Positions 1 through 58,068 of a stretch of 58,068 bases of DNA are shown here, piece by piece. The notes below the pieces were generated by a model. The model worked only from the letters and a program-made list of their open reading frames with translations, searched no databases and was not told where the DNA came from. The translations under genes and the position numbers were made by a program. Source of the DNA: a virus; IMG/VR virus record IMGVR_UViG_3300006947_000012, positions 1 through 58,068 of that record; one strand, 5' to 3'. The number at the start of each line of letters is the position of its first letter. Within the stretch, counting starts at the first letter, position 1.

Positions 1-3000
1 CTTACGTTTACCGTCCGCAGTCTTATATGAAATACCTGTAAGAACTTCTATTACTGATTCTGTTAAATTCTGAGAGTGGTCAATAGTATTAGCATCTTGT
101 ATATGCGCATTTAAGTTAACTGTATCTAAATGTATATTCTCTTCTAGCTCATAACCTTCAGCAAATGCTTTTCTTTGATATACATCAGAGAACATCATTT
201 TAGCTTTCTTAATATCACTTAAGTTTTTAAGTGCCTGATGACTAATAGCATCAGCTTCAGTTAAACTTCCTTCAGATGTTAATTCATCGCTGTATTCTTC
301 AAACTTACTAGGAAAATCATTCCCTACCAAGTAATTTAAGATTTCATCTCTACTTACTGGTACATTATAGATTTCCTGTGTAGTTTCATTCAACTCAGAC
401 ATTATTAATCCATCTTCATCTACTACACCATCATAGTTAGATAGATACCCATCCATACCGTCTATAAACCAAGCCCTTGCTTCTCTGTAAATCTCTATAC
501 TACCCCATACTTTTATAATGTCTTGGAAGTTCATATTAGTATCGATAGGTTCTCCTGTAACATTCTTACCTGCAAAGTATCCTGAATCAATATTATCAAA
601 TAGTTGATTAATATTAGTAGCGTTTTTATTTACAAAACCTAAGAACTTTAATATTTTCTTAAAGAATCTTTTAATTATAGCTGGAACACTATTTGGGTTT
701 GCTCTAAACTTCATAAACTCTCTAGCTAAATGCTCTTCAACCTCTGCATTACTCATACTTGCTGATAATTTATATTTTGTTCTAGCAGATTTAAATAAAG
801 CTTTACGCTCAGCAGCTGTTAAATAATAAGCTAGAACTTTATGGAAAACCTCATGTCTAACTACATTTTCATAGATACCTTCTTTCTCTTCTAATAAGTA
901 TATAGTCTGATCAATAAACTTACCTAAAGTATAGTCATTATCTGTAAGATCTACCATACGAAGAGAATCTAAGTATGCTACATGCCCTGGAATAAGGTCT
1001 CCCTCTGCATTAAATAAGTCAGGTAATAATTGCTTAAGAAGTTTTAAACTATCTGCTTTTGTTATACGATCTCCTTTAATATCCTTAGCGTCTGGAGATT
1101 GTCTGTACTCTTTACCTTGAGTTTTAGAGCCTAATCCTTTTTTAAATCCTCCTCTTCTCTTTCTAGGCTGTGGTTTAACTACCTTTTCCTCTGCCTCTCT
1201 ATCTGTCTTTATTTTAGCTTGTTTCTTCTCAACAACTTTACTCTTAGCTAGTATAATTTTACTGCTGTCTATACTATCTAACTGTGATGTTAATACTTGA
1301 CTTGCTCTCTTATGGTTATCTTTAACAGTGATAAGTTTAGCTCCCTGACCTTCACTTCTTCCTACTTTCTCAAGTAAAGCAAAATCAGATAAAGTTATAG
1401 GTAAGTACAATATGTTGTTATAGCCTTTAGAATCTGCTTGAGCAAAGAATAATTCTAAAGCGGATAGTGTTAAAGGTCCTTTCTTACCTCCTGGCTTTGT
1501 AGTACTAGCATATGCTAATATACTTTTAGCGCTTACCTGTCTGTGTTTTCTACCGTCTCTTTTAAATCTTTTTGATTCTCTAAACTGTCCATTACTTTGA
1601 GCTAGTTTATTTAAAGCTTTCTGCGCAGTACCTACTCCTGTAGTATTCTTTGAATCTAACTCTCCAGTTTCTGTGGCAGCTACTTCTAGGAACCTATGAC
1701 TTCTCATTTCATCTCTTAATGCGAGTAATTCTTCCATAGCTCCTGGATCACCTATACCTACTGCGTGCCTTTTAACATTCTCATTAGAGCCTAATACAAA
1801 CTTGGTAAACTCTTTTGTACCTAACTTAAGATTACCGCCAGTTATCTCTTCTATACGAGAAGCTGTTATTCTTAAGGCGTCAATAGGGCCATAAAAATTC
1901 TGAACATCATCTTTAATAGCTCTAGAAATTCTTCTAGGAGTTAAAGCTATAAACTGTTTCTTAGATTTAGATCCGGGCGCTTCTACTCCTTCCAGTACTA
2001 AGTATGGTCTACCAGACTTTAACATGAAGTTTTCAGGTATCAACCCTTTACTAGCCATATCTTGTATCTCCTGCTTTTTATAAATTCTTACTCTAGAGTT
2101 AGTAATATTTTTAAGTTGTTTTGGTTTAACTTTCTGGAATTGATCGTAAAAGCTACTCACAAAATCTTTGAGTATATCTTGAATTAAGTTTTTATTTTCC
2201 TTCTTAAAGTTAGCGGCATTTGGCATGTCCTCTCGTAACTGATCCCTAGACATATAGTTATAACTAAGTCTCCTAGCTCCAGACTCTGGTATTATAATAC
2301 CTTTAATAATATTTTTTCTAGAAACCATACCAGAATCATCTCTAACTAAACTCTTATCTCCTGCTATATCTAATGTTACTAAAGGAATAGCTGCTCCTGT
2401 TATAAGGGATGTTTTAAGATTTAATCTTTCTTTTGGGGTTAAAAAGTTCATTGCGTCTACTTCTAAAGCATCACCAACTAATCCTACTCTCCTGTAAACT
2501 TTCTTACCGTTATCTAGTAAAGCTATATTACCGTCTTTAACAGTAACACGCGCTTCTTGTAGCATAACTATTCCTGTTATAGGAGATCCGTCTGCTGCAA
2601 CACCTTTAGCTCTTACAAAAAGTACTGGGCCTTCTTGTAATTTTAATATAGTACCTTGTTCAGCAACTGTATCAGATAGTGCATCATATTCAGGATAATG
2701 AATAATATGTTTATCTTGTACATTTATATCCTTATTAAACTCTCCTTGAATTTCACCTTCTGTATACGCTTCAGTATCTTCACTATAAGCTTCCTCTGGT
2801 AATTCCTCTATAACTTCTATAGCATCATTAGCTACAGCGTCTGCTGGATCTTCATCAGGTAAGTCTTGTGTATTCTCTAAAACCTCTTCTTCAATCGCTT
2901 CTTCTATAACAACATCCTCATTTCCTTCTATAGTATCATTCTCTGTATTTGTCTCTCCCTCCTCTTCTAACTCTTCTTCTATTACAGGATCCTCCTCCAT

Positions 3001-6000
3001 CTGTGTTCCGTCGAACTCATTAAGTAGTTCTACATTATCTTCAACCTCCAATTTAAACTCAGTAGCTCTTCTAGTAAATTCACCAGAAAGATCATTCTGT
3101 ATGTGGTGCATTTGAGGGTCTATAGTATTCTTAATATTAAGATTTGTAGCAATGATAAGTTCTTGGGCCCTAGAAGAAGCAGTGTATAATGCTTTATTAT
3201 AGTCTTCAGAGTCCATACCATTCTCCTGTCTTATATCCATATAAACTTCATCGATAGTCTCTCCTTGAGCTTGGACATAATCTAATACCTCAACATTGTA
3301 TTTATTACTACTAACAAATTCTTTATATTCTTCAACTCTATTTGGGTTAACTATTATAGCTCGTCTAGAGCCTTCAGCAGGTTCAGTAGCTAATTTTAAT
3401 CTTAATCTTTCTTTAAAGTTTCCTGAAATACCATAAACTCCTTTTGCCCCTTCCATAAAAGGATTTGGAGTATTTACCTTAACTACAATTTGCTCATTAG
3501 ACATATCATTTAAATTACGTCTAAATATGTCTTGGAAGTTTGCAATAGCAGGATTATCACTTCTGTATATACTTGTAACAGGAGTAATTAATGTGTTCAT
3601 ATTAGGTAAAGTCCCAAAAGATCTAAGTGGCGACACGCTCTCACTAGTAATTTGAGCTTCATCTCCAAGCATTAGAACCTTAAGTATAGATTCTTTAGCT
3701 TCTTTACGTCTTTCATTTTCTTCTCTTATCTTATTCTCTATAGCCTCATACTGAGCATAAGATAGTGAAGGAGCCTCATCTATAACTAGTACTTGTAATG
3801 CTTGTATTGAATCCTCATCTAACTCTAAAAATGTATTTATTGTGTTAGGAATCTCAATACCTAACGCTTTATTAATTGTTGCGGAGGATGCATCACTGTG
3901 GCCCATTGCGTATATTCTATTAGCAGGTATACCAGCAGTAGCCATTGCCCAAGGTAATACAACTTTACTCTTACCTGTACCGGCAGCTCCCTGCATAAAC
4001 GCTGAAACATTTGCTATATCTCCTATATTTTTAATCTTAGACGCTAAAAATACACTTAACTCTCGTATTGCATTTAATTGCTGTTTAGTTGGGGTAAACT
4101 CTTCGTTATTTAAAGCAGTCTTCTCATTATGTAAATGTGTAGGTATATCAAACTCAGAGTTTAATATTTTAGATAGCTTAGTGTCTGCTACATACTTAAT
4201 ATGTTGAATAAGAATATCAGTTAATACTTCTTTAGAGATAGTGTGTTGAGATCTGTCTTCAACTTGTAGCTCATCTAATAATCTATATGCATCTAAATGA
4301 TCTTCATATCTCCATAATGCAGAGTTATTATTAAATAAATCTAGGTCCTCATTTACACTTGCTATTTGTTGTAGTAACCCTCTTAACCCTGACTCAGGAT
4401 TCTTAAGATAGTTATCTAAAGCAATATCTTGATCTATATCAGACTCAATAATACCTTTAACACTCTCTAAAGCAGCTTTCGCTCCTAACTCAAGATTCTC
4501 ATAGAATACTTTCTTGGCTTTTGATTCAGACTCTAAAGCTTTTTTTACTAGATGTACAGCAGTTAAAGCTACCGCCATTTTATCTGTCATTCCTGTTAGC
4601 ACTCCTTCAGGTAATACTTGGCCTTCTTCTAGTTGCGTTGCAGCTAAACTTAACTTACCTAATACCTCATCTCCTAATAATTTATGTATAAGACTTCCTC
4701 TACTATTATTATCTAGAGGTAGAACATCAGAACCTAATCCTATTGACTCTAAAGTTTGTCTGTATATTCTATCTTCAAATTCATATTGTTGTTGCTCTCT
4801 GTTTGCGGAATTCTTTTTAATTTCCATTAACAATCCTTGAGCCATTACATACCCTGCAGCTAAGTCTTCTGTAATAGCCTCAAAATAATCTTTTTTATCG
4901 TTTGGAGCTTCTACTGTTCTACGTTTAAAGATATTCATAAACAGCTCTATCTTATCAGAAACTTGCTGAGCATTATTCACATCACTATAGTCTGGTATAT
5001 TGTCTAGCTGGCTTTTGATATACTCTAAAGGATTTAAAACTTCTAAAGCTGCCTCTTCTAGAACTCTATCTCTATCAAAAGTAGCAAATACTTCATCTCT
5101 TAAAGTTATAGAATCTGGATCTTCAGCAGCTCGGGTTAGTAGTTTTTCTGCGCTATCTAAAGTATCATTAGATTGAGCTAGTTTAGCCTCTGCTTTACCT
5201 TGCTTCTCATTTAACTCCTTCATATCATGATCTACGCCGGCTCTTTCAACTAGTCCGTCTAATCTTGATTGCTGTAAAGTATCTAATGGTTTAAAATCTT
5301 CTAGGTCTCTTAACTCTTGCAGGTCTTTCATGTCCTGTTCCGTTAAAGGCTCATGAAATAATTCTTTACCTACTGTAGGGTCAAATCCTTTATTAGTTAA
5401 CTTCTCTTTATTTTCTTTTATTTGTTGTATAATATGCTTTTGTTCATTAGCATCTCTAACAATCTCATCAGCCATTTCAACAATCTCTTCTAAAGTTGCA
5501 GGATCTAACTTCGAGTTATTATCTAATATGTCTGGTAATATTTCTCCTAATCTTTTTTTACCGTACTTAGTTATATGTTGTACAATACTCCCTACAGTAT
5601 GATGAGATACCAGTCTTCTTAATTGATGCTTTCTCTTACCTTCTCTAGCTATTTCATACTCTCTATGATTCTCATAAGCAATTTTCTCACTCTCAATCTT
5701 AAGATCTTTTAAAGTAACTTGTTCAGCCTCTGTTAAGTCTTCTCTTGCCTGCATCTCAGAAATTACTTTACCTAAATTTTGAATTCTTCTAAGCTCCCCT
5801 GTGTCCCAAGCCACTCCTTTATACATAGTTTTCTCATTACTAGCAATATCATTATTCTCTTGCTTTGCTTGCTCTATGTCTTGTACATTCTCTTCTATAT
5901 CTTGGTCATATGGTGTACCTAGATTTCTGTCCTTCATTTTCTGTTGAAGAGTTTCTTTTTGAGTCTGAGATAAATTTCCTTCTTCCTGCTTCTTTTTTAA

Positions 6001-8382
6001 TTCTTCTGCTCTTTCCTTAGAAGTTTCTTTATTATTTAACTCTGATAATTCCTCTTTATCTAAAGCTGGCGTATAGAATTCATCAAGCCCTGATAATTGC
6101 TCATCAGAGAATTCTTGTTTCTTTTGTTTAAGTTGTTCGTTTAGTTTAGTCTTATTCACTAAGTTAATAGCATTCTTAAAGACTTGTTCCTTATCCTTTT
6201 CTGATCGCTTCTCTCCTTTTGTTCCCCCTAATATATCATACTCAAAACCAAGTACATTAAAGGCTAACGCAGATTCTTTATCAAATATACTATTATATAT
6301 ATCTTTAGCTTCTCTTATCTCGTCTATAGCAGTTATAGCATCTTCTTTAGTGAACCCTTCCATCTTCTCTGCCTTAGCTAGTCTGTATAATCCGTCGTAA
6401 AGATCATTCTCTTTACCGTTTTTGAAATACTTATATAGTAAATCAGACTTATCATTTAAATCCATTTGAGAATTAAACACATCTCCTTTCTTTCCTAATA
6501 AATTCATAGCCTGTCTTAGGCCCATAACACCTTTAAGTCCCCCATAATTACTAGCAGCTCTAGCTCCTCCAGTCATCATAGTAGCCATATCTCTACCAGA
6601 CTGTACAGCTCTTTTAAAATTTAAACTATTATACATGTCAGGATCTGTATTAGCTAAACCTGTCATATTAGCTGCATAGAGAGGAGCGTCTTTAGCCCAT
6701 ACATCTCCTGTTGCTTCTGCTATATTGCTAAAAAATCCTCCTGAGTAATCTTGAGTAGCTCCTGCTAAGTAATCTTGAGTCCATGTATGCTGAAGGCCCT
6801 CTTCCATTCCTTCTAGTTCTCTAGATATACCCACACCAGCTGAAAATTTAGCAGCATTTATACCTAACCTACCAAAGTAATTAGATGTTATCTTACGGCC
6901 TAAAACGTTACTAACTGATTTAGGTATTATTTTAGAGCCTATACCGCTAAAAGTTTTACCTATCGCTGGTATTCTAGCCCATGTTAATAAAAACTGTGCT
7001 AAATCTGATGCTCCTAGTGCTCTATTCTTTGTTATTAAAGCGTCTATACCTTCATTAGCAGATATAGCTATATTATTTCTTTCAGATTTTGTTAAATCTC
7101 TTTTTATACCTTCATCTTTAAAGATTTGATCTTGGAAAGCTTTCTCCATCTGATCAACTTTCTGCCAGTATACATCACCAGCTTCCATTCTACTCTCAGC
7201 ATTTCTACTAAGACCAAGCCCAAAAGCTACTTCACCCATTGTAAGAAGAGCCAAACCTCCTTGTGTGTATGGGTTAGCCCCTACACCTGTTGTAGCCGCA
7301 CCTAATTGTCTTGCAGCGGCTCTTGTTAAAATAGGGGCAGCTATAGAAAATATTTGTCCTTCTGCTCCTGACATGGTACCTGCTAAATCCTTACCAGATC
7401 TGTGCTCAAAATATTCTTCTCCCATCCATTTATCTGATAACCCAGTCATCTTGGATACTCCAGGGATAGAAGATCCTACACCTCCCCAAAACCCGTCATA
7501 GTTAGGATTATTTCCCTCTATCTTACTTTTTAAATTCCAGTCTTGCGATACGTCACCTCCTCCGTAACCTGAAAATAGAGCACCTACAACAGGTATACTA
7601 CCAAAGTACACACTTCTACCCCAACCTCCATTTTTTATTAACTCTTCTTTCTCAGCTTTTTTCTCCTCATACTTTTCTTTATCTTCTAATAAACTCTCCA
7701 TTGAGTCTCCCGTACCAAGGTAACTCTTCGTAAGTATGTCCTTGTCTAATAGACCTGCCTCTAGAGATTTTTGAATATACTCTTCATAATCCTCTTCTGT
7801 TAATGTATCAGATAATCCAATTTGTATTTCATCTAACATTGTATGAATAAGATTTTGACCTTTAGTCTCAGTAACATATTCACCTTTTTTAATCTTATCC
7901 ATAACTCCTGCATGGTCAGACTTAGATAGAAGACCAGACATCAGTAAATCATCAGCTCTTTCCTCTGCTTGTTCTATCTCAGCTATCTTAACTCTTACCT
8001 CTCTTAACCTGTCCTCATACTGAGTTACATGAAACCCCCTAGTATCATTAATATGAGAGTTCATATAATTTGAAAGATCACCTTGATATATAGACTTATA
8101 CATCTCAGGGAAAGCATTTTGAGTAGCTATCCCATCAGCTCCAGCAGCAAAATCAAAACGTGATTGATCTCCTGTGTCATCTGAATATTGTGCGGCCTGC
8201 CCTACACCCCCCATACCTGGGATAGGACCTCTATTATTACTTAAAGTTTTAAAAGACTGGTCTAACGATAAAGAACCACTAGTTTGATCCACAGAAGATA
8301 CTGCAGAGTTTGTAGGGGTTCCCCCATCTATAGGTAAATTATTTTCATCTAAACCTCCAGTTTGGTATTTTTTCTTAGTCAT
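1..8382 (-). CDS. Giant polyvalent virion protein with SF1 helicase and HExxH metallopeptidase-like domain (3' end outside window)
   Basis: The frame is open from an ATG at 8382 to the left edge, giving 2794 visible residues with no stop. Residues 1-1350 are mostly helical and charged with a few hydrophobic patches, and the N-terminus carries KKYQTGG, a motif shared with neighbouring cargo candidates. A superfamily 1 helicase follows: a Q-motif-like FTPTKQQ just upstream, Walker A GAAGTGKS at 1465-1472, Walker B VIDEAP with D1535-E1536, and a motif VI-like TASSRAQ with R1738. Residues about 1790-1870 are a strongly acidic linker. A zinc-peptidase-like HEVFH lies at 2510-2514, with the EEHLAREF segment about 30 residues on as a possible third-ligand region. 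Such fusions are known in giant phage proteins injected with the genome. I infer an ejected protein that acts on entering DNA and cleaves itself or other proteins. No RNA polymerase DxDGD motif is visible in this part. Confidence 0.85.
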   Translation of the reverse strand, partial: MTKKKYQTGGLDENNLPIDGGTPTNSAVSSVDQTSGSLSLDQSFKTLSNNRGPIPGMGGVGQAAQYSDDTGDQSRFDFAAGADGIATQNAFPEMYKSIYQGDLSNYMNSHINDTRGFHVTQYEDRLREVRVKIAEIEQAEERADDLLMSGLLSKSDHAGVMDKIKKGEYVTETKGQNLIHTMLDEIQIGLSDTLTEEDYEEYIQKSLEAGLLDKDILTKSYLGTGDSMESLLEDKEKYEEKKAEKEELIKNGGWGRSVYFGSIPVVGALFSGYGGGDVSQDWNLKSKIEGNNPNYDGFWGGVGSSIPGVSKMTGLSDKWMGEEYFEHRSGKDLAGTMSGAEGQIFSIAAPILTRAAARQLGAATTGVGANPYTQGGLALLTMGEVAFGLGLSRNAESRMEAGDVYWQKVDQMEKAFQDQIFKDEGIKRDLTKSERNNIAISANEGIDALITKNRALGASDLAQFLLTWARIPAIGKTFSGIGSKIIPKSVSNVLGRKITSNYFGRLGINAAKFSAGVGISRELEGMEEGLQHTWTQDYLAGATQDYSGGFFSNIAEATGDVWAKDAPLYAANMTGLANTDPDMYNSLNFKRAVQSGRDMATMMTGGARAASNYGGLKGVMGLRQAMNLLGKKGDVFNSQMDLNDKSDLLYKYFKNGKENDLYDGLYRLAKAEKMEGFTKEDAITAIDEIREAKDIYNSIFDKESALAFNVLGFEYDILGGTKGEKRSEKDKEQVFKNAINLVNKTKLNEQLKQKKQEFSDEQLSGLDEFYTPALDKEELSELNNKETSKERAEELKKKQEEGNLSQTQKETLQQKMKDRNLGTPYDQDIEENVQDIEQAKQENNDIASNEKTMYKGVAWDTGELRRIQNLGKVISEMQAREDLTEAEQVTLKDLKIESEKIAYENHREYEIAREGKRKHQLRRLVSHHTVGSIVQHITKYGKKRLGEILPDILDNNSKLDPATLEEIVEMADEIVRDANEQKHIIQQIKENKEKLTNKGFDPTVGKELFHEPLTEQDMKDLQELRDLEDFKPLDTLQQSRLDGLVERAGVDHDMKELNEKQGKAEAKLAQSNDTLDSAEKLLTRAAEDPDSITLRDEVFATFDRDRVLEEAALEVLNPLEYIKSQLDNIPDYSDVNNAQQVSDKIELFMNIFKRRTVEAPNDKKDYFEAITEDLAAGYVMAQGLLMEIKKNSANREQQQYEFEDRIYRQTLESIGLGSDVLPLDNNSRGSLIHKLLGDEVLGKLSLAATQLEEGQVLPEGVLTGMTDKMAVALTAVHLVKKALESESKAKKVFYENLELGAKAALESVKGIIESDIDQDIALDNYLKNPESGLRGLLQQIASVNEDLDLFNNNSALWRYEDHLDAYRLLDELQVEDRSQHTISKEVLTDILIQHIKYVADTKLSKILNSEFDIPTHLHNEKTALNNEEFTPTKQQLNAIRELSVFLASKIKNIGDIANVSAFMQGAAGTGKSKVVLPWAMATAGIPANRIYAMGHSDASSATINKALGIEIPNTINTFLELDEDSIQALQVLVIDEAPSLSYAQYEAIENKIREENERRKEAKESILKVLMLGDEAQITSESVSPLRSFGTLPNMNTLITPVTSIYRSDNPAIANFQDIFRRNLNDMSNEQIVVKVNTPNPFMEGAKGVYGISGNFKERLRLKLATEPAEGSRRAIIVNPNRVEEYKEFVSSNKYNVEVLDYVQAQGETIDEVYMDIRQENGMDSEDYNKALYTASSRAQELIIATNLNIKNTIDPQMHHIQNDLSGEFTRRATEFKLEVEDNVELLNEFDGTQMEEDPVIEEELEEEGETNTENDTIEGNEDVVIEEAIEEEVLENTQDLPDEDPADAVANDAIEVIEELPEEAYSEDTEAYTEGEIQGEFNKDINVQDKHIIHYPEYDALSDTVAEQGTILKLQEGPVLFVRAKGVAADGSPITGIVMLQEARVTVKDGNIALLDNGKKVYRRVGLVGDALEVDAMNFLTPKERLNLKTSLITGAAIPLVTLDIAGDKSLVRDDSGMVSRKNIIKGIIIPESGARRLSYNYMSRDQLREDMPNAANFKKENKNLIQDILKDFVSSFYDQFQKVKPKQLKNITNSRVRIYKKQEIQDMASKGLIPENFMLKSGRPYLVLEGVEAPGSKSKKQFIALTPRRISRAIKDDVQNFYGPIDALRITASRIEEITGGNLKLGTKEFTKFVLGSNENVKRHAVGIGDPGAMEELLALRDEMRSHRFLEVAATETGELDSKNTTGVGTAQKALNKLAQSNGQFRESKRFKRDGRKHRQVSAKSILAYASTTKPGGKKGPLTLSALELFFAQADSKGYNNILYLPITLSDFALLEKVGRSEGQGAKLITVKDNHKRASQVLTSQLDSIDSSKIILAKSKVVEKKQAKIKTDREAEEKVVKPQPRKRRGGFKKGLGSKTQGKEYRQSPDAKDIKGDRITKADSLKLLKQLLPDLFNAEGDLIPGHVAYLDSLRMVDLTDNDYTLGKFIDQTIYLLEEKEGIYENVVRHEVFHKVLAYYLTAAERKALFKSARTKYKLSASMSNAEVEEHLAREFMKFRANPNSVPAIIKRFFKKILKFLGFVNKNATNINQLFDNIDSGYFAGKNVTGEPIDTNMNFQDIIKVWGSIEIYREARAWFIDGMDGYLSNYDGVVDEDGLIMSELNETTQEIYNVPVSRDEILNYLVGNDFPSKFEEYSDELTSEGSLTEADAISHQALKNLSDIKKAKMMFSDVYQRKAFAEGYELEENIHLDTVNLNAHIQDANTIDHSQNLTESVIEVLTGISYKTADGKRK

Positions 8383-8398
8383 TTGGCAAATATACTAA

Positions 8399-10387
8399 TT
8401 ATTCTTGTTTTTGTCCTATACTTTGTAGGTAACTATTAAGTATAACAGTCAGTTCCTGGTTATTCTTACCCTCATTTTTAGCTTTTATAACAAGTTTAGA
8501 TATATTGTCAGCGTGGTGATTGTACACACCTACAGGATTAGCCATATTTAATATATCTGGCATTTTCTTTAATGTATTAAATGCCTCTTTAACAACTAGG
8601 GTCTGACTTGCTGGAAGTCCCTTAGCAGTATTAATTGTTTGTTGGTATTTTATATCTGAACTTTCAGCTATCGATCTAGCTGCAACTCTTTGTCTTAGTA
8701 TTGTCTCCTCATTGTCATTATACTGGGTAGTACTATGTCCTGCGGCTTTGTATAATGCATCTCCTTGAAGTTTTTCACCTTTAATTCTTTGTGATTTACC
8801 TTTCATTACCCAGTAAGTATTTTCACCTTCTGTTACCTTCCTAAATATTTTATTACCTTGTGCATCTTCTATGTTATCAATGTCCGTAGCCCCAAACCAA
8901 TCAGGAGAGAGCGCCCAATCTGTTGTAGCAAATTTACCTCCAGAACCTTTAGCCATACGATCCATCTGCTCTTCAGTAAACCAATACTCACCATCTATAA
9001 CTGCATTACCATTTATCCACTGCGCGTTGCCTTTAGTACCTGAATTAGGTCTAAACACTCCATCAACAGTTACATCTACAAATGCTCCCATATTCTTAAG
9101 CTGTTCTACATCTACAGCAGCTGTTGCAATTTGTGAAAGTGTTTGTAATTTTCCTACCCTCGTCTTATCATTAAATTCTATTCCCATATCCGCAGATATT
9201 CTTCGCATGTCCTCAATGTTACCAGACTCCTCAGCCACTAAATAATCTATTAAGTGGGCAGACATTTGACTAGCTTCTTCAGAGTTTGCTACAACACCGT
9301 TTGATATTAACTGTTGATCGATCTTGCTGAATGCTTCTTGACCAACAAACCTGCTATAGTCAACAGTAATACCCTGTTGCCCTGATACCCTAACCCCTCC
9401 AACAATGTCTTTTGATATATTTAAAGTATTGTTTGTCATCTCAGTATAAACATCAAACCCTATATTTGTTTTACTATCTAATAAACTATTAACAGCCCAG
9501 TTATCTTGTGTCACATCGCCAGCACCGCTACCACTACCACTCGCAGAATTTAGTTTATATGCTTGATTAGATATAGTAGTTGTTAATCCTACTTGACTAG
9601 ATCCTGCTCCTTTCATTCTATTAAGAATATCTAATTTAGCATCACCCTCAGACATACCTTCAATCTGAGTTAAACGCCTCATATCTTGATCACCTGCTTT
9701 ACTATCTAAGTAGTTACCTAGCATACCATTTACTACCCTCTCCATCTTACCTCTAGAAACTCCTTTAGTGTTACCTGTTTGAAGGTAATCCATAATATCA
9801 TCACCATTAACATCTAGGCCCCCTGTTGCACTGCTGCCACTAGAGGCAATAGTACCTATAAGATTTTTCATGTAAGCGTTATAATCCTCTTTCTGCTCCA
9901 TCTTCTCTTTATAGCTATTAACAATTTCGTTACCTTCTTCGTCTGTTGTAACGGTAGTAAAGCTCTCTCTAGCTCCTTTGTTAAAATCTAAGATACCACT
10001 AGGCCCAAATTCTTCTATCATAGCCTCTTCCTTTGTAAATTCTAAGGCATTCTTCTGGGCTTGATTAACAGTTTTATCAGTCATTACATAATCGATGTTC
10101 TGTTGTACAGCATTAGTTGCGTCTTCAAATGCACCTGACTCTAAAACACTCTCAAAGTTTTTATCTATGGTGCCTGTAAACTGGTCCCTTAACCCTGCCT
10201 TCTCGTCTCCTGGCATTAACTCCATCTGCGCCATAGCTCTTTTAGTAAGATTATAAGCATCTTTATTCTTATCATACTGTTGTCTGTATAACAAAGCAGC
10301 CTGCTTAAATGTTTCTACTCCAGGATCTATAAATGTAGACTGCACTGGAGTAATAATGTTCCCACTATTTAAATCGTATTTTCCCAT
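8399..10387 (-). CDS. Putative internal virion (cargo) protein, 662 aa
   Basis: A predicted soluble protein without signal peptide or membrane segment, starting MGKYDLNSGN. It is rich in Gln, Asn, Ser and Asp with long predicted helices near the N-terminus (about residues 20-130) and a glycine/serine-rich stretch near residues 280-290. I recognise no enzyme motif. It is separated by one base from the upstream 854-residue gene and by 16 bases from the giant gene downstream, so all three are probably co-transcribed. Crass-like phages place their cargo proteins immediately after the muzzle gene, which is the basis for the call. A tail-tip or other structural role cannot be excluded. Confidence 0.6.
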   Translation of the reverse strand: MGKYDLNSGNIITPVQSTFIDPGVETFKQAALLYRQQYDKNKDAYNLTKRAMAQMELMPGDEKAGLRDQFTGTIDKNFESVLESGAFEDATNAVQQNIDYVMTDKTVNQAQKNALEFTKEEAMIEEFGPSGILDFNKGARESFTTVTTDEEGNEIVNSYKEKMEQKEDYNAYMKNLIGTIASSGSSATGGLDVNGDDIMDYLQTGNTKGVSRGKMERVVNGMLGNYLDSKAGDQDMRRLTQIEGMSEGDAKLDILNRMKGAGSSQVGLTTTISNQAYKLNSASGSGSGAGDVTQDNWAVNSLLDSKTNIGFDVYTEMTNNTLNISKDIVGGVRVSGQQGITVDYSRFVGQEAFSKIDQQLISNGVVANSEEASQMSAHLIDYLVAEESGNIEDMRRISADMGIEFNDKTRVGKLQTLSQIATAAVDVEQLKNMGAFVDVTVDGVFRPNSGTKGNAQWINGNAVIDGEYWFTEEQMDRMAKGSGGKFATTDWALSPDWFGATDIDNIEDAQGNKIFRKVTEGENTYWVMKGKSQRIKGEKLQGDALYKAAGHSTTQYNDNEETILRQRVAARSIAESSDIKYQQTINTAKGLPASQTLVVKEAFNTLKKMPDILNMANPVGVYNHHADNISKLVIKAKNEGKNNQELTVILNSYLQSIGQKQE

Positions 10388-10388
10388 T

Positions 10389-12953
10389 TTATCCTTTTTT
10401 ATCTTCTATTGTTGCTTCAATGTTTGCAATTAACTCTTCGCCCTCAACTGTTGATATATAACTTTTATTCATTAGTTGTCTAATATTATCTATACCTTTC
10501 CTCTTATCTGTGCCGGTACCGCCCGCTATAGCTTTATTAATAACTAGCATTTGATTCTCAGCAGCTTTAAGTTGTTTAGTGTCTTTAATTTTAGTACTAA
10601 TAGCGTTTCTCATGTTCTGAGATAGAGCAATACTATTTTTAAGCATACTTGCTTTTGCATCATTATTAGCTACCTGATCGTTTCTATCGTTAGTTGTGTT
10701 AGCAGTGTCCGCTCTAAACTTAGCGTCCATGTTCATTTTCTTAGCAATATTATTTTGTTTTTTCTGCAATTCTGATTCTGTTTTAGCTATAGACCTTAAC
10801 GATCCTTGCCCTGCTTTTTGTGCAGCTATGATAGATGCCATACTTTTACCAGACTCTTGGCCCGCTTTTATATTAGCAACAGTTAATTGAGAGGTTCTTT
10901 CTTTATCATCTCCTAAGTCAACTGTCTCTGGAGTGTAAGAGCCCGGTTGTATTTTCTTAGATTTAACTTTTAACTCTCCTATTTTTTTGTTTTGTTTCTG
11001 AGCGTATCTATTAGCTTTCATAATACTAGCTATCTCTATAGCGTCTGTAATATTATTCATTCCTATTCTGTCTAAGAAGTTTTTCTTTGGTTCTTTGTCG
11101 TCAGGTGTAGTTTTGGCTTTTTGGTTTTCAGGTACTATATCTCCTTCCTCATTATAGTAATCTTCCTCAGCTGCCCACTCACCGTCTTTCCAAACATCTC
11201 CAAACGCTGTGTTAACTGCCCCCTCTTTTGGCATCCACCCTCCTTTATCTGTTCCATAGTTATTCTCTGTTCTAGTTGGGTCCCACTCTAAATCTTCAGG
11301 GTTAACTCCGTGCCCAGCGGCAGATCTAGCTCTATCATCGTTCATACCATCAATTGCTCCTTGAGTTTCATCCCCCATTTTACCATCAGCTCCATACTTA
11401 GGTAATCCATACCCCTTATCTAGTAGGTCGTTTTGCACAGATCTTGTCTCATCTGTTCCGTTATTAACACCTCCATCTCCAGGTGTAACCCCTTCAACAA
11501 CAACCTCTTCAGTAACTACTTCTTCAACTTGCTCCTCTACAGTAGGTGCAAGATCATTTACTCTTAGTATATCTGAATTATCTACATCATTAAACTTCTC
11601 ATCCGGGTAGTACCAACTTCCTTTCTCCCCGTACTTCCCAGAGAAATCTTGTTTTTGCACCCTACCGTTAAAGTAATTAGTTGTAATCTGGCCTCCTCTA
11701 GCGTTATTTCCAACCATATCCTCACCTTGAGAGATAACAGAGTTATTATCCCCTCTTACAGCTCCTGCCTCAAACCCTTCTGTGTCTAACATAGCTGTAG
11801 CAAACGTCCCTGCTCTCTTCATCCAGTTTGGCACACTCCAACTACTAGCAGTAGGGTTAGTGGTTGGTCTAGGTGCCCATCTTTGTGGAATACCTGACCC
11901 ACTCCCAAAAGGATTTCCAGGTATACCTCTACCAGACATAGGTAGACGGTTTGGTATACTAGGAAGTGTTGTTCCTGGAACGCTAGGTAAATATGAAGAA
12001 GTCACAGCTGGAAAGCCTCCTGTATAGTATTCTTCTGGCATTCTTCCTCTATACCCACCATCAGCTCTCACAGTCTGTTGGTGAAGTAACTCAGATTCAG
12101 AGATACGCCCTGCTTGTGCTGCGTTTATTTCTTGTGAAGGCATTCCTCCCATAAAGTACTTTTTCATTCCTCCGTCCTCCATATATGAAAGATCCTCCAA
12201 AGCTCCCATACCTAAGTTAGCCCCTCCTGTACCATACTCCTTCATTCCTCCATAAGCATGTGTAAAACCAGCCCCTTTTAATGAGTTATGCGCCCCTTCA
12301 TTTGTAGCAGATATTGTATACCCTGTTTTAGGATTAGTCATATCATGTGTTTTGTAACCTCCGTTCTCCATATATGGATTATTTCCACCCATACCGTATT
12401 CGTTCATACCTCCATTTTCAAGGTTAAATCTTTTCGCTGTGTCAGCAGAAACTTTACTTTTATCAGGTGCTTCTCCTCTTTTTCTTTTTGCGTGTACATT
12501 GTCCCAAAATCCTCTTTTACCACCAGACCCATACTCTTTACTCATACCTCCGTTAGCCGCTATATCTAAAGGACTTCCGTCTGGGTTCATGCTTTCATTA
12601 AGCTTAGCAAATTCTTGTTTAGTTTGTTGAGGTAAAGTACCTCCATTTTCAGCTTTAGCTTGTAGGTATCTTTGAGCAATTCCATTTTTATGTGACATAT
12701 AAAATTCTTGAGGGTTACCACCATTATCATAAATAGTAGTAATAACTTCTCCGGCCTTAGCTTGTCCATTTGGAGTATATCCTCCGCCTTCTAACTCTAC
12801 ATTAGAATTACGCAGCACACCTCCTTGATTATGTCCGGCCCCGTATACTACTTGGTCCCCACCTCCAGAATCTTTAATGTACCCACCTTTTTTATATTTT
12901 ACTTGACCGCTACTGTCTAAAGCCTTTCTAAGCCTATTTTTAAAATCGCTCAT
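10389..12953 (-). CDS. Putative internal virion protein with repeated GGM-x-Y-x-x-GG motifs, 854 aa
   Basis: The N-terminal 320 residues are glycine-rich and carry a recurrent motif: NGGMSKEYGSGG at 134-145, NGGMNEYGMGG at 180-190, YGGMKEYGTGG at 234-244, DGGMKKYFMGG at 260-270, and a partial YYTGG at 309-313. The start region (KYKKGGY, then GHNQGGV around residue 40) resembles the N-termini of other large-phage structural proteins. The middle is proline-rich and low in complexity (about 315-375). Residues 503-537 resemble a peptidoglycan-binding repeat (VQNDLL, DGKMGDET). The C-terminal third is Lys/Gln/Asn-rich and likely helical. The gene lies between two other cargo candidates. I infer a virion protein ejected with DNA that may contact the cell wall. 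The function of the motif is unknown. Confidence 0.65.
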   Translation of the reverse strand: MSDFKNRLRKALDSSGQVKYKKGGYIKDSGGGDQVVYGAGHNQGGVLRNSNVELEGGGYTPNGQAKAGEVITTIYDNGGNPQEFYMSHKNGIAQRYLQAKAENGGTLPQQTKQEFAKLNESMNPDGSPLDIAANGGMSKEYGSGGKRGFWDNVHAKRKRGEAPDKSKVSADTAKRFNLENGGMNEYGMGGNNPYMENGGYKTHDMTNPKTGYTISATNEGAHNSLKGAGFTHAYGGMKEYGTGGANLGMGALEDLSYMEDGGMKKYFMGGMPSQEINAAQAGRISESELLHQQTVRADGGYRGRMPEEYYTGGFPAVTSSYLPSVPGTTLPSIPNRLPMSGRGIPGNPFGSGSGIPQRWAPRPTTNPTASSWSVPNWMKRAGTFATAMLDTEGFEAGAVRGDNNSVISQGEDMVGNNARGGQITTNYFNGRVQKQDFSGKYGEKGSWYYPDEKFNDVDNSDILRVNDLAPTVEEQVEEVVTEEVVVEGVTPGDGGVNNGTDETRSVQNDLLDKGYGLPKYGADGKMGDETQGAIDGMNDDRARSAAGHGVNPEDLEWDPTRTENNYGTDKGGWMPKEGAVNTAFGDVWKDGEWAAEEDYYNEEGDIVPENQKAKTTPDDKEPKKNFLDRIGMNNITDAIEIASIMKANRYAQKQNKKIGELKVKSKKIQPGSYTPETVDLGDDKERTSQLTVANIKAGQESGKSMASIIAAQKAGQGSLRSIAKTESELQKKQNNIAKKMNMDAKFRADTANTTNDRNDQVANNDAKASMLKNSIALSQNMRNAISTKIKDTKQLKAAENQMLVINKAIAGGTGTDKRKGIDNIRQLMNKSYISTVEGEELIANIEATIEDKKG
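12015..12554 (-). repeat. Degenerate protein-level repeat: GGM-x-x-Y-x-x-GG, four copies plus one partial
   Basis: Within the 854-residue gene, an 11-12 residue motif recurs at irregular spacing of roughly 25-55 residues. The constant positions are GGM, an aromatic (Tyr) and a closing GG. The spacers differ in sequence and length, so this is not a recent tandem duplication. Confidence 0.7.
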
Positions 12954-12965
12954 TATTTATTATTA

Positions 12966-14141
12966 TTATATGTTATATTTAAAACCTCCTAGTGCGCCTG
13001 AACCATAAACAGCTCTTTTACCATATCTTGATTTTTGAGATCCCTGTGCTTTAGAATTAGCTAGTACGTCTGCAGTATGCTCATTTTCTAATTTAGTTTG
13101 TGCTTTTGTTAATTTTCTTTTTTCTTTTCCAGCTTCTCTTTTTAACTTATTTCTTCTAGCCCATTGAGACCCTATATCGAATATTTGCATTCCAGCCCCT
13201 ATCCAATCAAAGGTAACTAAATCTAAAGCTAAACTAGCTACATCAGTTCCAACTTCTGCTGCAGTATACGTAGAATCATCATTATCATCGCTTAAGTAAT
13301 GTAACCCCAGGTCAACAGGCACTGTCCAAAGACCTCCTGACACAGGAGCTGTCGCACTTCCTGCAACTTTACCTCCTACATCTGTTGCTACATCTGTTGC
13401 TACATCTGTTGCTACATCTGTTGCTACTTTCCCTACTACTTCATTAGTAGCTTTATCTACTACTTGGTCTCCAACTGCCTTATAGAATTCAGAATTATAA
13501 CTTGCATTAACCCCAGAAATAGTGCCTGAAGGAATTGCTGAGCTTGCAGCTTCTATAGTATTAATGCCAGATTCAAGCTCTGGATAGTAGGTTTCTCCTT
13601 GTGGGACAGCGAAACTTTGAGGCTCAGTTTTTGCACTACTTACCTGAGGGTTAGCTGCTTCATATCTCATATTAGCGTCTGATAAACCTTGGTCAGTAGC
13701 ATATTGCCCTATACCTCCAGGATCATTTAATGTTGCTGAGCTTGCGTCATACCCCCCACTTAAATCTCTTGTAAATTCTGGAGATACATCTCCCCTACCC
13801 GTGAATTTATCCGTTATTGAGGAATTAATATTATTTCTATAGGATTTACCATTATCTCCTTTCCCAGAAAGACTAAAATTAATACCACTTTTTATTTGGG
13901 ATTGAAGTGCCTTGTTTTCTTGTATTTTCTGATTAGAAAGTTGGAGATTAGTTTTATAATCTGAAATTAGTACTTCTTGATTTTGATTATAAGTATTAGT
14001 AGTAGCAGTTTGTAAAGCGTTGATTCGTTCCGCATCAGCTTGGGCCTCATAAGTATTAGACCCATAGTCTGAGAACCCATATCCACCAGTATTATATTGT
14101 TTACGTATTTTTTTAGGTGTGTATTTTGATTTATAATTCAT
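12966..14141 (-). CDS. Putative internal virion protein with KQYNTGG N-terminal motif, 391 aa
   Basis: The frame could start 30 bases further upstream inside the muzzle gene. I chose the ATG at 14141 (MNYKSKYTPKK) because it lies one base after the muzzle stop. Residues 14-20 read KQYNTGG, and the C-terminus (VYGSG then GGFKY) has a related glycine/aromatic pattern. The N-terminal half is Asn/Gln/Ser-rich. Residues about 230-265 contain a perfect four-residue VATD repeat followed by a small-residue-rich, membrane-seeking segment. A basic, helical C-terminal region (RRNKLKREAGKEKRKLTKAQ) precedes the end. I do not recognise a fold. Its position directly after the muzzle gene fits a cargo protein that interacts with the tail lumen or host membrane on ejection. 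Confidence 0.6.
   Translation of the reverse strand: MNYKSKYTPKKIRKQYNTGGYGFSDYGSNTYEAQADAERINALQTATTNTYNQNQEVLISDYKTNLQLSNQKIQENKALQSQIKSGINFSLSGKGDNGKSYRNNINSSITDKFTGRGDVSPEFTRDLSGGYDASSATLNDPGGIGQYATDQGLSDANMRYEAANPQVSSAKTEPQSFAVPQGETYYPELESGINTIEAASSAIPSGTISGVNASYNSEFYKAVGDQVVDKATNEVVGKVATDVATDVATDVATDVGGKVAGSATAPVSGGLWTVPVDLGLHYLSDDNDDSTYTAAEVGTDVASLALDLVTFDWIGAGMQIFDIGSQWARRNKLKREAGKEKRKLTKAQTKLENEHTADVLANSKAQGSQKSRYGKRAVYGSGALGGFKYNI
13378..13427 (-). repeat. 12-bp tandem repeat, about four copies (VATD)n
   Basis: The plus strand shows the unit tctgttgctaca repeated about four times without interruption, encoding Val-Ala-Thr-Asp on the minus strand. The copies are almost identical at DNA level, so expansion or contraction would keep the reading frame. 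Confidence 0.9.
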
Positions 14142-14142
14142 T

Positions 14143-17100
14143 TTATCTATATGTTTTACGTTTTGACGCACCTGCAGAATGCAAAGTTACTAAAAATTTT
14201 CCAGTATTACTAGCAATATCATTATTTCTATTCTGCACTAGTCTTACAGCTATCCATTTATCTACAAACTTTCTTCTCGTATTCCAAACTTTAGAACCTA
14301 AAGAGTTTAATTGTATATTAATATCTGCTAATAATAAATTTGTTGATAAGATAGGGTTGTCTATAGGAGCATCTAAAGTAGTATTAGCTGTCAGAGTGCT
14401 TTGATTTCTATCGTCTCTAAACCCGTTAACATACCAAGTTCTTTCTTTTCTTCTTACATTTGCAGTAGACCAAAGTTGATTATTAGTTCCTTCAGGTTCT
14501 ATCAGAGTAGCTCCCCCTGTTAATTGATGACTATTATACACATAGAAATAATCAAATCCTGAATCATGCACTTCATGCCTTACTCCGCCCTCATCGTTAG
14601 ATGGCACCTCTATGTCTGCAGTATAGTAAAAATTAGAATATAATTTATTATCATCAGGCGCTTCATTATCTATATATTCAAATACTATATCATAGTCCAC
14701 GCCATAGTATCTTCCTATATTATAAAGAACACCCGCACTATTTCCTTTAGGTAAATTTGCAAGAGAACTACCTCTTTCATGGTTATGCTCATACAACTTT
14801 GACCCAAAAAAGCCGTAAAAATTAGTGGTAGTGTAAAAATACGTGTTAGGGTAAAAATCGTGCAGAGATCCCCATATTTTTAAAGCTGGATAATAAGATA
14901 TTGTCCAAGATGCATCTTCAAAATAAATAGCATCATCCCAATCAATAAGATCGGCAGTGTCAGTATTTATAAAGTGCCTAGAGTACTCGTTCCAATCTAA
15001 ATCCCCTGCTGTATGCAAACTTATAAATGCATCTGTAGGCATTTTATCTAACTTAGTTAAAATAAATCTAGCATACTTAGGGTCCCATGTAGATATTATA
15101 CCTATACCTATAGTGGGTATATCTATATTAGATGGAAGTCCATACTCCAATAACGACCAAGATGTTAATCTTCTTAGTAAAAACTCTTTTAACCCGTAGT
15201 TAGAGACTTCCTCTAACTCCTTAGCTAGTAAAAAAACTTTACCTGTCATCTTATCTACGGAAAAATGTCCATACCTACTTGTAGCAACACTAAACTGTGA
15301 TAAAGTACCACCGTACCCTCTGTCCGTGAACAACACTTCGTCTGGCTCATTTTCAAATAAATCACCACTCCCAAGAGCTACTGATGAAGTATCTGATAGG
15401 TTAAGATCTTCTTTACCTTTTGTTTTAAGTAGGGATCTTTCTAGAATAGGTAGCAGTACATTATCAAAAGACGATAGGTTCCATAACTCTCCTCTGTTTC
15501 TAGGCAGGTCCCTGTATTGTTCTGGCTTATACGTTCTAAAATTATCTACAAGACCTTCCCGGTTGTGCTTAACACTTCTAATAATTCTTGTTGGATAATC
15601 CGCTATTGAGGCTGTTACGTTCAGGTGATCAAAAGGTATAGTACCTTTTATGTCATTTAACGAATCCATAGTTGTATCATAACTAAAAATTCTAAAGGAG
15701 TTTACAAAATTATTATTTTGTTTAGAAGACTCGCGTTTAACAAGAGGATAAAAATCTTCATTATCATTTCCTAGAGAATATCTTTGGGAGATATTTACTT
15801 TAGACTCTGTTATATACATCTGCTGACAGTAATCTGTAGATGTTTTTCCTGAAACCGCTCCTAAATAGCCATAAGAATAATGTGTGTACCACTCTGTTGC
15901 TGGCCAAAGACCGCTCTGAGGATGCTTCCAACCCTCTTGCTGCATATGTCGTGTTTCTGTATAGTAATCTATAAATGTATCCCCTCCAAATATGATGTCT
16001 GCATTACTGGCTGGTGTAGGGGTGCCTGTCATATTAACATAAGAAGAAGAATTTATAGTAGACACATCATGAGTATATCCTGTGTATATTAAACTGTACT
16101 GACTGCTAAAAGGAGAGTATACATCTGGAATGTATTTATGCACTCCACCATATGCATGATATTGAGCTATATGGCTGTGCTGGTCATATGACTGGTATGT
16201 ATCATTACTGTGGGTTGTAGCGCGCCATTGCTCAGCAATTACCCATCCTTCCTCCCATGTATTCCCACCTTGACCGTTAGGTTTACCTATAGATAACGCA
16301 TAAGTAGTTGTACCACAACCTCCAACAGTAAAATTCTGCAGACCTACATCCCATGCGCCATTACCAAATAAATCATAATCCTGTAGACCAACATTAAGAG
16401 CCGCGTTAACCATGTCCTTAGTAAAACATGAAGTTGCAGGACCACAATTCATATACGTAGCTCGGTTTTGAGTTTGGTATACATTTTTAACTGTCCTACC
16501 CATATCTAAAGACCATATAGGTCTATTAGCGTACAAAAAAGTAGTTTGACATCCTCCTATATTATTTACGTTTGTGCTTGTACCAGGAATAGAAACAGTT
16601 TCATTACTCTTTATATTATATTTTGCTTTTAATGATCTTATATTAGGAACTTTGCCTGGCGCTATACCAACAACATCATAGTCAGGCCCTGGTAAACTAT
16701 TACCAGTTTTTGATGCATAGTGCTCATAAGGCATACGCGTCCAGTCTAAAAACCAAGATATTTTATTAGTACTAGAATAATCTAGGCCTGTCTCATCACT
16801 TCTAAGAATAGTTACTCCTGCCATACGGCCATTGGTATCATCTGTCCTTCCTATCCTTAAATGTCTAGTTATTTTTATATAATCTATCCCAGAAATATCA
16901 GGATCACTCACCCGCATGTGAAGACCGTTAAAAGTCATACACTCTCCTTTAGCAGCCCAATCATCTCTGTCCAGATACCCACTCCACTTAGTAGTTTTAA
17001 CGTCATTGTACGGGGCGTGGGTACAGCTAAAAGGCGTTGCGACTACAGATCCTCCTAAATCTGGCGGGGACTGTATCATATATTCTAAACAAGGTAGTCC

Positions 17101-19068
17101 AAAAGTAGCAAAATTTAAATAGCACGGACCGTTAACAGGAACATTAGATATTGAGTTATCGTAACTGCTGTAAGTGTCGTAAGTGGTCTCTGAATAACCC
17201 CATGTAGAATTAGACGGCCCACTATGATAGCTGGGGGTAAAATTAAACACTCCTGTGTCTACAACAGTAGTATTGATCTCCTCTCGTTTAGCGTAGTATA
17301 TTTTAAAAGCTTTTACTTTACCTATTAATTCATCAGGAATAGCTACATTCCTAACTTGAAACCCTAAAGGATTCATTACAGTATCACTATTATTAGAATT
17401 AGTTGTTGCGTATATATGGTTAGATCCTTCCTGAAGAGCTGATGAAGGAAAATGGTGGTGCCTTACAGGTGTATTACGTAAATCTTCCTGCGCTACCCCG
17501 TCCTTATCCCGGGCCACATAATTAATATTGTTAGGGTAGTCTTCTCCTTCGTTTTCCCAGTACCCCATACCTGTAGCATTACCCCAAGCACTTCTTGTAG
17601 TAACCTTACCTATCATAGGGTTATTTAGATCGCCACTTTCAGTAGTAGCAGGGATTGGAGTACTACCATTAACATCGTCTACACGATGATTCTCTTTTAA
17701 GGTTGTTCCTGAAGTTGAATGTATAGCATAAGCAGCTGGTATATTATCCGCACTCCTACCTGGTATATGATACGCTACAGTTTCATTACCATCATTCATA
17801 ACCCAAGTTATATAAAAAGCATAAACCTCGTCTCTTTGGTATCCTTTGTATTTAGTAGTATGCTCAGCGTCCCTGCCAGGAGCGGATAGTACATCCCACT
17901 CTACACTTTCTCCATTAATAATAGTAGCATCGTCAAAAGATGGATTTGCTTCAGCAGCGTGTATTGTTATATTGCAGGCATATCGTTGATAATTAATATC
18001 TGGTTGTTTTCTAACTAAATTACCCCAGTATAATACATCATCTACCTGAGCAACTGTTTTAGCTCTAATGTAACTTTGTCTAGGAATTTGTATATCATCT
18101 AACAACTCTGTAGAACTCACCTCTGTTCCTGTATAAGTTATATTTAAATTCTGCCCACTACTATATGGTTTATCAGACAGTCGTATAGCAGTATAGGATC
18201 CGTTAACATTTAGTATAATAGCGGGTCTTATAAATGCATAATTAGGATCTAAATTAGATACATCCCAAGATATACCCTTACCTGTAGGAATTCCCCCTTC
18301 ATTTCCACCGTAAGAACTTCCTGGGTAGGCAGCTGCAGATCCTCCTGAAGATACAAACCCATTAGTAGTTGTTCCAGTATACCCTACATCTACCTTAGCT
18401 TGATTTTCACTAGCTACATTTATATATGTAGTGTTAGACACATTAATATAATTAGTTGGAGTTCCTTCTAAGTTTACATATGCTACTGCCAAAGTATATG
18501 CCCCTGTAAGAAGCCCTCCCCCAATAATAGTTTTAAAGTCTATAATGGGGATTTTATCCACGTTTGGGAATACGTACAGAGTAGCCAAATCAAAAACAGT
18601 ACCTGTAGTTGGTGGGTTATACAACCGTATAAATTTCATCTCTGAATTATCATCAGTCCAATATATAGAAACCTTATTAGTGGAATCTATTTTATATGTT
18701 CCCTGTATAGGGTGCGTTCGTCTAAAGTTTAATGATTCTTGACCTGAAGAAGCTTGCGCAGAATCGTTAAATATTATAGTATAAGAATTAGATACCACAT
18801 CAAATAAACCAATTTCAGAAGTACCTATGGCGGTAACAGGATTTGTAAGGTCTGGTCTAACTGAGAATATAACTACAGTATCATCATGAAGAACAATAGA
18901 CCCCACAGCGTGATACCCATTAGATATATTTGCTACCTTTATAGTTCCGTGCTCAGACTGAATTGATCCTGAATTAGGTGGTATAACTATATTTTTAGCA
19001 TATCTCCAAGTTCCTACAGGTTGATCTACAGGGTTGGTATCTCTATGCATTCCTTTTAAAAATTTCAT
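14143..19068 (-). CDS. Muzzle-like tail hub / stabilisation protein, 1641 aa
   Basis: The N-terminus (MKFLKGMHRDTNP, then GTWRYAKNIVI and a SEHGT segment) matches the pattern of phage tail hub or stabilisation proteins of podoviruses, in which an R-x-A-x-N element and an E-x-G element follow within the first 60 residues. These are the crAss-like muzzle and the T7 gp12 / P22 gp10-like tail proteins. The rest is beta-rich, with many Tyr, Trp, Asn and Gly and few charged helices, as expected for a large beta-propeller-type tube protein. It is longer than the P22 or T7 counterparts but in the range of crAss-like muzzles. It follows three neck or ring-like genes with 1-30 base spacing and precedes the cargo genes. 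I infer that it forms the distal part of the short tail channel. Confidence 0.8.
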   Translation of the reverse strand: MKFLKGMHRDTNPVDQPVGTWRYAKNIVIPPNSGSIQSEHGTIKVANISNGYHAVGSIVLHDDTVVIFSVRPDLTNPVTAIGTSEIGLFDVVSNSYTIIFNDSAQASSGQESLNFRRTHPIQGTYKIDSTNKVSIYWTDDNSEMKFIRLYNPPTTGTVFDLATLYVFPNVDKIPIIDFKTIIGGGLLTGAYTLAVAYVNLEGTPTNYINVSNTTYINVASENQAKVDVGYTGTTTNGFVSSGGSAAAYPGSSYGGNEGGIPTGKGISWDVSNLDPNYAFIRPAIILNVNGSYTAIRLSDKPYSSGQNLNITYTGTEVSSTELLDDIQIPRQSYIRAKTVAQVDDVLYWGNLVRKQPDINYQRYACNITIHAAEANPSFDDATIINGESVEWDVLSAPGRDAEHTTKYKGYQRDEVYAFYITWVMNDGNETVAYHIPGRSADNIPAAYAIHSTSGTTLKENHRVDDVNGSTPIPATTESGDLNNPMIGKVTTRSAWGNATGMGYWENEGEDYPNNINYVARDKDGVAQEDLRNTPVRHHHFPSSALQEGSNHIYATTNSNNSDTVMNPLGFQVRNVAIPDELIGKVKAFKIYYAKREEINTTVVDTGVFNFTPSYHSGPSNSTWGYSETTYDTYSSYDNSISNVPVNGPCYLNFATFGLPCLEYMIQSPPDLGGSVVATPFSCTHAPYNDVKTTKWSGYLDRDDWAAKGECMTFNGLHMRVSDPDISGIDYIKITRHLRIGRTDDTNGRMAGVTILRSDETGLDYSSTNKISWFLDWTRMPYEHYASKTGNSLPGPDYDVVGIAPGKVPNIRSLKAKYNIKSNETVSIPGTSTNVNNIGGCQTTFLYANRPIWSLDMGRTVKNVYQTQNRATYMNCGPATSCFTKDMVNAALNVGLQDYDLFGNGAWDVGLQNFTVGGCGTTTYALSIGKPNGQGGNTWEEGWVIAEQWRATTHSNDTYQSYDQHSHIAQYHAYGGVHKYIPDVYSPFSSQYSLIYTGYTHDVSTINSSSYVNMTGTPTPASNADIIFGGDTFIDYYTETRHMQQEGWKHPQSGLWPATEWYTHYSYGYLGAVSGKTSTDYCQQMYITESKVNISQRYSLGNDNEDFYPLVKRESSKQNNNFVNSFRIFSYDTTMDSLNDIKGTIPFDHLNVTASIADYPTRIIRSVKHNREGLVDNFRTYKPEQYRDLPRNRGELWNLSSFDNVLLPILERSLLKTKGKEDLNLSDTSSVALGSGDLFENEPDEVLFTDRGYGGTLSQFSVATSRYGHFSVDKMTGKVFLLAKELEEVSNYGLKEFLLRRLTSWSLLEYGLPSNIDIPTIGIGIISTWDPKYARFILTKLDKMPTDAFISLHTAGDLDWNEYSRHFINTDTADLIDWDDAIYFEDASWTISYYPALKIWGSLHDFYPNTYFYTTTNFYGFFGSKLYEHNHERGSSLANLPKGNSAGVLYNIGRYYGVDYDIVFEYIDNEAPDDNKLYSNFYYTADIEVPSNDEGGVRHEVHDSGFDYFYVYNSHQLTGGATLIEPEGTNNQLWSTANVRRKERTWYVNGFRDDRNQSTLTANTTLDAPIDNPILSTNLLLADINIQLNSLGSKVWNTRRKFVDKWIAVRLVQNRNNDIASNTGKFLVTLHSAGASKRKTYR

Positions 19069-19069
19069 A

Positions 19070-19900
19070 TTATAAATCTAATTTTCTACTTAGTTGTTCT
19101 CTTGTATTTAATTGCTCAAAGTTACTGTCATGTGCGCTCATGTCTGGAACCATCCTAACCCATTGATTCATAAAGCTTTCCATCCTATCAATGTCAGGAT
19201 AGTTAGCTGAATTCCTAGCCTGTGTGCAATAATATTTCCATTGACCTTCAGCCATAGCATAGTCTATTCCATTAGGTTTTGAATTTGGATCTCCTAGTAA
19301 TAATTTTTTATATACATACCAAAACATAGCTTCTTTAAAACTAATGTCATTTGGTACCATTGGGTAACATTCTTCATCTGTTGGGAATGCCATATAACTT
19401 AAGCATATAGTACCTGTTATAAAAGATGTTTTTATTTTACCTCCATTTATAAAATACGATTCTTTACCGCTAGCATTTCTATTTATACATTTATCACAGT
19501 GCAAGGATACAGGAAATTCTGAAGTAGAGTAAGCTAAAGGAGTTAGTTGATCTGGGTTTTTCCAGTACATGCTCTCTAATATTGCTAACCTTGAATTTAA
19601 TTTAAATAATTCTGAGTTAACTTCTTGTGTAGGATCTGCATCTAGTAAAGCTTTTATAGAAGCTATCTGAGTTGTTATAAGGTTTAATTCAGAACTTGTA
19701 CTGCTTGTTATTGATTCGTTTATACCAACTAAATTAATATAATATAAATCAGAAGGTAAACATGTAGTATACTCTGAAACAGTTAAAGTGCACACTTTCT
19801 TTTCTAGTTGAGGGGCTGCCCCTATATGTTCTAAAGCTTCTCCAATCCATTCTACAGCATCGTCTACCCAGTTATCATTACTAAGTTTCAGATCTCTCAT
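19070..19900 (-). CDS. Putative ring/neck protein, 276 aa
   Basis: The frame extends upstream to a GTG at 19918, but the ATG at 19900 (MRDLKLSNDNW) is preceded by an AGGA element at a suitable distance, so I prefer it. The N-terminus has an amphipathic segment DDAVEWIGEALEHIG typical of small head-to-tail connector proteins conserved next to the muzzle in Bacteroidota phages. Four cysteines are visible, two as CDKC near the middle. The C-terminal half is helical with several aromatic residues (AMFWYVYKKLLLGDP). There is no enzyme motif. The stop lies one base before the muzzle start, implying coordinated translation. I infer a ring protein between portal and muzzle. The exact ring position cannot be told from sequence. 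Confidence 0.6.
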   Translation of the reverse strand: MRDLKLSNDNWVDDAVEWIGEALEHIGAAPQLEKKVCTLTVSEYTTCLPSDLYYINLVGINESITSSTSSELNLITTQIASIKALLDADPTQEVNSELFKLNSRLAILESMYWKNPDQLTPLAYSTSEFPVSLHCDKCINRNASGKESYFINGGKIKTSFITGTICLSYMAFPTDEECYPMVPNDISFKEAMFWYVYKKLLLGDPNSKPNGIDYAMAEGQWKYYCTQARNSANYPDIDRMESFMNQWVRMVPDMSAHDSNFEQLNTREQLSRKLDL

Positions 19901-19947
19901 GATTTTCCTGATAATCACTTTGGATGATATATTGTTATATACTGCAA

Positions 19948-20427
19948 TTATTTATATTTTTTAAATTTAAGATACGCCAACTCGTTTGATTTTAATATAC
20001 TAGTTAATTTTTCTTTGTTTCCTTTAACACCTCTTGTAGCATCAAACCTATATACAGATTTATTTGGTACAGAACATTTACCTTTTCTCCAGTAGTACTT
20101 ATAATAGTTTTCATCTGTAAAATATATTTGCCATTTAACTCCTTCTCCGCTGTCTTTATTATATAGCTTTGATCCTGCAAGTTTAAGCTCCTCTTTATAT
20201 TTATTTGATTCTGACCAATCTACTCTTGGGGATCTAGGGTCTCTCTTCATTCTTACAATAGACAATGTAGATAGGTTATACCCCATATTAAATTCTTTAC
20301 CTTCTAATATATACTCAACTGCTAACATATTAAACTCACTGCAAATATCTTTAAATAGTATTTTATCTACAGAATTATCTACGTTTTTAGTATAGTCATT
20401 ATATATATGTGATAAAGTATAATTCAT
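19948..20427 (-). CDS. Conserved small neck-region protein, 159 aa
   Basis: A small basic protein (many Lys and Tyr). The N-terminal half is helical (MNYTLSHIYNDY, then LFKDICSEFNMLAVEYI) and the C-terminal half is beta-like (WQIYFTDENYYKYYWRKG, then YRFDATRGVKGNK). Its ATG overlaps the stop of the upstream 226-residue gene in a TAATG arrangement, indicating translational coupling. Genes of this size and composition sit between the ring genes and the muzzle in crAss-like phages. I do not know a biochemical function and infer an assembly factor or minor tail part. Confidence 0.55.
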   Translation of the reverse strand: MNYTLSHIYNDYTKNVDNSVDKILFKDICSEFNMLAVEYILEGKEFNMGYNLSTLSIVRMKRDPRSPRVDWSESNKYKEELKLAGSKLYNKDSGEGVKWQIYFTDENYYKYYWRKGKCSVPNKSVYRFDATRGVKGNKEKLTSILKSNELAYLKFKKYK

Positions 20428-21107
20428 TATCCTGCAGGAGGCGTTGTTATATCTTGTTTTCTATCTAAGACTTCATCAGTAATTGTAGATGATAATAATC
20501 CCATCTCACCTTGCATAATGCCAGATGTAATCATTTGTAACATATCCATAGGCATTGGAAAATCAGACTTTGAATTATAGCAATCTGTACCGTCACAATC
20601 AAATTTAGAGATTTCTTCTGGATCCTCAAACACACCTCTAACATTAACAAACCCTATGTCTTGATCGTTAACTAAATATAGATAATCTTCAATCATATAA
20701 GCTTTAGTACTATCTTTAGTATATTTATCATAAGGTAAATACTTAACCATATGAGGCTCTATCATTGGTATGCGAGTAGTACCGTCGACAGCTCCTACAT
20801 AGGTTATAGCATCTGTAAAATTAAATCTAATTGTTTTTGGTATTTTTTCTATACTACGAACTACTTTACAATCTAGAGGAAGGTTGCAGCACTGCGAAGC
20901 ATTAACAGGTTTAAGTTTAATACATCCTAGACTTTGTTCTAGATGTCTTGTTACTAGTCCGTTACGTGCAAAATCTCTTCTTACGAGCATTGCTCGATAA
21001 TACTTAACATTAAATTTTATCTGGGATATAGATATACTCTCATCGTTGTGAGATTTTCCTCCTCGTACCAGGTTTAAAATATTGTATGCAATTTCATCTA
21101 GAGTCAT
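20427..21107 (-). CDS. Putative head-tail connector / ring protein, 226 aa
   Basis: The N-terminus (MTLDEIAYNILNLVRGG) and the following RAMLVRRDFARNG segment are reminiscent of phage tail-tube A or connector proteins, which start with a helical bundle and continue into a beta domain (here about residues 60-170). A C-terminal helical part with MDMLQMITSGIMQGEM would fit ring-to-ring contact. Four cysteines occur in the middle. It is the first gene of a compact cluster with the 159- and 276-residue proteins and the muzzle, all nearly touching. I infer a structural ring or neck role from context. No catalytic motif is visible. Confidence 0.6.
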   Translation of the reverse strand: MTLDEIAYNILNLVRGGKSHNDESISISQIKFNVKYYRAMLVRRDFARNGLVTRHLEQSLGCIKLKPVNASQCCNLPLDCKVVRSIEKIPKTIRFNFTDAITYVGAVDGTTRIPMIEPHMVKYLPYDKYTKDSTKAYMIEDYLYLVNDQDIGFVNVRGVFEDPEEISKFDCDGTDCYNSKSDFPMPMDMLQMITSGIMQGEMGLLSSTITDEVLDRKQDITTPPAG

Positions 21108-21112
21108 CTTCT

Positions 21113-22243
21113 TTATAAATTAGTTTGTAAATAGCCTTCATATCCTCGTAGTTTATTCCATATATGTGCTTGTCCAGTTCTTTTAGCTTCATACCCCATC
21201 ATTTTATGCCATGCATCATTACCGCAAATAGATGGTATAAATCTTACTTTTATTCCACGGTACTCATTAACCATCTCTTTATGTTTATGTCCACAATGAA
21301 CTTCTCTATTAGTTGTTCTTGAAAACATCATAGGCTCTTCAGTTGCCATTATAAGTGGCATTTCTGCAGGTTTTTCTTTGTCTCCGTGTGTAAACATAAT
21401 CATATTTGTTCCATATTCATAATACTTTCTAGAGTTATAGTTGTTGTCAACTGTTACTCCTTCATGTTTCAAAAAGAAAGCTCGTAAAAACTCTCCTGAA
21501 TAAAACATTCTTTCATAGTCATGATTCCCTTGTATAACAATCACATCTACAGGCGCTATATCAGACAGAAAATTTATTGCTCTTACCATTAAACTGCAAT
21601 ACCCTACAAATGTTTCTTGCCATTCTGCGCCATCATGTTGAGGAGTACCTTTAGTTGTAGCTCTAGAGTACCCTTCAGAATTCATACCATCATTTCCTAT
21701 TGGTAAAAGTATTCTATCTATATTTAATCCTGATGCTTTATTCATAAGATCTTTGATCGTATTCATATAAGCCTCTTCTGATTGCTCTAGTGTTTGTCCG
21801 TCTATCTTACCATAATGAATATCTGGCAATGAAACTTCGCACACTATAGGATCTTCTACAGCTTCATACTTCTTCTCAACTACAGGACTATATTCTTTAA
21901 GAGTTTTAAGCATTTCTTCTTTAGCCTCTTTCATTATATTATCCTCCCCTTTGGTAACTACAGAAAATCTGTTATCTCCTTTAATTGTCTGCCAAAACTT
22001 TACAGACTTAACATCATCTTCTGCTATACCGTTACTATCTAAGAACGCTTTAAACTCATTGATTTCAGATGTACTTATATTATCTATATCAAAGTCGTTA
22101 CCTTTTGCTTCTATTCTTGCTTCTTTTAAAGCATTTCTACATGCTTCAACACTACAGTCTAATCTTTCAGAAAGACGTTCAGCACCTTCTTTAAGGTAGC
22201 CAGGCCTGTCTTTCAAGAAGGCCTTGATCTGATCTTTAGTCAT
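21113..22243 (-). CDS. Calcineurin-like metallophosphoesterase, 376 aa
   Basis: All metal-binding motifs of the calcineurin-like phosphoesterase fold are present in order: DIH (D141, H143), GND (183-185), GNHD (239-242), FTHGD (H286) and GHKH (318-321). These ligands coordinate two metal ions and support phosphodiester or phosphomonoester hydrolysis. The first 120 residues are helical; residues about 20-45 (ERLDCSVEACRNALKEARIE) look like a helix-turn-helix and may bind nucleic acid. There is no signal peptide, so it acts in the cytoplasm or is packaged. It lies between the holin and the neck genes, an unexpected place for a nuclease or phosphatase. The substrate is not evident. Candidates are DNA ends, nucleotides or signalling molecules. 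Confidence 0.85.
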   Translation of the reverse strand: MTKDQIKAFLKDRPGYLKEGAERLSERLDCSVEACRNALKEARIEAKGNDFDIDNISTSEINEFKAFLDSNGIAEDDVKSVKFWQTIKGDNRFSVVTKGEDNIMKEAKEEMLKTLKEYSPVVEKKYEAVEDPIVCEVSLPDIHYGKIDGQTLEQSEEAYMNTIKDLMNKASGLNIDRILLPIGNDGMNSEGYSRATTKGTPQHDGAEWQETFVGYCSLMVRAINFLSDIAPVDVIVIQGNHDYERMFYSGEFLRAFFLKHEGVTVDNNYNSRKYYEYGTNMIMFTHGDKEKPAEMPLIMATEEPMMFSRTTNREVHCGHKHKEMVNEYRGIKVRFIPSICGNDAWHKMMGYEAKRTGQAHIWNKLRGYEGYLQTNL

Positions 22244-22261
22244 ATATCTAGTTATTGGTTA

Positions 22262-22654
22262 CTACTTTTTAACTTTCTCCAGCGATCTCCCACCAAAGTA
22301 AGCCCCTATTACAGTGATCAAAACTAATTGTAATAAGTCAACCCAGCTAGCTTTTACATCAAAAGCTATAACTCCTGCATCAATAAATACTAGTAGCATA
22401 GTCGATACTACTAGAAAGATTAATACTAAAGGTCGTATGTTTTTACTAAGCCATGAATCAGAAGCCATATCCATCTTCCAACGCTCAGTTACTTGTTTTT
22501 GCATTTCTGCTTCATAACCCATTACTAGGTCTTTAATTTTTGCCTCAGCTGCTAGCTTCTCTTCTTTAGACGTATGTAAGTTATCTATAACTCCACCCAC
22601 GCTTTCTACAAGCTTAGCTGCTCCACCTGATAATAATTTTGTTAGTATACTCAT
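22262..22654 (-). CDS. Putative holin, 130 aa
   Basis: A small protein with an N-terminal amphipathic region (MSILTKLLSGGAAKLVESVG), a charged helical linker with KEEKLAAEAK, and two strongly hydrophobic segments at about residues 70-92 (RPLVLIFLVVSTMLLVFIDAG) and 103-121 (WVDLLQLVLITVIGAYFGG). It ends in the GRSLEKVKK tail frequent in phage and gene-transfer-agent-type holins with three membrane elements. It lies two genes downstream of the M15 peptidase, a normal lysis-module distance. I infer that it permeabilises the inner membrane to release the endolysin. Confidence 0.75.
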   Translation of the reverse strand: MSILTKLLSGGAAKLVESVGGVIDNLHTSKEEKLAAEAKIKDLVMGYEAEMQKQVTERWKMDMASDSWLSKNIRPLVLIFLVVSTMLLVFIDAGVIAFDVKASWVDLLQLVLITVIGAYFGGRSLEKVKK

Positions 22655-22666
22655 AATTTTTTGTTT

Positions 22667-23224
22667 TTAATATCCGCCACTATTACTACTACTACTATTA
22701 CTCCTACTGCCACCAGCACTACTGCTACTACTAACAGTACTGTTAGAGCTACTACTAGTACTTGTAATATTTATACTACTGCTAGTACTTCCTACTACAT
22801 TTAATATTAAATCTGCTGTACTAGCAGTATCGTCCAAAGATATATAAAGATCGTATATCCCATGGTCATATAACAAAATATTATCTTCTAATAATAAGTT
22901 AACTCCATTCACAACTGATTTATTCTTTAATATATAGTAGGTAGTCTTAAATTCTTCTTCTGTCTCCGCTATAACGGGGTGTACATACAAAGAAGGGGTA
23001 GACTTACCGGTAGCGTCAGTGGTATAAACAGTAGGGCCATCTCTGTAAGTACTACTTAGATTTGCTTTTTCTACCCACCCACTATAATTTATATACAGAT
23101 TAACTTTTATATCTCCTGAGTCTTTAGTATTACAAACTTTAATGCAATGTATATCTAAATTACTGCCTTTTTTAATTAGCTTTACAGGAGTTGTCCCACT
23201 TATATTTTTATATATATATCCCAT
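22667..23224 (-). CDS. Unknown protein with serine-rich C-terminus, 185 aa
   Basis: Residues 1-140 are beta-rich (MGYIYKNISGTTPVKLI, then YYILKNKSVVNGVNLLLEDN) and resemble jelly-roll virion proteins that decorate capsids or tails. The last 45 residues are almost only Ser, Asn, Gly and Thr, ending SNSGGY. There is no signal peptide. It sits between the holin and the M15 peptidase with 5-12 base gaps. I infer a minor virion or fibre-associated protein, but a lysis-related role is possible from context. The serine tract could be a flexible linker. Confidence 0.5.
   Translation of the reverse strand: MGYIYKNISGTTPVKLIKKGSNLDIHCIKVCNTKDSGDIKVNLYINYSGWVEKANLSSTYRDGPTVYTTDATGKSTPSLYVHPVIAETEEEFKTTYYILKNKSVVNGVNLLLEDNILLYDHGIYDLYISLDDTASTADLILNVVGSTSSSINITSTSSSSNSTVSSSSSAGGSRSNSSSSNSGGY
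22675..22800 (-). repeat. Low-complexity serine-codon tract
   Basis: The plus strand contains runs of act/gct triplets, which on the coding minus strand are AGT/AGC serine codons. The tract is imperfect, with interspersed Thr, Asn and Gly codons. Confidence 0.8.
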
Positions 23225-23230
23225 TATAAA

Positions 23231-23686
23231 TTAAATAACCATGTATTTAGTTTTACCTTTTTCTTTATATGCTTTTAAACATCTGTTTCTATTGTCAATC
23301 TCATTGACATAACTAATGTGTACCCAGTTAGGATTTTTATCATCACCAAACTCCCAGATCATCTGATCAAAGTTTAAGTTCTCTTTAATCCACTCGTACA
23401 TTTCCGCATTAGTCTTCTTACAACCTCCATCATCTATGTCCATAGCTTGACCTTTACAGTGTTGAGATGATGTTGATCCACCAATAGCTTTGTTCAAAGC
23501 TGGGCCTCTATAAAAACTATTAATTCTAATAGGTCCTCCAACCCACTCTCTTAAAGGTTCAAATATCTGCTCTGCAACTTCCTTCATGTTAGATAGCTCG
23601 AATTGACTTGGCTTATTCTCTAAACCTCTTCTTGTTGCTGTTGTGCTAAATGTTCCTTCTTTATCGCTTATGTGTTTGCTAATCAT
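23231..23686 (-). CDS. M15-family peptidase endolysin (D-Ala-D-Ala carboxypeptidase type), 151 aa
   Basis: The peptidase M15 zinc site is visible: SSQHCKGQAMDID gives H76 and D83, WEFG gives the probable catalytic E112, and NWVHIS gives H123. FYRGPALNKAIGG before it is the usual substrate-cleft segment. The protein is the length of a stand-alone M15 catalytic domain with no cell-wall-binding domain and no signal peptide, so release probably depends on the nearby holin. It would cut peptide bonds in peptidoglycan stems or cross-bridges. Its start overlaps the end of the T9SS-type gene by 8 bases, so the two are likely translated from one message. Confidence 0.88.
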   Translation of the reverse strand: MISKHISDKEGTFSTTATRRGLENKPSQFELSNMKEVAEQIFEPLREWVGGPIRINSFYRGPALNKAIGGSTSSQHCKGQAMDIDDGGCKKTNAEMYEWIKENLNFDQMIWEFGDDKNPNWVHISYVNEIDNRNRCLKAYKEKGKTKYMVI

Positions 23687-25892
23687 TGTTTATTCTTTTT
23701 TCAATTGTACCGTCATTGTAGATATAAAACAAAATTTGATTTTTATTTTCTTTTGTTTGTCTGCCTAATAAATCTGTAATCATTATTAGCTCTTTTTTAA
23801 CTTGTGCTCTTCTTAATAGTGGGCCAGCATAAGTGCCTTCACAGTGATTATATGTCAGCTGACAAATTGTATCCCAAGAATTGTTACAACAATAATCATC
23901 CACTGATATTACCCAAGAGTAGCAAGGATCATTCATCCAATAAGGATTTCCTGGGCCAGTCACACAACCAGCATCATACTTACAATTATTATCACTAACG
24001 TTAGCAATACTCGAGTAGTTATAGGCGTTTGGGTCCAAACAGCCTTCAACAATTGATATACAAGAGTTATTTTCTGTATTAGCAAGTGAGTCATAGTTAA
24101 GAGCTGACGTATCCATACATCCATATGCAAACTCAATGCAACTAAAATCTTCTGTATTAGACAGGGGATCATAGTTAAGCATAGAAGGATCCGTGCAACC
24201 AAATATAAAAGGAGTACAGCTGCTATTGTTAACATTTGCTAAAGGGTTATAATTATACATTGTGCTATCAGTACAGCCATATATAGGTAGTACGCAGGTA
24301 AAGTCGTCTGTATTGCAGCTATCACAATAATTTAAAGCTATTGGGTCAGTACATCCATAAGCAAATGCTATACAAGAGTTATTATCTGTGTTTGCTAGTT
24401 GTACATAGTTAAACATTGTAGAGTCTGTACATCCAAATATAAAAGGAATACAAGTTCCATTGTTAGTGTTAGCGGTAGGATCGTAGTTAAACTGAGTTGG
24501 GTTTATGCATCCATATATAACAGCAATACAACTAGAGTCATCTGCGTTAGCTGCAGGGTCCCAATTAAATGCCAGAGTATCTGTACATCCATAATTAACC
24601 CCAATACAACTACCGTCGTCTATGTTGGCCAGTGAATCGTAATTTATAGCTATTGAACTCATACAGCCATAAACAACAGCAATACACTCAGCGCTAGTGT
24701 TTGCCTGAGGATTGTAGTTAAAAGCCAAAGGCTGCATACATCCTAAGATCACAGGAATACATCCACCATTATCTATATTAGCAAGTGAATTATAATTAAA
24801 TGCCGTAACGTCATCACAACCCCAAACAGCAGGCGTTAAGCAGCTTCCATCACTTGTGTCAGCCGTAAAGCCTTGCGTGTAGTATTCTAAGTAAGCAGGG
24901 CTAGTACAGCCAAGAACGTAAAAGCATTGAGTGTTTGTGTTAGCTGTGTCTACATAGTTAAGAGCTAGTGGATCCATACAACCAAAGACTCTATCAATGC
25001 AATAGTTACCGCAATAAGTTGATACAGTACGTTTAAACAATGGTTGTATAAAAGGCGCTGCAACCTCTATCATATTCATGCCTAATGGGTTTGTCAGTTT
25101 AAATCCACAATGAGCAGCTGACTGCTGTCCTTGTGAAGATATTGAAAACTTAAACGATACTTCTTGCGGTGATCTTAAGTTTATACTGTACTCTTGCGCG
25201 TAAGCAACTGTATCTAATGTAAAATTCCAAACACTGTCACCTTGAGTTACCTCTAGGTTTGATGTCGGCGCCCAACCATCTCCAATTAAATCTGTTAATG
25301 TTAATATGAATTCACAAGAAGGTACTAAAGACATAGTGTTAGCTAGAGAATCATAATTATACATTGTAGAATCAATACAACCAAGCACTATTAAAGTACT
25401 ACACGACCCATCGCTTGTATCAGCCCTAGGATTAAACTCTACGTAAGAAGAGTCCATACATCCAAATACAGGCGGGCAAGGAGCAGATAAAATAACATGA
25501 GATGTATCATTACCAAAAGCAGCGTCTGTCCCAGTAACTATAGTGTCATAACATTGCACTACATAGTAAGAACCATCTAGCCCACCCCAAAGAGCCCCAT
25601 TTAAACCATCTCCGTACGAATCATATATTGTGAATACTAAAGGGCCAGGAGGTAAACATCTTTGTTCTTCAACAACTCCATAGTCAGGTTCTGAACCATA
25701 GTTTTGCCCGTAAGTTATTAAAGTACCACTAGTGTCAGTTACAGTCCAGTACGTTTCACTTTGATATTGATCAAGATTTATAATTATTGTTGTTTGAACA
25801 CAAGTCTGTGCAGAAGTTACTATAGGTAATAAAGCTAATAATAATAACCAAACTAGTAAAGTTATCTTTTTCATTTTTTGTATTTTTTTCAT
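23679..25892 (-). CDS. Exported cysteine-repeat protein with T9SS type A C-terminal sorting domain, 737 aa
   Basis: I chose the ATG at 25892 rather than the GTG at 25904, because it directly follows the upstream stop; a second ATG at 25874 is also possible. A signal peptide is clear (MKKITLLVWLLLLALLP, then SAQ). An N-terminal domain with YDSYGDG (about residues 90-105) is of a kind seen in Bacteroidota surface proteins. Fifteen units of GC-x-D-x-x-x-x-NY-x-x-x-ANT-x-x-x-SC follow, 13 of them nearly tandem at 26 residues each, giving regularly spaced cysteine pairs. The last 46 residues (KKELIMITDLLGRQTKENKN, then FYIYNDGTIEKRI) match the type A sorting domain of the type IX secretion system. 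I infer Sec export, then T9SS transport to the cell surface. The neighbours are envelope and lysis genes. Confidence 0.85.
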   Translation of the reverse strand: MKKIQKMKKITLLVWLLLLALLPIVTSAQTCVQTTIIINLDQYQSETYWTVTDTSGTLITYGQNYGSEPDYGVVEEQRCLPPGPLVFTIYDSYGDGLNGALWGGLDGSYYVVQCYDTIVTGTDAAFGNDTSHVILSAPCPPVFGCMDSSYVEFNPRADTSDGSCSTLIVLGCIDSTMYNYDSLANTMSLVPSCEFILTLTDLIGDGWAPTSNLEVTQGDSVWNFTLDTVAYAQEYSINLRSPQEVSFKFSISSQGQQSAAHCGFKLTNPLGMNMIEVAAPFIQPLFKRTVSTYCGNYCIDRVFGCMDPLALNYVDTANTNTQCFYVLGCTSPAYLEYYTQGFTADTSDGSCLTPAVWGCDDVTAFNYNSLANIDNGGCIPVILGCMQPLAFNYNPQANTSAECIAVVYGCMSSIAINYDSLANIDDGSCIGVNYGCTDTLAFNWDPAANADDSSCIAVIYGCINPTQFNYDPTANTNNGTCIPFIFGCTDSTMFNYVQLANTDNNSCIAFAYGCTDPIALNYCDSCNTDDFTCVLPIYGCTDSTMYNYNPLANVNNSSCTPFIFGCTDPSMLNYDPLSNTEDFSCIEFAYGCMDTSALNYDSLANTENNSCISIVEGCLDPNAYNYSSIANVSDNNCKYDAGCVTGPGNPYWMNDPCYSWVISVDDYCCNNSWDTICQLTYNHCEGTYAGPLLRRAQVKKELIMITDLLGRQTKENKNQILFYIYNDGTIEKRINND
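23975..24985 (-). repeat. Array of thirteen 78-bp imperfect repeats (26-residue GC-x-D...SC unit)
   Basis: The repeats encode units such as GCTDTLAFNWDPAANADDSS followed by CIAVIY. Cysteine pairs, the NY and the ANT-like core are constant and the remainder drifts. Two further diverged units lie nearer the start of the gene (about 25320-25465). At DNA level copies differ at many positions, so the array is not freshly amplified. Confidence 0.85.
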
Positions 25893-25893
25893 T

Positions 25894-26256
25894 TTAAAAA
25901 TCACTCATTAATAGGTTATCTATTTCTTGTTGCACTTCCTCTTTCTTTGCCATCATCTTAAAGCTAAGGTCAGCTTGAAACCTAGCAACCTCTTCTCCAT
26001 CTTTAAATATTATTATAGTTGGTATAGCAGCTATTTTATGTTTTACTTGCATTTTAGGAATAGCTGCAATATCTACATATGATATTGTTTGACAATCATC
26101 AAGGTCCATCACCCACCCAACAGCATTATCATTATTCCAACTAGCATTAAACTGTGCTACAGATATTTGACCAGAAGCTTTACCACATATACAAACTAAA
26201 AAAAGCACTAATAAATAGATGCCTAGTATTTTCCAAGAAACATCTATATTCTTCAT
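25894..26256 (-). CDS. Exported thioredoxin-fold protein lacking CxxC, 120 aa
   Basis: The N-terminus has a signal peptide (ILGIYLLVLFLVCICG, cleavage likely after KASG). The mature part follows the thioredoxin order: QFNASWN where the family has F-x-A-x-WC-x-x-C, then YVDIAAIPKM, then IAAIPTIIIFKDGEEVARF, which holds the cis-proline and the beta-hairpin of the fold. Both active-site cysteines are absent; one cysteine remains in DLDDCQT. It therefore probably cannot catalyse disulfide exchange and may act as a binding or chaperone module. It lies two bases upstream of the cysteine-rich T9SS client and overlaps the stop of the 93-residue membrane protein, which suggests a joint envelope function. 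Confidence 0.7.
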   Translation of the reverse strand: MKNIDVSWKILGIYLLVLFLVCICGKASGQISVAQFNASWNNDNAVGWVMDLDDCQTISYVDIAAIPKMQVKHKIAAIPTIIIFKDGEEVARFQADLSFKMMAKKEEVQQEIDNLLMSDF

Positions 26257-26537
26257 TATCTGTTATATAATTTATCCTCTATTCTTTCTAGCGTTTTCTT
26301 CATTTCATCTACGTCAGCTTTTGTATCCATAATAGTTTGCCTAATCATCTTATCCTTCATATCAAACTCCATACGAGTAACTTCTGGGTCTGGTGCAATC
26401 GGTAACTCCATAGCTTTTGCTATATCAGCCTGCAACATAAACCACATACTAACCAAAGTAAATATTAAAGCCGCTATTCCTCCTAATGTTTTTATACTTA
26501 GTTTTAACGTTGTGTCTTCGTTTAGTTCTTTTGCCAT
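26256..26537 (-). CDS. Small one-pass membrane protein with coiled coil, 93 aa
   Basis: A single hydrophobic segment (about residues 17-35, LGGIAALIFTLVSMWFML) follows a short charged N-terminus, and residues 55-93 are a heptad-like charged helix (FDMKDKMIRQT, then MKKTLERIEDKL). This is the topology of inner-membrane spanins and of small accessory holins. The gene is the second member of the envelope/lysis cassette and is coupled by overlap to the thioredoxin-like gene. I infer a lysis-related or membrane-anchoring role without proof. No outer-membrane spanin partner with a lipobox is evident nearby. Confidence 0.55.
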   Translation of the reverse strand: MAKELNEDTTLKLSIKTLGGIAALIFTLVSMWFMLQADIAKAMELPIAPDPEVTRMEFDMKDKMIRQTIMDTKADVDEMKKTLERIEDKLYNR

Positions 26538-26538
26538 G

Positions 26539-27609
26539 TTAAAATATTACGTAATTTACTCCAAATTTAAAATCATACCAGGTTCTATTCCAATATTTAT
26601 TATACTTTCCTTCTACAAAATATCCTAAATTTTTACTTTGTTTTATTCCATATATTAAACCAGCAGAATAATCATACCATTGATCATCCTCTATATAGTT
26701 ATGATATGAGAACTCACTACCATCATTATAATGCCAAGGCATTAAATTACCCCATGCGTGTAACCAAGTGTGTTTAGAATATTTATAATAGTCAAACCCA
26801 ATAACAATTGAATGCTGTATCTGATCCTTTAAAGCACTCCTTTTCTTTTCAGAGTAATCAGATAATACTTGTGGAATAACTACTTCCTCCCATACTTGTG
26901 CGTTAGTAGCAACTATATCACCATCCGGGTCTTTATATTCATTTGCGTATACATCTACTGTATACCCTTCCATTATAGCTAAATACGTATAATGAAGACT
27001 TCCATTATCAAGTATCCAATCTTCTAATGGATTGTAGCCATAAGGTTCTGATAACCTGTGCGCAGCCCCCACACTAAAAGCTAAGTTTTTATCTTTCTTA
27101 ACTCTCCATCTTTCTGATAACTCAAAATATTCTATATCAGCAAAACCGTCTTTTAGATATTCTACTTTTGCAGCAAATTCATTCATACACAAATCACCTA
27201 CACAATCATCGTCAGAACTATACCTAATAAAGTGATGTTGATTTATATAATCTACTCCTTGTTGCCTAGAATAATCTACTTCAAATAAATATTCAAACCC
27301 TTGAACTTTACCTACTGTAGCATTATCTGACCAAGACTCTTCTGTTCCATTATAAAAAGTATTAGCTTTATTTTCATATCCAAATCTAGCTATTTTTCTA
27401 ATACCAAAAGTAACAGAATAATCATAAGGAGTTACTATATTTTCTTGCTCTAATTCTCCCGAAGACACAGAAAAAGTTTTAACGTCTGACAACGAAGTCC
27501 CACCATTTACAGCCCCATATATTGTAGAAAACTTTAATTGTTTAGCTAACGTTTGGGCATTACTTATAGTTGAAAAACTTAAGAGTAATATAATAATGAA
27601 ATTTTTCAT
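26539..27609 (-). CDS. Predicted outer-membrane beta-barrel protein, 356 aa
   Basis: A typical signal peptide (MKNFIIILLLSFSTISNAQ) is followed by about 335 residues with alternating aromatic and polar strands such as HEWLHAWGNLMP-like and YDYSAGLIYGIKQSK segments, and a C-terminal strand ending KFGVNYVIF. A terminal aromatic residue and Tyr/Trp/Asn-rich strands are the marks of Gram-negative outer-membrane barrels. The pattern GYFVEGKYNKYWN and WYDFKFGVNY looks like paired terminal strands. Its ATG overlaps the stop of the upstream fibre gene. I infer insertion in the host outer membrane during infection, where it could exclude superinfecting phages, alter receptors or aid lysis. A virion role is less likely because of the signal peptide. 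Confidence 0.7.
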   Translation of the reverse strand: MKNFIIILLLSFSTISNAQTLAKQLKFSTIYGAVNGGTSLSDVKTFSVSSGELEQENIVTPYDYSVTFGIRKIARFGYENKANTFYNGTEESWSDNATVGKVQGFEYLFEVDYSRQQGVDYINQHHFIRYSSDDDCVGDLCMNEFAAKVEYLKDGFADIEYFELSERWRVKKDKNLAFSVGAAHRLSEPYGYNPLEDWILDNGSLHYTYLAIMEGYTVDVYANEYKDPDGDIVATNAQVWEEVVIPQVLSDYSEKKRSALKDQIQHSIVIGFDYYKYSKHTWLHAWGNLMPWHYNDGSEFSYHNYIEDDQWYDYSAGLIYGIKQSKNLGYFVEGKYNKYWNRTWYDFKFGVNYVIF

Positions 27610-29216
27610 TACGATTCTAGTATTAAGTATTCTACGTCACATTGTGTAGTATCACAATCTACATAAAATACTGGTGTACCCGCTGAAGGCATATATAAAT
27701 GTTCTCCTGGCCCTAGCTTAGCTATTAAATGGTATGTATCAACTCCTCCAGAAAACGTTGTACCTGTAATTTGACTTACCTCTATAAATGTACCCGTAAT
27801 AGCTGTATTACCTGCAGTACCACCGTCTTTTTTTGTTTGTTTAATCTTACCTATTTTTTCGTCAGCGTCAATTTCTAATACAAAAGGCCTCTTTTCTCTT
27901 TTAGCTTTATTATCTAATTTCTCTAAAGTCCTAGATATATTTTCTAATGTCTCTTCCATTGTAGTTGCAATAACAAAATCTGCAGTTTTGTCTCCTGTTC
28001 TTGCTTGTGCGGTAGCTGCCCCAGGAACTACACTAGTTAGAGTATAAACTTCTCCATTTGCAGAAGTTAGTATAATAGTTTTACCTGCATCTCCATCTAT
28101 ATTTGGGGAGCTTGTTAAATTATCAGCGCTAGATTTAATCTCCCCTTTTACAATCTCCGAAGTTTCTCTCGTATAAAAATTTACAGTACCTACTGAAGAC
28201 ATATTAGTAGCATAGAAATATGCTTTATTATCAAGACTATCTACTCTAGCAGCCTGTAAAGGTTGAGGAACTCCCGCCCCAGAAAATACAGTAGTACTTG
28301 CTTCTCCTGTTCTAATAGCAGAACCTTGTATAGCAATACTAGCATCATCTGTATAAGGCCCTGTCATAGTTAAAGTCATTACAGCAGCTGCCGGTGTAGC
28401 TCCCGGGCTAATTCTTATTTTACCTTCTGCGTGCGCTAAAGCTATAGAGTTATAAAGAGAAATTACGTGCGCATTAACTGAATCTACATTACCCGCTATA
28501 CCAGCAAACGAGGATGTATAACCTATACCACCTTTTGTAAAAGATGCCGTTACACTCCCTACCGCAGTAGAGTCTTTAAACGTTCCTGCTATAGTTGTGT
28601 TACCTCCTACACCTATAATAGTCTGAGTAAAGTTAATAATTGCAACATTACTATTGCTTTTACCGGCTGATATAGATATGTCTCCTGATTCATTAATAGT
28701 ATTGACAGCATCAGCGATCTTGTTTCTAACAGCTGTAATAGTAGTTAAACCACTTAAACCTACACTATACGCTATAGCTGTTGCGCTCGTAGAAGTTTTT
28801 GCAACAAGAGTGTTTGAAGCATTGAATGTTATAGTTAATGTTCTAGCTGCTGTAGTATGATTATCAATTAGTATTAATGTCTTATTAGTCCAATTAGTTC
28901 CTGACACTGCTGCCGTTATAGTTACTGTTCCAGTACTACCAAATCCACCTGATCTATTAGAGTAAGTTGTGCTGAATTCAATTTCATGTCTGTTGTTAAA
29001 GGAGTCTATTAAAAGGACTTTATCACCGTTTATATTAGCTGCTGCTGCGTCTAACTGTGTGTATGTAGCAGAAGCTCTTACTCCTAAATTAACTTTATCA
29101 GTACCATAGGTTCTATCGTCTCCAGTAGTAGAAACAGAATTTTGGGTATTAATATTTAATCTTTTACTAAAAAAGTCGCTACTTGTGAGTATTGTTTTAG
29201 TTGTTAGTATTGCCAT
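27609..29216 (-). CDS. Fibre-type virion protein, 535 aa
   Basis: The first residues (MAILTTKTILTSSDFFSKRL) resemble the start of the 428-residue fibre gene (TKTIVTKSDTKNEYL), suggesting a shared attachment segment. The body is rich in Thr, Ala, Ser, Gly and Val with repeated beta-strand patterns such as TFTKGG and GTGTVTITAA-type elements, typical of trimeric fibres. Residues about 430-450 contain a short charged helical stretch with EKIGKIKQTKKDGG. There is no catalytic motif. It lies between the LamG-like protein and the outer-membrane barrel gene. I infer a tail-fibre or receptor-binding component. Confidence 0.65.
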   Translation of the reverse strand: MAILTTKTILTSSDFFSKRLNINTQNSVSTTGDDRTYGTDKVNLGVRASATYTQLDAAAANINGDKVLLIDSFNNRHEIEFSTTYSNRSGGFGSTGTVTITAAVSGTNWTNKTLILIDNHTTAARTLTITFNASNTLVAKTSTSATAIAYSVGLSGLTTITAVRNKIADAVNTINESGDISISAGKSNSNVAIINFTQTIIGVGGNTTIAGTFKDSTAVGSVTASFTKGGIGYTSSFAGIAGNVDSVNAHVISLYNSIALAHAEGKIRISPGATPAAAVMTLTMTGPYTDDASIAIQGSAIRTGEASTTVFSGAGVPQPLQAARVDSLDNKAYFYATNMSSVGTVNFYTRETSEIVKGEIKSSADNLTSSPNIDGDAGKTIILTSANGEVYTLTSVVPGAATAQARTGDKTADFVIATTMEETLENISRTLEKLDNKAKREKRPFVLEIDADEKIGKIKQTKKDGGTAGNTAITGTFIEVSQITGTTFSGGVDTYHLIAKLGPGEHLYMPSAGTPVFYVDCDTTQCDVEYLILES

Positions 29217-29236
29217 TTTTTATGTTTTATATATTA

Positions 29237-29932
29237 TTAAAATTTATTGTTTAAGTATGTATGAATATCTAGAATGTTTGTAGCGGATAGCTCTCTATAA
29301 ATTATTAATATTTCTTGTATGCTACCTTCTAACAACCAACTAGTAGAATTTTTCCCCCCTACTTCTGAAAATATTAAATCATAAGTATTATCAGAAAATT
29401 GCTCTGTATCATTTTGAGCAACCCCATCTATATAGATTGTTAAAAGTCCGGATGAAGTAGCTGTTACCGCTATATTATAATATTGATCGTCTACAAGATC
29501 TGAAGGAGCGTTAAAGTTAAACCCTTTTGACTCTGACCCGCTAGTACCAGTTGCTTTTATTGACAGTCCATCACCTACATTTTTTATAAATGAGTTATTA
29601 CTACTGTCGTCTCCGGAAATTGCAGAATTAGCAGACCAATCGTCTTCTTTATATCTTATATATAGAGTCCATCCATCATTACTAGTATCTAAAATTCTAT
29701 CTACATTACACCCTAAAAAATCTCCTCCATCAAAAGTTATATGTGTTCCATTATCTGTGGGCCTTCTTGAAGCATTTGATTGAGAGAATACTTCAGAAGG
29801 TTTCATAAAATTCTTCCAATCATTTATAGTAGTAGATGTAGTTCTATAATCAGGATCTAAATTTAACCAAAGGATCAAACCATCATTACCTTGAGTAAAT
29901 GGAGCGTAATATGGCATATGAGAATTTATCAT
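29237..29932 (-). CDS. LamG/concanavalin-A-like lectin domain protein, 231 aa
   Basis: The sequence follows the LamG-like jelly roll: ITFDGGDFLGC (a typical first strand), GWTLYIRYKEDD, YNIAVTATSSGLLTIYIDG in the centre, and EGSIQEILIIYRELS followed by a terminal helix. The domain usually binds glycans or proteins. There is no signal peptide, in keeping with a virion protein. The ATG at 29932 lies two bases after the preceding stop; an in-frame ATG five codons later is an alternative start. Located among fibre genes, it probably contributes to binding of a surface polysaccharide of the host. Confidence 0.75.
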   Translation of the reverse strand: MINSHMPYYAPFTQGNDGLILWLNLDPDYRTTSTTINDWKNFMKPSEVFSQSNASRRPTDNGTHITFDGGDFLGCNVDRILDTSNDGWTLYIRYKEDDWSANSAISGDDSSNNSFIKNVGDGLSIKATGTSGSESKGFNFNAPSDLVDDQYYNIAVTATSSGLLTIYIDGVAQNDTEQFSDNTYDLIFSEVGGKNSTSWLLEGSIQEILIIYRELSATNILDIHTYLNNKF

Positions 29933-29934
29933 AT

Positions 29935-32778
29935 TTATATTGATTTATGTCCTATTAATGTAACTTTTAATCCTGCACCTGCAACTGTACTTCCTATTAC
30001 ATCTACATCTATTGTTATTACAGCATCATCTGCAATAGCAAGTGTAGGTGTAGCTGACCCTCCACCTGCCGCAAAAGCATGTGCAGTACCTCCAACAGAA
30101 GTTGTTGCACTAGCAGCTATTGTAAGTCTTACACCATTGTTAGCCCCATTTTCAAAGATGCTCGTATTATTTACATTAATATCAACAGTAAGAGCAGCTC
30201 CCGTTGGCGCGACACTAACACTAGCTCTAACATCTGTTAATACAAATGCATAAGGCATTCTAAATTGAACTTTCCTAAGGCTCGCAGTTAAAGATGTGGA
30301 TTCATCAGAAGCTGCTAGTAAAAATGATTCTGTTCTTAAAGATTCAACTGTTGCTAATCTACCACCTGTTTTACTAAAGGTTATATCTCCGTCTACATCT
30401 AGAAGTAAATGAGCTGCAGCGCCTGCCACATCCAAAGTACTTATTTTTGTAGTCCCTGCTACTGCTGTAGATATTCTAAAATAATCTGTAGCATTAACTG
30501 AAGCGGGATCCCATAGAGTAAAATCACTAGTTTCTGGAACTATATTCTCAAAATATGCAATACGTCCTACAGTATGTCCTCCTGTACCACTACTAGTTTT
30601 TCTTGTACCCCAACATTGAACACCCCCGCCAGCGCCAGTTCCTGTACCCGAAGATCCTCTTAAAATTACATACCCTCCAACAGCATTAGTTGGACCTCCA
30701 TTAATAGCAGGCTCTGCATAGATATTTAAATCGCTAGCATTAGCAGAAGTATTAGTATTTCCTATTATAGTTTTAGGTGTATATAAAATCTGTCCCCCAT
30801 CAGTAGCATTAAACTTAAAAACCTCATCCGTATGAGCTGCTAAGCTTCCACTAGCACCAGGCCAAATTCCTACAAAACATGTAGCATCATCTGTATCTGT
30901 TACTGCAGTTAATGCTGAAGGTATTCCAGTTAATGGTCTCTTTTTAATTAATCCCCCAGTCTCTACTAAGAAACTTGTTAATGACGCATCTGTTGCTATA
31001 TTATTAATTAATAATCCTGAAGCGTTAAGAGTACTTAATGCTGCCGCACTAGCTCCTGTCGAGACAATATCACCCCCACCAGCCTTTAAATTTATATCTG
31101 CACTGCCTGATGATAATTCTGCGTACGTACCTCCACTAATTACTGCGTGGGTGTTGGCTACTGCACGAATATACCCTCCTCCTGCTGAAGATATATCTAT
31201 ATCTGGGTCTGACCCAGTAGTAGAAATAAGGGTCTTTCCTTGAACTCCTACTTGCATCTTAAGTCCTCCAGCTGTAATACCCTTTAGTTCCATGTAGTTG
31301 GTTGAAGATGCTCCCCCATCACCACTGTGGCTGAATATAGCTGTATTGAGATAAGTGTGATCTGTTGTTCCAGAAGCTTTTTGGACTGAGGCGTTAAAAT
31401 ATACTCCTTGATTAGCCCCTGTACCTGTGCCTAGTCCTGACCCTATACCAAGATCTCCCCCGGATAAGTTTGTTCCAGCTCCTGATTTTCCCGCCAACAG
31501 GACCATTCTATTACCAGCAGCCCCAGAGACAGATGTTGTAGATAAGACTCCATGTTCTGCTCCACTAACTCCTGTCCCCAACGTCAAACTACCAAGACAC
31601 GTAAGCATATGAGCTCCATCATCCGCATTATATAATAAACCTTCATCTGTTTTAGTAGCTAAATTTCCAGTAGCAGATTCATAGAGTCCTACAAAACATG
31701 TAGTAACTTCTGTGTCCAGTACTGCAACTAATGATGCAGGTATACCTGATAAAGGCCTCTTTTTGATAAGACCTCCAGACTCAACTAAAAAGCTTGTTAA
31801 AGATGCGTCTGTAGCTATAGTATTAATAAGCAATCCACTACCATTCCATAAACCTATTTGATTATTATTTTCTTTCCAAATGTGTGTTTCTGTTGCAGAG
31901 TCATAAATTACATCCCCGGCAACATCAAGTTCGTAATGTGCACCATTATTATTAGTACTATCTACTGTTACATGTTTAGTTGCACCATCTACTCCAATCA
32001 AAAGTTCATGATAATCATTAGGGTCAGCTGGGTTAAAAGTTCTTATACCATGCGAGGCTCCTAAAGTATAGAATAAAGTATTCTTTATATATGTTTGTGC
32101 AGTTGTACCGCTTCCTTTAAGAGTAGCAGTATACAGAGATATACCAGATGCTACACCACCCCCAGTACCTGTTCCTAATCCAGCGTGTAAATTTAAATAT
32201 CCTCCTGCGTGATTTGTTCCTCCTGTTGTATCTCCTCCAAAAATATCTAATGCTCCCCCTTGAGCAGCGCCTGCAATTGCTTCTCTGTGTATTTTATATG
32301 CATTAGCATTAGCACTAGAACCCATTTTCAAAGTTCCTATTATATTTAATATCTCGCTCTGGGCATTATATAATAATGATTCATCAGTCTTAGGTAATAA
32401 ATTACCTGTTGCGCTTTCCCATAGACCTACAAAACATGAAGGATCTTCTGTGTCTAAGACTGCTGACGTTCCTGGTATTGTTACAGTAGTATCATTACTA
32501 GATCCAACTGTTGTAGTAACCCCAGCTCCTACATAATTTATAGATTGTGTAGTAGTTGTTAATTGGTTTCCTTCATCGAGGCTAGTTAAATTAGGAAGTA
32601 AAGTAAGCACAGAACGTTTACCTAATAAACCACTGTCTTCTACAACTAGACTTCCTGAAGTACTAGTATCTAAATCAGTAACAGTTAAATTGTATAGCCA
32701 TGAGTCTCCCCAGGTCTTAGCTGAAGTACCTATACCACCTTCATTATTTCCTCTTGGTACTAATCTCTTTGTTGCCAT
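29935..32778 (-). CDS. Tail fibre protein with three related modules, 947 aa
   Basis: The N-terminus (MATKRLVPRGNNEGGIGTS) is the common start of phage tail fibres. Three related modules follow, each beginning with a CFVG[LI]-type element (about residues 112, 355 and 630), then a KTDE or HTDE segment and a glycine-rich SGLGTGTG-like loop. Two modules share a nearly identical junction reading LINTIATDASLTSFLVE or LINNIATDASLTSFLVE, followed by GGLIKKRPL. The C-terminal 130 residues (FRMPYAFVLTDVRAS, then IGSTVAGAGLKVTLIG) are a beta domain common at the end of fibres. Modules have diverged, perhaps by recombination. I infer an elongated receptor-binding fibre. Confidence 0.8.
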   Translation of the reverse strand: MATKRLVPRGNNEGGIGTSAKTWGDSWLYNLTVTDLDTSTSGSLVVEDSGLLGKRSVLTLLPNLTSLDEGNQLTTTTQSINYVGAGVTTTVGSSNDTTVTIPGTSAVLDTEDPSCFVGLWESATGNLLPKTDESLLYNAQSEILNIIGTLKMGSSANANAYKIHREAIAGAAQGGALDIFGGDTTGGTNHAGGYLNLHAGLGTGTGGGVASGISLYTATLKGSGTTAQTYIKNTLFYTLGASHGIRTFNPADPNDYHELLIGVDGATKHVTVDSTNNNGAHYELDVAGDVIYDSATETHIWKENNNQIGLWNGSGLLINTIATDASLTSFLVESGGLIKKRPLSGIPASLVAVLDTEVTTCFVGLYESATGNLATKTDEGLLYNADDGAHMLTCLGSLTLGTGVSGAEHGVLSTTSVSGAAGNRMVLLAGKSGAGTNLSGGDLGIGSGLGTGTGANQGVYFNASVQKASGTTDHTYLNTAIFSHSGDGGASSTNYMELKGITAGGLKMQVGVQGKTLISTTGSDPDIDISSAGGGYIRAVANTHAVISGGTYAELSSGSADINLKAGGGDIVSTGASAAALSTLNASGLLINNIATDASLTSFLVETGGLIKKRPLTGIPSALTAVTDTDDATCFVGIWPGASGSLAAHTDEVFKFNATDGGQILYTPKTIIGNTNTSANASDLNIYAEPAINGGPTNAVGGYVILRGSSGTGTGAGGGVQCWGTRKTSSGTGGHTVGRIAYFENIVPETSDFTLWDPASVNATDYFRISTAVAGTTKISTLDVAGAAAHLLLDVDGDITFSKTGGRLATVESLRTESFLLAASDESTSLTASLRKVQFRMPYAFVLTDVRASVSVAPTGAALTVDINVNNTSIFENGANNGVRLTIAASATTSVGGTAHAFAAGGGSATPTLAIADDAVITIDVDVIGSTVAGAGLKVTLIGHKSI

Positions 32779-32789
32779 ATTTTATTATT

Positions 32790-33062
32790 TTAAACTATCT
32801 CTGGTATTATATCACCGTTTGAATCTATTTGAAAATGTCCTGAAGCAGCTGGGTGTACTTCAGGCATTATATCTCCATTACTATCTAAATCAAATGTGTT
32901 ACACATATCTACAATATTAAGTTGTGGCATTAATTCTAACCCAGCAGTACTTACATGCTCAAAGAAACACCCATCATAATGAGAAACCCCTCCCTGATAC
33001 GCTAGCACCACTTGCTGCGTTCCCCTTATAATTCCTAATCCTAATATAGTTTGAAGTGCCAT
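32790..33062 (-). CDS. Small fibre-region protein with duplicated DSNGDI motif, 90 aa
   Basis: The C-terminal half has two copies of a short unit: FDLDSNGDIMPE and FQIDSNGDIIPE, about 20 residues apart. D-x-D-x-N-G-D-I resembles a calcium-binding loop, but the position of the last acidic residue does not fit a canonical EF-hand. The N-terminal half (ILGLGIIRGTQQVVLAYQGG) is hydrophobic but without a clear membrane span. The gene overlaps the stop of its upstream neighbour. I do not recognise a family. An accessory role in fibre assembly is inferred only from position. Confidence 0.5.
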   Translation of the reverse strand: MALQTILGLGIIRGTQQVVLAYQGGVSHYDGCFFEHVSTAGLELMPQLNIVDMCNTFDLDSNGDIMPEVHPAASGHFQIDSNGDIIPEIV

Positions 33063-33424
33063 TATTTTCTATATGCAATAACTTTAACTACATCTGGCGC
33101 TCCCGTAACTGCTTTTAATCCTATAGATTTAAAGTCTCCATAAATAGGCATTCCAACTGGTAATACTATATCAAGGCTTCCAGAATTATTCAAAAATGTA
33201 GCTTGTGAATCTATACTCCAATTTACATCTGTACGATCGCTGTCCAATTTAACATCATCCGCTAAAGCAACTATACAATAAAAGTCACCTGTCCACGTTG
33301 CGTCTGCTTCATATATCAAATGCGCACCCTGCTGCCCATAAGGAGCTGCTAATATTTGCTCTATATTTGTAGTTAGTTGTGCTAATGTTTTTACTAGAGC
33401 TTCATTTGTTAGTTGATTTGACAT
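33062..33424 (-). CDS. Unknown fibre-region protein, 120 aa
   Basis: A helical N-terminus (EALVKTLAQLTTNIEQILAA) is followed by a beta-like domain (TWTGDFYCIVALADDVKL) ending KVIAYRK. This helix-then-sandwich layout is seen in small trimeric virion proteins. There is no signal peptide. It is translationally coupled to the 90-residue gene downstream and separated by four bases from the coiled-coil protein upstream. I infer a minor virion or fibre-tip protein. Confidence 0.5.
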   Translation of the reverse strand: MSNQLTNEALVKTLAQLTTNIEQILAAPYGQQGAHLIYEADATWTGDFYCIVALADDVKLDSDRTDVNWSIDSQATFLNNSGSLDIVLPVGMPIYGDFKSIGLKAVTGAPDVVKVIAYRK

Positions 33425-33428
33425 AATT

Positions 33429-33842
33429 TTATTTTATTATTAAAGCAATTGAAGATAACTCTTTTCCTGTTATCTCAGAAGGTAAGTCTTTTTCAGAAAG
33501 CAAAGCTAAATCTAATTCAATTTCTTGTTGTAGTAATGCTTGAACCTCATCTAATTGCGTCTTTCTTTCTGCAATTAATTTAACATTTTCAGGAAGAGCC
33601 TCTTTTTCTTTTACTTCTTCAACTTGAGTCTCCATGTCATATTTTTGCATCTCTGTTGCTAAAAGCATAAACTCTTCTGTAGGTATTGCTTTCTTTTCAA
33701 TATCTGCTAAAGCTTCGCCAATAATCTGATAGTTTTTCTGAACAGCTACTGCTAGTTTTACTCCTTTAAGATTTTCAATTGATTGTAAAGATTGCAATAA
33801 ATTTACTAAATCTTGTTTTACATACGTTTTTTTCTTTGCCAT
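33429..33842 (-). CDS. Coiled-coil protein, possible fibre assembly factor, 137 aa
   Basis: Nearly the entire protein is predicted helix with heptad-like Leu, Glu and Lys (LVNLLQSLQSIENLKGVKL, then KTQLDEVQALLQQEIELDL). It is highly charged with a basic start (MAKKKTYVKQDL). No domain is recognised. It is the first gene after the best promoter-like element of the window, so it heads the second fibre transcription unit. Small helical proteins at this place often serve as fibre chaperones or head-tail adaptors. This is inference only. Confidence 0.5.
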   Translation of the reverse strand: MAKKKTYVKQDLVNLLQSLQSIENLKGVKLAVAVQKNYQIIGEALADIEKKAIPTEEFMLLATEMQKYDMETQVEEVKEKEALPENVKLIAERKTQLDEVQALLQQEIELDLALLSEKDLPSEITGKELSSIALIIK

Positions 33843-33878
33843 TTTTCTAGTTTTTAGTTTTTTAAATTATTAATTTCT

Positions 33879-33909
33879 GCAAATATATAAAAAATATTTT
33901 ATATATCAA
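33879..33909 (-). promoter_or_regulatory. Bacteroidota-type promoter upstream of the 137-aa gene
   Basis: On the minus strand a TATATTTGC element (33879-33887) matches the -7 consensus TAnnTTTGY of Bacteroidota sigma factor. A TTG, part of the -33 element, is present 19 bases upstream (33907-33909). The gene start follows 36 bases after the -7 element. This is the longest gap inside the fibre region. Confidence 0.6.
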
Positions 33910-33912
33910 TGA

Positions 33913-35199
33913 TTATGAGAAAGGTGTTGCACAAGTCCCTATAGTAACAGCAGTTCCTTCTACTAACCATATAGCATTAGTTATTGCTGTATATTTTAAT
34001 CTTGTTCCTAACAATCTTCCTTTTGTGTCTGCATCTGCTATATATTGATGATCAGCTGCTGCCGGTCCTGCAATAGCAGTTGTAGCTCCTGCGTTAGTAG
34101 CTGTAGCTAATAAGCTTGGTGCCATTGTAATTATACCTTGTAATGTATCAGAGACTGAAGCTGCATTAATTATTAAACTTCCTGTAAAAGTTGTCCCTAC
34201 ATGAAACTCATAAGTTAATCCTGCAACTGCTGTTGGTAAAGTTATTGTTATACCTCCTGCTAAGTTTAATGTAAATATACTTCCTGATTGAGCTGCTGTT
34301 GGGCTACTTGTAGAAGCAGTTATATTTACTACAGGTCTTTTATACGCTAGAGTAGCATTAGCTTGTGATATTAAGTTTCCTGAACCATCCACTATTAAAC
34401 CAGCTGTACCACTTGCGTTCTGTAATGTAGTTATTTTTGTTGATAAACTTAAAGTATTAGACCCTGTTGCAAATGCTATTGATGAATCACTACACGCAAG
34501 AGTTGCAAAAGCAGGTGCCCCTGAACCCCCCATAAGAAGTTGTCCATTTGTACCAGCTGCTGAAACGCCAAGCACACCCGTATTATTTCCATAAGCTACC
34601 CCATTAAGAGTAAAAGATGTTTTTCCTGTTCCACCACTAACTACAGGAAGTGTACCATTAACATGTGTAGTTAACCCAACTTTACCATACGCTGGAATAG
34701 TTAAAGTACCCGCAGATAATAATACATTACCTGTTGCAGCAGCTGTTATAGATGCTAAAGTATTAGTTGCTGAAGCATACGCTATATCTCCTACTACCCA
34801 AGCAGTACTTTTATTAGTTCCTCCATTTGCTGTAGGTAATACTGTTGCGCCTACATTAGTTGTTAAACTTACTGTACTTAAAAATAATGAAGTAAGATTA
34901 CCACATTTAGAAAGATCAATTTTAGACTCATTAACACTTATACCTAAAGTAGTTCCATCTGTTATATTTACTATTGTATCTTCTGCTGCTATAGATTTAA
35001 ATTGTAAATTATTTAATTGAAATGCTTGTGTAAATATAGAAAATCCATTACCTGTAGATATAGGGTAAGAATATAAATCAGTTAACTTTAACTTAGTATC
35101 TATACTATTAGATATATTAGTTAAGTATAAATATTCGTTTTTAGTATCACTTTTAGTGACGATAGTTTTAGTTGATAAGTTTTTTACCTGTATTGCCAT
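33913..35199 (-). CDS. Tail-fibre-like protein, 428 aa
   Basis: The start (MAIQVKNLSTKTIVTKSDTK) resembles the 535-residue fibre protein. The body shows the phage-fibre repeat VVSGGTGKTSFTLNGVAYGN and the related VLPTANGGTNKSTAWVVGD, followed by glycine, alanine and threonine-rich beta segments. The C-terminal region is a small beta domain (YEFHVGTTFTGSLIINAAS). No catalytic motif is present. It lies directly downstream of the giant adhesin-like gene, and a promoter-like element follows it. I infer a trimeric fibre subunit or shaft. Confidence 0.75.
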   Translation of the reverse strand: MAIQVKNLSTKTIVTKSDTKNEYLYLTNISNSIDTKLKLTDLYSYPISTGNGFSIFTQAFQLNNLQFKSIAAEDTIVNITDGTTLGISVNESKIDLSKCGNLTSLFLSTVSLTTNVGATVLPTANGGTNKSTAWVVGDIAYASATNTLASITAAATGNVLLSAGTLTIPAYGKVGLTTHVNGTLPVVSGGTGKTSFTLNGVAYGNNTGVLGVSAAGTNGQLLMGGSGAPAFATLACSDSSIAFATGSNTLSLSTKITTLQNASGTAGLIVDGSGNLISQANATLAYKRPVVNITASTSSPTAAQSGSIFTLNLAGGITITLPTAVAGLTYEFHVGTTFTGSLIINAASVSDTLQGIITMAPSLLATATNAGATTAIAGPAAADHQYIADADTKGRLLGTRLKYTAITNAIWLVEGTAVTIGTCATPFS

Positions 35200-35211
35200 A
35201 TTTATATATTA

Positions 35212-38200
35212 TTAAAAATCAAAATTAGAATTATTTGCGTTAAATATTTGAGAAACTACTGCTTCCATCTGTGCTGGTGTTAATTGATCTCCTACTGAAC
35301 ATGTAGGACAAACTTCATCTAAATAGCCTGTAAAAGAATCTTGTATATCAGCTAGTGAAAAACATATATTTAAATTTTGTAACATATGTTTAATCATTAT
35401 TGTTAACCAAACCTGTCTTACATCTAAAACGTTAGAAGCTAGAGCTCCGTGTATTTTAGACAAAGCTTCGTTTGCTAATGTTCCTGGGCACTCAACTAAA
35501 TCAGCTAAAGCAGAATCATCAGTAACCCATACATTGTTTGTTATAAATCCAGTATTATCTGTAGCAGAGACACATGGACCTTTCTTTGTGTATGTAGTAT
35601 TAGGAAATCCTTCATCATCATAGCAAGCACCACAATCTAAAGGAACTTCGCAAGGAGCAGTTACATCTGATATACAAAACAGAGAACTACCTGATAGCTG
35701 AACTGTAGTTCCTATTGTAGGGCAACTGTATCCTATAGTTGTACCTATTTGTATTTCTATATTATCATAGGAAGAACTGCTTAAAGGGTTATTTGCATTA
35801 TCTGTTAATATATTAGAAGTTAAATCTCCTATAGTAAAAGTAGGACTTAACATAGCAGCTGCAAAGAAAGCACCTGCTTGCGCTCCAAACCCTAGTTTAT
35901 TTGGGTACACTTCAAAAGCTAAAAATGCATCAGTGCTAGTTGTATTCATAGCTTGAAACGATAGTGAATGTAAGCCTGAAGGTAGTACTACAGGAAATAA
36001 ATTAACATAGTCTGTATTGTCTGCTATTGTTGTTGCGTTACCAGTAGTTGCATCTAAATGAATATACTCAACACCATCTATATACATTTTAACTTCTTCT
36101 GATCCTGATATAGCTATAATGCTTTCTTGTGTAGTCCCAAAGTTTATCTCTGTTATTACACCAATAAACTCATTTTGTGGTGAGACTGGGAATACTCCAA
36201 CAGTACCGCTATTTCTCCAGATAGCAATTTGATTAAGCCTTGTATTCCAAACATTAGATATAGAATTAACTGCTGTTATGTCTGCTCCAATTAAAGGCCC
36301 AGAAGCATCATTCATTACAAGAAGATTAGATCCTGTAGTTGCAAGATCTCTTATTAACGGTAATGCGTTTACATTAATATTAATAGAAGATGCATAATTT
36401 ACTATACCAGTAAGAACATCGTATGGCCCATATAAAATAGCTCCATTAGAAGCAAAGTTAACTGGTGTAGCTTGCCCTAAATATAAATTAGGTATCAATG
36501 TCCAATAGTCAGGAGTAATAGTGTTAGCTATAATAGGCTCTATTTCAGTACTAATACACTCTCCATTAGTAGCGCTTCCTGGTACTAAATCTAACTCATA
36601 TCCTATAGGGCACACACAATCACAATTAATTGCTCCATATATAGATATTAACCCAAAGATACCATTATCAATTCCGACAGTAGAGATTTGAACACACCCT
36701 GCAGAGTCTTGAACATAAAATCTATATTGAGCACCTAAAAAAGATCCTCCTAAATCTAATGACACACTTACATCTTGTATCATAAAACTAGTAGCTGATG
36801 TTGTATAATGCGTAGCAGCATCAAAGTCAGAATACGTAAGACCTGAGTCTTCAGATATTCCCCATATATTATTATTTAATCCAATACTAGGTATAACTGT
36901 TCCTGTTAAAGTACATTTATCTGGCTCTTGGTCTAAAGGACCTATACCTGTACAATTAGTAAGTCCTGTAAGAGCACTATATACTGGTCCTGATGTAGCG
37001 ACAGCAGAGATAGTATAAGGAGGAGTACCTCCTACTAAATTTAATGATATAGCTCCAGCCGTATCTCCTGGGAATTGGCAATGACTAGTGACACAAGCGT
37101 TTGCGTCTGTAAAATTAGATAAAGGTATTAGCTCTATTTTAGTGCAAGATCCCTCTGTAAATGCTGCTCCAGCGGATAGACCTAAAGTCTGTAAATTAGT
37201 AGTTGGTACCCATGTACCTGACACACTAATTAAACATGACTCAAAGTCAGCGTGGCAGTTGTTATCATAAGAAGATAGCACTGTTTGATCATCAGGATCT
37301 GCGAAGTACTCTGAAGCACATCCGCTACCGTCTCTAACCCATATACTTTTTATACCTCCTAATAATCCTGTAAAAGTATATGTTCCTGTTACAGCTGTAT
37401 ATGTATTACCATTATCAATAGAAACTTCAATAGCTCCATTACCTCCGTGAGTTGTAATAGTTATAGAACCGTCTGGGCAGTCAATACAAGTAGGATGTAC
37501 CCAAGTAATATCATCAATATATACTATTGGATCTTGTAATTCTGTTATTGGAGCTGACACACCACCACAACTATCAGTTACTATACAAGTATATTTTCCT
37601 GGCCATTGTACTGCTGAAAGATCTTGTGTTGTAACACTAGACCATTGTGTGTTTACGTTAGCATGCCCTACTATAGAACATGTATTAGGTAATCCAACGT
37701 ATCCCCATAGATATGTGTATACTACAGTTAATATCTGATTTTCATATGTTCCTAGAGTAGGAGTAAGGTTTATAGATCCATTACACGTATTAACTCCAGA
37801 AGCTCCAAAAGAACTGCAACCACAACAAGTAGGATCAACATGCGTAGTTGTAGCTACAACATTTTGATAGTCAGACGCTAATATAGTAGCAGTATGCAAA
37901 GAATCACATTGCCCTGTACCTCCATTCTCTACTAATTTAATATCCCAAGAACTACCGCCAGTAAACTGCAAATTAGATCCACCTGCTTTATCTCCTCCTG
38001 CTCCTCCTGTTATTTGGAAGTATGTGTTAGACGCAACATTAGAAGTGTCGTAAGCGAGTCCTGTTGAAACAATATTACCTGTTGGTGTATCATAAGCTTG
38101 AACAGATGTTATACTTAAATTAGTACCTGAACTATTTGTTACTTGTTGGTAAGAACCACCACCTGAAGGCTTAATATAAACATCATATGGAAATGTACCT

Positions 38201-41200
38201 GTTGGCGTAGAACTATCTAACATTAATCTTATATTACCGTCAGAACCTCCTCCTGCACACGTAGGTCCTCCGTACATTCCGTACAGTAAATTGTTAGCAG
38301 TAGTATTTGTTGTAGTATTATCAAATATCTTGTTATATTCATAGTTATTAATATCTATAAATATCTCTGCAGAACCAAGACTGATTAATACAAATGTTTC
38401 TGTTGCAGTACAATTATTACTATCAGTAATCACTACAGTATAAGTACCTACAGTTATACTAGTTAAATTTTGACTAGTTGCGCTAGAATTTCCTGACCAT
38501 TGGTATGTATAACTACCACTTCCTCCTGTTGGAGCTAAAGTAATAGACCCACTAGAAGAACCTGCACCACATCCTATATTAGACTGTATAGAATTAGGAA
38601 GAATAGGTCCCGGAACCGTAGCAGCCGTAATAGTTTTAGTAGTTACAGGACACCCAGTCTGATCATTCACAGCAACAATATAATCAAATACACCTGAAGC
38701 TGTGACAACGCTTGAAGTATTAGTAGTAAAAACTACCGCAGGAGCAACAAAAGATGGATCAGTACTTGACCACGAGTAGCTAAAAGGTGGGATACCTGTA
38801 GTAATAAGTGCTGTTACTGTAGTATTACCTCCTGCGCATGCTGGAGCTGCGGTTGATAAATTAAAGGCAGTATTTATAGTTGCACCTATTGTAATAGCAT
38901 TACTCATTATTACACACCCACAACCATTTTTAGCAACCATGTACCAAACTCCTGCAGGCACATTTGTAAAGTAGCTTGACAAAGTAGGTGTAATTAAAGT
39001 ACTGCCATTAATATTAAACGCATCGAATCTATCCAAAGAGTCATTCCATACAAATGGATTAGGATTATCTGTATAAGTGTAAGTAGGCACACCCCCGCCA
39101 CTAGCACAGGTACTCCAACTATTATTGTTACAATTAATATTATCAACGTCAAAACCACTAAGAGTACCACCTAAACCTCCCCCACATCCTACAGGACTAG
39201 TACCTGTTGGTTGTGTGCAAATAATTCCTCCATTGCCTGCTGTGTATGTTTTAGATACATTTTGATCTACAACTCCTAATTGGTAGGTTGAAAAGTCAAA
39301 ATAATAATTCACTGAGTATGTGCCTGGTGCAATACCTGCTAGTACTGTACCAGCAGAGCCCGGACCGTGCGTAGCTAGTATAACACCAGTAACGGAAAGA
39401 AATTCATAATACCCAATTGTATCACTTCCCATACCAGTAACCTCAAGCTTCCCTGTTTGTAGAGGTGAAAGACCATTTGGCATCACACCATTAGCATCAG
39501 CTAGATTTCCCCATGATACTCCCTGCAGCCATTCATATGGATCAGAAACGTTACAAGGTCCCTTCATTAGTGAAAGCCCCATAGTAAGCCCTGTACACGC
39601 TACAGTTATAGTATCAGTAATTGCACAACTATCATTTAAAATGCTTGAAACATTTAGGTCCCCTATAATTGAATCAGAAGCATTTCTATGAAATACTACT
39701 GTATAATCTGTAGAAACTAATGTTTGTGTGATTGGAATGAATAGAAGTATAGATGCATTGTCTCCATTACTAGTAACTCCTCCGCAATTACCACTAAGGC
39801 AACTTGCACTACCGCCATATGAATTTAAAAGTGGTATAGTAGTTCCATTACTATTAGTTACAGTGTTAGATGAAGTCCATGGAATAAAATTTAATAGTAT
39901 TTGTGTGTCCCCATTAGGTAAATGTTCAAAAACTGTACCTATTAAGTCTCCAGAATTAGAATCAGAACCACCACTTACATTAGTTGCGTCTAGAGTTATT
40001 GCATGCATTACTGATGAATTACAAGGACCAGAAGTATTATTCCAACTGTTAGAAGTAAAAAGAAATTCATTACCAATGCTTCCAACTACATAATTATCTA
40101 ACCTAAATTCACATGCCCCATCCGAGAATGAAGTGTGTGCCTCAAAGTCAAATGATGTTCCTCCTGGTATATTTATAAGTGTGTACGAAGGAAGAGACGT
40201 AATAGGAATACTACCTGGAGATGCACTGCAAGTGCAAAAAACGTCGTTTGAAGAATTAGGAGTCTGAGGGTTTCTATATTCCCAAACATTACCACCTAGA
40301 TAATCAACGTAGACAACGCTGCTAGTGTTATAATTTTTTAATTCAAAATCCACCCATGGAGTAGCAGGACCTGAAAATGACATAGTCAATTGACCGTCAT
40401 TTCCCGCACAGGTAGCCTGTGAATTCGTTATTGAACTACCAATGGCACAAGTAGGTATATAGTTTGAATTATATATCATCCCATTACCTGTTTGCATTGC
40501 CCAATTATTCTTATGTTTAGCAGTAGGAGCACTTGTTTGAATAGCTTTAAACCCTGAGTTAAGACGCCACATTAAATAGTCAGAGTTTGCATTTACATCT
40601 CCCCAAAGTACAGCTCCAGTGTTGTGATTTACATTTTTTACAAATTGGAAAACTTCGCGAAATCTATCAACTGCTGGAACAGGCTTATTATTATAAAAAT
40701 AAGTTAGCCCAACAGCAGCATCAAAAACATGGTATACTCCTATATACCTAAGATGCGCCACAGCGTCTGTAAGTCCGTTCGCACCAGATGTTTTAGGAAG
40801 ACCATTAAATACTCCAGGAGTGGTCGTGTCATTAATATCATAAGTTGTTACTGCGGCTATAGGACTTTTAGAATTAGATCCTTGTGTAGTATTATTAGTA
40901 ATTACCTCAAAAAAGTACCTAGCAGTAGAGTTATATCTTGCGTGTCCAGCACTGTTTAAATAAGTTGCGTGATAAGGCCTAGCTTCGTATCGAACTGCCC
41001 AACTATCATGAGGGTTAGAAGAGTCTAATAATACAGAGCCATCAAAATTAATTCTCCCGTCAAATTCAAACCAACATCCTTGTTGGGAACCTGTATTTGC
41101 AACGTAAGAATTACCTGATCCAGACTCAAAACTTCCGTACACAGGAGGAGTATTTGAATCACTAATCCAAAAATCAAATCCTGTATATTGTATAGGTAAT

Positions 41201-43446
41201 ACAGTTACGAGATTGATGTTTTGGAAACCCTTATAATTTGGGTCAAACAAGTCTCTCCAGCCAGCTATTGGCTCTCCTGCAATAGTAGTTGTTCCTACAA
41301 TATCAGAATTGTGTCCAACACCACATCCATCAAATGCAGTAAACGTAGTTCCTCCATGCCAATGAAAAGGTTGAGTAGCTGAATACATCTGATTAGTTGG
41401 AAAATCCCAACTATCTTTATCTCCCCAAGCACAGCTTGAACTTCCGCCATAATTGTTAAAAACAAGTCCGTGGCATTCTACAGCATTATCTTGAAATCCA
41501 GTTACTACATCTCTAAACATAACAGTCTCACTAGCACTACCAGTTGACCCTGTTATGTGCAAATTAAAGTAAAGATTATCTTCTGTAGCATCAATTTTAC
41601 TAGTAGTATCTAAACTCAAAGGCCTCCAATGAGGGGCTGCTACAGGAGTTTTTACAACTAGTATAGTCTTGCTTCTATGGTTGTAATTAGGAGTTAGTTC
41701 ATCTGGGTATCCTATATAAGCAGTTTCTTTAAGAATATGCATTTGCATCTGGTTAAGGAGTACCCTATCCCACGGATTTCTATCGCTATGGGTAAAATTG
41801 TAGTCCCACCAGTTACTATCTAGTTGCTCAAATTTTCCGTCTAAAACACCTCCAAGTATTTGTGCGTACTCAGGATTTTCTTTTAGAGCTGTTAGTTTAG
41901 AAGCAGGATCTCCAACTTCGTTGGACCAAAATTCTGTAGGTTGGTGCTGCATACCTGTATTAGACTGGGCAACAGGATGCTCGGCATTATAATATTTTTG
42001 TATTAGTTTAGAAGGAGAATCACTCATATAACTACTACCCTGAATTCCAGAATAATTTTTTCCATCATTTGCAGGACCTCCTGTTGTATTGAATGAATAT
42101 GCGCTACCAAATACTTTTTGAAAAGCTACGGACATATGATCTAGGTGAAGTTTAAAATCTAGATTATTGTATTCAAATTTTGCATTAGCTTTTTGTGCAG
42201 TTGTAGTAGGGAATATAATAATTGCATAGTAAGACATACAATCTGTACCTCCACCCCTCGTTTCTTCAGGATGAGGAACTATATTTTTAGCTGCTAAAAA
42301 TGGCCTATTAAATGATGCGTCAGGGCCTGTAGGATAAGGTAAGTTAGAATACATACCTCCAGAAAATTTTGATGTAACTTCAACTGCAGATGTCCCAGAG
42401 TTAGTTGCATTAACAGGCATATTATGACCCCAATCACTACCGTCATTAACGAGTGTGTATCCAGGTTCTTTATATCCTATAAAAGCACCAGCTCCGTAAT
42501 AACTACCACTATTACCATGAGCAATAAAGTCATCCATTGCCCTACCTACCTGATACATGGATGTATTATTTTCATCCTGATTATGTGTATAATCACCAAG
42601 AGCATCAGTCCAAGGATTTAACGCAAAATGACCGTGATAATCCATAGTATCATTATACGGGCCTTTACCTTGCTGAGAAACTGCTGTACCATTTAAATTA
42701 AAGTAAGCTCCAGTAGATAGATTTGCATATCTATTGTCTGCGTAGTTATACTGCCCAGCGGCATTGCCAGCACAAGAGTTACACTTTCTATTAGGAGTGC
42801 AGTAAGAACAATCAAAAGCATCTAGATCATTACCCTCATGATCTTGAATATCACCGTCTTCTTTTGGAGCTTCATTGCCCCCTATATTTCCATTAGTGCA
42901 ATGCGCCATACTAAGCCATCCACTAGTGTAATTAAAAGATCCACCAAAACCATCATCGTAATCCTTAGCTGCCGGAGTACAAGATGTAGCAGTATACCGA
43001 TGTAAATGTGTTAAATTAGGAACACAAGCGCCTGCCCCCATAAGAGAATTGCCGTCAAAACTGCCTGAAGCTAGAGTAAAAGTAGGGCATCCCCCTGGCA
43101 AAACAGCTTCTTTTTTTTGACCGTATGTCATAGGACTAGTACAACCTCCACCTTGAGACCCACCTGAAACAAAAGAATTCCCAAAACCTTCATTAGTAAG
43201 AGAATTTCCCCAAGTACTGCTAAAAGGATACAGCTCATTCCATACATTATTTGGAGCAGCGCGGTTAGGACATATCCAACTTTGACGCTCAAGCTGAAAA
43301 CTTGCGCTATCAAGTTTAACTATTGCAAATTTTAATCCTCCGCTATCTAATACAAATGGAAAATAATCTTGTTCATTAGTAGATTTATAATCCGATCCAG
43401 ACGTATGTCTAGGGGGTAATTGAGGGTACCAAGCATATCCAGCCAT
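35212..43446 (-). CDS. Giant fibre/adhesin with SprB-type repeats, 2744 aa
   Basis: This is the largest complete gene. Residues 1-1000 form a Trp/Tyr/Asn/Gly-rich region with a cysteine cluster (YCTPNRKCNSCAG) and no signal peptide. The centre contains SprB-like repeats: the clearest is residues about 1619-1683 (GSITLAPTGGSGSYTYQWSG, then GTYTVVITDSNNC), with further diverged copies around 1520-1605 and 1978-2042 (PDGSITITTHGGNGAIEVSI). SprB repeats are known from gliding-motility adhesins of flavobacteria. The last 150 residues are a helical, partly cysteine-bearing cap (LNICFSLADIQDSF, then CPTCSVGDQL). It lies between the cysteine-rich 187-residue protein and a fibre gene. I infer a very long receptor-binding fibre; host surface mimicry is possible. 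Confidence 0.75.
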   Translation of the reverse strand: MAGYAWYPQLPPRHTSGSDYKSTNEQDYFPFVLDSGGLKFAIVKLDSASFQLERQSWICPNRAAPNNVWNELYPFSSTWGNSLTNEGFGNSFVSGGSQGGGCTSPMTYGQKKEAVLPGGCPTFTLASGSFDGNSLMGAGACVPNLTHLHRYTATSCTPAAKDYDDGFGGSFNYTSGWLSMAHCTNGNIGGNEAPKEDGDIQDHEGNDLDAFDCSYCTPNRKCNSCAGNAAGQYNYADNRYANLSTGAYFNLNGTAVSQQGKGPYNDTMDYHGHFALNPWTDALGDYTHNQDENNTSMYQVGRAMDDFIAHGNSGSYYGAGAFIGYKEPGYTLVNDGSDWGHNMPVNATNSGTSAVEVTSKFSGGMYSNLPYPTGPDASFNRPFLAAKNIVPHPEETRGGGTDCMSYYAIIIFPTTTAQKANAKFEYNNLDFKLHLDHMSVAFQKVFGSAYSFNTTGGPANDGKNYSGIQGSSYMSDSPSKLIQKYYNAEHPVAQSNTGMQHQPTEFWSNEVGDPASKLTALKENPEYAQILGGVLDGKFEQLDSNWWDYNFTHSDRNPWDRVLLNQMQMHILKETAYIGYPDELTPNYNHRSKTILVVKTPVAAPHWRPLSLDTTSKIDATEDNLYFNLHITGSTGSASETVMFRDVVTGFQDNAVECHGLVFNNYGGSSSCAWGDKDSWDFPTNQMYSATQPFHWHGGTTFTAFDGCGVGHNSDIVGTTTIAGEPIAGWRDLFDPNYKGFQNINLVTVLPIQYTGFDFWISDSNTPPVYGSFESGSGNSYVANTGSQQGCWFEFDGRINFDGSVLLDSSNPHDSWAVRYEARPYHATYLNSAGHARYNSTARYFFEVITNNTTQGSNSKSPIAAVTTYDINDTTTPGVFNGLPKTSGANGLTDAVAHLRYIGVYHVFDAAVGLTYFYNNKPVPAVDRFREVFQFVKNVNHNTGAVLWGDVNANSDYLMWRLNSGFKAIQTSAPTAKHKNNWAMQTGNGMIYNSNYIPTCAIGSSITNSQATCAGNDGQLTMSFSGPATPWVDFELKNYNTSSVVYVDYLGGNVWEYRNPQTPNSSNDVFCTCSASPGSIPITSLPSYTLINIPGGTSFDFEAHTSFSDGACEFRLDNYVVGSIGNEFLFTSNSWNNTSGPCNSSVMHAITLDATNVSGGSDSNSGDLIGTVFEHLPNGDTQILLNFIPWTSSNTVTNSNGTTIPLLNSYGGSASCLSGNCGGVTSNGDNASILLFIPITQTLVSTDYTVVFHRNASDSIIGDLNVSSILNDSCAITDTITVACTGLTMGLSLMKGPCNVSDPYEWLQGVSWGNLADANGVMPNGLSPLQTGKLEVTGMGSDTIGYYEFLSVTGVILATHGPGSAGTVLAGIAPGTYSVNYYFDFSTYQLGVVDQNVSKTYTAGNGGIICTQPTGTSPVGCGGGLGGTLSGFDVDNINCNNNSWSTCASGGGVPTYTYTDNPNPFVWNDSLDRFDAFNINGSTLITPTLSSYFTNVPAGVWYMVAKNGCGCVIMSNAITIGATINTAFNLSTAAPACAGGNTTVTALITTGIPPFSYSWSSTDPSFVAPAVVFTTNTSSVVTASGVFDYIVAVNDQTGCPVTTKTITAATVPGPILPNSIQSNIGCGAGSSSGSITLAPTGGSGSYTYQWSGNSSATSQNLTSITVGTYTVVITDSNNCTATETFVLISLGSAEIFIDINNYEYNKIFDNTTTNTTANNLLYGMYGGPTCAGGGSDGNIRLMLDSSTPTGTFPYDVYIKPSGGGSYQQVTNSSGTNLSITSVQAYDTPTGNIVSTGLAYDTSNVASNTYFQITGGAGGDKAGGSNLQFTGGSSWDIKLVENGGTGQCDSLHTATILASDYQNVVATTTHVDPTCCGCSSFGASGVNTCNGSINLTPTLGTYENQILTVVYTYLWGYVGLPNTCSIVGHANVNTQWSSVTTQDLSAVQWPGKYTCIVTDSCGGVSAPITELQDPIVYIDDITWVHPTCIDCPDGSITITTHGGNGAIEVSIDNGNTYTAVTGTYTFTGLLGGIKSIWVRDGSGCASEYFADPDDQTVLSSYDNNCHADFESCLISVSGTWVPTTNLQTLGLSAGAAFTEGSCTKIELIPLSNFTDANACVTSHCQFPGDTAGAISLNLVGGTPPYTISAVATSGPVYSALTGLTNCTGIGPLDQEPDKCTLTGTVIPSIGLNNNIWGISEDSGLTYSDFDAATHYTTSATSFMIQDVSVSLDLGGSFLGAQYRFYVQDSAGCVQISTVGIDNGIFGLISIYGAINCDCVCPIGYELDLVPGSATNGECISTEIEPIIANTITPDYWTLIPNLYLGQATPVNFASNGAILYGPYDVLTGIVNYASSININVNALPLIRDLATTGSNLLVMNDASGPLIGADITAVNSISNVWNTRLNQIAIWRNSGTVGVFPVSPQNEFIGVITEINFGTTQESIIAISGSEEVKMYIDGVEYIHLDATTGNATTIADNTDYVNLFPVVLPSGLHSLSFQAMNTTSTDAFLAFEVYPNKLGFGAQAGAFFAAAMLSPTFTIGDLTSNILTDNANNPLSSSSYDNIEIQIGTTIGYSCPTIGTTVQLSGSSLFCISDVTAPCEVPLDCGACYDDEGFPNTTYTKKGPCVSATDNTGFITNNVWVTDDSALADLVECPGTLANEALSKIHGALASNVLDVRQVWLTIMIKHMLQNLNICFSLADIQDSFTGYLDEVCPTCSVGDQLTPAQMEAVVSQIFNANNSNFDF

Positions 43447-43459
43447 AATTTTTTATATT

Positions 43460-44023
43460 TTAACAGTTACAAGAGCAATTTTCTGAACCACAAATAGATT
43501 TAGCTTTTAGATACTCGTCTATTGATTTTTCATAAAGTGTGTTTGTTTGCACACATCCAGCAACATTAACCTTAGCTCCATTAAGGAGTAAGTATATTTT
43601 TGTTATATCTGAAAGTATACTAGTACATTCTTTACATTCTGTGCACTTACATTTCAGTAATTCTTTTGTTTTTTTACCTAGACAACAATTAATATCACAC
43701 ATCCCTACTGCTCCTAATTCATATATTGTGTCAGCTGCCCCTAATAAGCCGGGCACAGTAACAACTATTTTAAAAATACCATTAAAATGAGAATAGGTAG
43801 TAGTTGAATCACCGCTGCCGTCTATAAAATTATCTATAGATAAAACTAATTGTCCGGCTGCTGATAATGTTGTTATTGGAGAATAAGGAGTAATTAACTC
43901 TCTAGGTATAGATACAGAGGAAACGCTGTTCCAATAAATATCTACTTGGGCTCCGGAGTAATCTGATCCTCCTACTATTGTAATAGTTGCGCAGTCTCCT
44001 GATATGTTTGCTTCTAAAGCCAT
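43460..44023 (-). CDS. Cysteine-rich fibre-associated protein, 187 aa
   Basis: The N-terminal 110 residues look like a beta-sandwich (ANISGDCATITIVGGSDYSG). The C-terminal part is dense in cysteine (MCDINCCLGKK, KCKCTECKEC, then CGSENCSCNC), 13 in total, arranged as CxC and CxxC pairs that could bind zinc or form a disulfide knot. A hydrophobic helix (ILSDITKIYLLLNGAKVNV) lies between clusters. No signal peptide is seen, so disulfides would form only outside the cell or after lysis. It immediately precedes the giant adhesin-like gene and heads the fibre unit. I infer a cap or adaptor for that fibre. Confidence 0.55.
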   Translation of the reverse strand: MALEANISGDCATITIVGGSDYSGAQVDIYWNSVSSVSIPRELITPYSPITTLSAAGQLVLSIDNFIDGSGDSTTTYSHFNGIFKIVVTVPGLLGAADTIYELGAVGMCDINCCLGKKTKELLKCKCTECKECTSILSDITKIYLLLNGAKVNVAGCVQTNTLYEKSIDEYLKAKSICGSENCSCNC

Positions 44024-44046
44024 AAATTTTTATTTTTTTACTTATT

Positions 44047-44055
44047 GCAAAAATA
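44047..44055 (-). promoter_or_regulatory. Possible -7 promoter element for the fibre unit
   Basis: On the minus strand TATTTTTGC matches TAnnTTTGY, 23 bases before the 187-residue gene start. No TTTG is found at the -33 distance, and the element overlaps the T-rich tail of the terminator, so support is limited. Confidence 0.4.
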
Positions 44056-44059
44056 TAAA

Positions 44060-44084
44060 AATTAGGGGACTTTCACCCCTAATT
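44060..44084 (-). terminator. Rho-independent terminator after the 336-aa gene
   Basis: A perfect 9-bp inverted repeat (AATTAGGGG ... CCCCTAATT) with a 7-base loop is followed on the minus strand by TTTTATATTTTT. It lies about 20 bases after the stop of the 336-residue gene and before the fibre unit. Confidence 0.8.
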
Positions 44085-44103
44085 CTTACATTAATTTACT
44101 TTA

Positions 44104-45114
44104 TTATGCTGAATAAAGAACTTGTTTCAATCCGTCAGCACTAGCAGAAGCTAATCCTTCAAAATGATCTTCAATAACACCTGTTCCTGCATCTGTCCAT
44201 CCTGCTGGAAGATATAGTTCAATAACTTGGTTATCCATAGCGTTAGTTGCGTCTTGTCTTATTCCTCCGTCACAAGTAATTGTTATTACATCATAAGTTC
44301 CTGTTGCTACTGCAAATAATTCAGGTCCTGTTTGAGCGAAGTGAATTCTATTGTGGTGCGCACCTTTATGGTGTCTAGCTTTCTTTTCAGCTTGTACAGC
44401 TTGCCATCCGTTACCACAACCTTCTGTAGCTCCGTAAGTACCTACTAAAGTTCCACCTGATACAGTAATAGTTGTAGTACTAGTGTCAATAACTTGAAAA
44501 CCAATTCCATACTCTTTAGCAGTAATTAGAACTTGACCTGCACCTCCAGAAACAGCTGTTACAATTGCTGAAGTATCTGCATTAATTGCAGCTACTAAAC
44601 CGTTAGCTATTTCAGTTACAGTACCAGAAGCGTCAGTTACAAATTCATAACTTTGAATTCTACCAACTCTGTCGTAAGAATCTCCTGAAGGATTTATAGA
44701 ATCTTCATAATTACTAGATCCAGCTCTTTGAACTATCTTAAGTCCCCAAGTAGAATTGTTCAGTGCAGCTGAATTATTGATTGTAGCATTAGCATTAGCT
44801 GCTTTAAGTCCTGCTTTATACATTTGAGATGTAACAGACTTTACTCTCACTGTTTCTAAAAGCCCAGTTCCATTAGGATACCCGCTAGTTGTTCCTTGAA
44901 CAAGTTGAAATCTAGTCATTCCTGCGGCTAGAGCAGTAGCACTAGTTACAAAATTTTCTCCTGCTCCAGTTCCAGCTAAGTAATCCCCAGTAGTTCCTTT
45001 ATCAGGGTTCCAAATACCAATTATACCTACTGGACCTGCAAAGGTACTTGATACGTTTAATGCGAAGTTTGCAGCTGTTCCTGTTGCTACTCCGACGAAT
45101 ACATGTTTTGCCAT
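44104..45114 (-). CDS. Putative major virion protein, 336 aa
   Basis: A soluble Ala/Gly/Thr-rich beta protein (MAKHVFVGVATGTAANFALN, then TGTYDVITITCDGG). A His/Lys-rich insert KKARHHKGAHHNRIHF lies near residues 240-255. The composition and the dedicated terminator after it are typical of an abundantly made structural protein such as a capsid decoration or auxiliary protein. A tail-tube protein would also look like this, but podovirus-type phages lack one. No enzyme motif is seen. It is the last gene of the head/neck unit that begins with the scaffold. Confidence 0.55.
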   Translation of the reverse strand: MAKHVFVGVATGTAANFALNVSSTFAGPVGIIGIWNPDKGTTGDYLAGTGAGENFVTSATALAAGMTRFQLVQGTTSGYPNGTGLLETVRVKSVTSQMYKAGLKAANANATINNSAALNNSTWGLKIVQRAGSSNYEDSINPSGDSYDRVGRIQSYEFVTDASGTVTEIANGLVAAINADTSAIVTAVSGGAGQVLITAKEYGIGFQVIDTSTTTITVSGGTLVGTYGATEGCGNGWQAVQAEKKARHHKGAHHNRIHFAQTGPELFAVATGTYDVITITCDGGIRQDATNAMDNQVIELYLPAGWTDAGTGVIEDHFEGLASASADGLKQVLYSA

Positions 45115-45148
45115 TTTATTTTTATTTTAATGGTTAATAATTTAAATA

Positions 45149-46246
45149 CTATTCAGATTTTAATACCTCCATATTTGTACTTTGGTATCGAGGATCTGAT
45201 ATGCCCTCTAATATAGTGTTTACTGTCATATCTACAACTTCTTGATGTACACTTACAGGTAAATCACAATTTACTGTGTTTCCGAAATCAACCGTTGCAG
45301 GTCTTTTTAAATACGTCATCTTTGCTGCTTCAACAATAAAAGTATCGTCAGTGTATATATCTAAACTAGAGTCTCTTATTGTATATAAAGGAGACTTGTA
45401 AGTTGTTGTGTTAAATGGATCTGATAATAATGTAAAAATATCATCATGCTGTGCAAACTTATTTTGACCTACTAGTGTATTTGTAGTAATGTCATCACAC
45501 GCAACTCTTTTAGTATTAAACTGAGCTATTCTTTTTACATATGTATGAGTTATACATGTTTGTTCAGATCCCCCTAGATTGTCATATTTATATTCTCCAC
45601 CTATACCAGGTGGTGTTTCGCTTGAAAGTAAAGTTACAACAAAATTAAACGCTCCTTCATTAGTAACAATTATATCGCCTATCCAATTGGTAGGATTTAC
45701 TAACCAATAACTTAGCTGAGTTATTGAAGCTAAACCACTGCTTGTTACTGTTGCTTGAATAGCTAATCCGTTTGCATTATAATAATACAATGCTATGTTA
45801 TTAAAATCAACACCTGCGAAATCTAAACAAGTACCACTTCCTAAAGAATAGTTAACTTGTGCAGGCACTGTTATAACTTCAGTCTCGTTGTAGCACATTG
45901 TTTTGCACTGTTGATTTCTAATCAAAGTTTTTAAATTAATTAAGTGCATATAATTATTAGGAAATTCACAAGTATCAGAAAAAATACCAGCAAATACTTG
46001 TCCTTTAAAAAAACATGGAACAGATTGTTCTACAATTAAAGTACGTATATCGTCTATTCTTTTCTGAGATTGTTCAAATCCTACTTGATACTTAGTACCT
46101 CTAGAGTTAAATCTTTGATTAATGAATCGTTGTATATTTTTGTTCAATTCTAAATCTATCTCTTCTGGTAAAAGTAAATCAGAATGCTGGGAGTTGATTT
46201 TGTCAACCCCCTGCTGTACTGATATATGCATGTCTCCTATATTCAT
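45149..46246 (-). CDS. Putative neck/ring or minor virion protein, 365 aa
   Basis: The N-terminal 90 residues are helical with an EIDLELNKNIQRFINQRF segment and FEQSQKRIDDIRTLIVEQ, a pattern found in connector-like proteins that follow the capsid gene in Bacteroidota phages. The remainder is a beta domain with several cysteines (FSDTCEF, QCKTMCYN). The C-terminus (VVDMTVNTILEGISDPRYQS) is helical. No catalytic motif. It is flanked by the 270- and 336-residue genes with gaps below 35 bases. I infer a structural role in the head vertex or neck. Confidence 0.55.
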   Translation of the reverse strand: MNIGDMHISVQQGVDKINSQHSDLLLPEEIDLELNKNIQRFINQRFNSRGTKYQVGFEQSQKRIDDIRTLIVEQSVPCFFKGQVFAGIFSDTCEFPNNYMHLINLKTLIRNQQCKTMCYNETEVITVPAQVNYSLGSGTCLDFAGVDFNNIALYYYNANGLAIQATVTSSGLASITQLSYWLVNPTNWIGDIIVTNEGAFNFVVTLLSSETPPGIGGEYKYDNLGGSEQTCITHTYVKRIAQFNTKRVACDDITTNTLVGQNKFAQHDDIFTLLSDPFNTTTYKSPLYTIRDSSLDIYTDDTFIVEAAKMTYLKRPATVDFGNTVNCDLPVSVHQEVVDMTVNTILEGISDPRYQSTNMEVLKSE

Positions 46247-46264
46247 TACACTCTTAAATTAGTT

Positions 46265-47077
46265 TTATAATACTGCGTCTTTAAGTTTAGCTCTCAAAGT
46301 TGTTAATTGCCCTGAATTTTTTTTGTCGTTAAGGAATATTACAGTGTCTTGTAATGTATCACCAAGAACTTCATCTTGGTAGATAATTTGATTTCCTATT
46401 CTTCGTAAAATTTCAGCAGTCAACATCTCTTCAATTTCAGATTTCATTTTTAAATGCTTGTCCGTACAAATTCTTATGAATTTATCTGGAGTAGCTCCTT
46501 TTATTTTATACAGGTAATTTTCAATCTCCATGTCAGTTAACCTGTCTGGATTCTGATTACCCATTAATCTAAACACCCTTCTCATATCTTGCTTATTGTC
46601 TGATAATTTTATAAATTCTTTATCAGCATCTTTGAGTGTTTGTATTTTATTGTTTGCGCTTCTTAATTCTCTTTGTACATCTTGAATATAGAAACGTTTT
46701 ACTTTTGTAGATTCCATCTCATCTCTACTTAAAGCTACATGAGGATGTTTTAGTACCCATTTGTATCTTAACCAATCTTCAATATTTTCAGGCTCTCCAT
46801 CAGATGTTGTAGAAATGTCTAACGCTACTCCTCCCATTGGAACCATTATTGAAAGATCTGTCCAGTATCTTTTTGTATGTCTAGGCCACTCTACGTGATC
46901 TGGTCCTACATCTAAGATGCCGTTTAAATATTTTTTTTCATCATCAGCAGATACACCTTTTAAAGGTTGTCTACTTACATATACACTACTGATATGCATT
47001 CTTGATTCTGCTCTTACTGCTTTAGGTAAAAACCCTGTAGGTTCTTGCCTAAGAATTGTTATACTTCTTTTTCCCAT
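46265..47077 (-). CDS. Unknown head-region protein, 270 aa
   Basis: A mixed alpha/beta N-terminal half (MGKRSITILRQEPTGFLPKA, then VPMGGVALDISTTSDGE) and a helical, charged C-terminal half (ELRSANNKIQTLKDADKEF). There is no signal, membrane segment or enzyme motif. It is the first gene after the major capsid protein and its downstream hairpin. I infer a minor structural or assembly protein. I do not recognise the family. Confidence 0.5.
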   Translation of the reverse strand: MGKRSITILRQEPTGFLPKAVRAESRMHISSVYVSRQPLKGVSADDEKKYLNGILDVGPDHVEWPRHTKRYWTDLSIMVPMGGVALDISTTSDGEPENIEDWLRYKWVLKHPHVALSRDEMESTKVKRFYIQDVQRELRSANNKIQTLKDADKEFIKLSDNKQDMRRVFRLMGNQNPDRLTDMEIENYLYKIKGATPDKFIRICTDKHLKMKSEIEEMLTAEILRRIGNQIIYQDEVLGDTLQDTVIFLNDKKNSGQLTTLRAKLKDAVL

Positions 47078-47161
47078 TGTTTTGTTCTTTATTTTATTAT
47101 TAGATTAATTTCCTTTCAGGTGTGTAAGAATACTCTACCCTACTTTCGTTATGTGAAATAA

Positions 47162-47188
47162 GATGGAGGGGGTTTTGACACCCCCATC
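47162..47188 (-). terminator. Hairpin downstream of the major capsid gene
   Basis: On the minus strand GATGGGGG-TGTCAAAA-CCCCCTCCATC forms a GC-rich stem (GATGG/CCATC plus G/C pairs with a small bulge), followed by TTATTT. It lies about 55 bases after the capsid stop in the largest intergenic gap (166 bases, 47078-47243). The tail is weak, so it may be a partial terminator or an mRNA 3'-end stabiliser. I see no promoter in the remainder of the gap. Confidence 0.6.
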
Positions 47189-47243
47189 ACCTTACAAAAA
47201 AACTAGATATATAGACTACGAATACGTTAGTAAACGCCTATAG

Positions 47244-48662
47244 TTAAACGCGTACACATTCTAAATCAATAGAAGTATCAAATCTTTTCAGAACGATACC
47301 TGCTGTTTTAAGCATATGTACACTTGCACCATCAATGTCAGAAGCTCGTAGATCACTTGATCCGAAGCCTGTTGGAACAACAGAACCCGCTACTGCCCAT
47401 CTTAAGTACTCACGTCCTTTCTTATTGATCATTTGAATGTTTGCTTGACCATCATAATTTGATGTATCAACAAATACCATTCTGTATGATTCTAAAGAGT
47501 AGCCAGTCACAGGATGTTTAGCTCTTGCTTGTGCTACAGGACCATGGTCAAACATTGGATGTTTAACCACATTTACTGTATGCCCATCAATATGGTCATA
47601 ACTTGTAAAGTAACCAGTCATTCCTAAAGAACGTCCTGATCCAGTAATAAAATGACTATCAGCATTAATTGTCCAACCATTAGCGAAACCGCCTGTGTAA
47701 GCTTTTAATGCATTGTCAAATTCTCTAGCTCCACCAATACCAGTAAACAATGTGATGTTTTTGTTGTTAGCATCACTCATACCGTAGAATAAATCTCCGA
47801 TAAGATTTGTTATTTTGGACTCAGTTAAAGTAGAGTACGTATCCTTATTGATAATTTGTTGTAATAAACCAGGTCCAGAGATTACAGGTTGCCCGTTTTC
47901 ATCTGTCATGTTTACTACTCCATCATTACCATAAGTTTTTTCTCCATACCAGTAAAGTAACTCGCACTCTTCCTTGAAAGAAAGCATGTGTAGATATTCT
48001 TCATAGTCCATCCACATTTTAGTTGTTTTACCTCCTTTTGTAGGTAGAGCAAATTCAGCAACATAGTTCTTAGCATTTCCTGCGAAGTGGTAAGATTTTC
48101 TAATTGTACCGATTTTGTTTCTAACCATACCTGGCGTAGACCAGTTTGAAGCATTACCTCTTGAGAAGTCAACTCCAACATTAGCATATAGTTGTCCCCA
48201 TATCGCACCAATAGCTCCTTCTCCACTAACAAGAGCTGCTGTAGCTGACGGATCTACTAATTGACATGTGTACTCATAATTTGAGCCAACACTTTTTGGT
48301 TCAGCCATAATTCTCACTTGAGTTCCATCTTGTGAAATCAAAGTGTATGGGAATATAAACCATTTGTCTGGGAAAGTTAATGTAAGAACTGACCCGCCCA
48401 CACCAGTACCAACCATTGCAGCTGCACATGGACGAGTGTTGATTGTGTGAGTTTTAATACGGTACTCATATTCCCATCTATCGATGGATTTAGAGTTACC
48501 AACTCCTTCAGTTAACATAGTTAACGGGAATTTTCTATCATCTTTTCCCGCAAGGTGTGTAATAATTGGAGAAAGCTCTGCTGGCTTTTCCAATAACGCA
48601 TTTACTAACGAATTTGTATCCGTCATTTGCGCATCATTGTAATAAGTTTTTAATACTTGCAT
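47244..48662 (-). CDS. Major capsid protein, crAss-like HK97 fold, 472 aa
   Basis: The segment FPLTMLTEGVGNSKSID followed by WEYEYRIKTHTINTRP (about residues 44-80) matches the N-terminal region of crAss-like major capsid proteins as I remember it. The length is also right for that family. The body contains beta-strand and loop segments such as LTLTFPDKWFIFPYTLISQD and a C-terminal domain with many Gly and Tyr. No proteolytic maturation site is obvious. The gene follows the scaffold by 14 bases and is followed by a strong hairpin, fitting a highly expressed gene. It would form the icosahedral shell. Confidence 0.88.
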   Translation of the reverse strand: MQVLKTYYNDAQMTDTNSLVNALLEKPAELSPIITHLAGKDDRKFPLTMLTEGVGNSKSIDRWEYEYRIKTHTINTRPCAAAMVGTGVGGSVLTLTFPDKWFIFPYTLISQDGTQVRIMAEPKSVGSNYEYTCQLVDPSATAALVSGEGAIGAIWGQLYANVGVDFSRGNASNWSTPGMVRNKIGTIRKSYHFAGNAKNYVAEFALPTKGGKTTKMWMDYEEYLHMLSFKEECELLYWYGEKTYGNDGVVNMTDENGQPVISGPGLLQQIINKDTYSTLTESKITNLIGDLFYGMSDANNKNITLFTGIGGAREFDNALKAYTGGFANGWTINADSHFITGSGRSLGMTGYFTSYDHIDGHTVNVVKHPMFDHGPVAQARAKHPVTGYSLESYRMVFVDTSNYDGQANIQMINKKGREYLRWAVAGSVVPTGFGSSDLRASDIDGASVHMLKTAGIVLKRFDTSIDLECVRV

Positions 48663-48676
48663 TTTAATTTATTTTT

Positions 48677-49777
48677 TTAAAGGTTATTCAGGTTCAAATC
48701 TAATTTTTCTATATCAAATCCGCCGCTTCTTTTAGGTCGCGACGCACTCTTTGTTGTCGTAGTAGATTTAATTTTTGATCTCAAACTTTGGGCACTTTTT
48801 GTTTTTGCCTTAGTAGAGATTATGTCTTTTAAGTTAAAGCCTTTGAACATTAAATAGTCAATAGCTAATTTAACTTCTGTAGTAGATTCTTTATGTGCTT
48901 TTTCTCTAGCCGTTTTTCCATCTCCATCTTGGTCAGTTAAAAAGTCAAAAAATTTCTTCTTATCTTTTTCTTGTACAGTCAGCCCAGCAAAATCTTTTGA
49001 AGTTTGGATAGTCTCATTAATCTCATCCCAAAAATCTCTTTGTTTTTGTTGTGCTGCTTGTTGTTGTTTCTTTTCTGCTACTATGGATTCATCTCTTTCT
49101 TTTCCATAATATTCAGTTAATGCTGTTTTAGCTTTTGTTGCCTTATCAAATAATTTATTAGTATCTGTATAATCTTCTAATAATTCATTTACAAAATCAT
49201 CGTCGTGTCCTTTTAGTTTAAAGTACTCTCCAAGAACTGCTCGCTGTGTTCTTACGTCGTCTTGAGTAACTTTAACATTTTCAAAATCTGTTATCTTGTT
49301 AGACATCTGTAACCATTCTTCTGATTTACCCCCATTCAAAACAAAGTCTAAATGTTTTTGAATTTCTGGATGAGCTTGGAATAATCCATCTAATTGGTCG
49401 TCTGCTATTTTAGATCCTACAGCTTTAGCTAATTTAACTAAACCTTCTGATGTATCCTCAAATTCTTCATCAGGAAATTCATATCCTAACTGAGAAAGTA
49501 CTTCACTTACTACTGTGTCGTCAATTTCTCCTTCTGGTTCTGGATCCTCAACATCTTCGTTGGCTGTCTCAGCTTTAATTTTTTCTTTTTTAGGGGCCGC
49601 TTGTTCTTCTTCAAGCTTATCTTCTACATCATCATCAAGCTCGTTAAGAACAGACTCTATAGCGTCCTCTTTAATTTCTTTTCCGGGAGTTTCTACCGTC
49701 TCCTCTGCGGTGAGACCTTCACTAATGAAATCATCAAAAGTAATATCTTCTAGTTTTAATTTATTTTCGTCTGACAT
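48677..49777 (-). CDS. Putative capsid scaffolding protein, 366 aa
   Basis: Residues 1-100 are very acidic (for example EDAIESVLNELDDDVEDKLE) and the C-terminal 45 residues are basic (KSAQSLRSKIKSTTTTKS, then RPKRSGGFDIEKLDL). The centre is helical with a Gln-rich coiled coil (KKQQQAAQQKQRDFWDEI). An acidic helical body with a basic C-terminal hook directly upstream of the capsid gene is the usual description of a phage scaffold. The RSGGFD element resembles the GG-aromatic motif of the cargo genes, but weakly. I infer an assembly core that leaves or is degraded before packaging. Confidence 0.75.
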   Translation of the reverse strand: MSDENKLKLEDITFDDFISEGLTAEETVETPGKEIKEDAIESVLNELDDDVEDKLEEEQAAPKKEKIKAETANEDVEDPEPEGEIDDTVVSEVLSQLGYEFPDEEFEDTSEGLVKLAKAVGSKIADDQLDGLFQAHPEIQKHLDFVLNGGKSEEWLQMSNKITDFENVKVTQDDVRTQRAVLGEYFKLKGHDDDFVNELLEDYTDTNKLFDKATKAKTALTEYYGKERDESIVAEKKQQQAAQQKQRDFWDEINETIQTSKDFAGLTVQEKDKKKFFDFLTDQDGDGKTAREKAHKESTTEVKLAIDYLMFKGFNLKDIISTKAKTKSAQSLRSKIKSTTTTKSASRPKRSGGFDIEKLDLNLNNL

Positions 49778-49793
49778 ATCTATTATTTTTTAT

Positions 49794-49802
49794 GCAAATT
49801 TA
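49794..49802 (-). promoter_or_regulatory. -7 promoter element for the scaffold-capsid unit
   Basis: On the minus strand TAAATTTGC matches the Bacteroidota -7 consensus TAnnTTTGY, 16 bases before the scaffold ATG, in an 88-base AT-rich gap. A -33 TTTG at the expected distance is not visible. Confidence 0.5.
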
Positions 49803-49865
49803 CCATTAATATTTAATTTATTTTTATATTTTTAGTTTTTTGGTTTTGTTATTACTATATAACAC

Positions 49866-52235
49866 TTATTGCTTTATATTAGGTATTATAGGCCTATTTA
49901 TAGCTGTATTATCACTAGGTGCCTCTAGTGATTTCTTTATATAATCCTCTATTGTAGGAGCATTAGATTCTAACTCTTGCTCTTCCTTTTGTTTTCGTTC
50001 TTCTGCCTTCTTAGCTTTGAACGCTTGCGCTTTAGAATATTCACCATCTCCTGCATTATCGTCATGGTAATCTACATTAATATCTTCACTGTTCTTTAAA
50101 ACATTGTTAGCGTAGTCTCTATCTCCTTTTTTTAAATACTCTAGAACAGAATGATTAGCATCAACCTTTCCATATAAATAAGGACTTTTATGCATAGTAG
50201 ATATTACATATTGTAATGGAACTCCTGCAATAGTATTAGTTTTTGGGTCGTACTCTTTATGTTTTTTTGCTTTCTCTGTGTAAGATAGTACTTGAAGTGT
50301 AATAGCATTAAATGATTTATCTATAAAATTATCTGCCCCAAAATCAAGATTCTCTTCAGTGATGTTCATTCCTTTATACCATTGACCTACTTTATTTAAG
50401 TGTCCAGTAACATGATCCTTAGTTTGCATCTCAAATTTAATTCTACCTGCACCTATACTTGTTTCATCAGTTTTAGGAGCTGCTATATAATCAAACGCAG
50501 AAAGACTTCCACTTTCTATAAATTTATCTGCTCTACCTAGACCAGTAGCCACGGTAGCTAATAGCTCAGCATTAATATTATTTTTAGCAAATTCTTTAGC
50601 GCCTCCTTTAAGCATTTGATACCAATTCCCAGTTTCATTTTTAAAAATCCCATAAGCTAAACGACTAGCATCAACAACTGCCTCTTTAGAATGCCCAGTA
50701 GTATTAGCCATCTGATCTACATTAGCATTTATAGTATTTACAAATCTAGTTGCAAAGTATTCTTTAGGGTGAAGTGGATTATTACTTTTTGTTAGATTAC
50801 TTGATAATTTGTCTGTTTTATTAGAATTATATATGTAGTGATCTTTTAAATTTGGTTTTCTATTTTTAGTTCCTTTTGCTCTTGTTATTGCATCTATTTT
50901 ATAATCTCCTAAACTAGGATGATTCTTTAAAGCAATTTCATTTATTTTATCTACTTCCATTTTATCTCCTCCTCCATGCATAATTAAAGGCAGGCCTGTA
51001 GTCTCATCTCTCCCAATGATAAATCCAACATGTTCTGTAGATCTATTCATATCAACAGTATAACCTGAATCACTTTCTTTATCTGCTTTGTCTCCTCCTC
51101 TTCTATTTAAATGTACTAAATCTCCTATTTGTAAATTCTTCCAAATTTCTACTGGAGGTAGATCGGGTAGTTTAGACCAAGCTCCTTTTGCTTTAGAATC
51201 ACTTACTCCCCATAATTTTTCTCCACCTAACTCAACAACATGCTTTGCTCTATACCAAGCGTCTTCAGGACCTAAGTCATCTCTTTGAACGCCAGGAAAT
51301 AAGTCCATTAACATATTAGTTGCCTGTTCAGAACATCCACTTCCTTGTTGACATATCTCTTGCATCTTACCTTCATATATTGGAAGGTTATTTAAATTCT
51401 TAGAAGACCATTCTGAAAAAGCTGCAGTTGTTTTAGGACCCCAATCACCATCTACTCCATTACCGTTATCTCCAGAAGTACCTAAATCATATTTACTATC
51501 TACTAACATTTTCTGTATATCCACTGTATTACTAGTTTGTCTGTACAATAACTGCTTTATCTCAGGTTGTAGTTTATTTTCACTGTTAGCAGGATCTTTT
51601 TTATAAATCTCTTGTACATCTGCTGTCTGCTTAGCATCTAGTCCGCCTATATTAGCGGGAACATCAGCATCAAAAACTATCTGCTCTTTAATAGCGTTAT
51701 AAGATGTACTACCTTTCTTAGGCTGTATCCATTCCCCTGAAGCAGCATTTTCACCTACAGCTTTTTTCCTAGTAAGAATATTACCATCACCTTGTTTTGC
51801 ATATTCCCAAGGATCGCTTTGTGTGCTTACAATATTTAATGTAGACTCATCTATCACTCCTGGTATCCCTCCTTCTGCATATTTTTTAAATCCTCCTTTC
51901 TCTGCTTGTTGTTTAGGTTGACGTTTATATGTAGGATCTTCTATAAAAGACATTAACGCACTATGTTTAGGTAATGTTTCATGATCAGAAGTCATATGAG
52001 TTGAACCATTTATATTCCCATCAAAATTAGGAGTCGGTGTAATATTATTACTAATTACTACAGAATCTAAATCTAATTTATAATCTGATTTCTTTTCTGA
52101 TACATCTGGTTCTGGAACTTCTCCAAATATACCATTAGTTTGCGCCTCAGTAAATAGTTCTTCGTAATCTCCTGCATAACCATTTGCTTGAGCTACTTTT
52201 ACTATGCGTGATTTTTGACTGTTAGTTAGAGGCAT
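49866..52235 (-). CDS. Virion-type peptidoglycan amidase/peptidase with PG-binding-like segment, 789 aa
   Basis: Residues 113-123 (EKGGFKKYAEGG) carry the Y-x-x-G-G motif seen in the cargo candidates. Residues about 235-276 (IQKMLVDSKYDLG, then VDGDWGPKTTAAFSEW) resemble a peptidoglycan-binding repeat. A cysteine-peptidase/amidase-like domain follows: GCSEQATNMLMD with C301 as possible nucleophile, GDLVHLNRR near 371, and STEHVGFIIGRDE then LIMHGGG with H402 and H420 as possible catalytic histidines, an order like NlpC/P60 or CHAP domains. The last 300 residues are helical and charged. Its start overlaps the portal stop by 14 bases. I infer a virion-borne cell-wall hydrolase used on entry. 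A maturation protease is the main alternative. Confidence 0.7.
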   Translation of the reverse strand: MPLTNSQKSRIVKVAQANGYAGDYEELFTEAQTNGIFGEVPEPDVSEKKSDYKLDLDSVVISNNITPTPNFDGNINGSTHMTSDHETLPKHSALMSFIEDPTYKRQPKQQAEKGGFKKYAEGGIPGVIDESTLNIVSTQSDPWEYAKQGDGNILTRKKAVGENAASGEWIQPKKGSTSYNAIKEQIVFDADVPANIGGLDAKQTADVQEIYKKDPANSENKLQPEIKQLLYRQTSNTVDIQKMLVDSKYDLGTSGDNGNGVDGDWGPKTTAAFSEWSSKNLNNLPIYEGKMQEICQQGSGCSEQATNMLMDLFPGVQRDDLGPEDAWYRAKHVVELGGEKLWGVSDSKAKGAWSKLPDLPPVEIWKNLQIGDLVHLNRRGGDKADKESDSGYTVDMNRSTEHVGFIIGRDETTGLPLIMHGGGDKMEVDKINEIALKNHPSLGDYKIDAITRAKGTKNRKPNLKDHYIYNSNKTDKLSSNLTKSNNPLHPKEYFATRFVNTINANVDQMANTTGHSKEAVVDASRLAYGIFKNETGNWYQMLKGGAKEFAKNNINAELLATVATGLGRADKFIESGSLSAFDYIAAPKTDETSIGAGRIKFEMQTKDHVTGHLNKVGQWYKGMNITEENLDFGADNFIDKSFNAITLQVLSYTEKAKKHKEYDPKTNTIAGVPLQYVISTMHKSPYLYGKVDANHSVLEYLKKGDRDYANNVLKNSEDINVDYHDDNAGDGEYSKAQAFKAKKAEERKQKEEQELESNAPTIEDYIKKSLEAPSDNTAINRPIIPNIKQ

Positions 52236-54549
52236 TATTTTGTTTTGATTTAATCATTGCTGCTATCTTTTGTTCCTCAACAGCGTTATCTTCTTTATTC
52301 ATAGCTCTGTCAGCATCTATCTTCTTATGATCAACTTGTACTTGTTTATTGTTGTTTGAATTTTGATCATCATCAGCTTGAGCTTTTCTTCTAGACTCTA
52401 CTTGATCTAAACCTGCTTTCAAGTTAGAAGCATTGATTGTAGTCTCTGATTGTATTAAAGCTACTTCAATTTTATTACGTCTATCTTTATCATTCTCACC
52501 AGCTTCAAATTGCATTTTCTCTTGCTGTACTTGTATTTGTTTCTCTGCCTGTGCGTTCTGAGCTTCTTGTTGTGCTTGCTCTAATTGCTGAGTAATTTTC
52601 TCAGCTTTAGCTATCTTACCCTTAATTTGAGTAAAACTATCTGAATCAATAGCTTCAGCCACAATAGAAGCAGGTACACCATTCTGTATCATAGATTGCG
52701 CTAACATTTCTACTTTAGATTTCTTCTCTAAGTCTGCCCCAGCATCAGTAACAAATATACCATACTCAGATTCCATATGATCTAATGGATTAACTTTTAA
52801 GAACTCAACGGCACCATCAGGCATAACATAAGATGTTTTCTTTCCAGAAACCCAAGCTAATTTAGAATAATCTAAAAGAGCTTGTAAATCTTTCTCTTCT
52901 AATGATCCTATCTTTCTAAAGTAATCTTCTGTAATATGAGAAGATTGCATAATAGCTTGTTGTGTAATTCCTTTACCTTCATATTGACCAGTCTGACCTT
53001 GTCTTTGTCTATTAACTCCAGACAATCTTTCCCACTCACTTAATATAGAATCTAATAATAATACATACTGCTGTATAGTCTTAATAGATAAATCCATAAC
53101 ATTTTGATGCTGTGGATTTAATTGCATTCCTTCTTTGTTATAATCTACCCAAGCAATACCAATTGCATCAATGTAGTACATAAACTTATCCATATCCCAT
53201 TTCTTAGGAATCATATTAATATCAAACTGAGCTATAATATCTTTAGATTTAGCAATTGCTATTTCTAATCTATATTTATATATATTATAATTTATTTGAT
53301 ACGCTACCCCAAGCTGTACTAGTGATACATTGTCAGAATTAATCTCTGAGTATTTAATACCATTAATAGGTAACTTACATAAAGAAGGATTATTTAAAGA
53401 TCTTCTTTGATTTTCTACAGGTCCTACCTTACAAAATATTGTAGAACCTATTCTTGTTCCTTGATACACTTCTGGAACCCATTCATATTCTACATAGCCG
53501 CCTTGATCTTTAATCTCTTTTGGTAGTTTATATGCATCTGGTATCTCTACTACTTCCATATCTCCTGTCTCAGGATCTGGATAATGTAAGAATCCTACTC
53601 TAGAAATAGATTTCCAATATACAGTTATAACTTCTATAAGCCTAGACCTACCTCCTCTTTGTCTTCCGTTGTCTGGGTTTGACCCATACAATAAAAATGA
53701 TCCATCATCAAATTCTTCTGGCCTTTCTAAAGTATCAATATCTGCTTCTGTTAAAAATTCTCTATAAGTATCTACAATACTACTAACATGTGAGTCTCTT
53801 CTTGTTAAAGCCCAATCACCATCTTCAATAAAATCAATATCCGGATCTTTATCATAATCAACATCTAGTGGATTTAATACATCATAAAATACTTCACTGT
53901 TTACAACACCTCTATGAGTATATGCTTCACCAGAAACTAAGAAATGAAACCAAAGTTTTTGAAACTTATTATGAATATTATTATTATACATAATATAACT
54001 AAGAGATTGCTGTCCTATAGCAGCTCTTTTATCTACATATGACATATCAAACTGTTCTGCTATATGTTGTGGTAATTCTACTTCTTGACTTGGAGACCCT
54101 GTAGGAGGAGCTCCTTCAGTTTCATTCATTCTATTAATGAACATTTGCTCCATAGCTTGTTTTACTTTTGCTTTTTTCTGCTCTTCTTTCATGGAGACTG
54201 AGTCCGCATTAGCAACAGCTACAGTATAATTTAAAGGACGTTTTGTTTTCTCACCTAATAATAGATCTACGATTGGCTTTATTATAGGATAATTACGAAT
54301 CTTTGAAGGAAAGTTATTCCTCGCTTTGCCATAGGGCTTTAAAACATAACGATAATCTTCATCTAAAATGTGTCCATTATAGAAATCATATAATGCTTGT
54401 ATGTTACTTCTGCGTGACCCAAAACCTCCAACATCAGACAAACTGATGTAAGCTTGTACACATTGTTTTGCCCATTCTTTATTTTTTTTAGATGTGGGTA
54501 TTTTTTGTTTTGGTATACTATGAGTAGTCGTATCTGTATGTATTTTCAT
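52222..54549 (-). CDS. Portal protein, 775 aa
   Basis: It follows the terminase by three bases, the normal place. The N-terminal half has the portal layout: a helical start with WAKQCVQAYISLSDVGGFGS, LKPYGKARNNFPSKIRNYPI, and an LLGEKTKRPLNYTVAV segment. The central region (ERLSGVNRQRQGQTGQYEGK, then GITQQAIMQSSHITEDYF) is the conserved stem and crown area of crAss-like portals. The C-terminal 120 residues are a Gln/Lys/Glu-rich coiled coil, probably the crown/barrel extension pointing into the capsid. It is predicted to be a dodecameric ring at one vertex that conducts DNA and holds the ring proteins. Confidence 0.87.
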   Translation of the reverse strand: MKIHTDTTTHSIPKQKIPTSKKNKEWAKQCVQAYISLSDVGGFGSRRSNIQALYDFYNGHILDEDYRYVLKPYGKARNNFPSKIRNYPIIKPIVDLLLGEKTKRPLNYTVAVANADSVSMKEEQKKAKVKQAMEQMFINRMNETEGAPPTGSPSQEVELPQHIAEQFDMSYVDKRAAIGQQSLSYIMYNNNIHNKFQKLWFHFLVSGEAYTHRGVVNSEVFYDVLNPLDVDYDKDPDIDFIEDGDWALTRRDSHVSSIVDTYREFLTEADIDTLERPEEFDDGSFLLYGSNPDNGRQRGGRSRLIEVITVYWKSISRVGFLHYPDPETGDMEVVEIPDAYKLPKEIKDQGGYVEYEWVPEVYQGTRIGSTIFCKVGPVENQRRSLNNPSLCKLPINGIKYSEINSDNVSLVQLGVAYQINYNIYKYRLEIAIAKSKDIIAQFDINMIPKKWDMDKFMYYIDAIGIAWVDYNKEGMQLNPQHQNVMDLSIKTIQQYVLLLDSILSEWERLSGVNRQRQGQTGQYEGKGITQQAIMQSSHITEDYFRKIGSLEEKDLQALLDYSKLAWVSGKKTSYVMPDGAVEFLKVNPLDHMESEYGIFVTDAGADLEKKSKVEMLAQSMIQNGVPASIVAEAIDSDSFTQIKGKIAKAEKITQQLEQAQQEAQNAQAEKQIQVQQEKMQFEAGENDKDRRNKIEVALIQSETTINASNLKAGLDQVESRRKAQADDDQNSNNNKQVQVDHKKIDADRAMNKEDNAVEEQKIAAMIKSKQNNASN

Positions 54550-54552
54550 ATG

Positions 54553-56523
54553 TTAAAAGTATTGTCTATTAAAAAAGTCATCTTGTGCCCTATCTTTGTA
54601 AATATCAGTTACCTCAGCATTATACAATTCTCTTGTATGATACATACCAATCATTAACGCCATGACACGGTCAAAGTTTCCTTTATGGTTAAATTTAAGT
54701 AATTCTTGTATGAGTGCTGGGTCATAAATCTTTTGCAAATTTAAGAATTTTTTTCCAGTATCGTCTACCCCCCGAAGTGAATTTAGCCAATCTCTTATAT
54801 ATATCTCACCTTGGTGCTTCCTAGCCTCTGTCATATGCATGCCATACGTACGTCTAACACGTCTAGATTGCAGTTCTTTCTTGTCTAACATCTCAAATTC
54901 AGGCTGTAGTCTGTGCAGCTTTCTATGTCTTTTTGCGTATGCTATTATCTCACCTCTATCATTCTCAAATCCTATCTTACAATTATAATAATCTGCAAGC
55001 ATAAATAGATTTCTATTGTAATCATCTTGTGTTTTAGGTCTACCAACATAAGAAGCTACAATCATATCGTCAGGTTGTGATAAATTATTAGGTCTCTTTA
55101 ATACATATGCTGCTCCTAACGAGGAGGAGTCTGCTGATTGATTCTGACCATATGGATCATGACATATCACATATAAATTATGAGGTGTTTCATCTTGTGT
55201 GTTTCTATATGGTGATTCATATATAACTATAGATCCTGTATTATCATCATCTTTTCTGTGAGGAAATTTTAGTATAGGGTGTGCAGAGTAGTCTGGTTTA
55301 AATTCTACTTTATCTTTTTTATAATAAAATCTTCCTGGAGTTCCTTTAGTATGTAAATTATTAGCTTTAATATTATTATAATGTTCTTGTAAAGATGCTA
55401 CATCAAATAAATTAGCTGTAACTTGTAACGTAGCTTCTTGTGGAGAAAAAGGATGTTCTGCTATATACTGATCTAATGATTTTGCATCAGCCGCCCCTTT
55501 CTTCTTATCTCTCATTCCTTTCTCATACTCTACAGCGTCACCTTTAATAGAGTTTCCATCTTCATCTATAAAACCATCTAAATTCTTTTGTATAGGTATA
55601 AAATATCCACATCTTGTGCCTGTAGCACCTGCATCCCATACATTCTCATAGTCCATACAATCATATGCTGCAGGGTTATAAAATATTTCTTCCATCGCCT
55701 CAAAATCAGCGCCTTCTGTACCACCTGTACCAAAAGCAATCATCATACCTAATGTTTTTGCTCCTTGCCTCATTGTTGGCATTGTTACCTCCCAAGCTTT
55801 GAGTAGTCCGGGGAAAGAACCAGCTTCCTCAAAGAAAACTAGTTCTCCCGCCTTTCCCCTCACCTTGTCTGGAGCATCCTTTAAAGATACCCCCATTATC
55901 TGGGATTTCATACCCATCTCTATTTCAATACCGTTTACTTTCTTTTTATACCCAGACATCTTGCTCATCTCTCTATCTCTTAATCTAGGTTGTGCCCATG
56001 CTGTATTATCATCTATAAAAGATAAAAACTCCCACGCTTTAGATAGAAGTCCGTCACCAATTAAATATTCTTTTTGTCCTGCAAATACAAAGTTTTTAGA
56101 GTTCTTTACAAAGAAGTAGTTACGAGCTAACATAGACCCTGCTTTATAAGAGTACCCTTTACGCCTAGCTTTAAGTACAATCATATGTTTATTGCTCGCC
56201 CTTGCTTTGTCTATCTCTTGGAAGTACTCCCAATCACCATCATAAAATCTAGGGAAAGTTCTTTCACGTCTAGATTGTATTGTACCGTCAGGTAATGTTT
56301 CATCTACAGCTCTGTCAATAGGACAATAATTTAAATAAAAATAATGGAAGCCTGTAACATGTAATTCATCTATTGTATACCCATACATACATCTTTTAGT
56401 CTCTTCATCCCAAAAGTCGTAATACCCTTTAGTATTAGGAAGAGTATCAGTATAATAACCATTCTGCTCAAAAAAATACGCAGCTGGGCGTATCCTATTT
56501 ATATCCTTAAACTGTTCGGACAT
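54553..56523 (-). CDS. terL: Terminase large subunit, 656 aa
   Basis: ATPase motifs: Walker A-like KARRKGYSYKAGSM at 118-131 (a degenerate P-loop as in other large terminases), Walker B ELVFFEEAG with catalytic glutamates at 232-233, and motif III MIAFGTGG at 261-268. The nuclease domain has three acidic positions: D456 in VICHDPYG, E520 in GFENDRG and D618 in NFDRVMA. The length and both domains are complete. It powers DNA packaging and cuts concatemers. Its start overlaps the upstream gene by 25 bases, and the portal gene follows. A canonical small terminase was not identified; the small genes upstream are candidates. Confidence 0.93.
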   Translation of the reverse strand: MSEQFKDINRIRPAAYFFEQNGYYTDTLPNTKGYYDFWDEETKRCMYGYTIDELHVTGFHYFYLNYCPIDRAVDETLPDGTIQSRRERTFPRFYDGDWEYFQEIDKARASNKHMIVLKARRKGYSYKAGSMLARNYFFVKNSKNFVFAGQKEYLIGDGLLSKAWEFLSFIDDNTAWAQPRLRDREMSKMSGYKKKVNGIEIEMGMKSQIMGVSLKDAPDKVRGKAGELVFFEEAGSFPGLLKAWEVTMPTMRQGAKTLGMMIAFGTGGTEGADFEAMEEIFYNPAAYDCMDYENVWDAGATGTRCGYFIPIQKNLDGFIDEDGNSIKGDAVEYEKGMRDKKKGAADAKSLDQYIAEHPFSPQEATLQVTANLFDVASLQEHYNNIKANNLHTKGTPGRFYYKKDKVEFKPDYSAHPILKFPHRKDDDNTGSIVIYESPYRNTQDETPHNLYVICHDPYGQNQSADSSSLGAAYVLKRPNNLSQPDDMIVASYVGRPKTQDDYNRNLFMLADYYNCKIGFENDRGEIIAYAKRHRKLHRLQPEFEMLDKKELQSRRVRRTYGMHMTEARKHQGEIYIRDWLNSLRGVDDTGKKFLNLQKIYDPALIQELLKFNHKGNFDRVMALMIGMYHTRELYNAEVTDIYKDRAQDDFFNRQYF

Positions 56524-56798
56524 GTATCTTTAATCTTTATTAATTCAGAACATTTTTCATACTCTTCTGTTGATGTAAAATACTCTACAAGAATATCTAT
56601 CATATCAGCAGTTCTGCCATCTTCTTCCATAGGGTTAAAAGGTAAAGGATATGAATCTATATCATCACCTTCTAACTCATAATAAATATCATCTAAAGTT
56701 CTTCTTTTAGTTATAATATTAAAAGCATTCTTCATAGCTATTTCATATAACTCTAGATCATCTTCATAATTTTTTTGATTTTCTTTCCATTCTTCCAT
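56499..56798 (-). CDS. Unknown small acidic protein, 99 aa
   Basis: A helical, acidic protein (YEDDLELYEIAMKNAFNI, then MIDILVEYFTSTEEYEKC). No domain is recognised. It overlaps the terminase start by 25 bases and its own start overlaps the stop of the upstream 170-residue gene, so all are translated together. A small-terminase-like or packaging accessory role is possible from position only. Confidence 0.55.
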   Translation of the reverse strand: MEEWKENQKNYEDDLELYEIAMKNAFNIITKRRTLDDIYYELEGDDIDSYPLPFNPMEEDGRTADMIDILVEYFTSTEEYEKCSELIKIKDTCPNSLRI

Positions 56799-57310
56799 TA
56801 CATACTATATTTATTTACTTCAACTCCTCCTCTGTTACTATTATTTGCTTGCTCTTCTTTTCGTACTATATCTTCTAATCTAGCTAATCCATCTACTACT
56901 TTTCCCATATTAGATAAGTTTGCAATTAAATCTTTAGCGTGGAATATAGGTTTACCATTATCATCCATCATAGTTAGGTCTATATCTCCAAAGTACTTTT
57001 CTAATTTAATAACAGACCCTCTAGCTGCTTTTAATAATTTTACTGCTGAGGTTTCTAATAGTTCTTCATACTTAGAGCACGCTGCATCTATCTTAGAACT
57101 TTCTTTCCATGCTTTAGCAAAGATACCATTTTTTACTTCAGTTTTACGTTCTTCCCATTCATAAACAGCATATGGAGATCTATAATCAACCATAAAGTAT
57201 ACATAAGCTAATTCCTGAGCTGTTAACGGTCTGAATTCTATTATTAACTTAGCGTATGGAGATGGTACTGCTTTGTTATCTACAATTATTAAAAGGTCCT
57301 TAGTGCGCAT
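56798..57310 (-). CDS. Unknown protein upstream of terminase, 170 aa
   Basis: The N-terminal region is mixed alpha/beta (LLIIVDNKAVPSPYAKLIIEF, then YFMVDYRSPYAVYEW). The C-terminal 80 residues are helical and charged with a coiled-coil tendency (DAACSKYEELLETSAVKLL). It lacks a membrane segment or enzyme motif. It starts directly after the HU-like gene stop. By place it is a candidate small terminase subunit, but the fold cannot be confirmed from the sequence alone. Confidence 0.55.
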   Translation of the reverse strand: MRTKDLLIIVDNKAVPSPYAKLIIEFRPLTAQELAYVYFMVDYRSPYAVYEWEERKTEVKNGIFAKAWKESSKIDAACSKYEELLETSAVKLLKAARGSVIKLEKYFGDIDLTMMDDNGKPIFHAKDLIANLSNMGKVVDGLARLEDIVRKEEQANNSNRGGVEVNKYSM

Positions 57311-57538
57311 TTATTTTTTAGCATTTGTTAAATCTGTTATATATTTTACTCTATTCTTATTTACTGAAAACTTACCAAAATAAGGAAGTCGTACTGTCTC
57401 AAATTTACCAATACTCATAACTTCTGAGACAAATTTAAATTGATAAGTTACTATACGTTCTATATCTTTTAAAGGTTTTTCATGTTTATTCGCTAGATAA
57501 TAAATTATCTCTTGTTTATTTTTTACTGCTGCCATCAT
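57311..57538 (-). CDS. HU/IHF-like DNA-binding protein, 75 aa
   Basis: I chose the ATG pair at 57538/57535, preceded by AAAAAAGAAG, over an upstream in-frame ATG at 57577 that lies deep in the neighbouring gene. The protein starts MMAAVKNKQEIIYYLANKHE, the usual helix-turn-helix dimerisation start of HU/IHF, and continues KDIERIVTYQFKFVSEVM and VRLPYFGKFSVNKNRVKYI, which matches the V-x-L-x-x-F/Y-G-x-F segment of the family. It is short and lacks the long DNA-wrapping arms. IHF-like subunits are recurrent in crAss-like genomes. I infer a DNA-architectural role in packaging or transcription. Confidence 0.7.
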   Translation of the reverse strand: MMAAVKNKQEIIYYLANKHEKPLKDIERIVTYQFKFVSEVMSIGKFETVRLPYFGKFSVNKNRVKYITDLTNAKK

Positions 57539-57944
57539 CTTCTTTTTTAATTGCGGCATGAAGTTTAATTTCTTCAATATTTTTTTTAAATCCTCCTTTC
57601 ATTTTAAGTTTAAGTTCAGCTGCTCTAGCCTCCGATCCTGCCCTCTCCGCCGCTGCAGACGCTTCCACTAATACCTTCTCCTCCTCTTTAGTAAGCACTA
57701 GCTTATTCCAGCGTTTAGGATTATCTGCACACTCTGATGTTTTCCATCCTGCTTTTACAGGCATATGACACCCACATAAACCGCAAGATTTATTTTCTGT
57801 AAAATGCTCACATGACACACATATAGATATTCTTTCTTCATATTCTTCTGAAGAAGTTAGTGGTGCTCCTTGTTTAATAAAATTTACAGACTCTTTAGCA
57901 AAGTTCTGTACCATTTTTAATATAGATGGTTTCTTTTGTTTCAT
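57516..57944 (-). CDS. Zinc-ribbon-like small protein, 142 aa
   Basis: The ATG at 57944 is preferred to a TTG at 57950. The core reads ISICVSCEHF, then SCGLCGCHMPVKAGW and a later SECADNPKRW: four cysteine groups spaced like a treble-clef zinc finger. Small proteins with this core are widespread in Bacteroidota phages near the packaging genes; their function is unknown. The C-terminus is helical and charged (KEEEKVLVEASAAAERAG) and contains KGGFKK, a fragment like that in the hydrolase gene. It overlaps the 3' end of the partial upstream gene by 50 bases and the HU-like gene by 23. I infer a nucleic-acid or protein-binding accessory factor. Confidence 0.6.
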   Translation of the reverse strand: MKQKKPSILKMVQNFAKESVNFIKQGAPLTSSEEYEERISICVSCEHFTENKSCGLCGCHMPVKAGWKTSECADNPKRWNKLVLTKEEEKVLVEASAAAERAGSEARAAELKLKMKGGFKKNIEEIKLHAAIKKEDDGSSKK

Positions 57945-58068
57945 TTTCAATATTTTCTAAAATTATACGTTCACATTCTCCTGTAAATGATTGATGTATT
58001 ACAAAATATAAATCATCATTGTAAGGATAAACTAATATTAAGCTGTCTTCAGTTTCGCTTGATATTGA
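57895..58068 (-). CDS. C-terminal fragment of an unknown gene cut by the window edge
   Basis: The minus-strand frame is open from the last base of the window to a TAA at 57895-57897, giving 57 residues (SISSETEDSLILVYPYNDDL at the start of the visible part, ending KNGTELC). Codon use resembles its neighbours, and its 3' end overlaps the zinc-ribbon gene. The start is outside the window. No family is recognised. Confidence 0.5.
   Translation of the reverse strand, partial: SISSETEDSLILVYPYNDDLYFVIHQSFTGECERIILENIENETKETIYIKNGTELC

Follow-up and report, generated by a model that had tools for sequence, protein, structure and literature searches.

Many crAss-like phage loci encode a probable client of the host type IX secretion system with a short C-terminal sorting tail

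Can a phage send one of its own proteins across the outer membrane of an infected cell by borrowing the type IX secretion system (T9SS) of its host? The question is raised by a gene in the late structural region of a 58 kb IMG/VR virus record (IMGVR_UViG_3300006947_000012; positions 1 to 58,068, the whole stretch analyzed and hereafter the window), whose product combines a Sec signal peptide, an array of cysteine repeats and a putative sorting tail at the C-terminus. All features described below lie on the minus strand. The window belongs to a crAss-like phage: homologs of both the crAss-like portal protein (52222–54549; PHROG 6547, 3e-122) and the crAss-like major head protein (47244–48662; PHROG 11589, 2e-84) are present, supporting membership in Crassvirales, and among the matches listed for these two proteins the closest annotated homologs come from crAss-like phages (~30% identity). 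Flavobacterium and Cellulophaga phages were also among the portal and head matches listed, and the host is presumably a marine flavobacterium.

The client gene (23679–25892) encodes 737 amino acids from an ATG at position 25892, the likely start of a frame that is open from a GTG at 25904, with the stop codon ending at 23679; homologs were found at 79 viral loci. The protein begins with the Sec signal peptide MKKITLLVWLLLLALLPIVTSA^QT (25809–25874), recognized from sequence and hydropathy in agreement with the initial annotation of this DNA, and a hydrophobic N-terminus was present in 56/56 complete homologs, signal-peptide calls of this kind being crude. Next come an N-terminal beta-sandwich-like domain (25476–25805; AlphaFold2 (AF2) pLDDT about 55–87) and a second beta-rich domain (25011–25319; pLDDT about 75–90), the latter set within a series of 15 cysteine repeats of the form GC..D...NY...AN....SC (23982–25463), with two repeats upstream of it and 13 downstream. 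The repeats, which had been noticed before, were counted as exactly 15 GC-x(14-22)-C units, whereas 2,000 composition-preserving shuffles averaged 1.2 and never exceeded 6. A conserved CC..WD..C domain (23835–23966; near-invariant in A4) precedes the short C-terminal tail KKELIMITDLLGRQTKENKNQILFYIYNDGTIEKRINND (23682–23801), which features three predicted strands; the previously quoted sequences TDLLGRQTKENKN...FYIYNDGTIEKRI are indeed found at this end of the protein. The N-terminal domain differs between phages, and some homologs start instead with a segment that is MAM-like in its sequence appearance.

The whole client produced zero matches in PHROGs, Pfam and NCBIfam, and zero in a sequence search of the PDB. 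Its AF2 model was poor (mean pLDDT of 49), with better values only in the C-terminal tail and the two N-terminal domains, and Foldseek on this low-confidence model returned only generic beta-sandwich (C2-like) matches. Across relatives, the dN/dS of the tail (NG86) had a median of 0.31 and was below 1 in 479 of 483 usable pairs. The tail is thus under purifying selection and the client frame is very probably translated.

The initial annotation had assigned the tail to the type A pattern of T9SS C-terminal domains (CTDs), and this part of the claim did not hold. Neither the window protein nor its isolated tail matched TIGR04183 even at E ≤ 10 (the curated cut-off being 23 bits); the T9SS models in NCBIfam and Pfam likewise gave no match, and neither did, in the NCBIfam scan, the type B domain TIGR04131. 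A profile–profile comparison of the short and canonical tails fell short of significance (E = 0.18, 9 columns). The short tail is about 38–40 residues long, compared with 72 for TIGR04183, and is missed by that model; it is devoid of the half that carries the YPNP motif. The two resemble each other in their C-terminal placement on proteins with a Sec signal peptide, and in a strand containing LG that precedes the last two strands. The three strands predicted by AF2 for the client tail would match the final part of a CTD. For the T9SS client HBP35, the last 22 residues, comprising the last two CTD strands, sufficed for the export of GFP (PMC4804311). The client tail contains no hydrophobic transmembrane (TM) anchor. 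Our literature search found no experiment on the short tail and no paper containing the sequence string DGTVEKR.

Scanning some 85,000 genomes of bacteria and archaea with the tail profile revealed 234 confirmed places. The best 78 of these 234 loci came, judging by record titles, from marine Flavobacteriales or Bacteroidota, with the exception of one Rhodobacteraceae-labelled metagenome-assembled genome (MAG). Brumimicrobium glaciale, a cultivable species, has both short tails and SprA. At these 78 loci, the tail lay 0–7 residues from the C-terminus on proteins with differing bodies, and a signal-peptide-like start was seen in 56 of the 71 complete ORFs. A profile built from 22 bacterial tails only recovered the window client at E = 1.6e-22 among the 115 ORFs of the window, the runner-up standing at 1.5. 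Two of these 22 bacterial tails reached TIGR04183, albeit weakly (best 3.2e-4).

In a phylum-wide sample of 296 Bacteroidota, SprA, the T9SS translocon, was detected in 228 genomes and the short tail in only two, too few for a correlation test, so one family of marine Flavobacteriales was used instead. All 52 genomes of this family contain the short tail, in 2–50 copies each, together with 20–64 copies of TIGR04183 tails in the same genome (52/52). SprA was detected in 44 of the 52; the genomes without a match may be incomplete drafts (0.8–2.1 Mb).

The phage homologs themselves connect the two tail types. Among 56 complete proteins, drawn from viral contigs that are partial and include some near-duplicates, 37 end in the short tail, 19 in a canonical TIGR04183-type tail and none is tailless; all 12 canonical phage tails sampled matched TIGR04183 (best 1.1e-12). 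In one pair of loci, L026 and L074, the final 250 residues ahead of the junction are 94.8% identical between the two clients, whose tails beyond it are canonical and short, respectively. On a tree of the outer-membrane barrel protein encoded beside the client, the tail type switches six times, at least four of them on strongly supported branches. The two tails are therefore interchangeable on orthologous phage proteins. Within the fetched phage loci, no further T9SS clients were found beyond this client family.

These exchanges suggest that the window tail is a short T9SS-type tail, functionally equivalent to the canonical one but lying outside TIGR04183; it looks like a reduced version of the T9SS CTD. 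The initial annotation had named a lack of match to the T9SS models as grounds for abandoning its reading. No match was found with TIGR04183 or TIGR04131, yet the bacterial-only tail profile, the co-occurrence with T9SS and the tail exchange outweigh this result. The core of that annotation, a phage client of the host T9SS, is thus strongly supported, although the reason given for it, the type A models, fails.

We propose the following course of events. The signal peptide would take the client through Sec into the periplasm, where the host T9SS would recognize the short C-terminal tail and move the protein over the outer membrane; from the sequence comparisons, we assign these two steps a probability of roughly 85%. 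That they also end in delivery outside the cell is likely on the same grounds. The disulfide-rich repeat stalk would then hold the variable beta-domains of the N-terminus out at the cell surface, where the outer-membrane barrel encoded nearby would accompany or anchor the protein, and display at the surface seems somewhat more plausible than free release. Finally, such a coating or remodeling of the surface late in infection might block receptors to superinfecting phages or to the phage's own progeny. We favor receptor-blocking remodeling as the function on two grounds: the N-terminus changes from phage to phage whereas the parts for export are retained, and the client comes with an outer-membrane barrel. 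That superinfection exclusion or receptor blocking is the main purpose is nevertheless tentative, at somewhat less than even odds.

The client belongs to a conserved module of four genes, seen across the 79 viral loci. The outer-membrane beta-barrel gene (26539–27609; product with a signal peptide, AF2 pLDDT 75) was found in 63/79 loci, the gene of a one-TM protein of inner-membrane type (26256–26537; by hydropathy) in 69/79, and that of a secreted thioredoxin-fold protein without CxxC (25894–26256; Pfam Thioredoxin, 1.3e-4, just under the cut-off) likewise in 69/79, many of the misses being loci cut at contig ends. The ATG of the client lies one base past the stop of the thioredoxin-fold gene, whose product has a strongly conserved end, LMSDF. 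The one-TM protein has a charged tail that, judging by its sequence, is probably a coiled coil. Our literature search found no paper on a phage role for this module.

The barrel proteins of the window and its relatives align at 54–78% identity. No PorP/SprF or other relevant NCBIfam or Pfam family was matched among 57 barrel homologs, and a sequence search of the PDB gave zero matches. In fold comparisons, barrel chains of the T9SS translocon appeared among the many barrels matched (8gl6_F at Foldseek rank 14; 6h3i_F at Z 10.7), with OmpG scoring higher at a VIA Z of 13.1. Attempts to read a function from the fold returned only generic outer-membrane barrels (OmpG, CymA, TamA and BamA), none of which names a function. 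In Flavobacterium johnsoniae, type B clients use co-encoded PorP/SprF shuttle proteins (PMC12618676), and there too a gene for an outer-membrane protein adjoins that of a T9SS client (PMC12618676). The phage barrel differs in lying outside the PorP/SprF families and in accompanying both short-tailed and canonical-tailed clients; the parallel is therefore no more than a hypothesis. It is speculative, and in our estimate doubtful, that the module gives phages of marine Flavobacteriales a transferable surface-display kit, in which a client with a host-type T9SS tail is received or anchored by the phage's own barrel, with the thioredoxin-fold protein as a dedicated periplasmic partner and the one-TM protein as an inner-membrane one. 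A kit of this kind would amount to a viral version of the F. johnsoniae client–shuttle pairs, remodeling the surface of the infected cell.

When 50,697 deposited phage records were searched at the protein level, the barrel, the thioredoxin-fold protein and the one-TM protein all went unmatched; the client matched there only through its repeats, in cyanophages. In two of the viral records, L067 and L022, one head/packaging protein of the window alone matches by tblastn (about 22% identity), while the module proteins are 49–68% and the endolysin and holin 70–82% identical to those of the window. The module is thus conserved where structural genes have diverged, which could mean slow evolution of the module but more likely reflects its transfer among crAss-like phages that infect similar hosts. 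Passage of the module to unrelated phages was also considered, and the case for it narrowed: two records without the PHROG 11589 head protein keep a PHROG 6681 terminase, and the crAss-type portal PHROG 6547 is present in the one tested. A different head-region protein, PHROG 13704, was found in these records. In the family of 52 host-type genomes, the module barrel occurs in a single genome, a MAG in which one contig holds all four module genes, the client there having a canonical tail; this weakly links the module to that host group.

The gene had been placed in a lysis region, which is accurate for the window: an M15 endolysin gene (23231–23686; Pfam 3.9e-14; PHROG 894, 6.9e-33) overlaps the 3' end of the client gene with its start, and a holin (22262–22654; PHROG 3427, 1.8e-30) lies two genes beyond it. 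In relatives, the constant neighbors are instead the barrel, one-TM and thioredoxin-fold genes. The client might be exported by the T9SS for the outer-membrane step of lysis, acting with the one-TM protein and the barrel, instead of excluding other phages. The phages concerned have no recognized spanins. Such a role would fit the position of the client gene between the thioredoxin-fold gene and the overlapping endolysin gene, with the holin near; an endolysin–client overlap that is repeated in three further loci (L007, L019 and L073); and the one-TM protein at 26256–26537, whose charged, probably coiled-coil tail recalls inner-membrane spanins. We consider it unlikely, however, since within the fetched flanks, which are variable, an endolysin homolog was present in only 29/79 loci and a holin in 18/79, so that neither is consistently beside the module. 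A large variable protein outside the cell would also be needless for spanins, and the variability of the N-terminus suits binding more than membrane fusion.

Phage-encoded T9SS cargo is known, so the earlier remark that no role of a T9SS client in a phage lysis region had been described needs qualifying. A cryoconite phage, Cryophage, encodes T9SS cargo, for which its authors suggested superinfection exclusion or inter-strain competition (PMC7468147). It resembles the phages studied here in having T9SS-tagged proteins, but its three variable cargos (an endoglucanase, a GH39 and a PA14 protein) bear type A domains and were described from that one phage (PMC7468147), whereas the window encodes a single conserved client family with a short tail and no recognized enzymatic domain, set in a four-gene module. 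Cluster 2 of the BACON-bearing crAss-like phages also encodes proteins with T9SS domains (PMC6949934). These are again T9SS-tagged proteins of crAss-like phages, located near head genes, but they contain BACON domains rather than cysteine repeats and were described without this module (PMC6949934). As far as we found, the short tail outside existing models, its large-scale use by marine Flavobacteriales, the natural tail exchanges and the module are new.

The cysteine repeat has relatives of its own. Gp232 of Synechococcus phage S-CAM3 and a protein of marine virus AG-345-P14 share the GC..D..A.NY.P.AN....C repeat, and the S-CAM3 protein is annotated as a virion structural protein. Along with the location of the client gene in the late structural region and a thioredoxin-fold partner that could serve assembly, this raises the prospect that the client is a virion component, such as a fiber or decoration acquired at the cell surface or on release. 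The two repeat proteins, however, have neither a signal peptide nor a sorting tail, both of which are present in 56/56 client homologs; the repeat thus appears portable, with the export signals a separate feature of the phages studied here. Export before lysis would moreover part the client from virion assembly in the cytoplasm, and we regard a virion role as quite improbable.

Another reading accepts export but assigns the tail to a different and so far unknown sorting system, in the manner of PEP-CTERM. The tail does miss TIGR04183 and Pfam, and it is limited to part of the Flavobacteriales, in marked disproportion to SprA across the phylum (2/296 versus 228/296). Yet it swaps with TIGR04183 tails on near-identical proteins, with repeated switching; it co-occurs with T9SS tails and SprA; and the LG-containing strand and three-strand end are common to both tails. 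The two bacterial short tails that weakly reach TIGR04183 and the lack of a hydrophobic TM anchor speak against it as well, and we give this alternative little credence. That the client gene represents bacterial DNA binned with a viral contig by mistake, or a passenger without function, as its bacterial type of tail and body might suggest, can practically be dismissed given the phage genes flanking it on both sides, the module at 79 viral loci, the restriction of its barrel to 1/52 host-type genomes and there to a whole-module contig, the purifying selection and the conserved synteny.

Overall, these computational results present the client family, a probable T9SS substrate, as a clear example at the genome level of phages that borrow the outer-membrane secretion machine of their hosts as a repeated, selected strategy. 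On the bacterial side, marine Flavobacteriales attach a sorting tail of ~38 residues to as many as 50 proteins of a 1.9 Mb genome, a class of tails mostly missed by curated models. The natural tail swaps provide ready constructs for finding the signal part of the T9SS domain. If the client does block receptors, superinfection exclusion in the ocean would have the T9SS as one of its routes.

Between phages, the outer-membrane beta-barrel encoded at 26539-27609 of the window, which has 56 relatives, retains 54-78% identity, whereas the structural genes of the same phages are far more diverged. Invariant polar residues are numerous across this set, and the barrel was assigned to no known family. 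The window's secreted thioredoxin-fold protein (25894-26256, with 68 relatives) lacks CxxC and strongly conserves the motifs FNA.WN and LMSDF; it had no matches among 50,697 phage records.

The whole four-gene module was also found on a contig (G329:C32, locus L252; about 14500-18500) of a MAG belonging to the short-tail Flavobacteriales family, where the client carries a canonical tail. This contig is a provirus or a co-binned phage.

Elsewhere in the window, a DNA repair exonuclease-type gene (21113-22243; PHROG 704, 4.4e-53) lies between a holin and virion structural genes. Two giant ORFs occupy the minus strand: one of 2744 aa (35212-43446), with no PHROG match, and one of about 2,790 aa (1-8382), which extends past the left end of the window.

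A short-tail protein was also present in a MAG labelled Rhodobacteraceae (L150, PARX01000020.1), probably through mis-binning or mislabelling, and grouping places a MAG labelled Chryseobacterium gleum TH-08apr19-151 (L089, L097, L106, L120, L127) among the marine short-tail users.

Within the small-genome marine Flavobacteriales family (genomes G003, G304-G351 and others), 2-50 proteins per genome end in the short C-terminal tail, with the consensus KxLxKITDLLGRETKxxKNxLLFYIYDDGTVEKRIxxE. Because curated T9SS models mostly miss this tail, automated annotation probably counts too few secreted proteins in the family.
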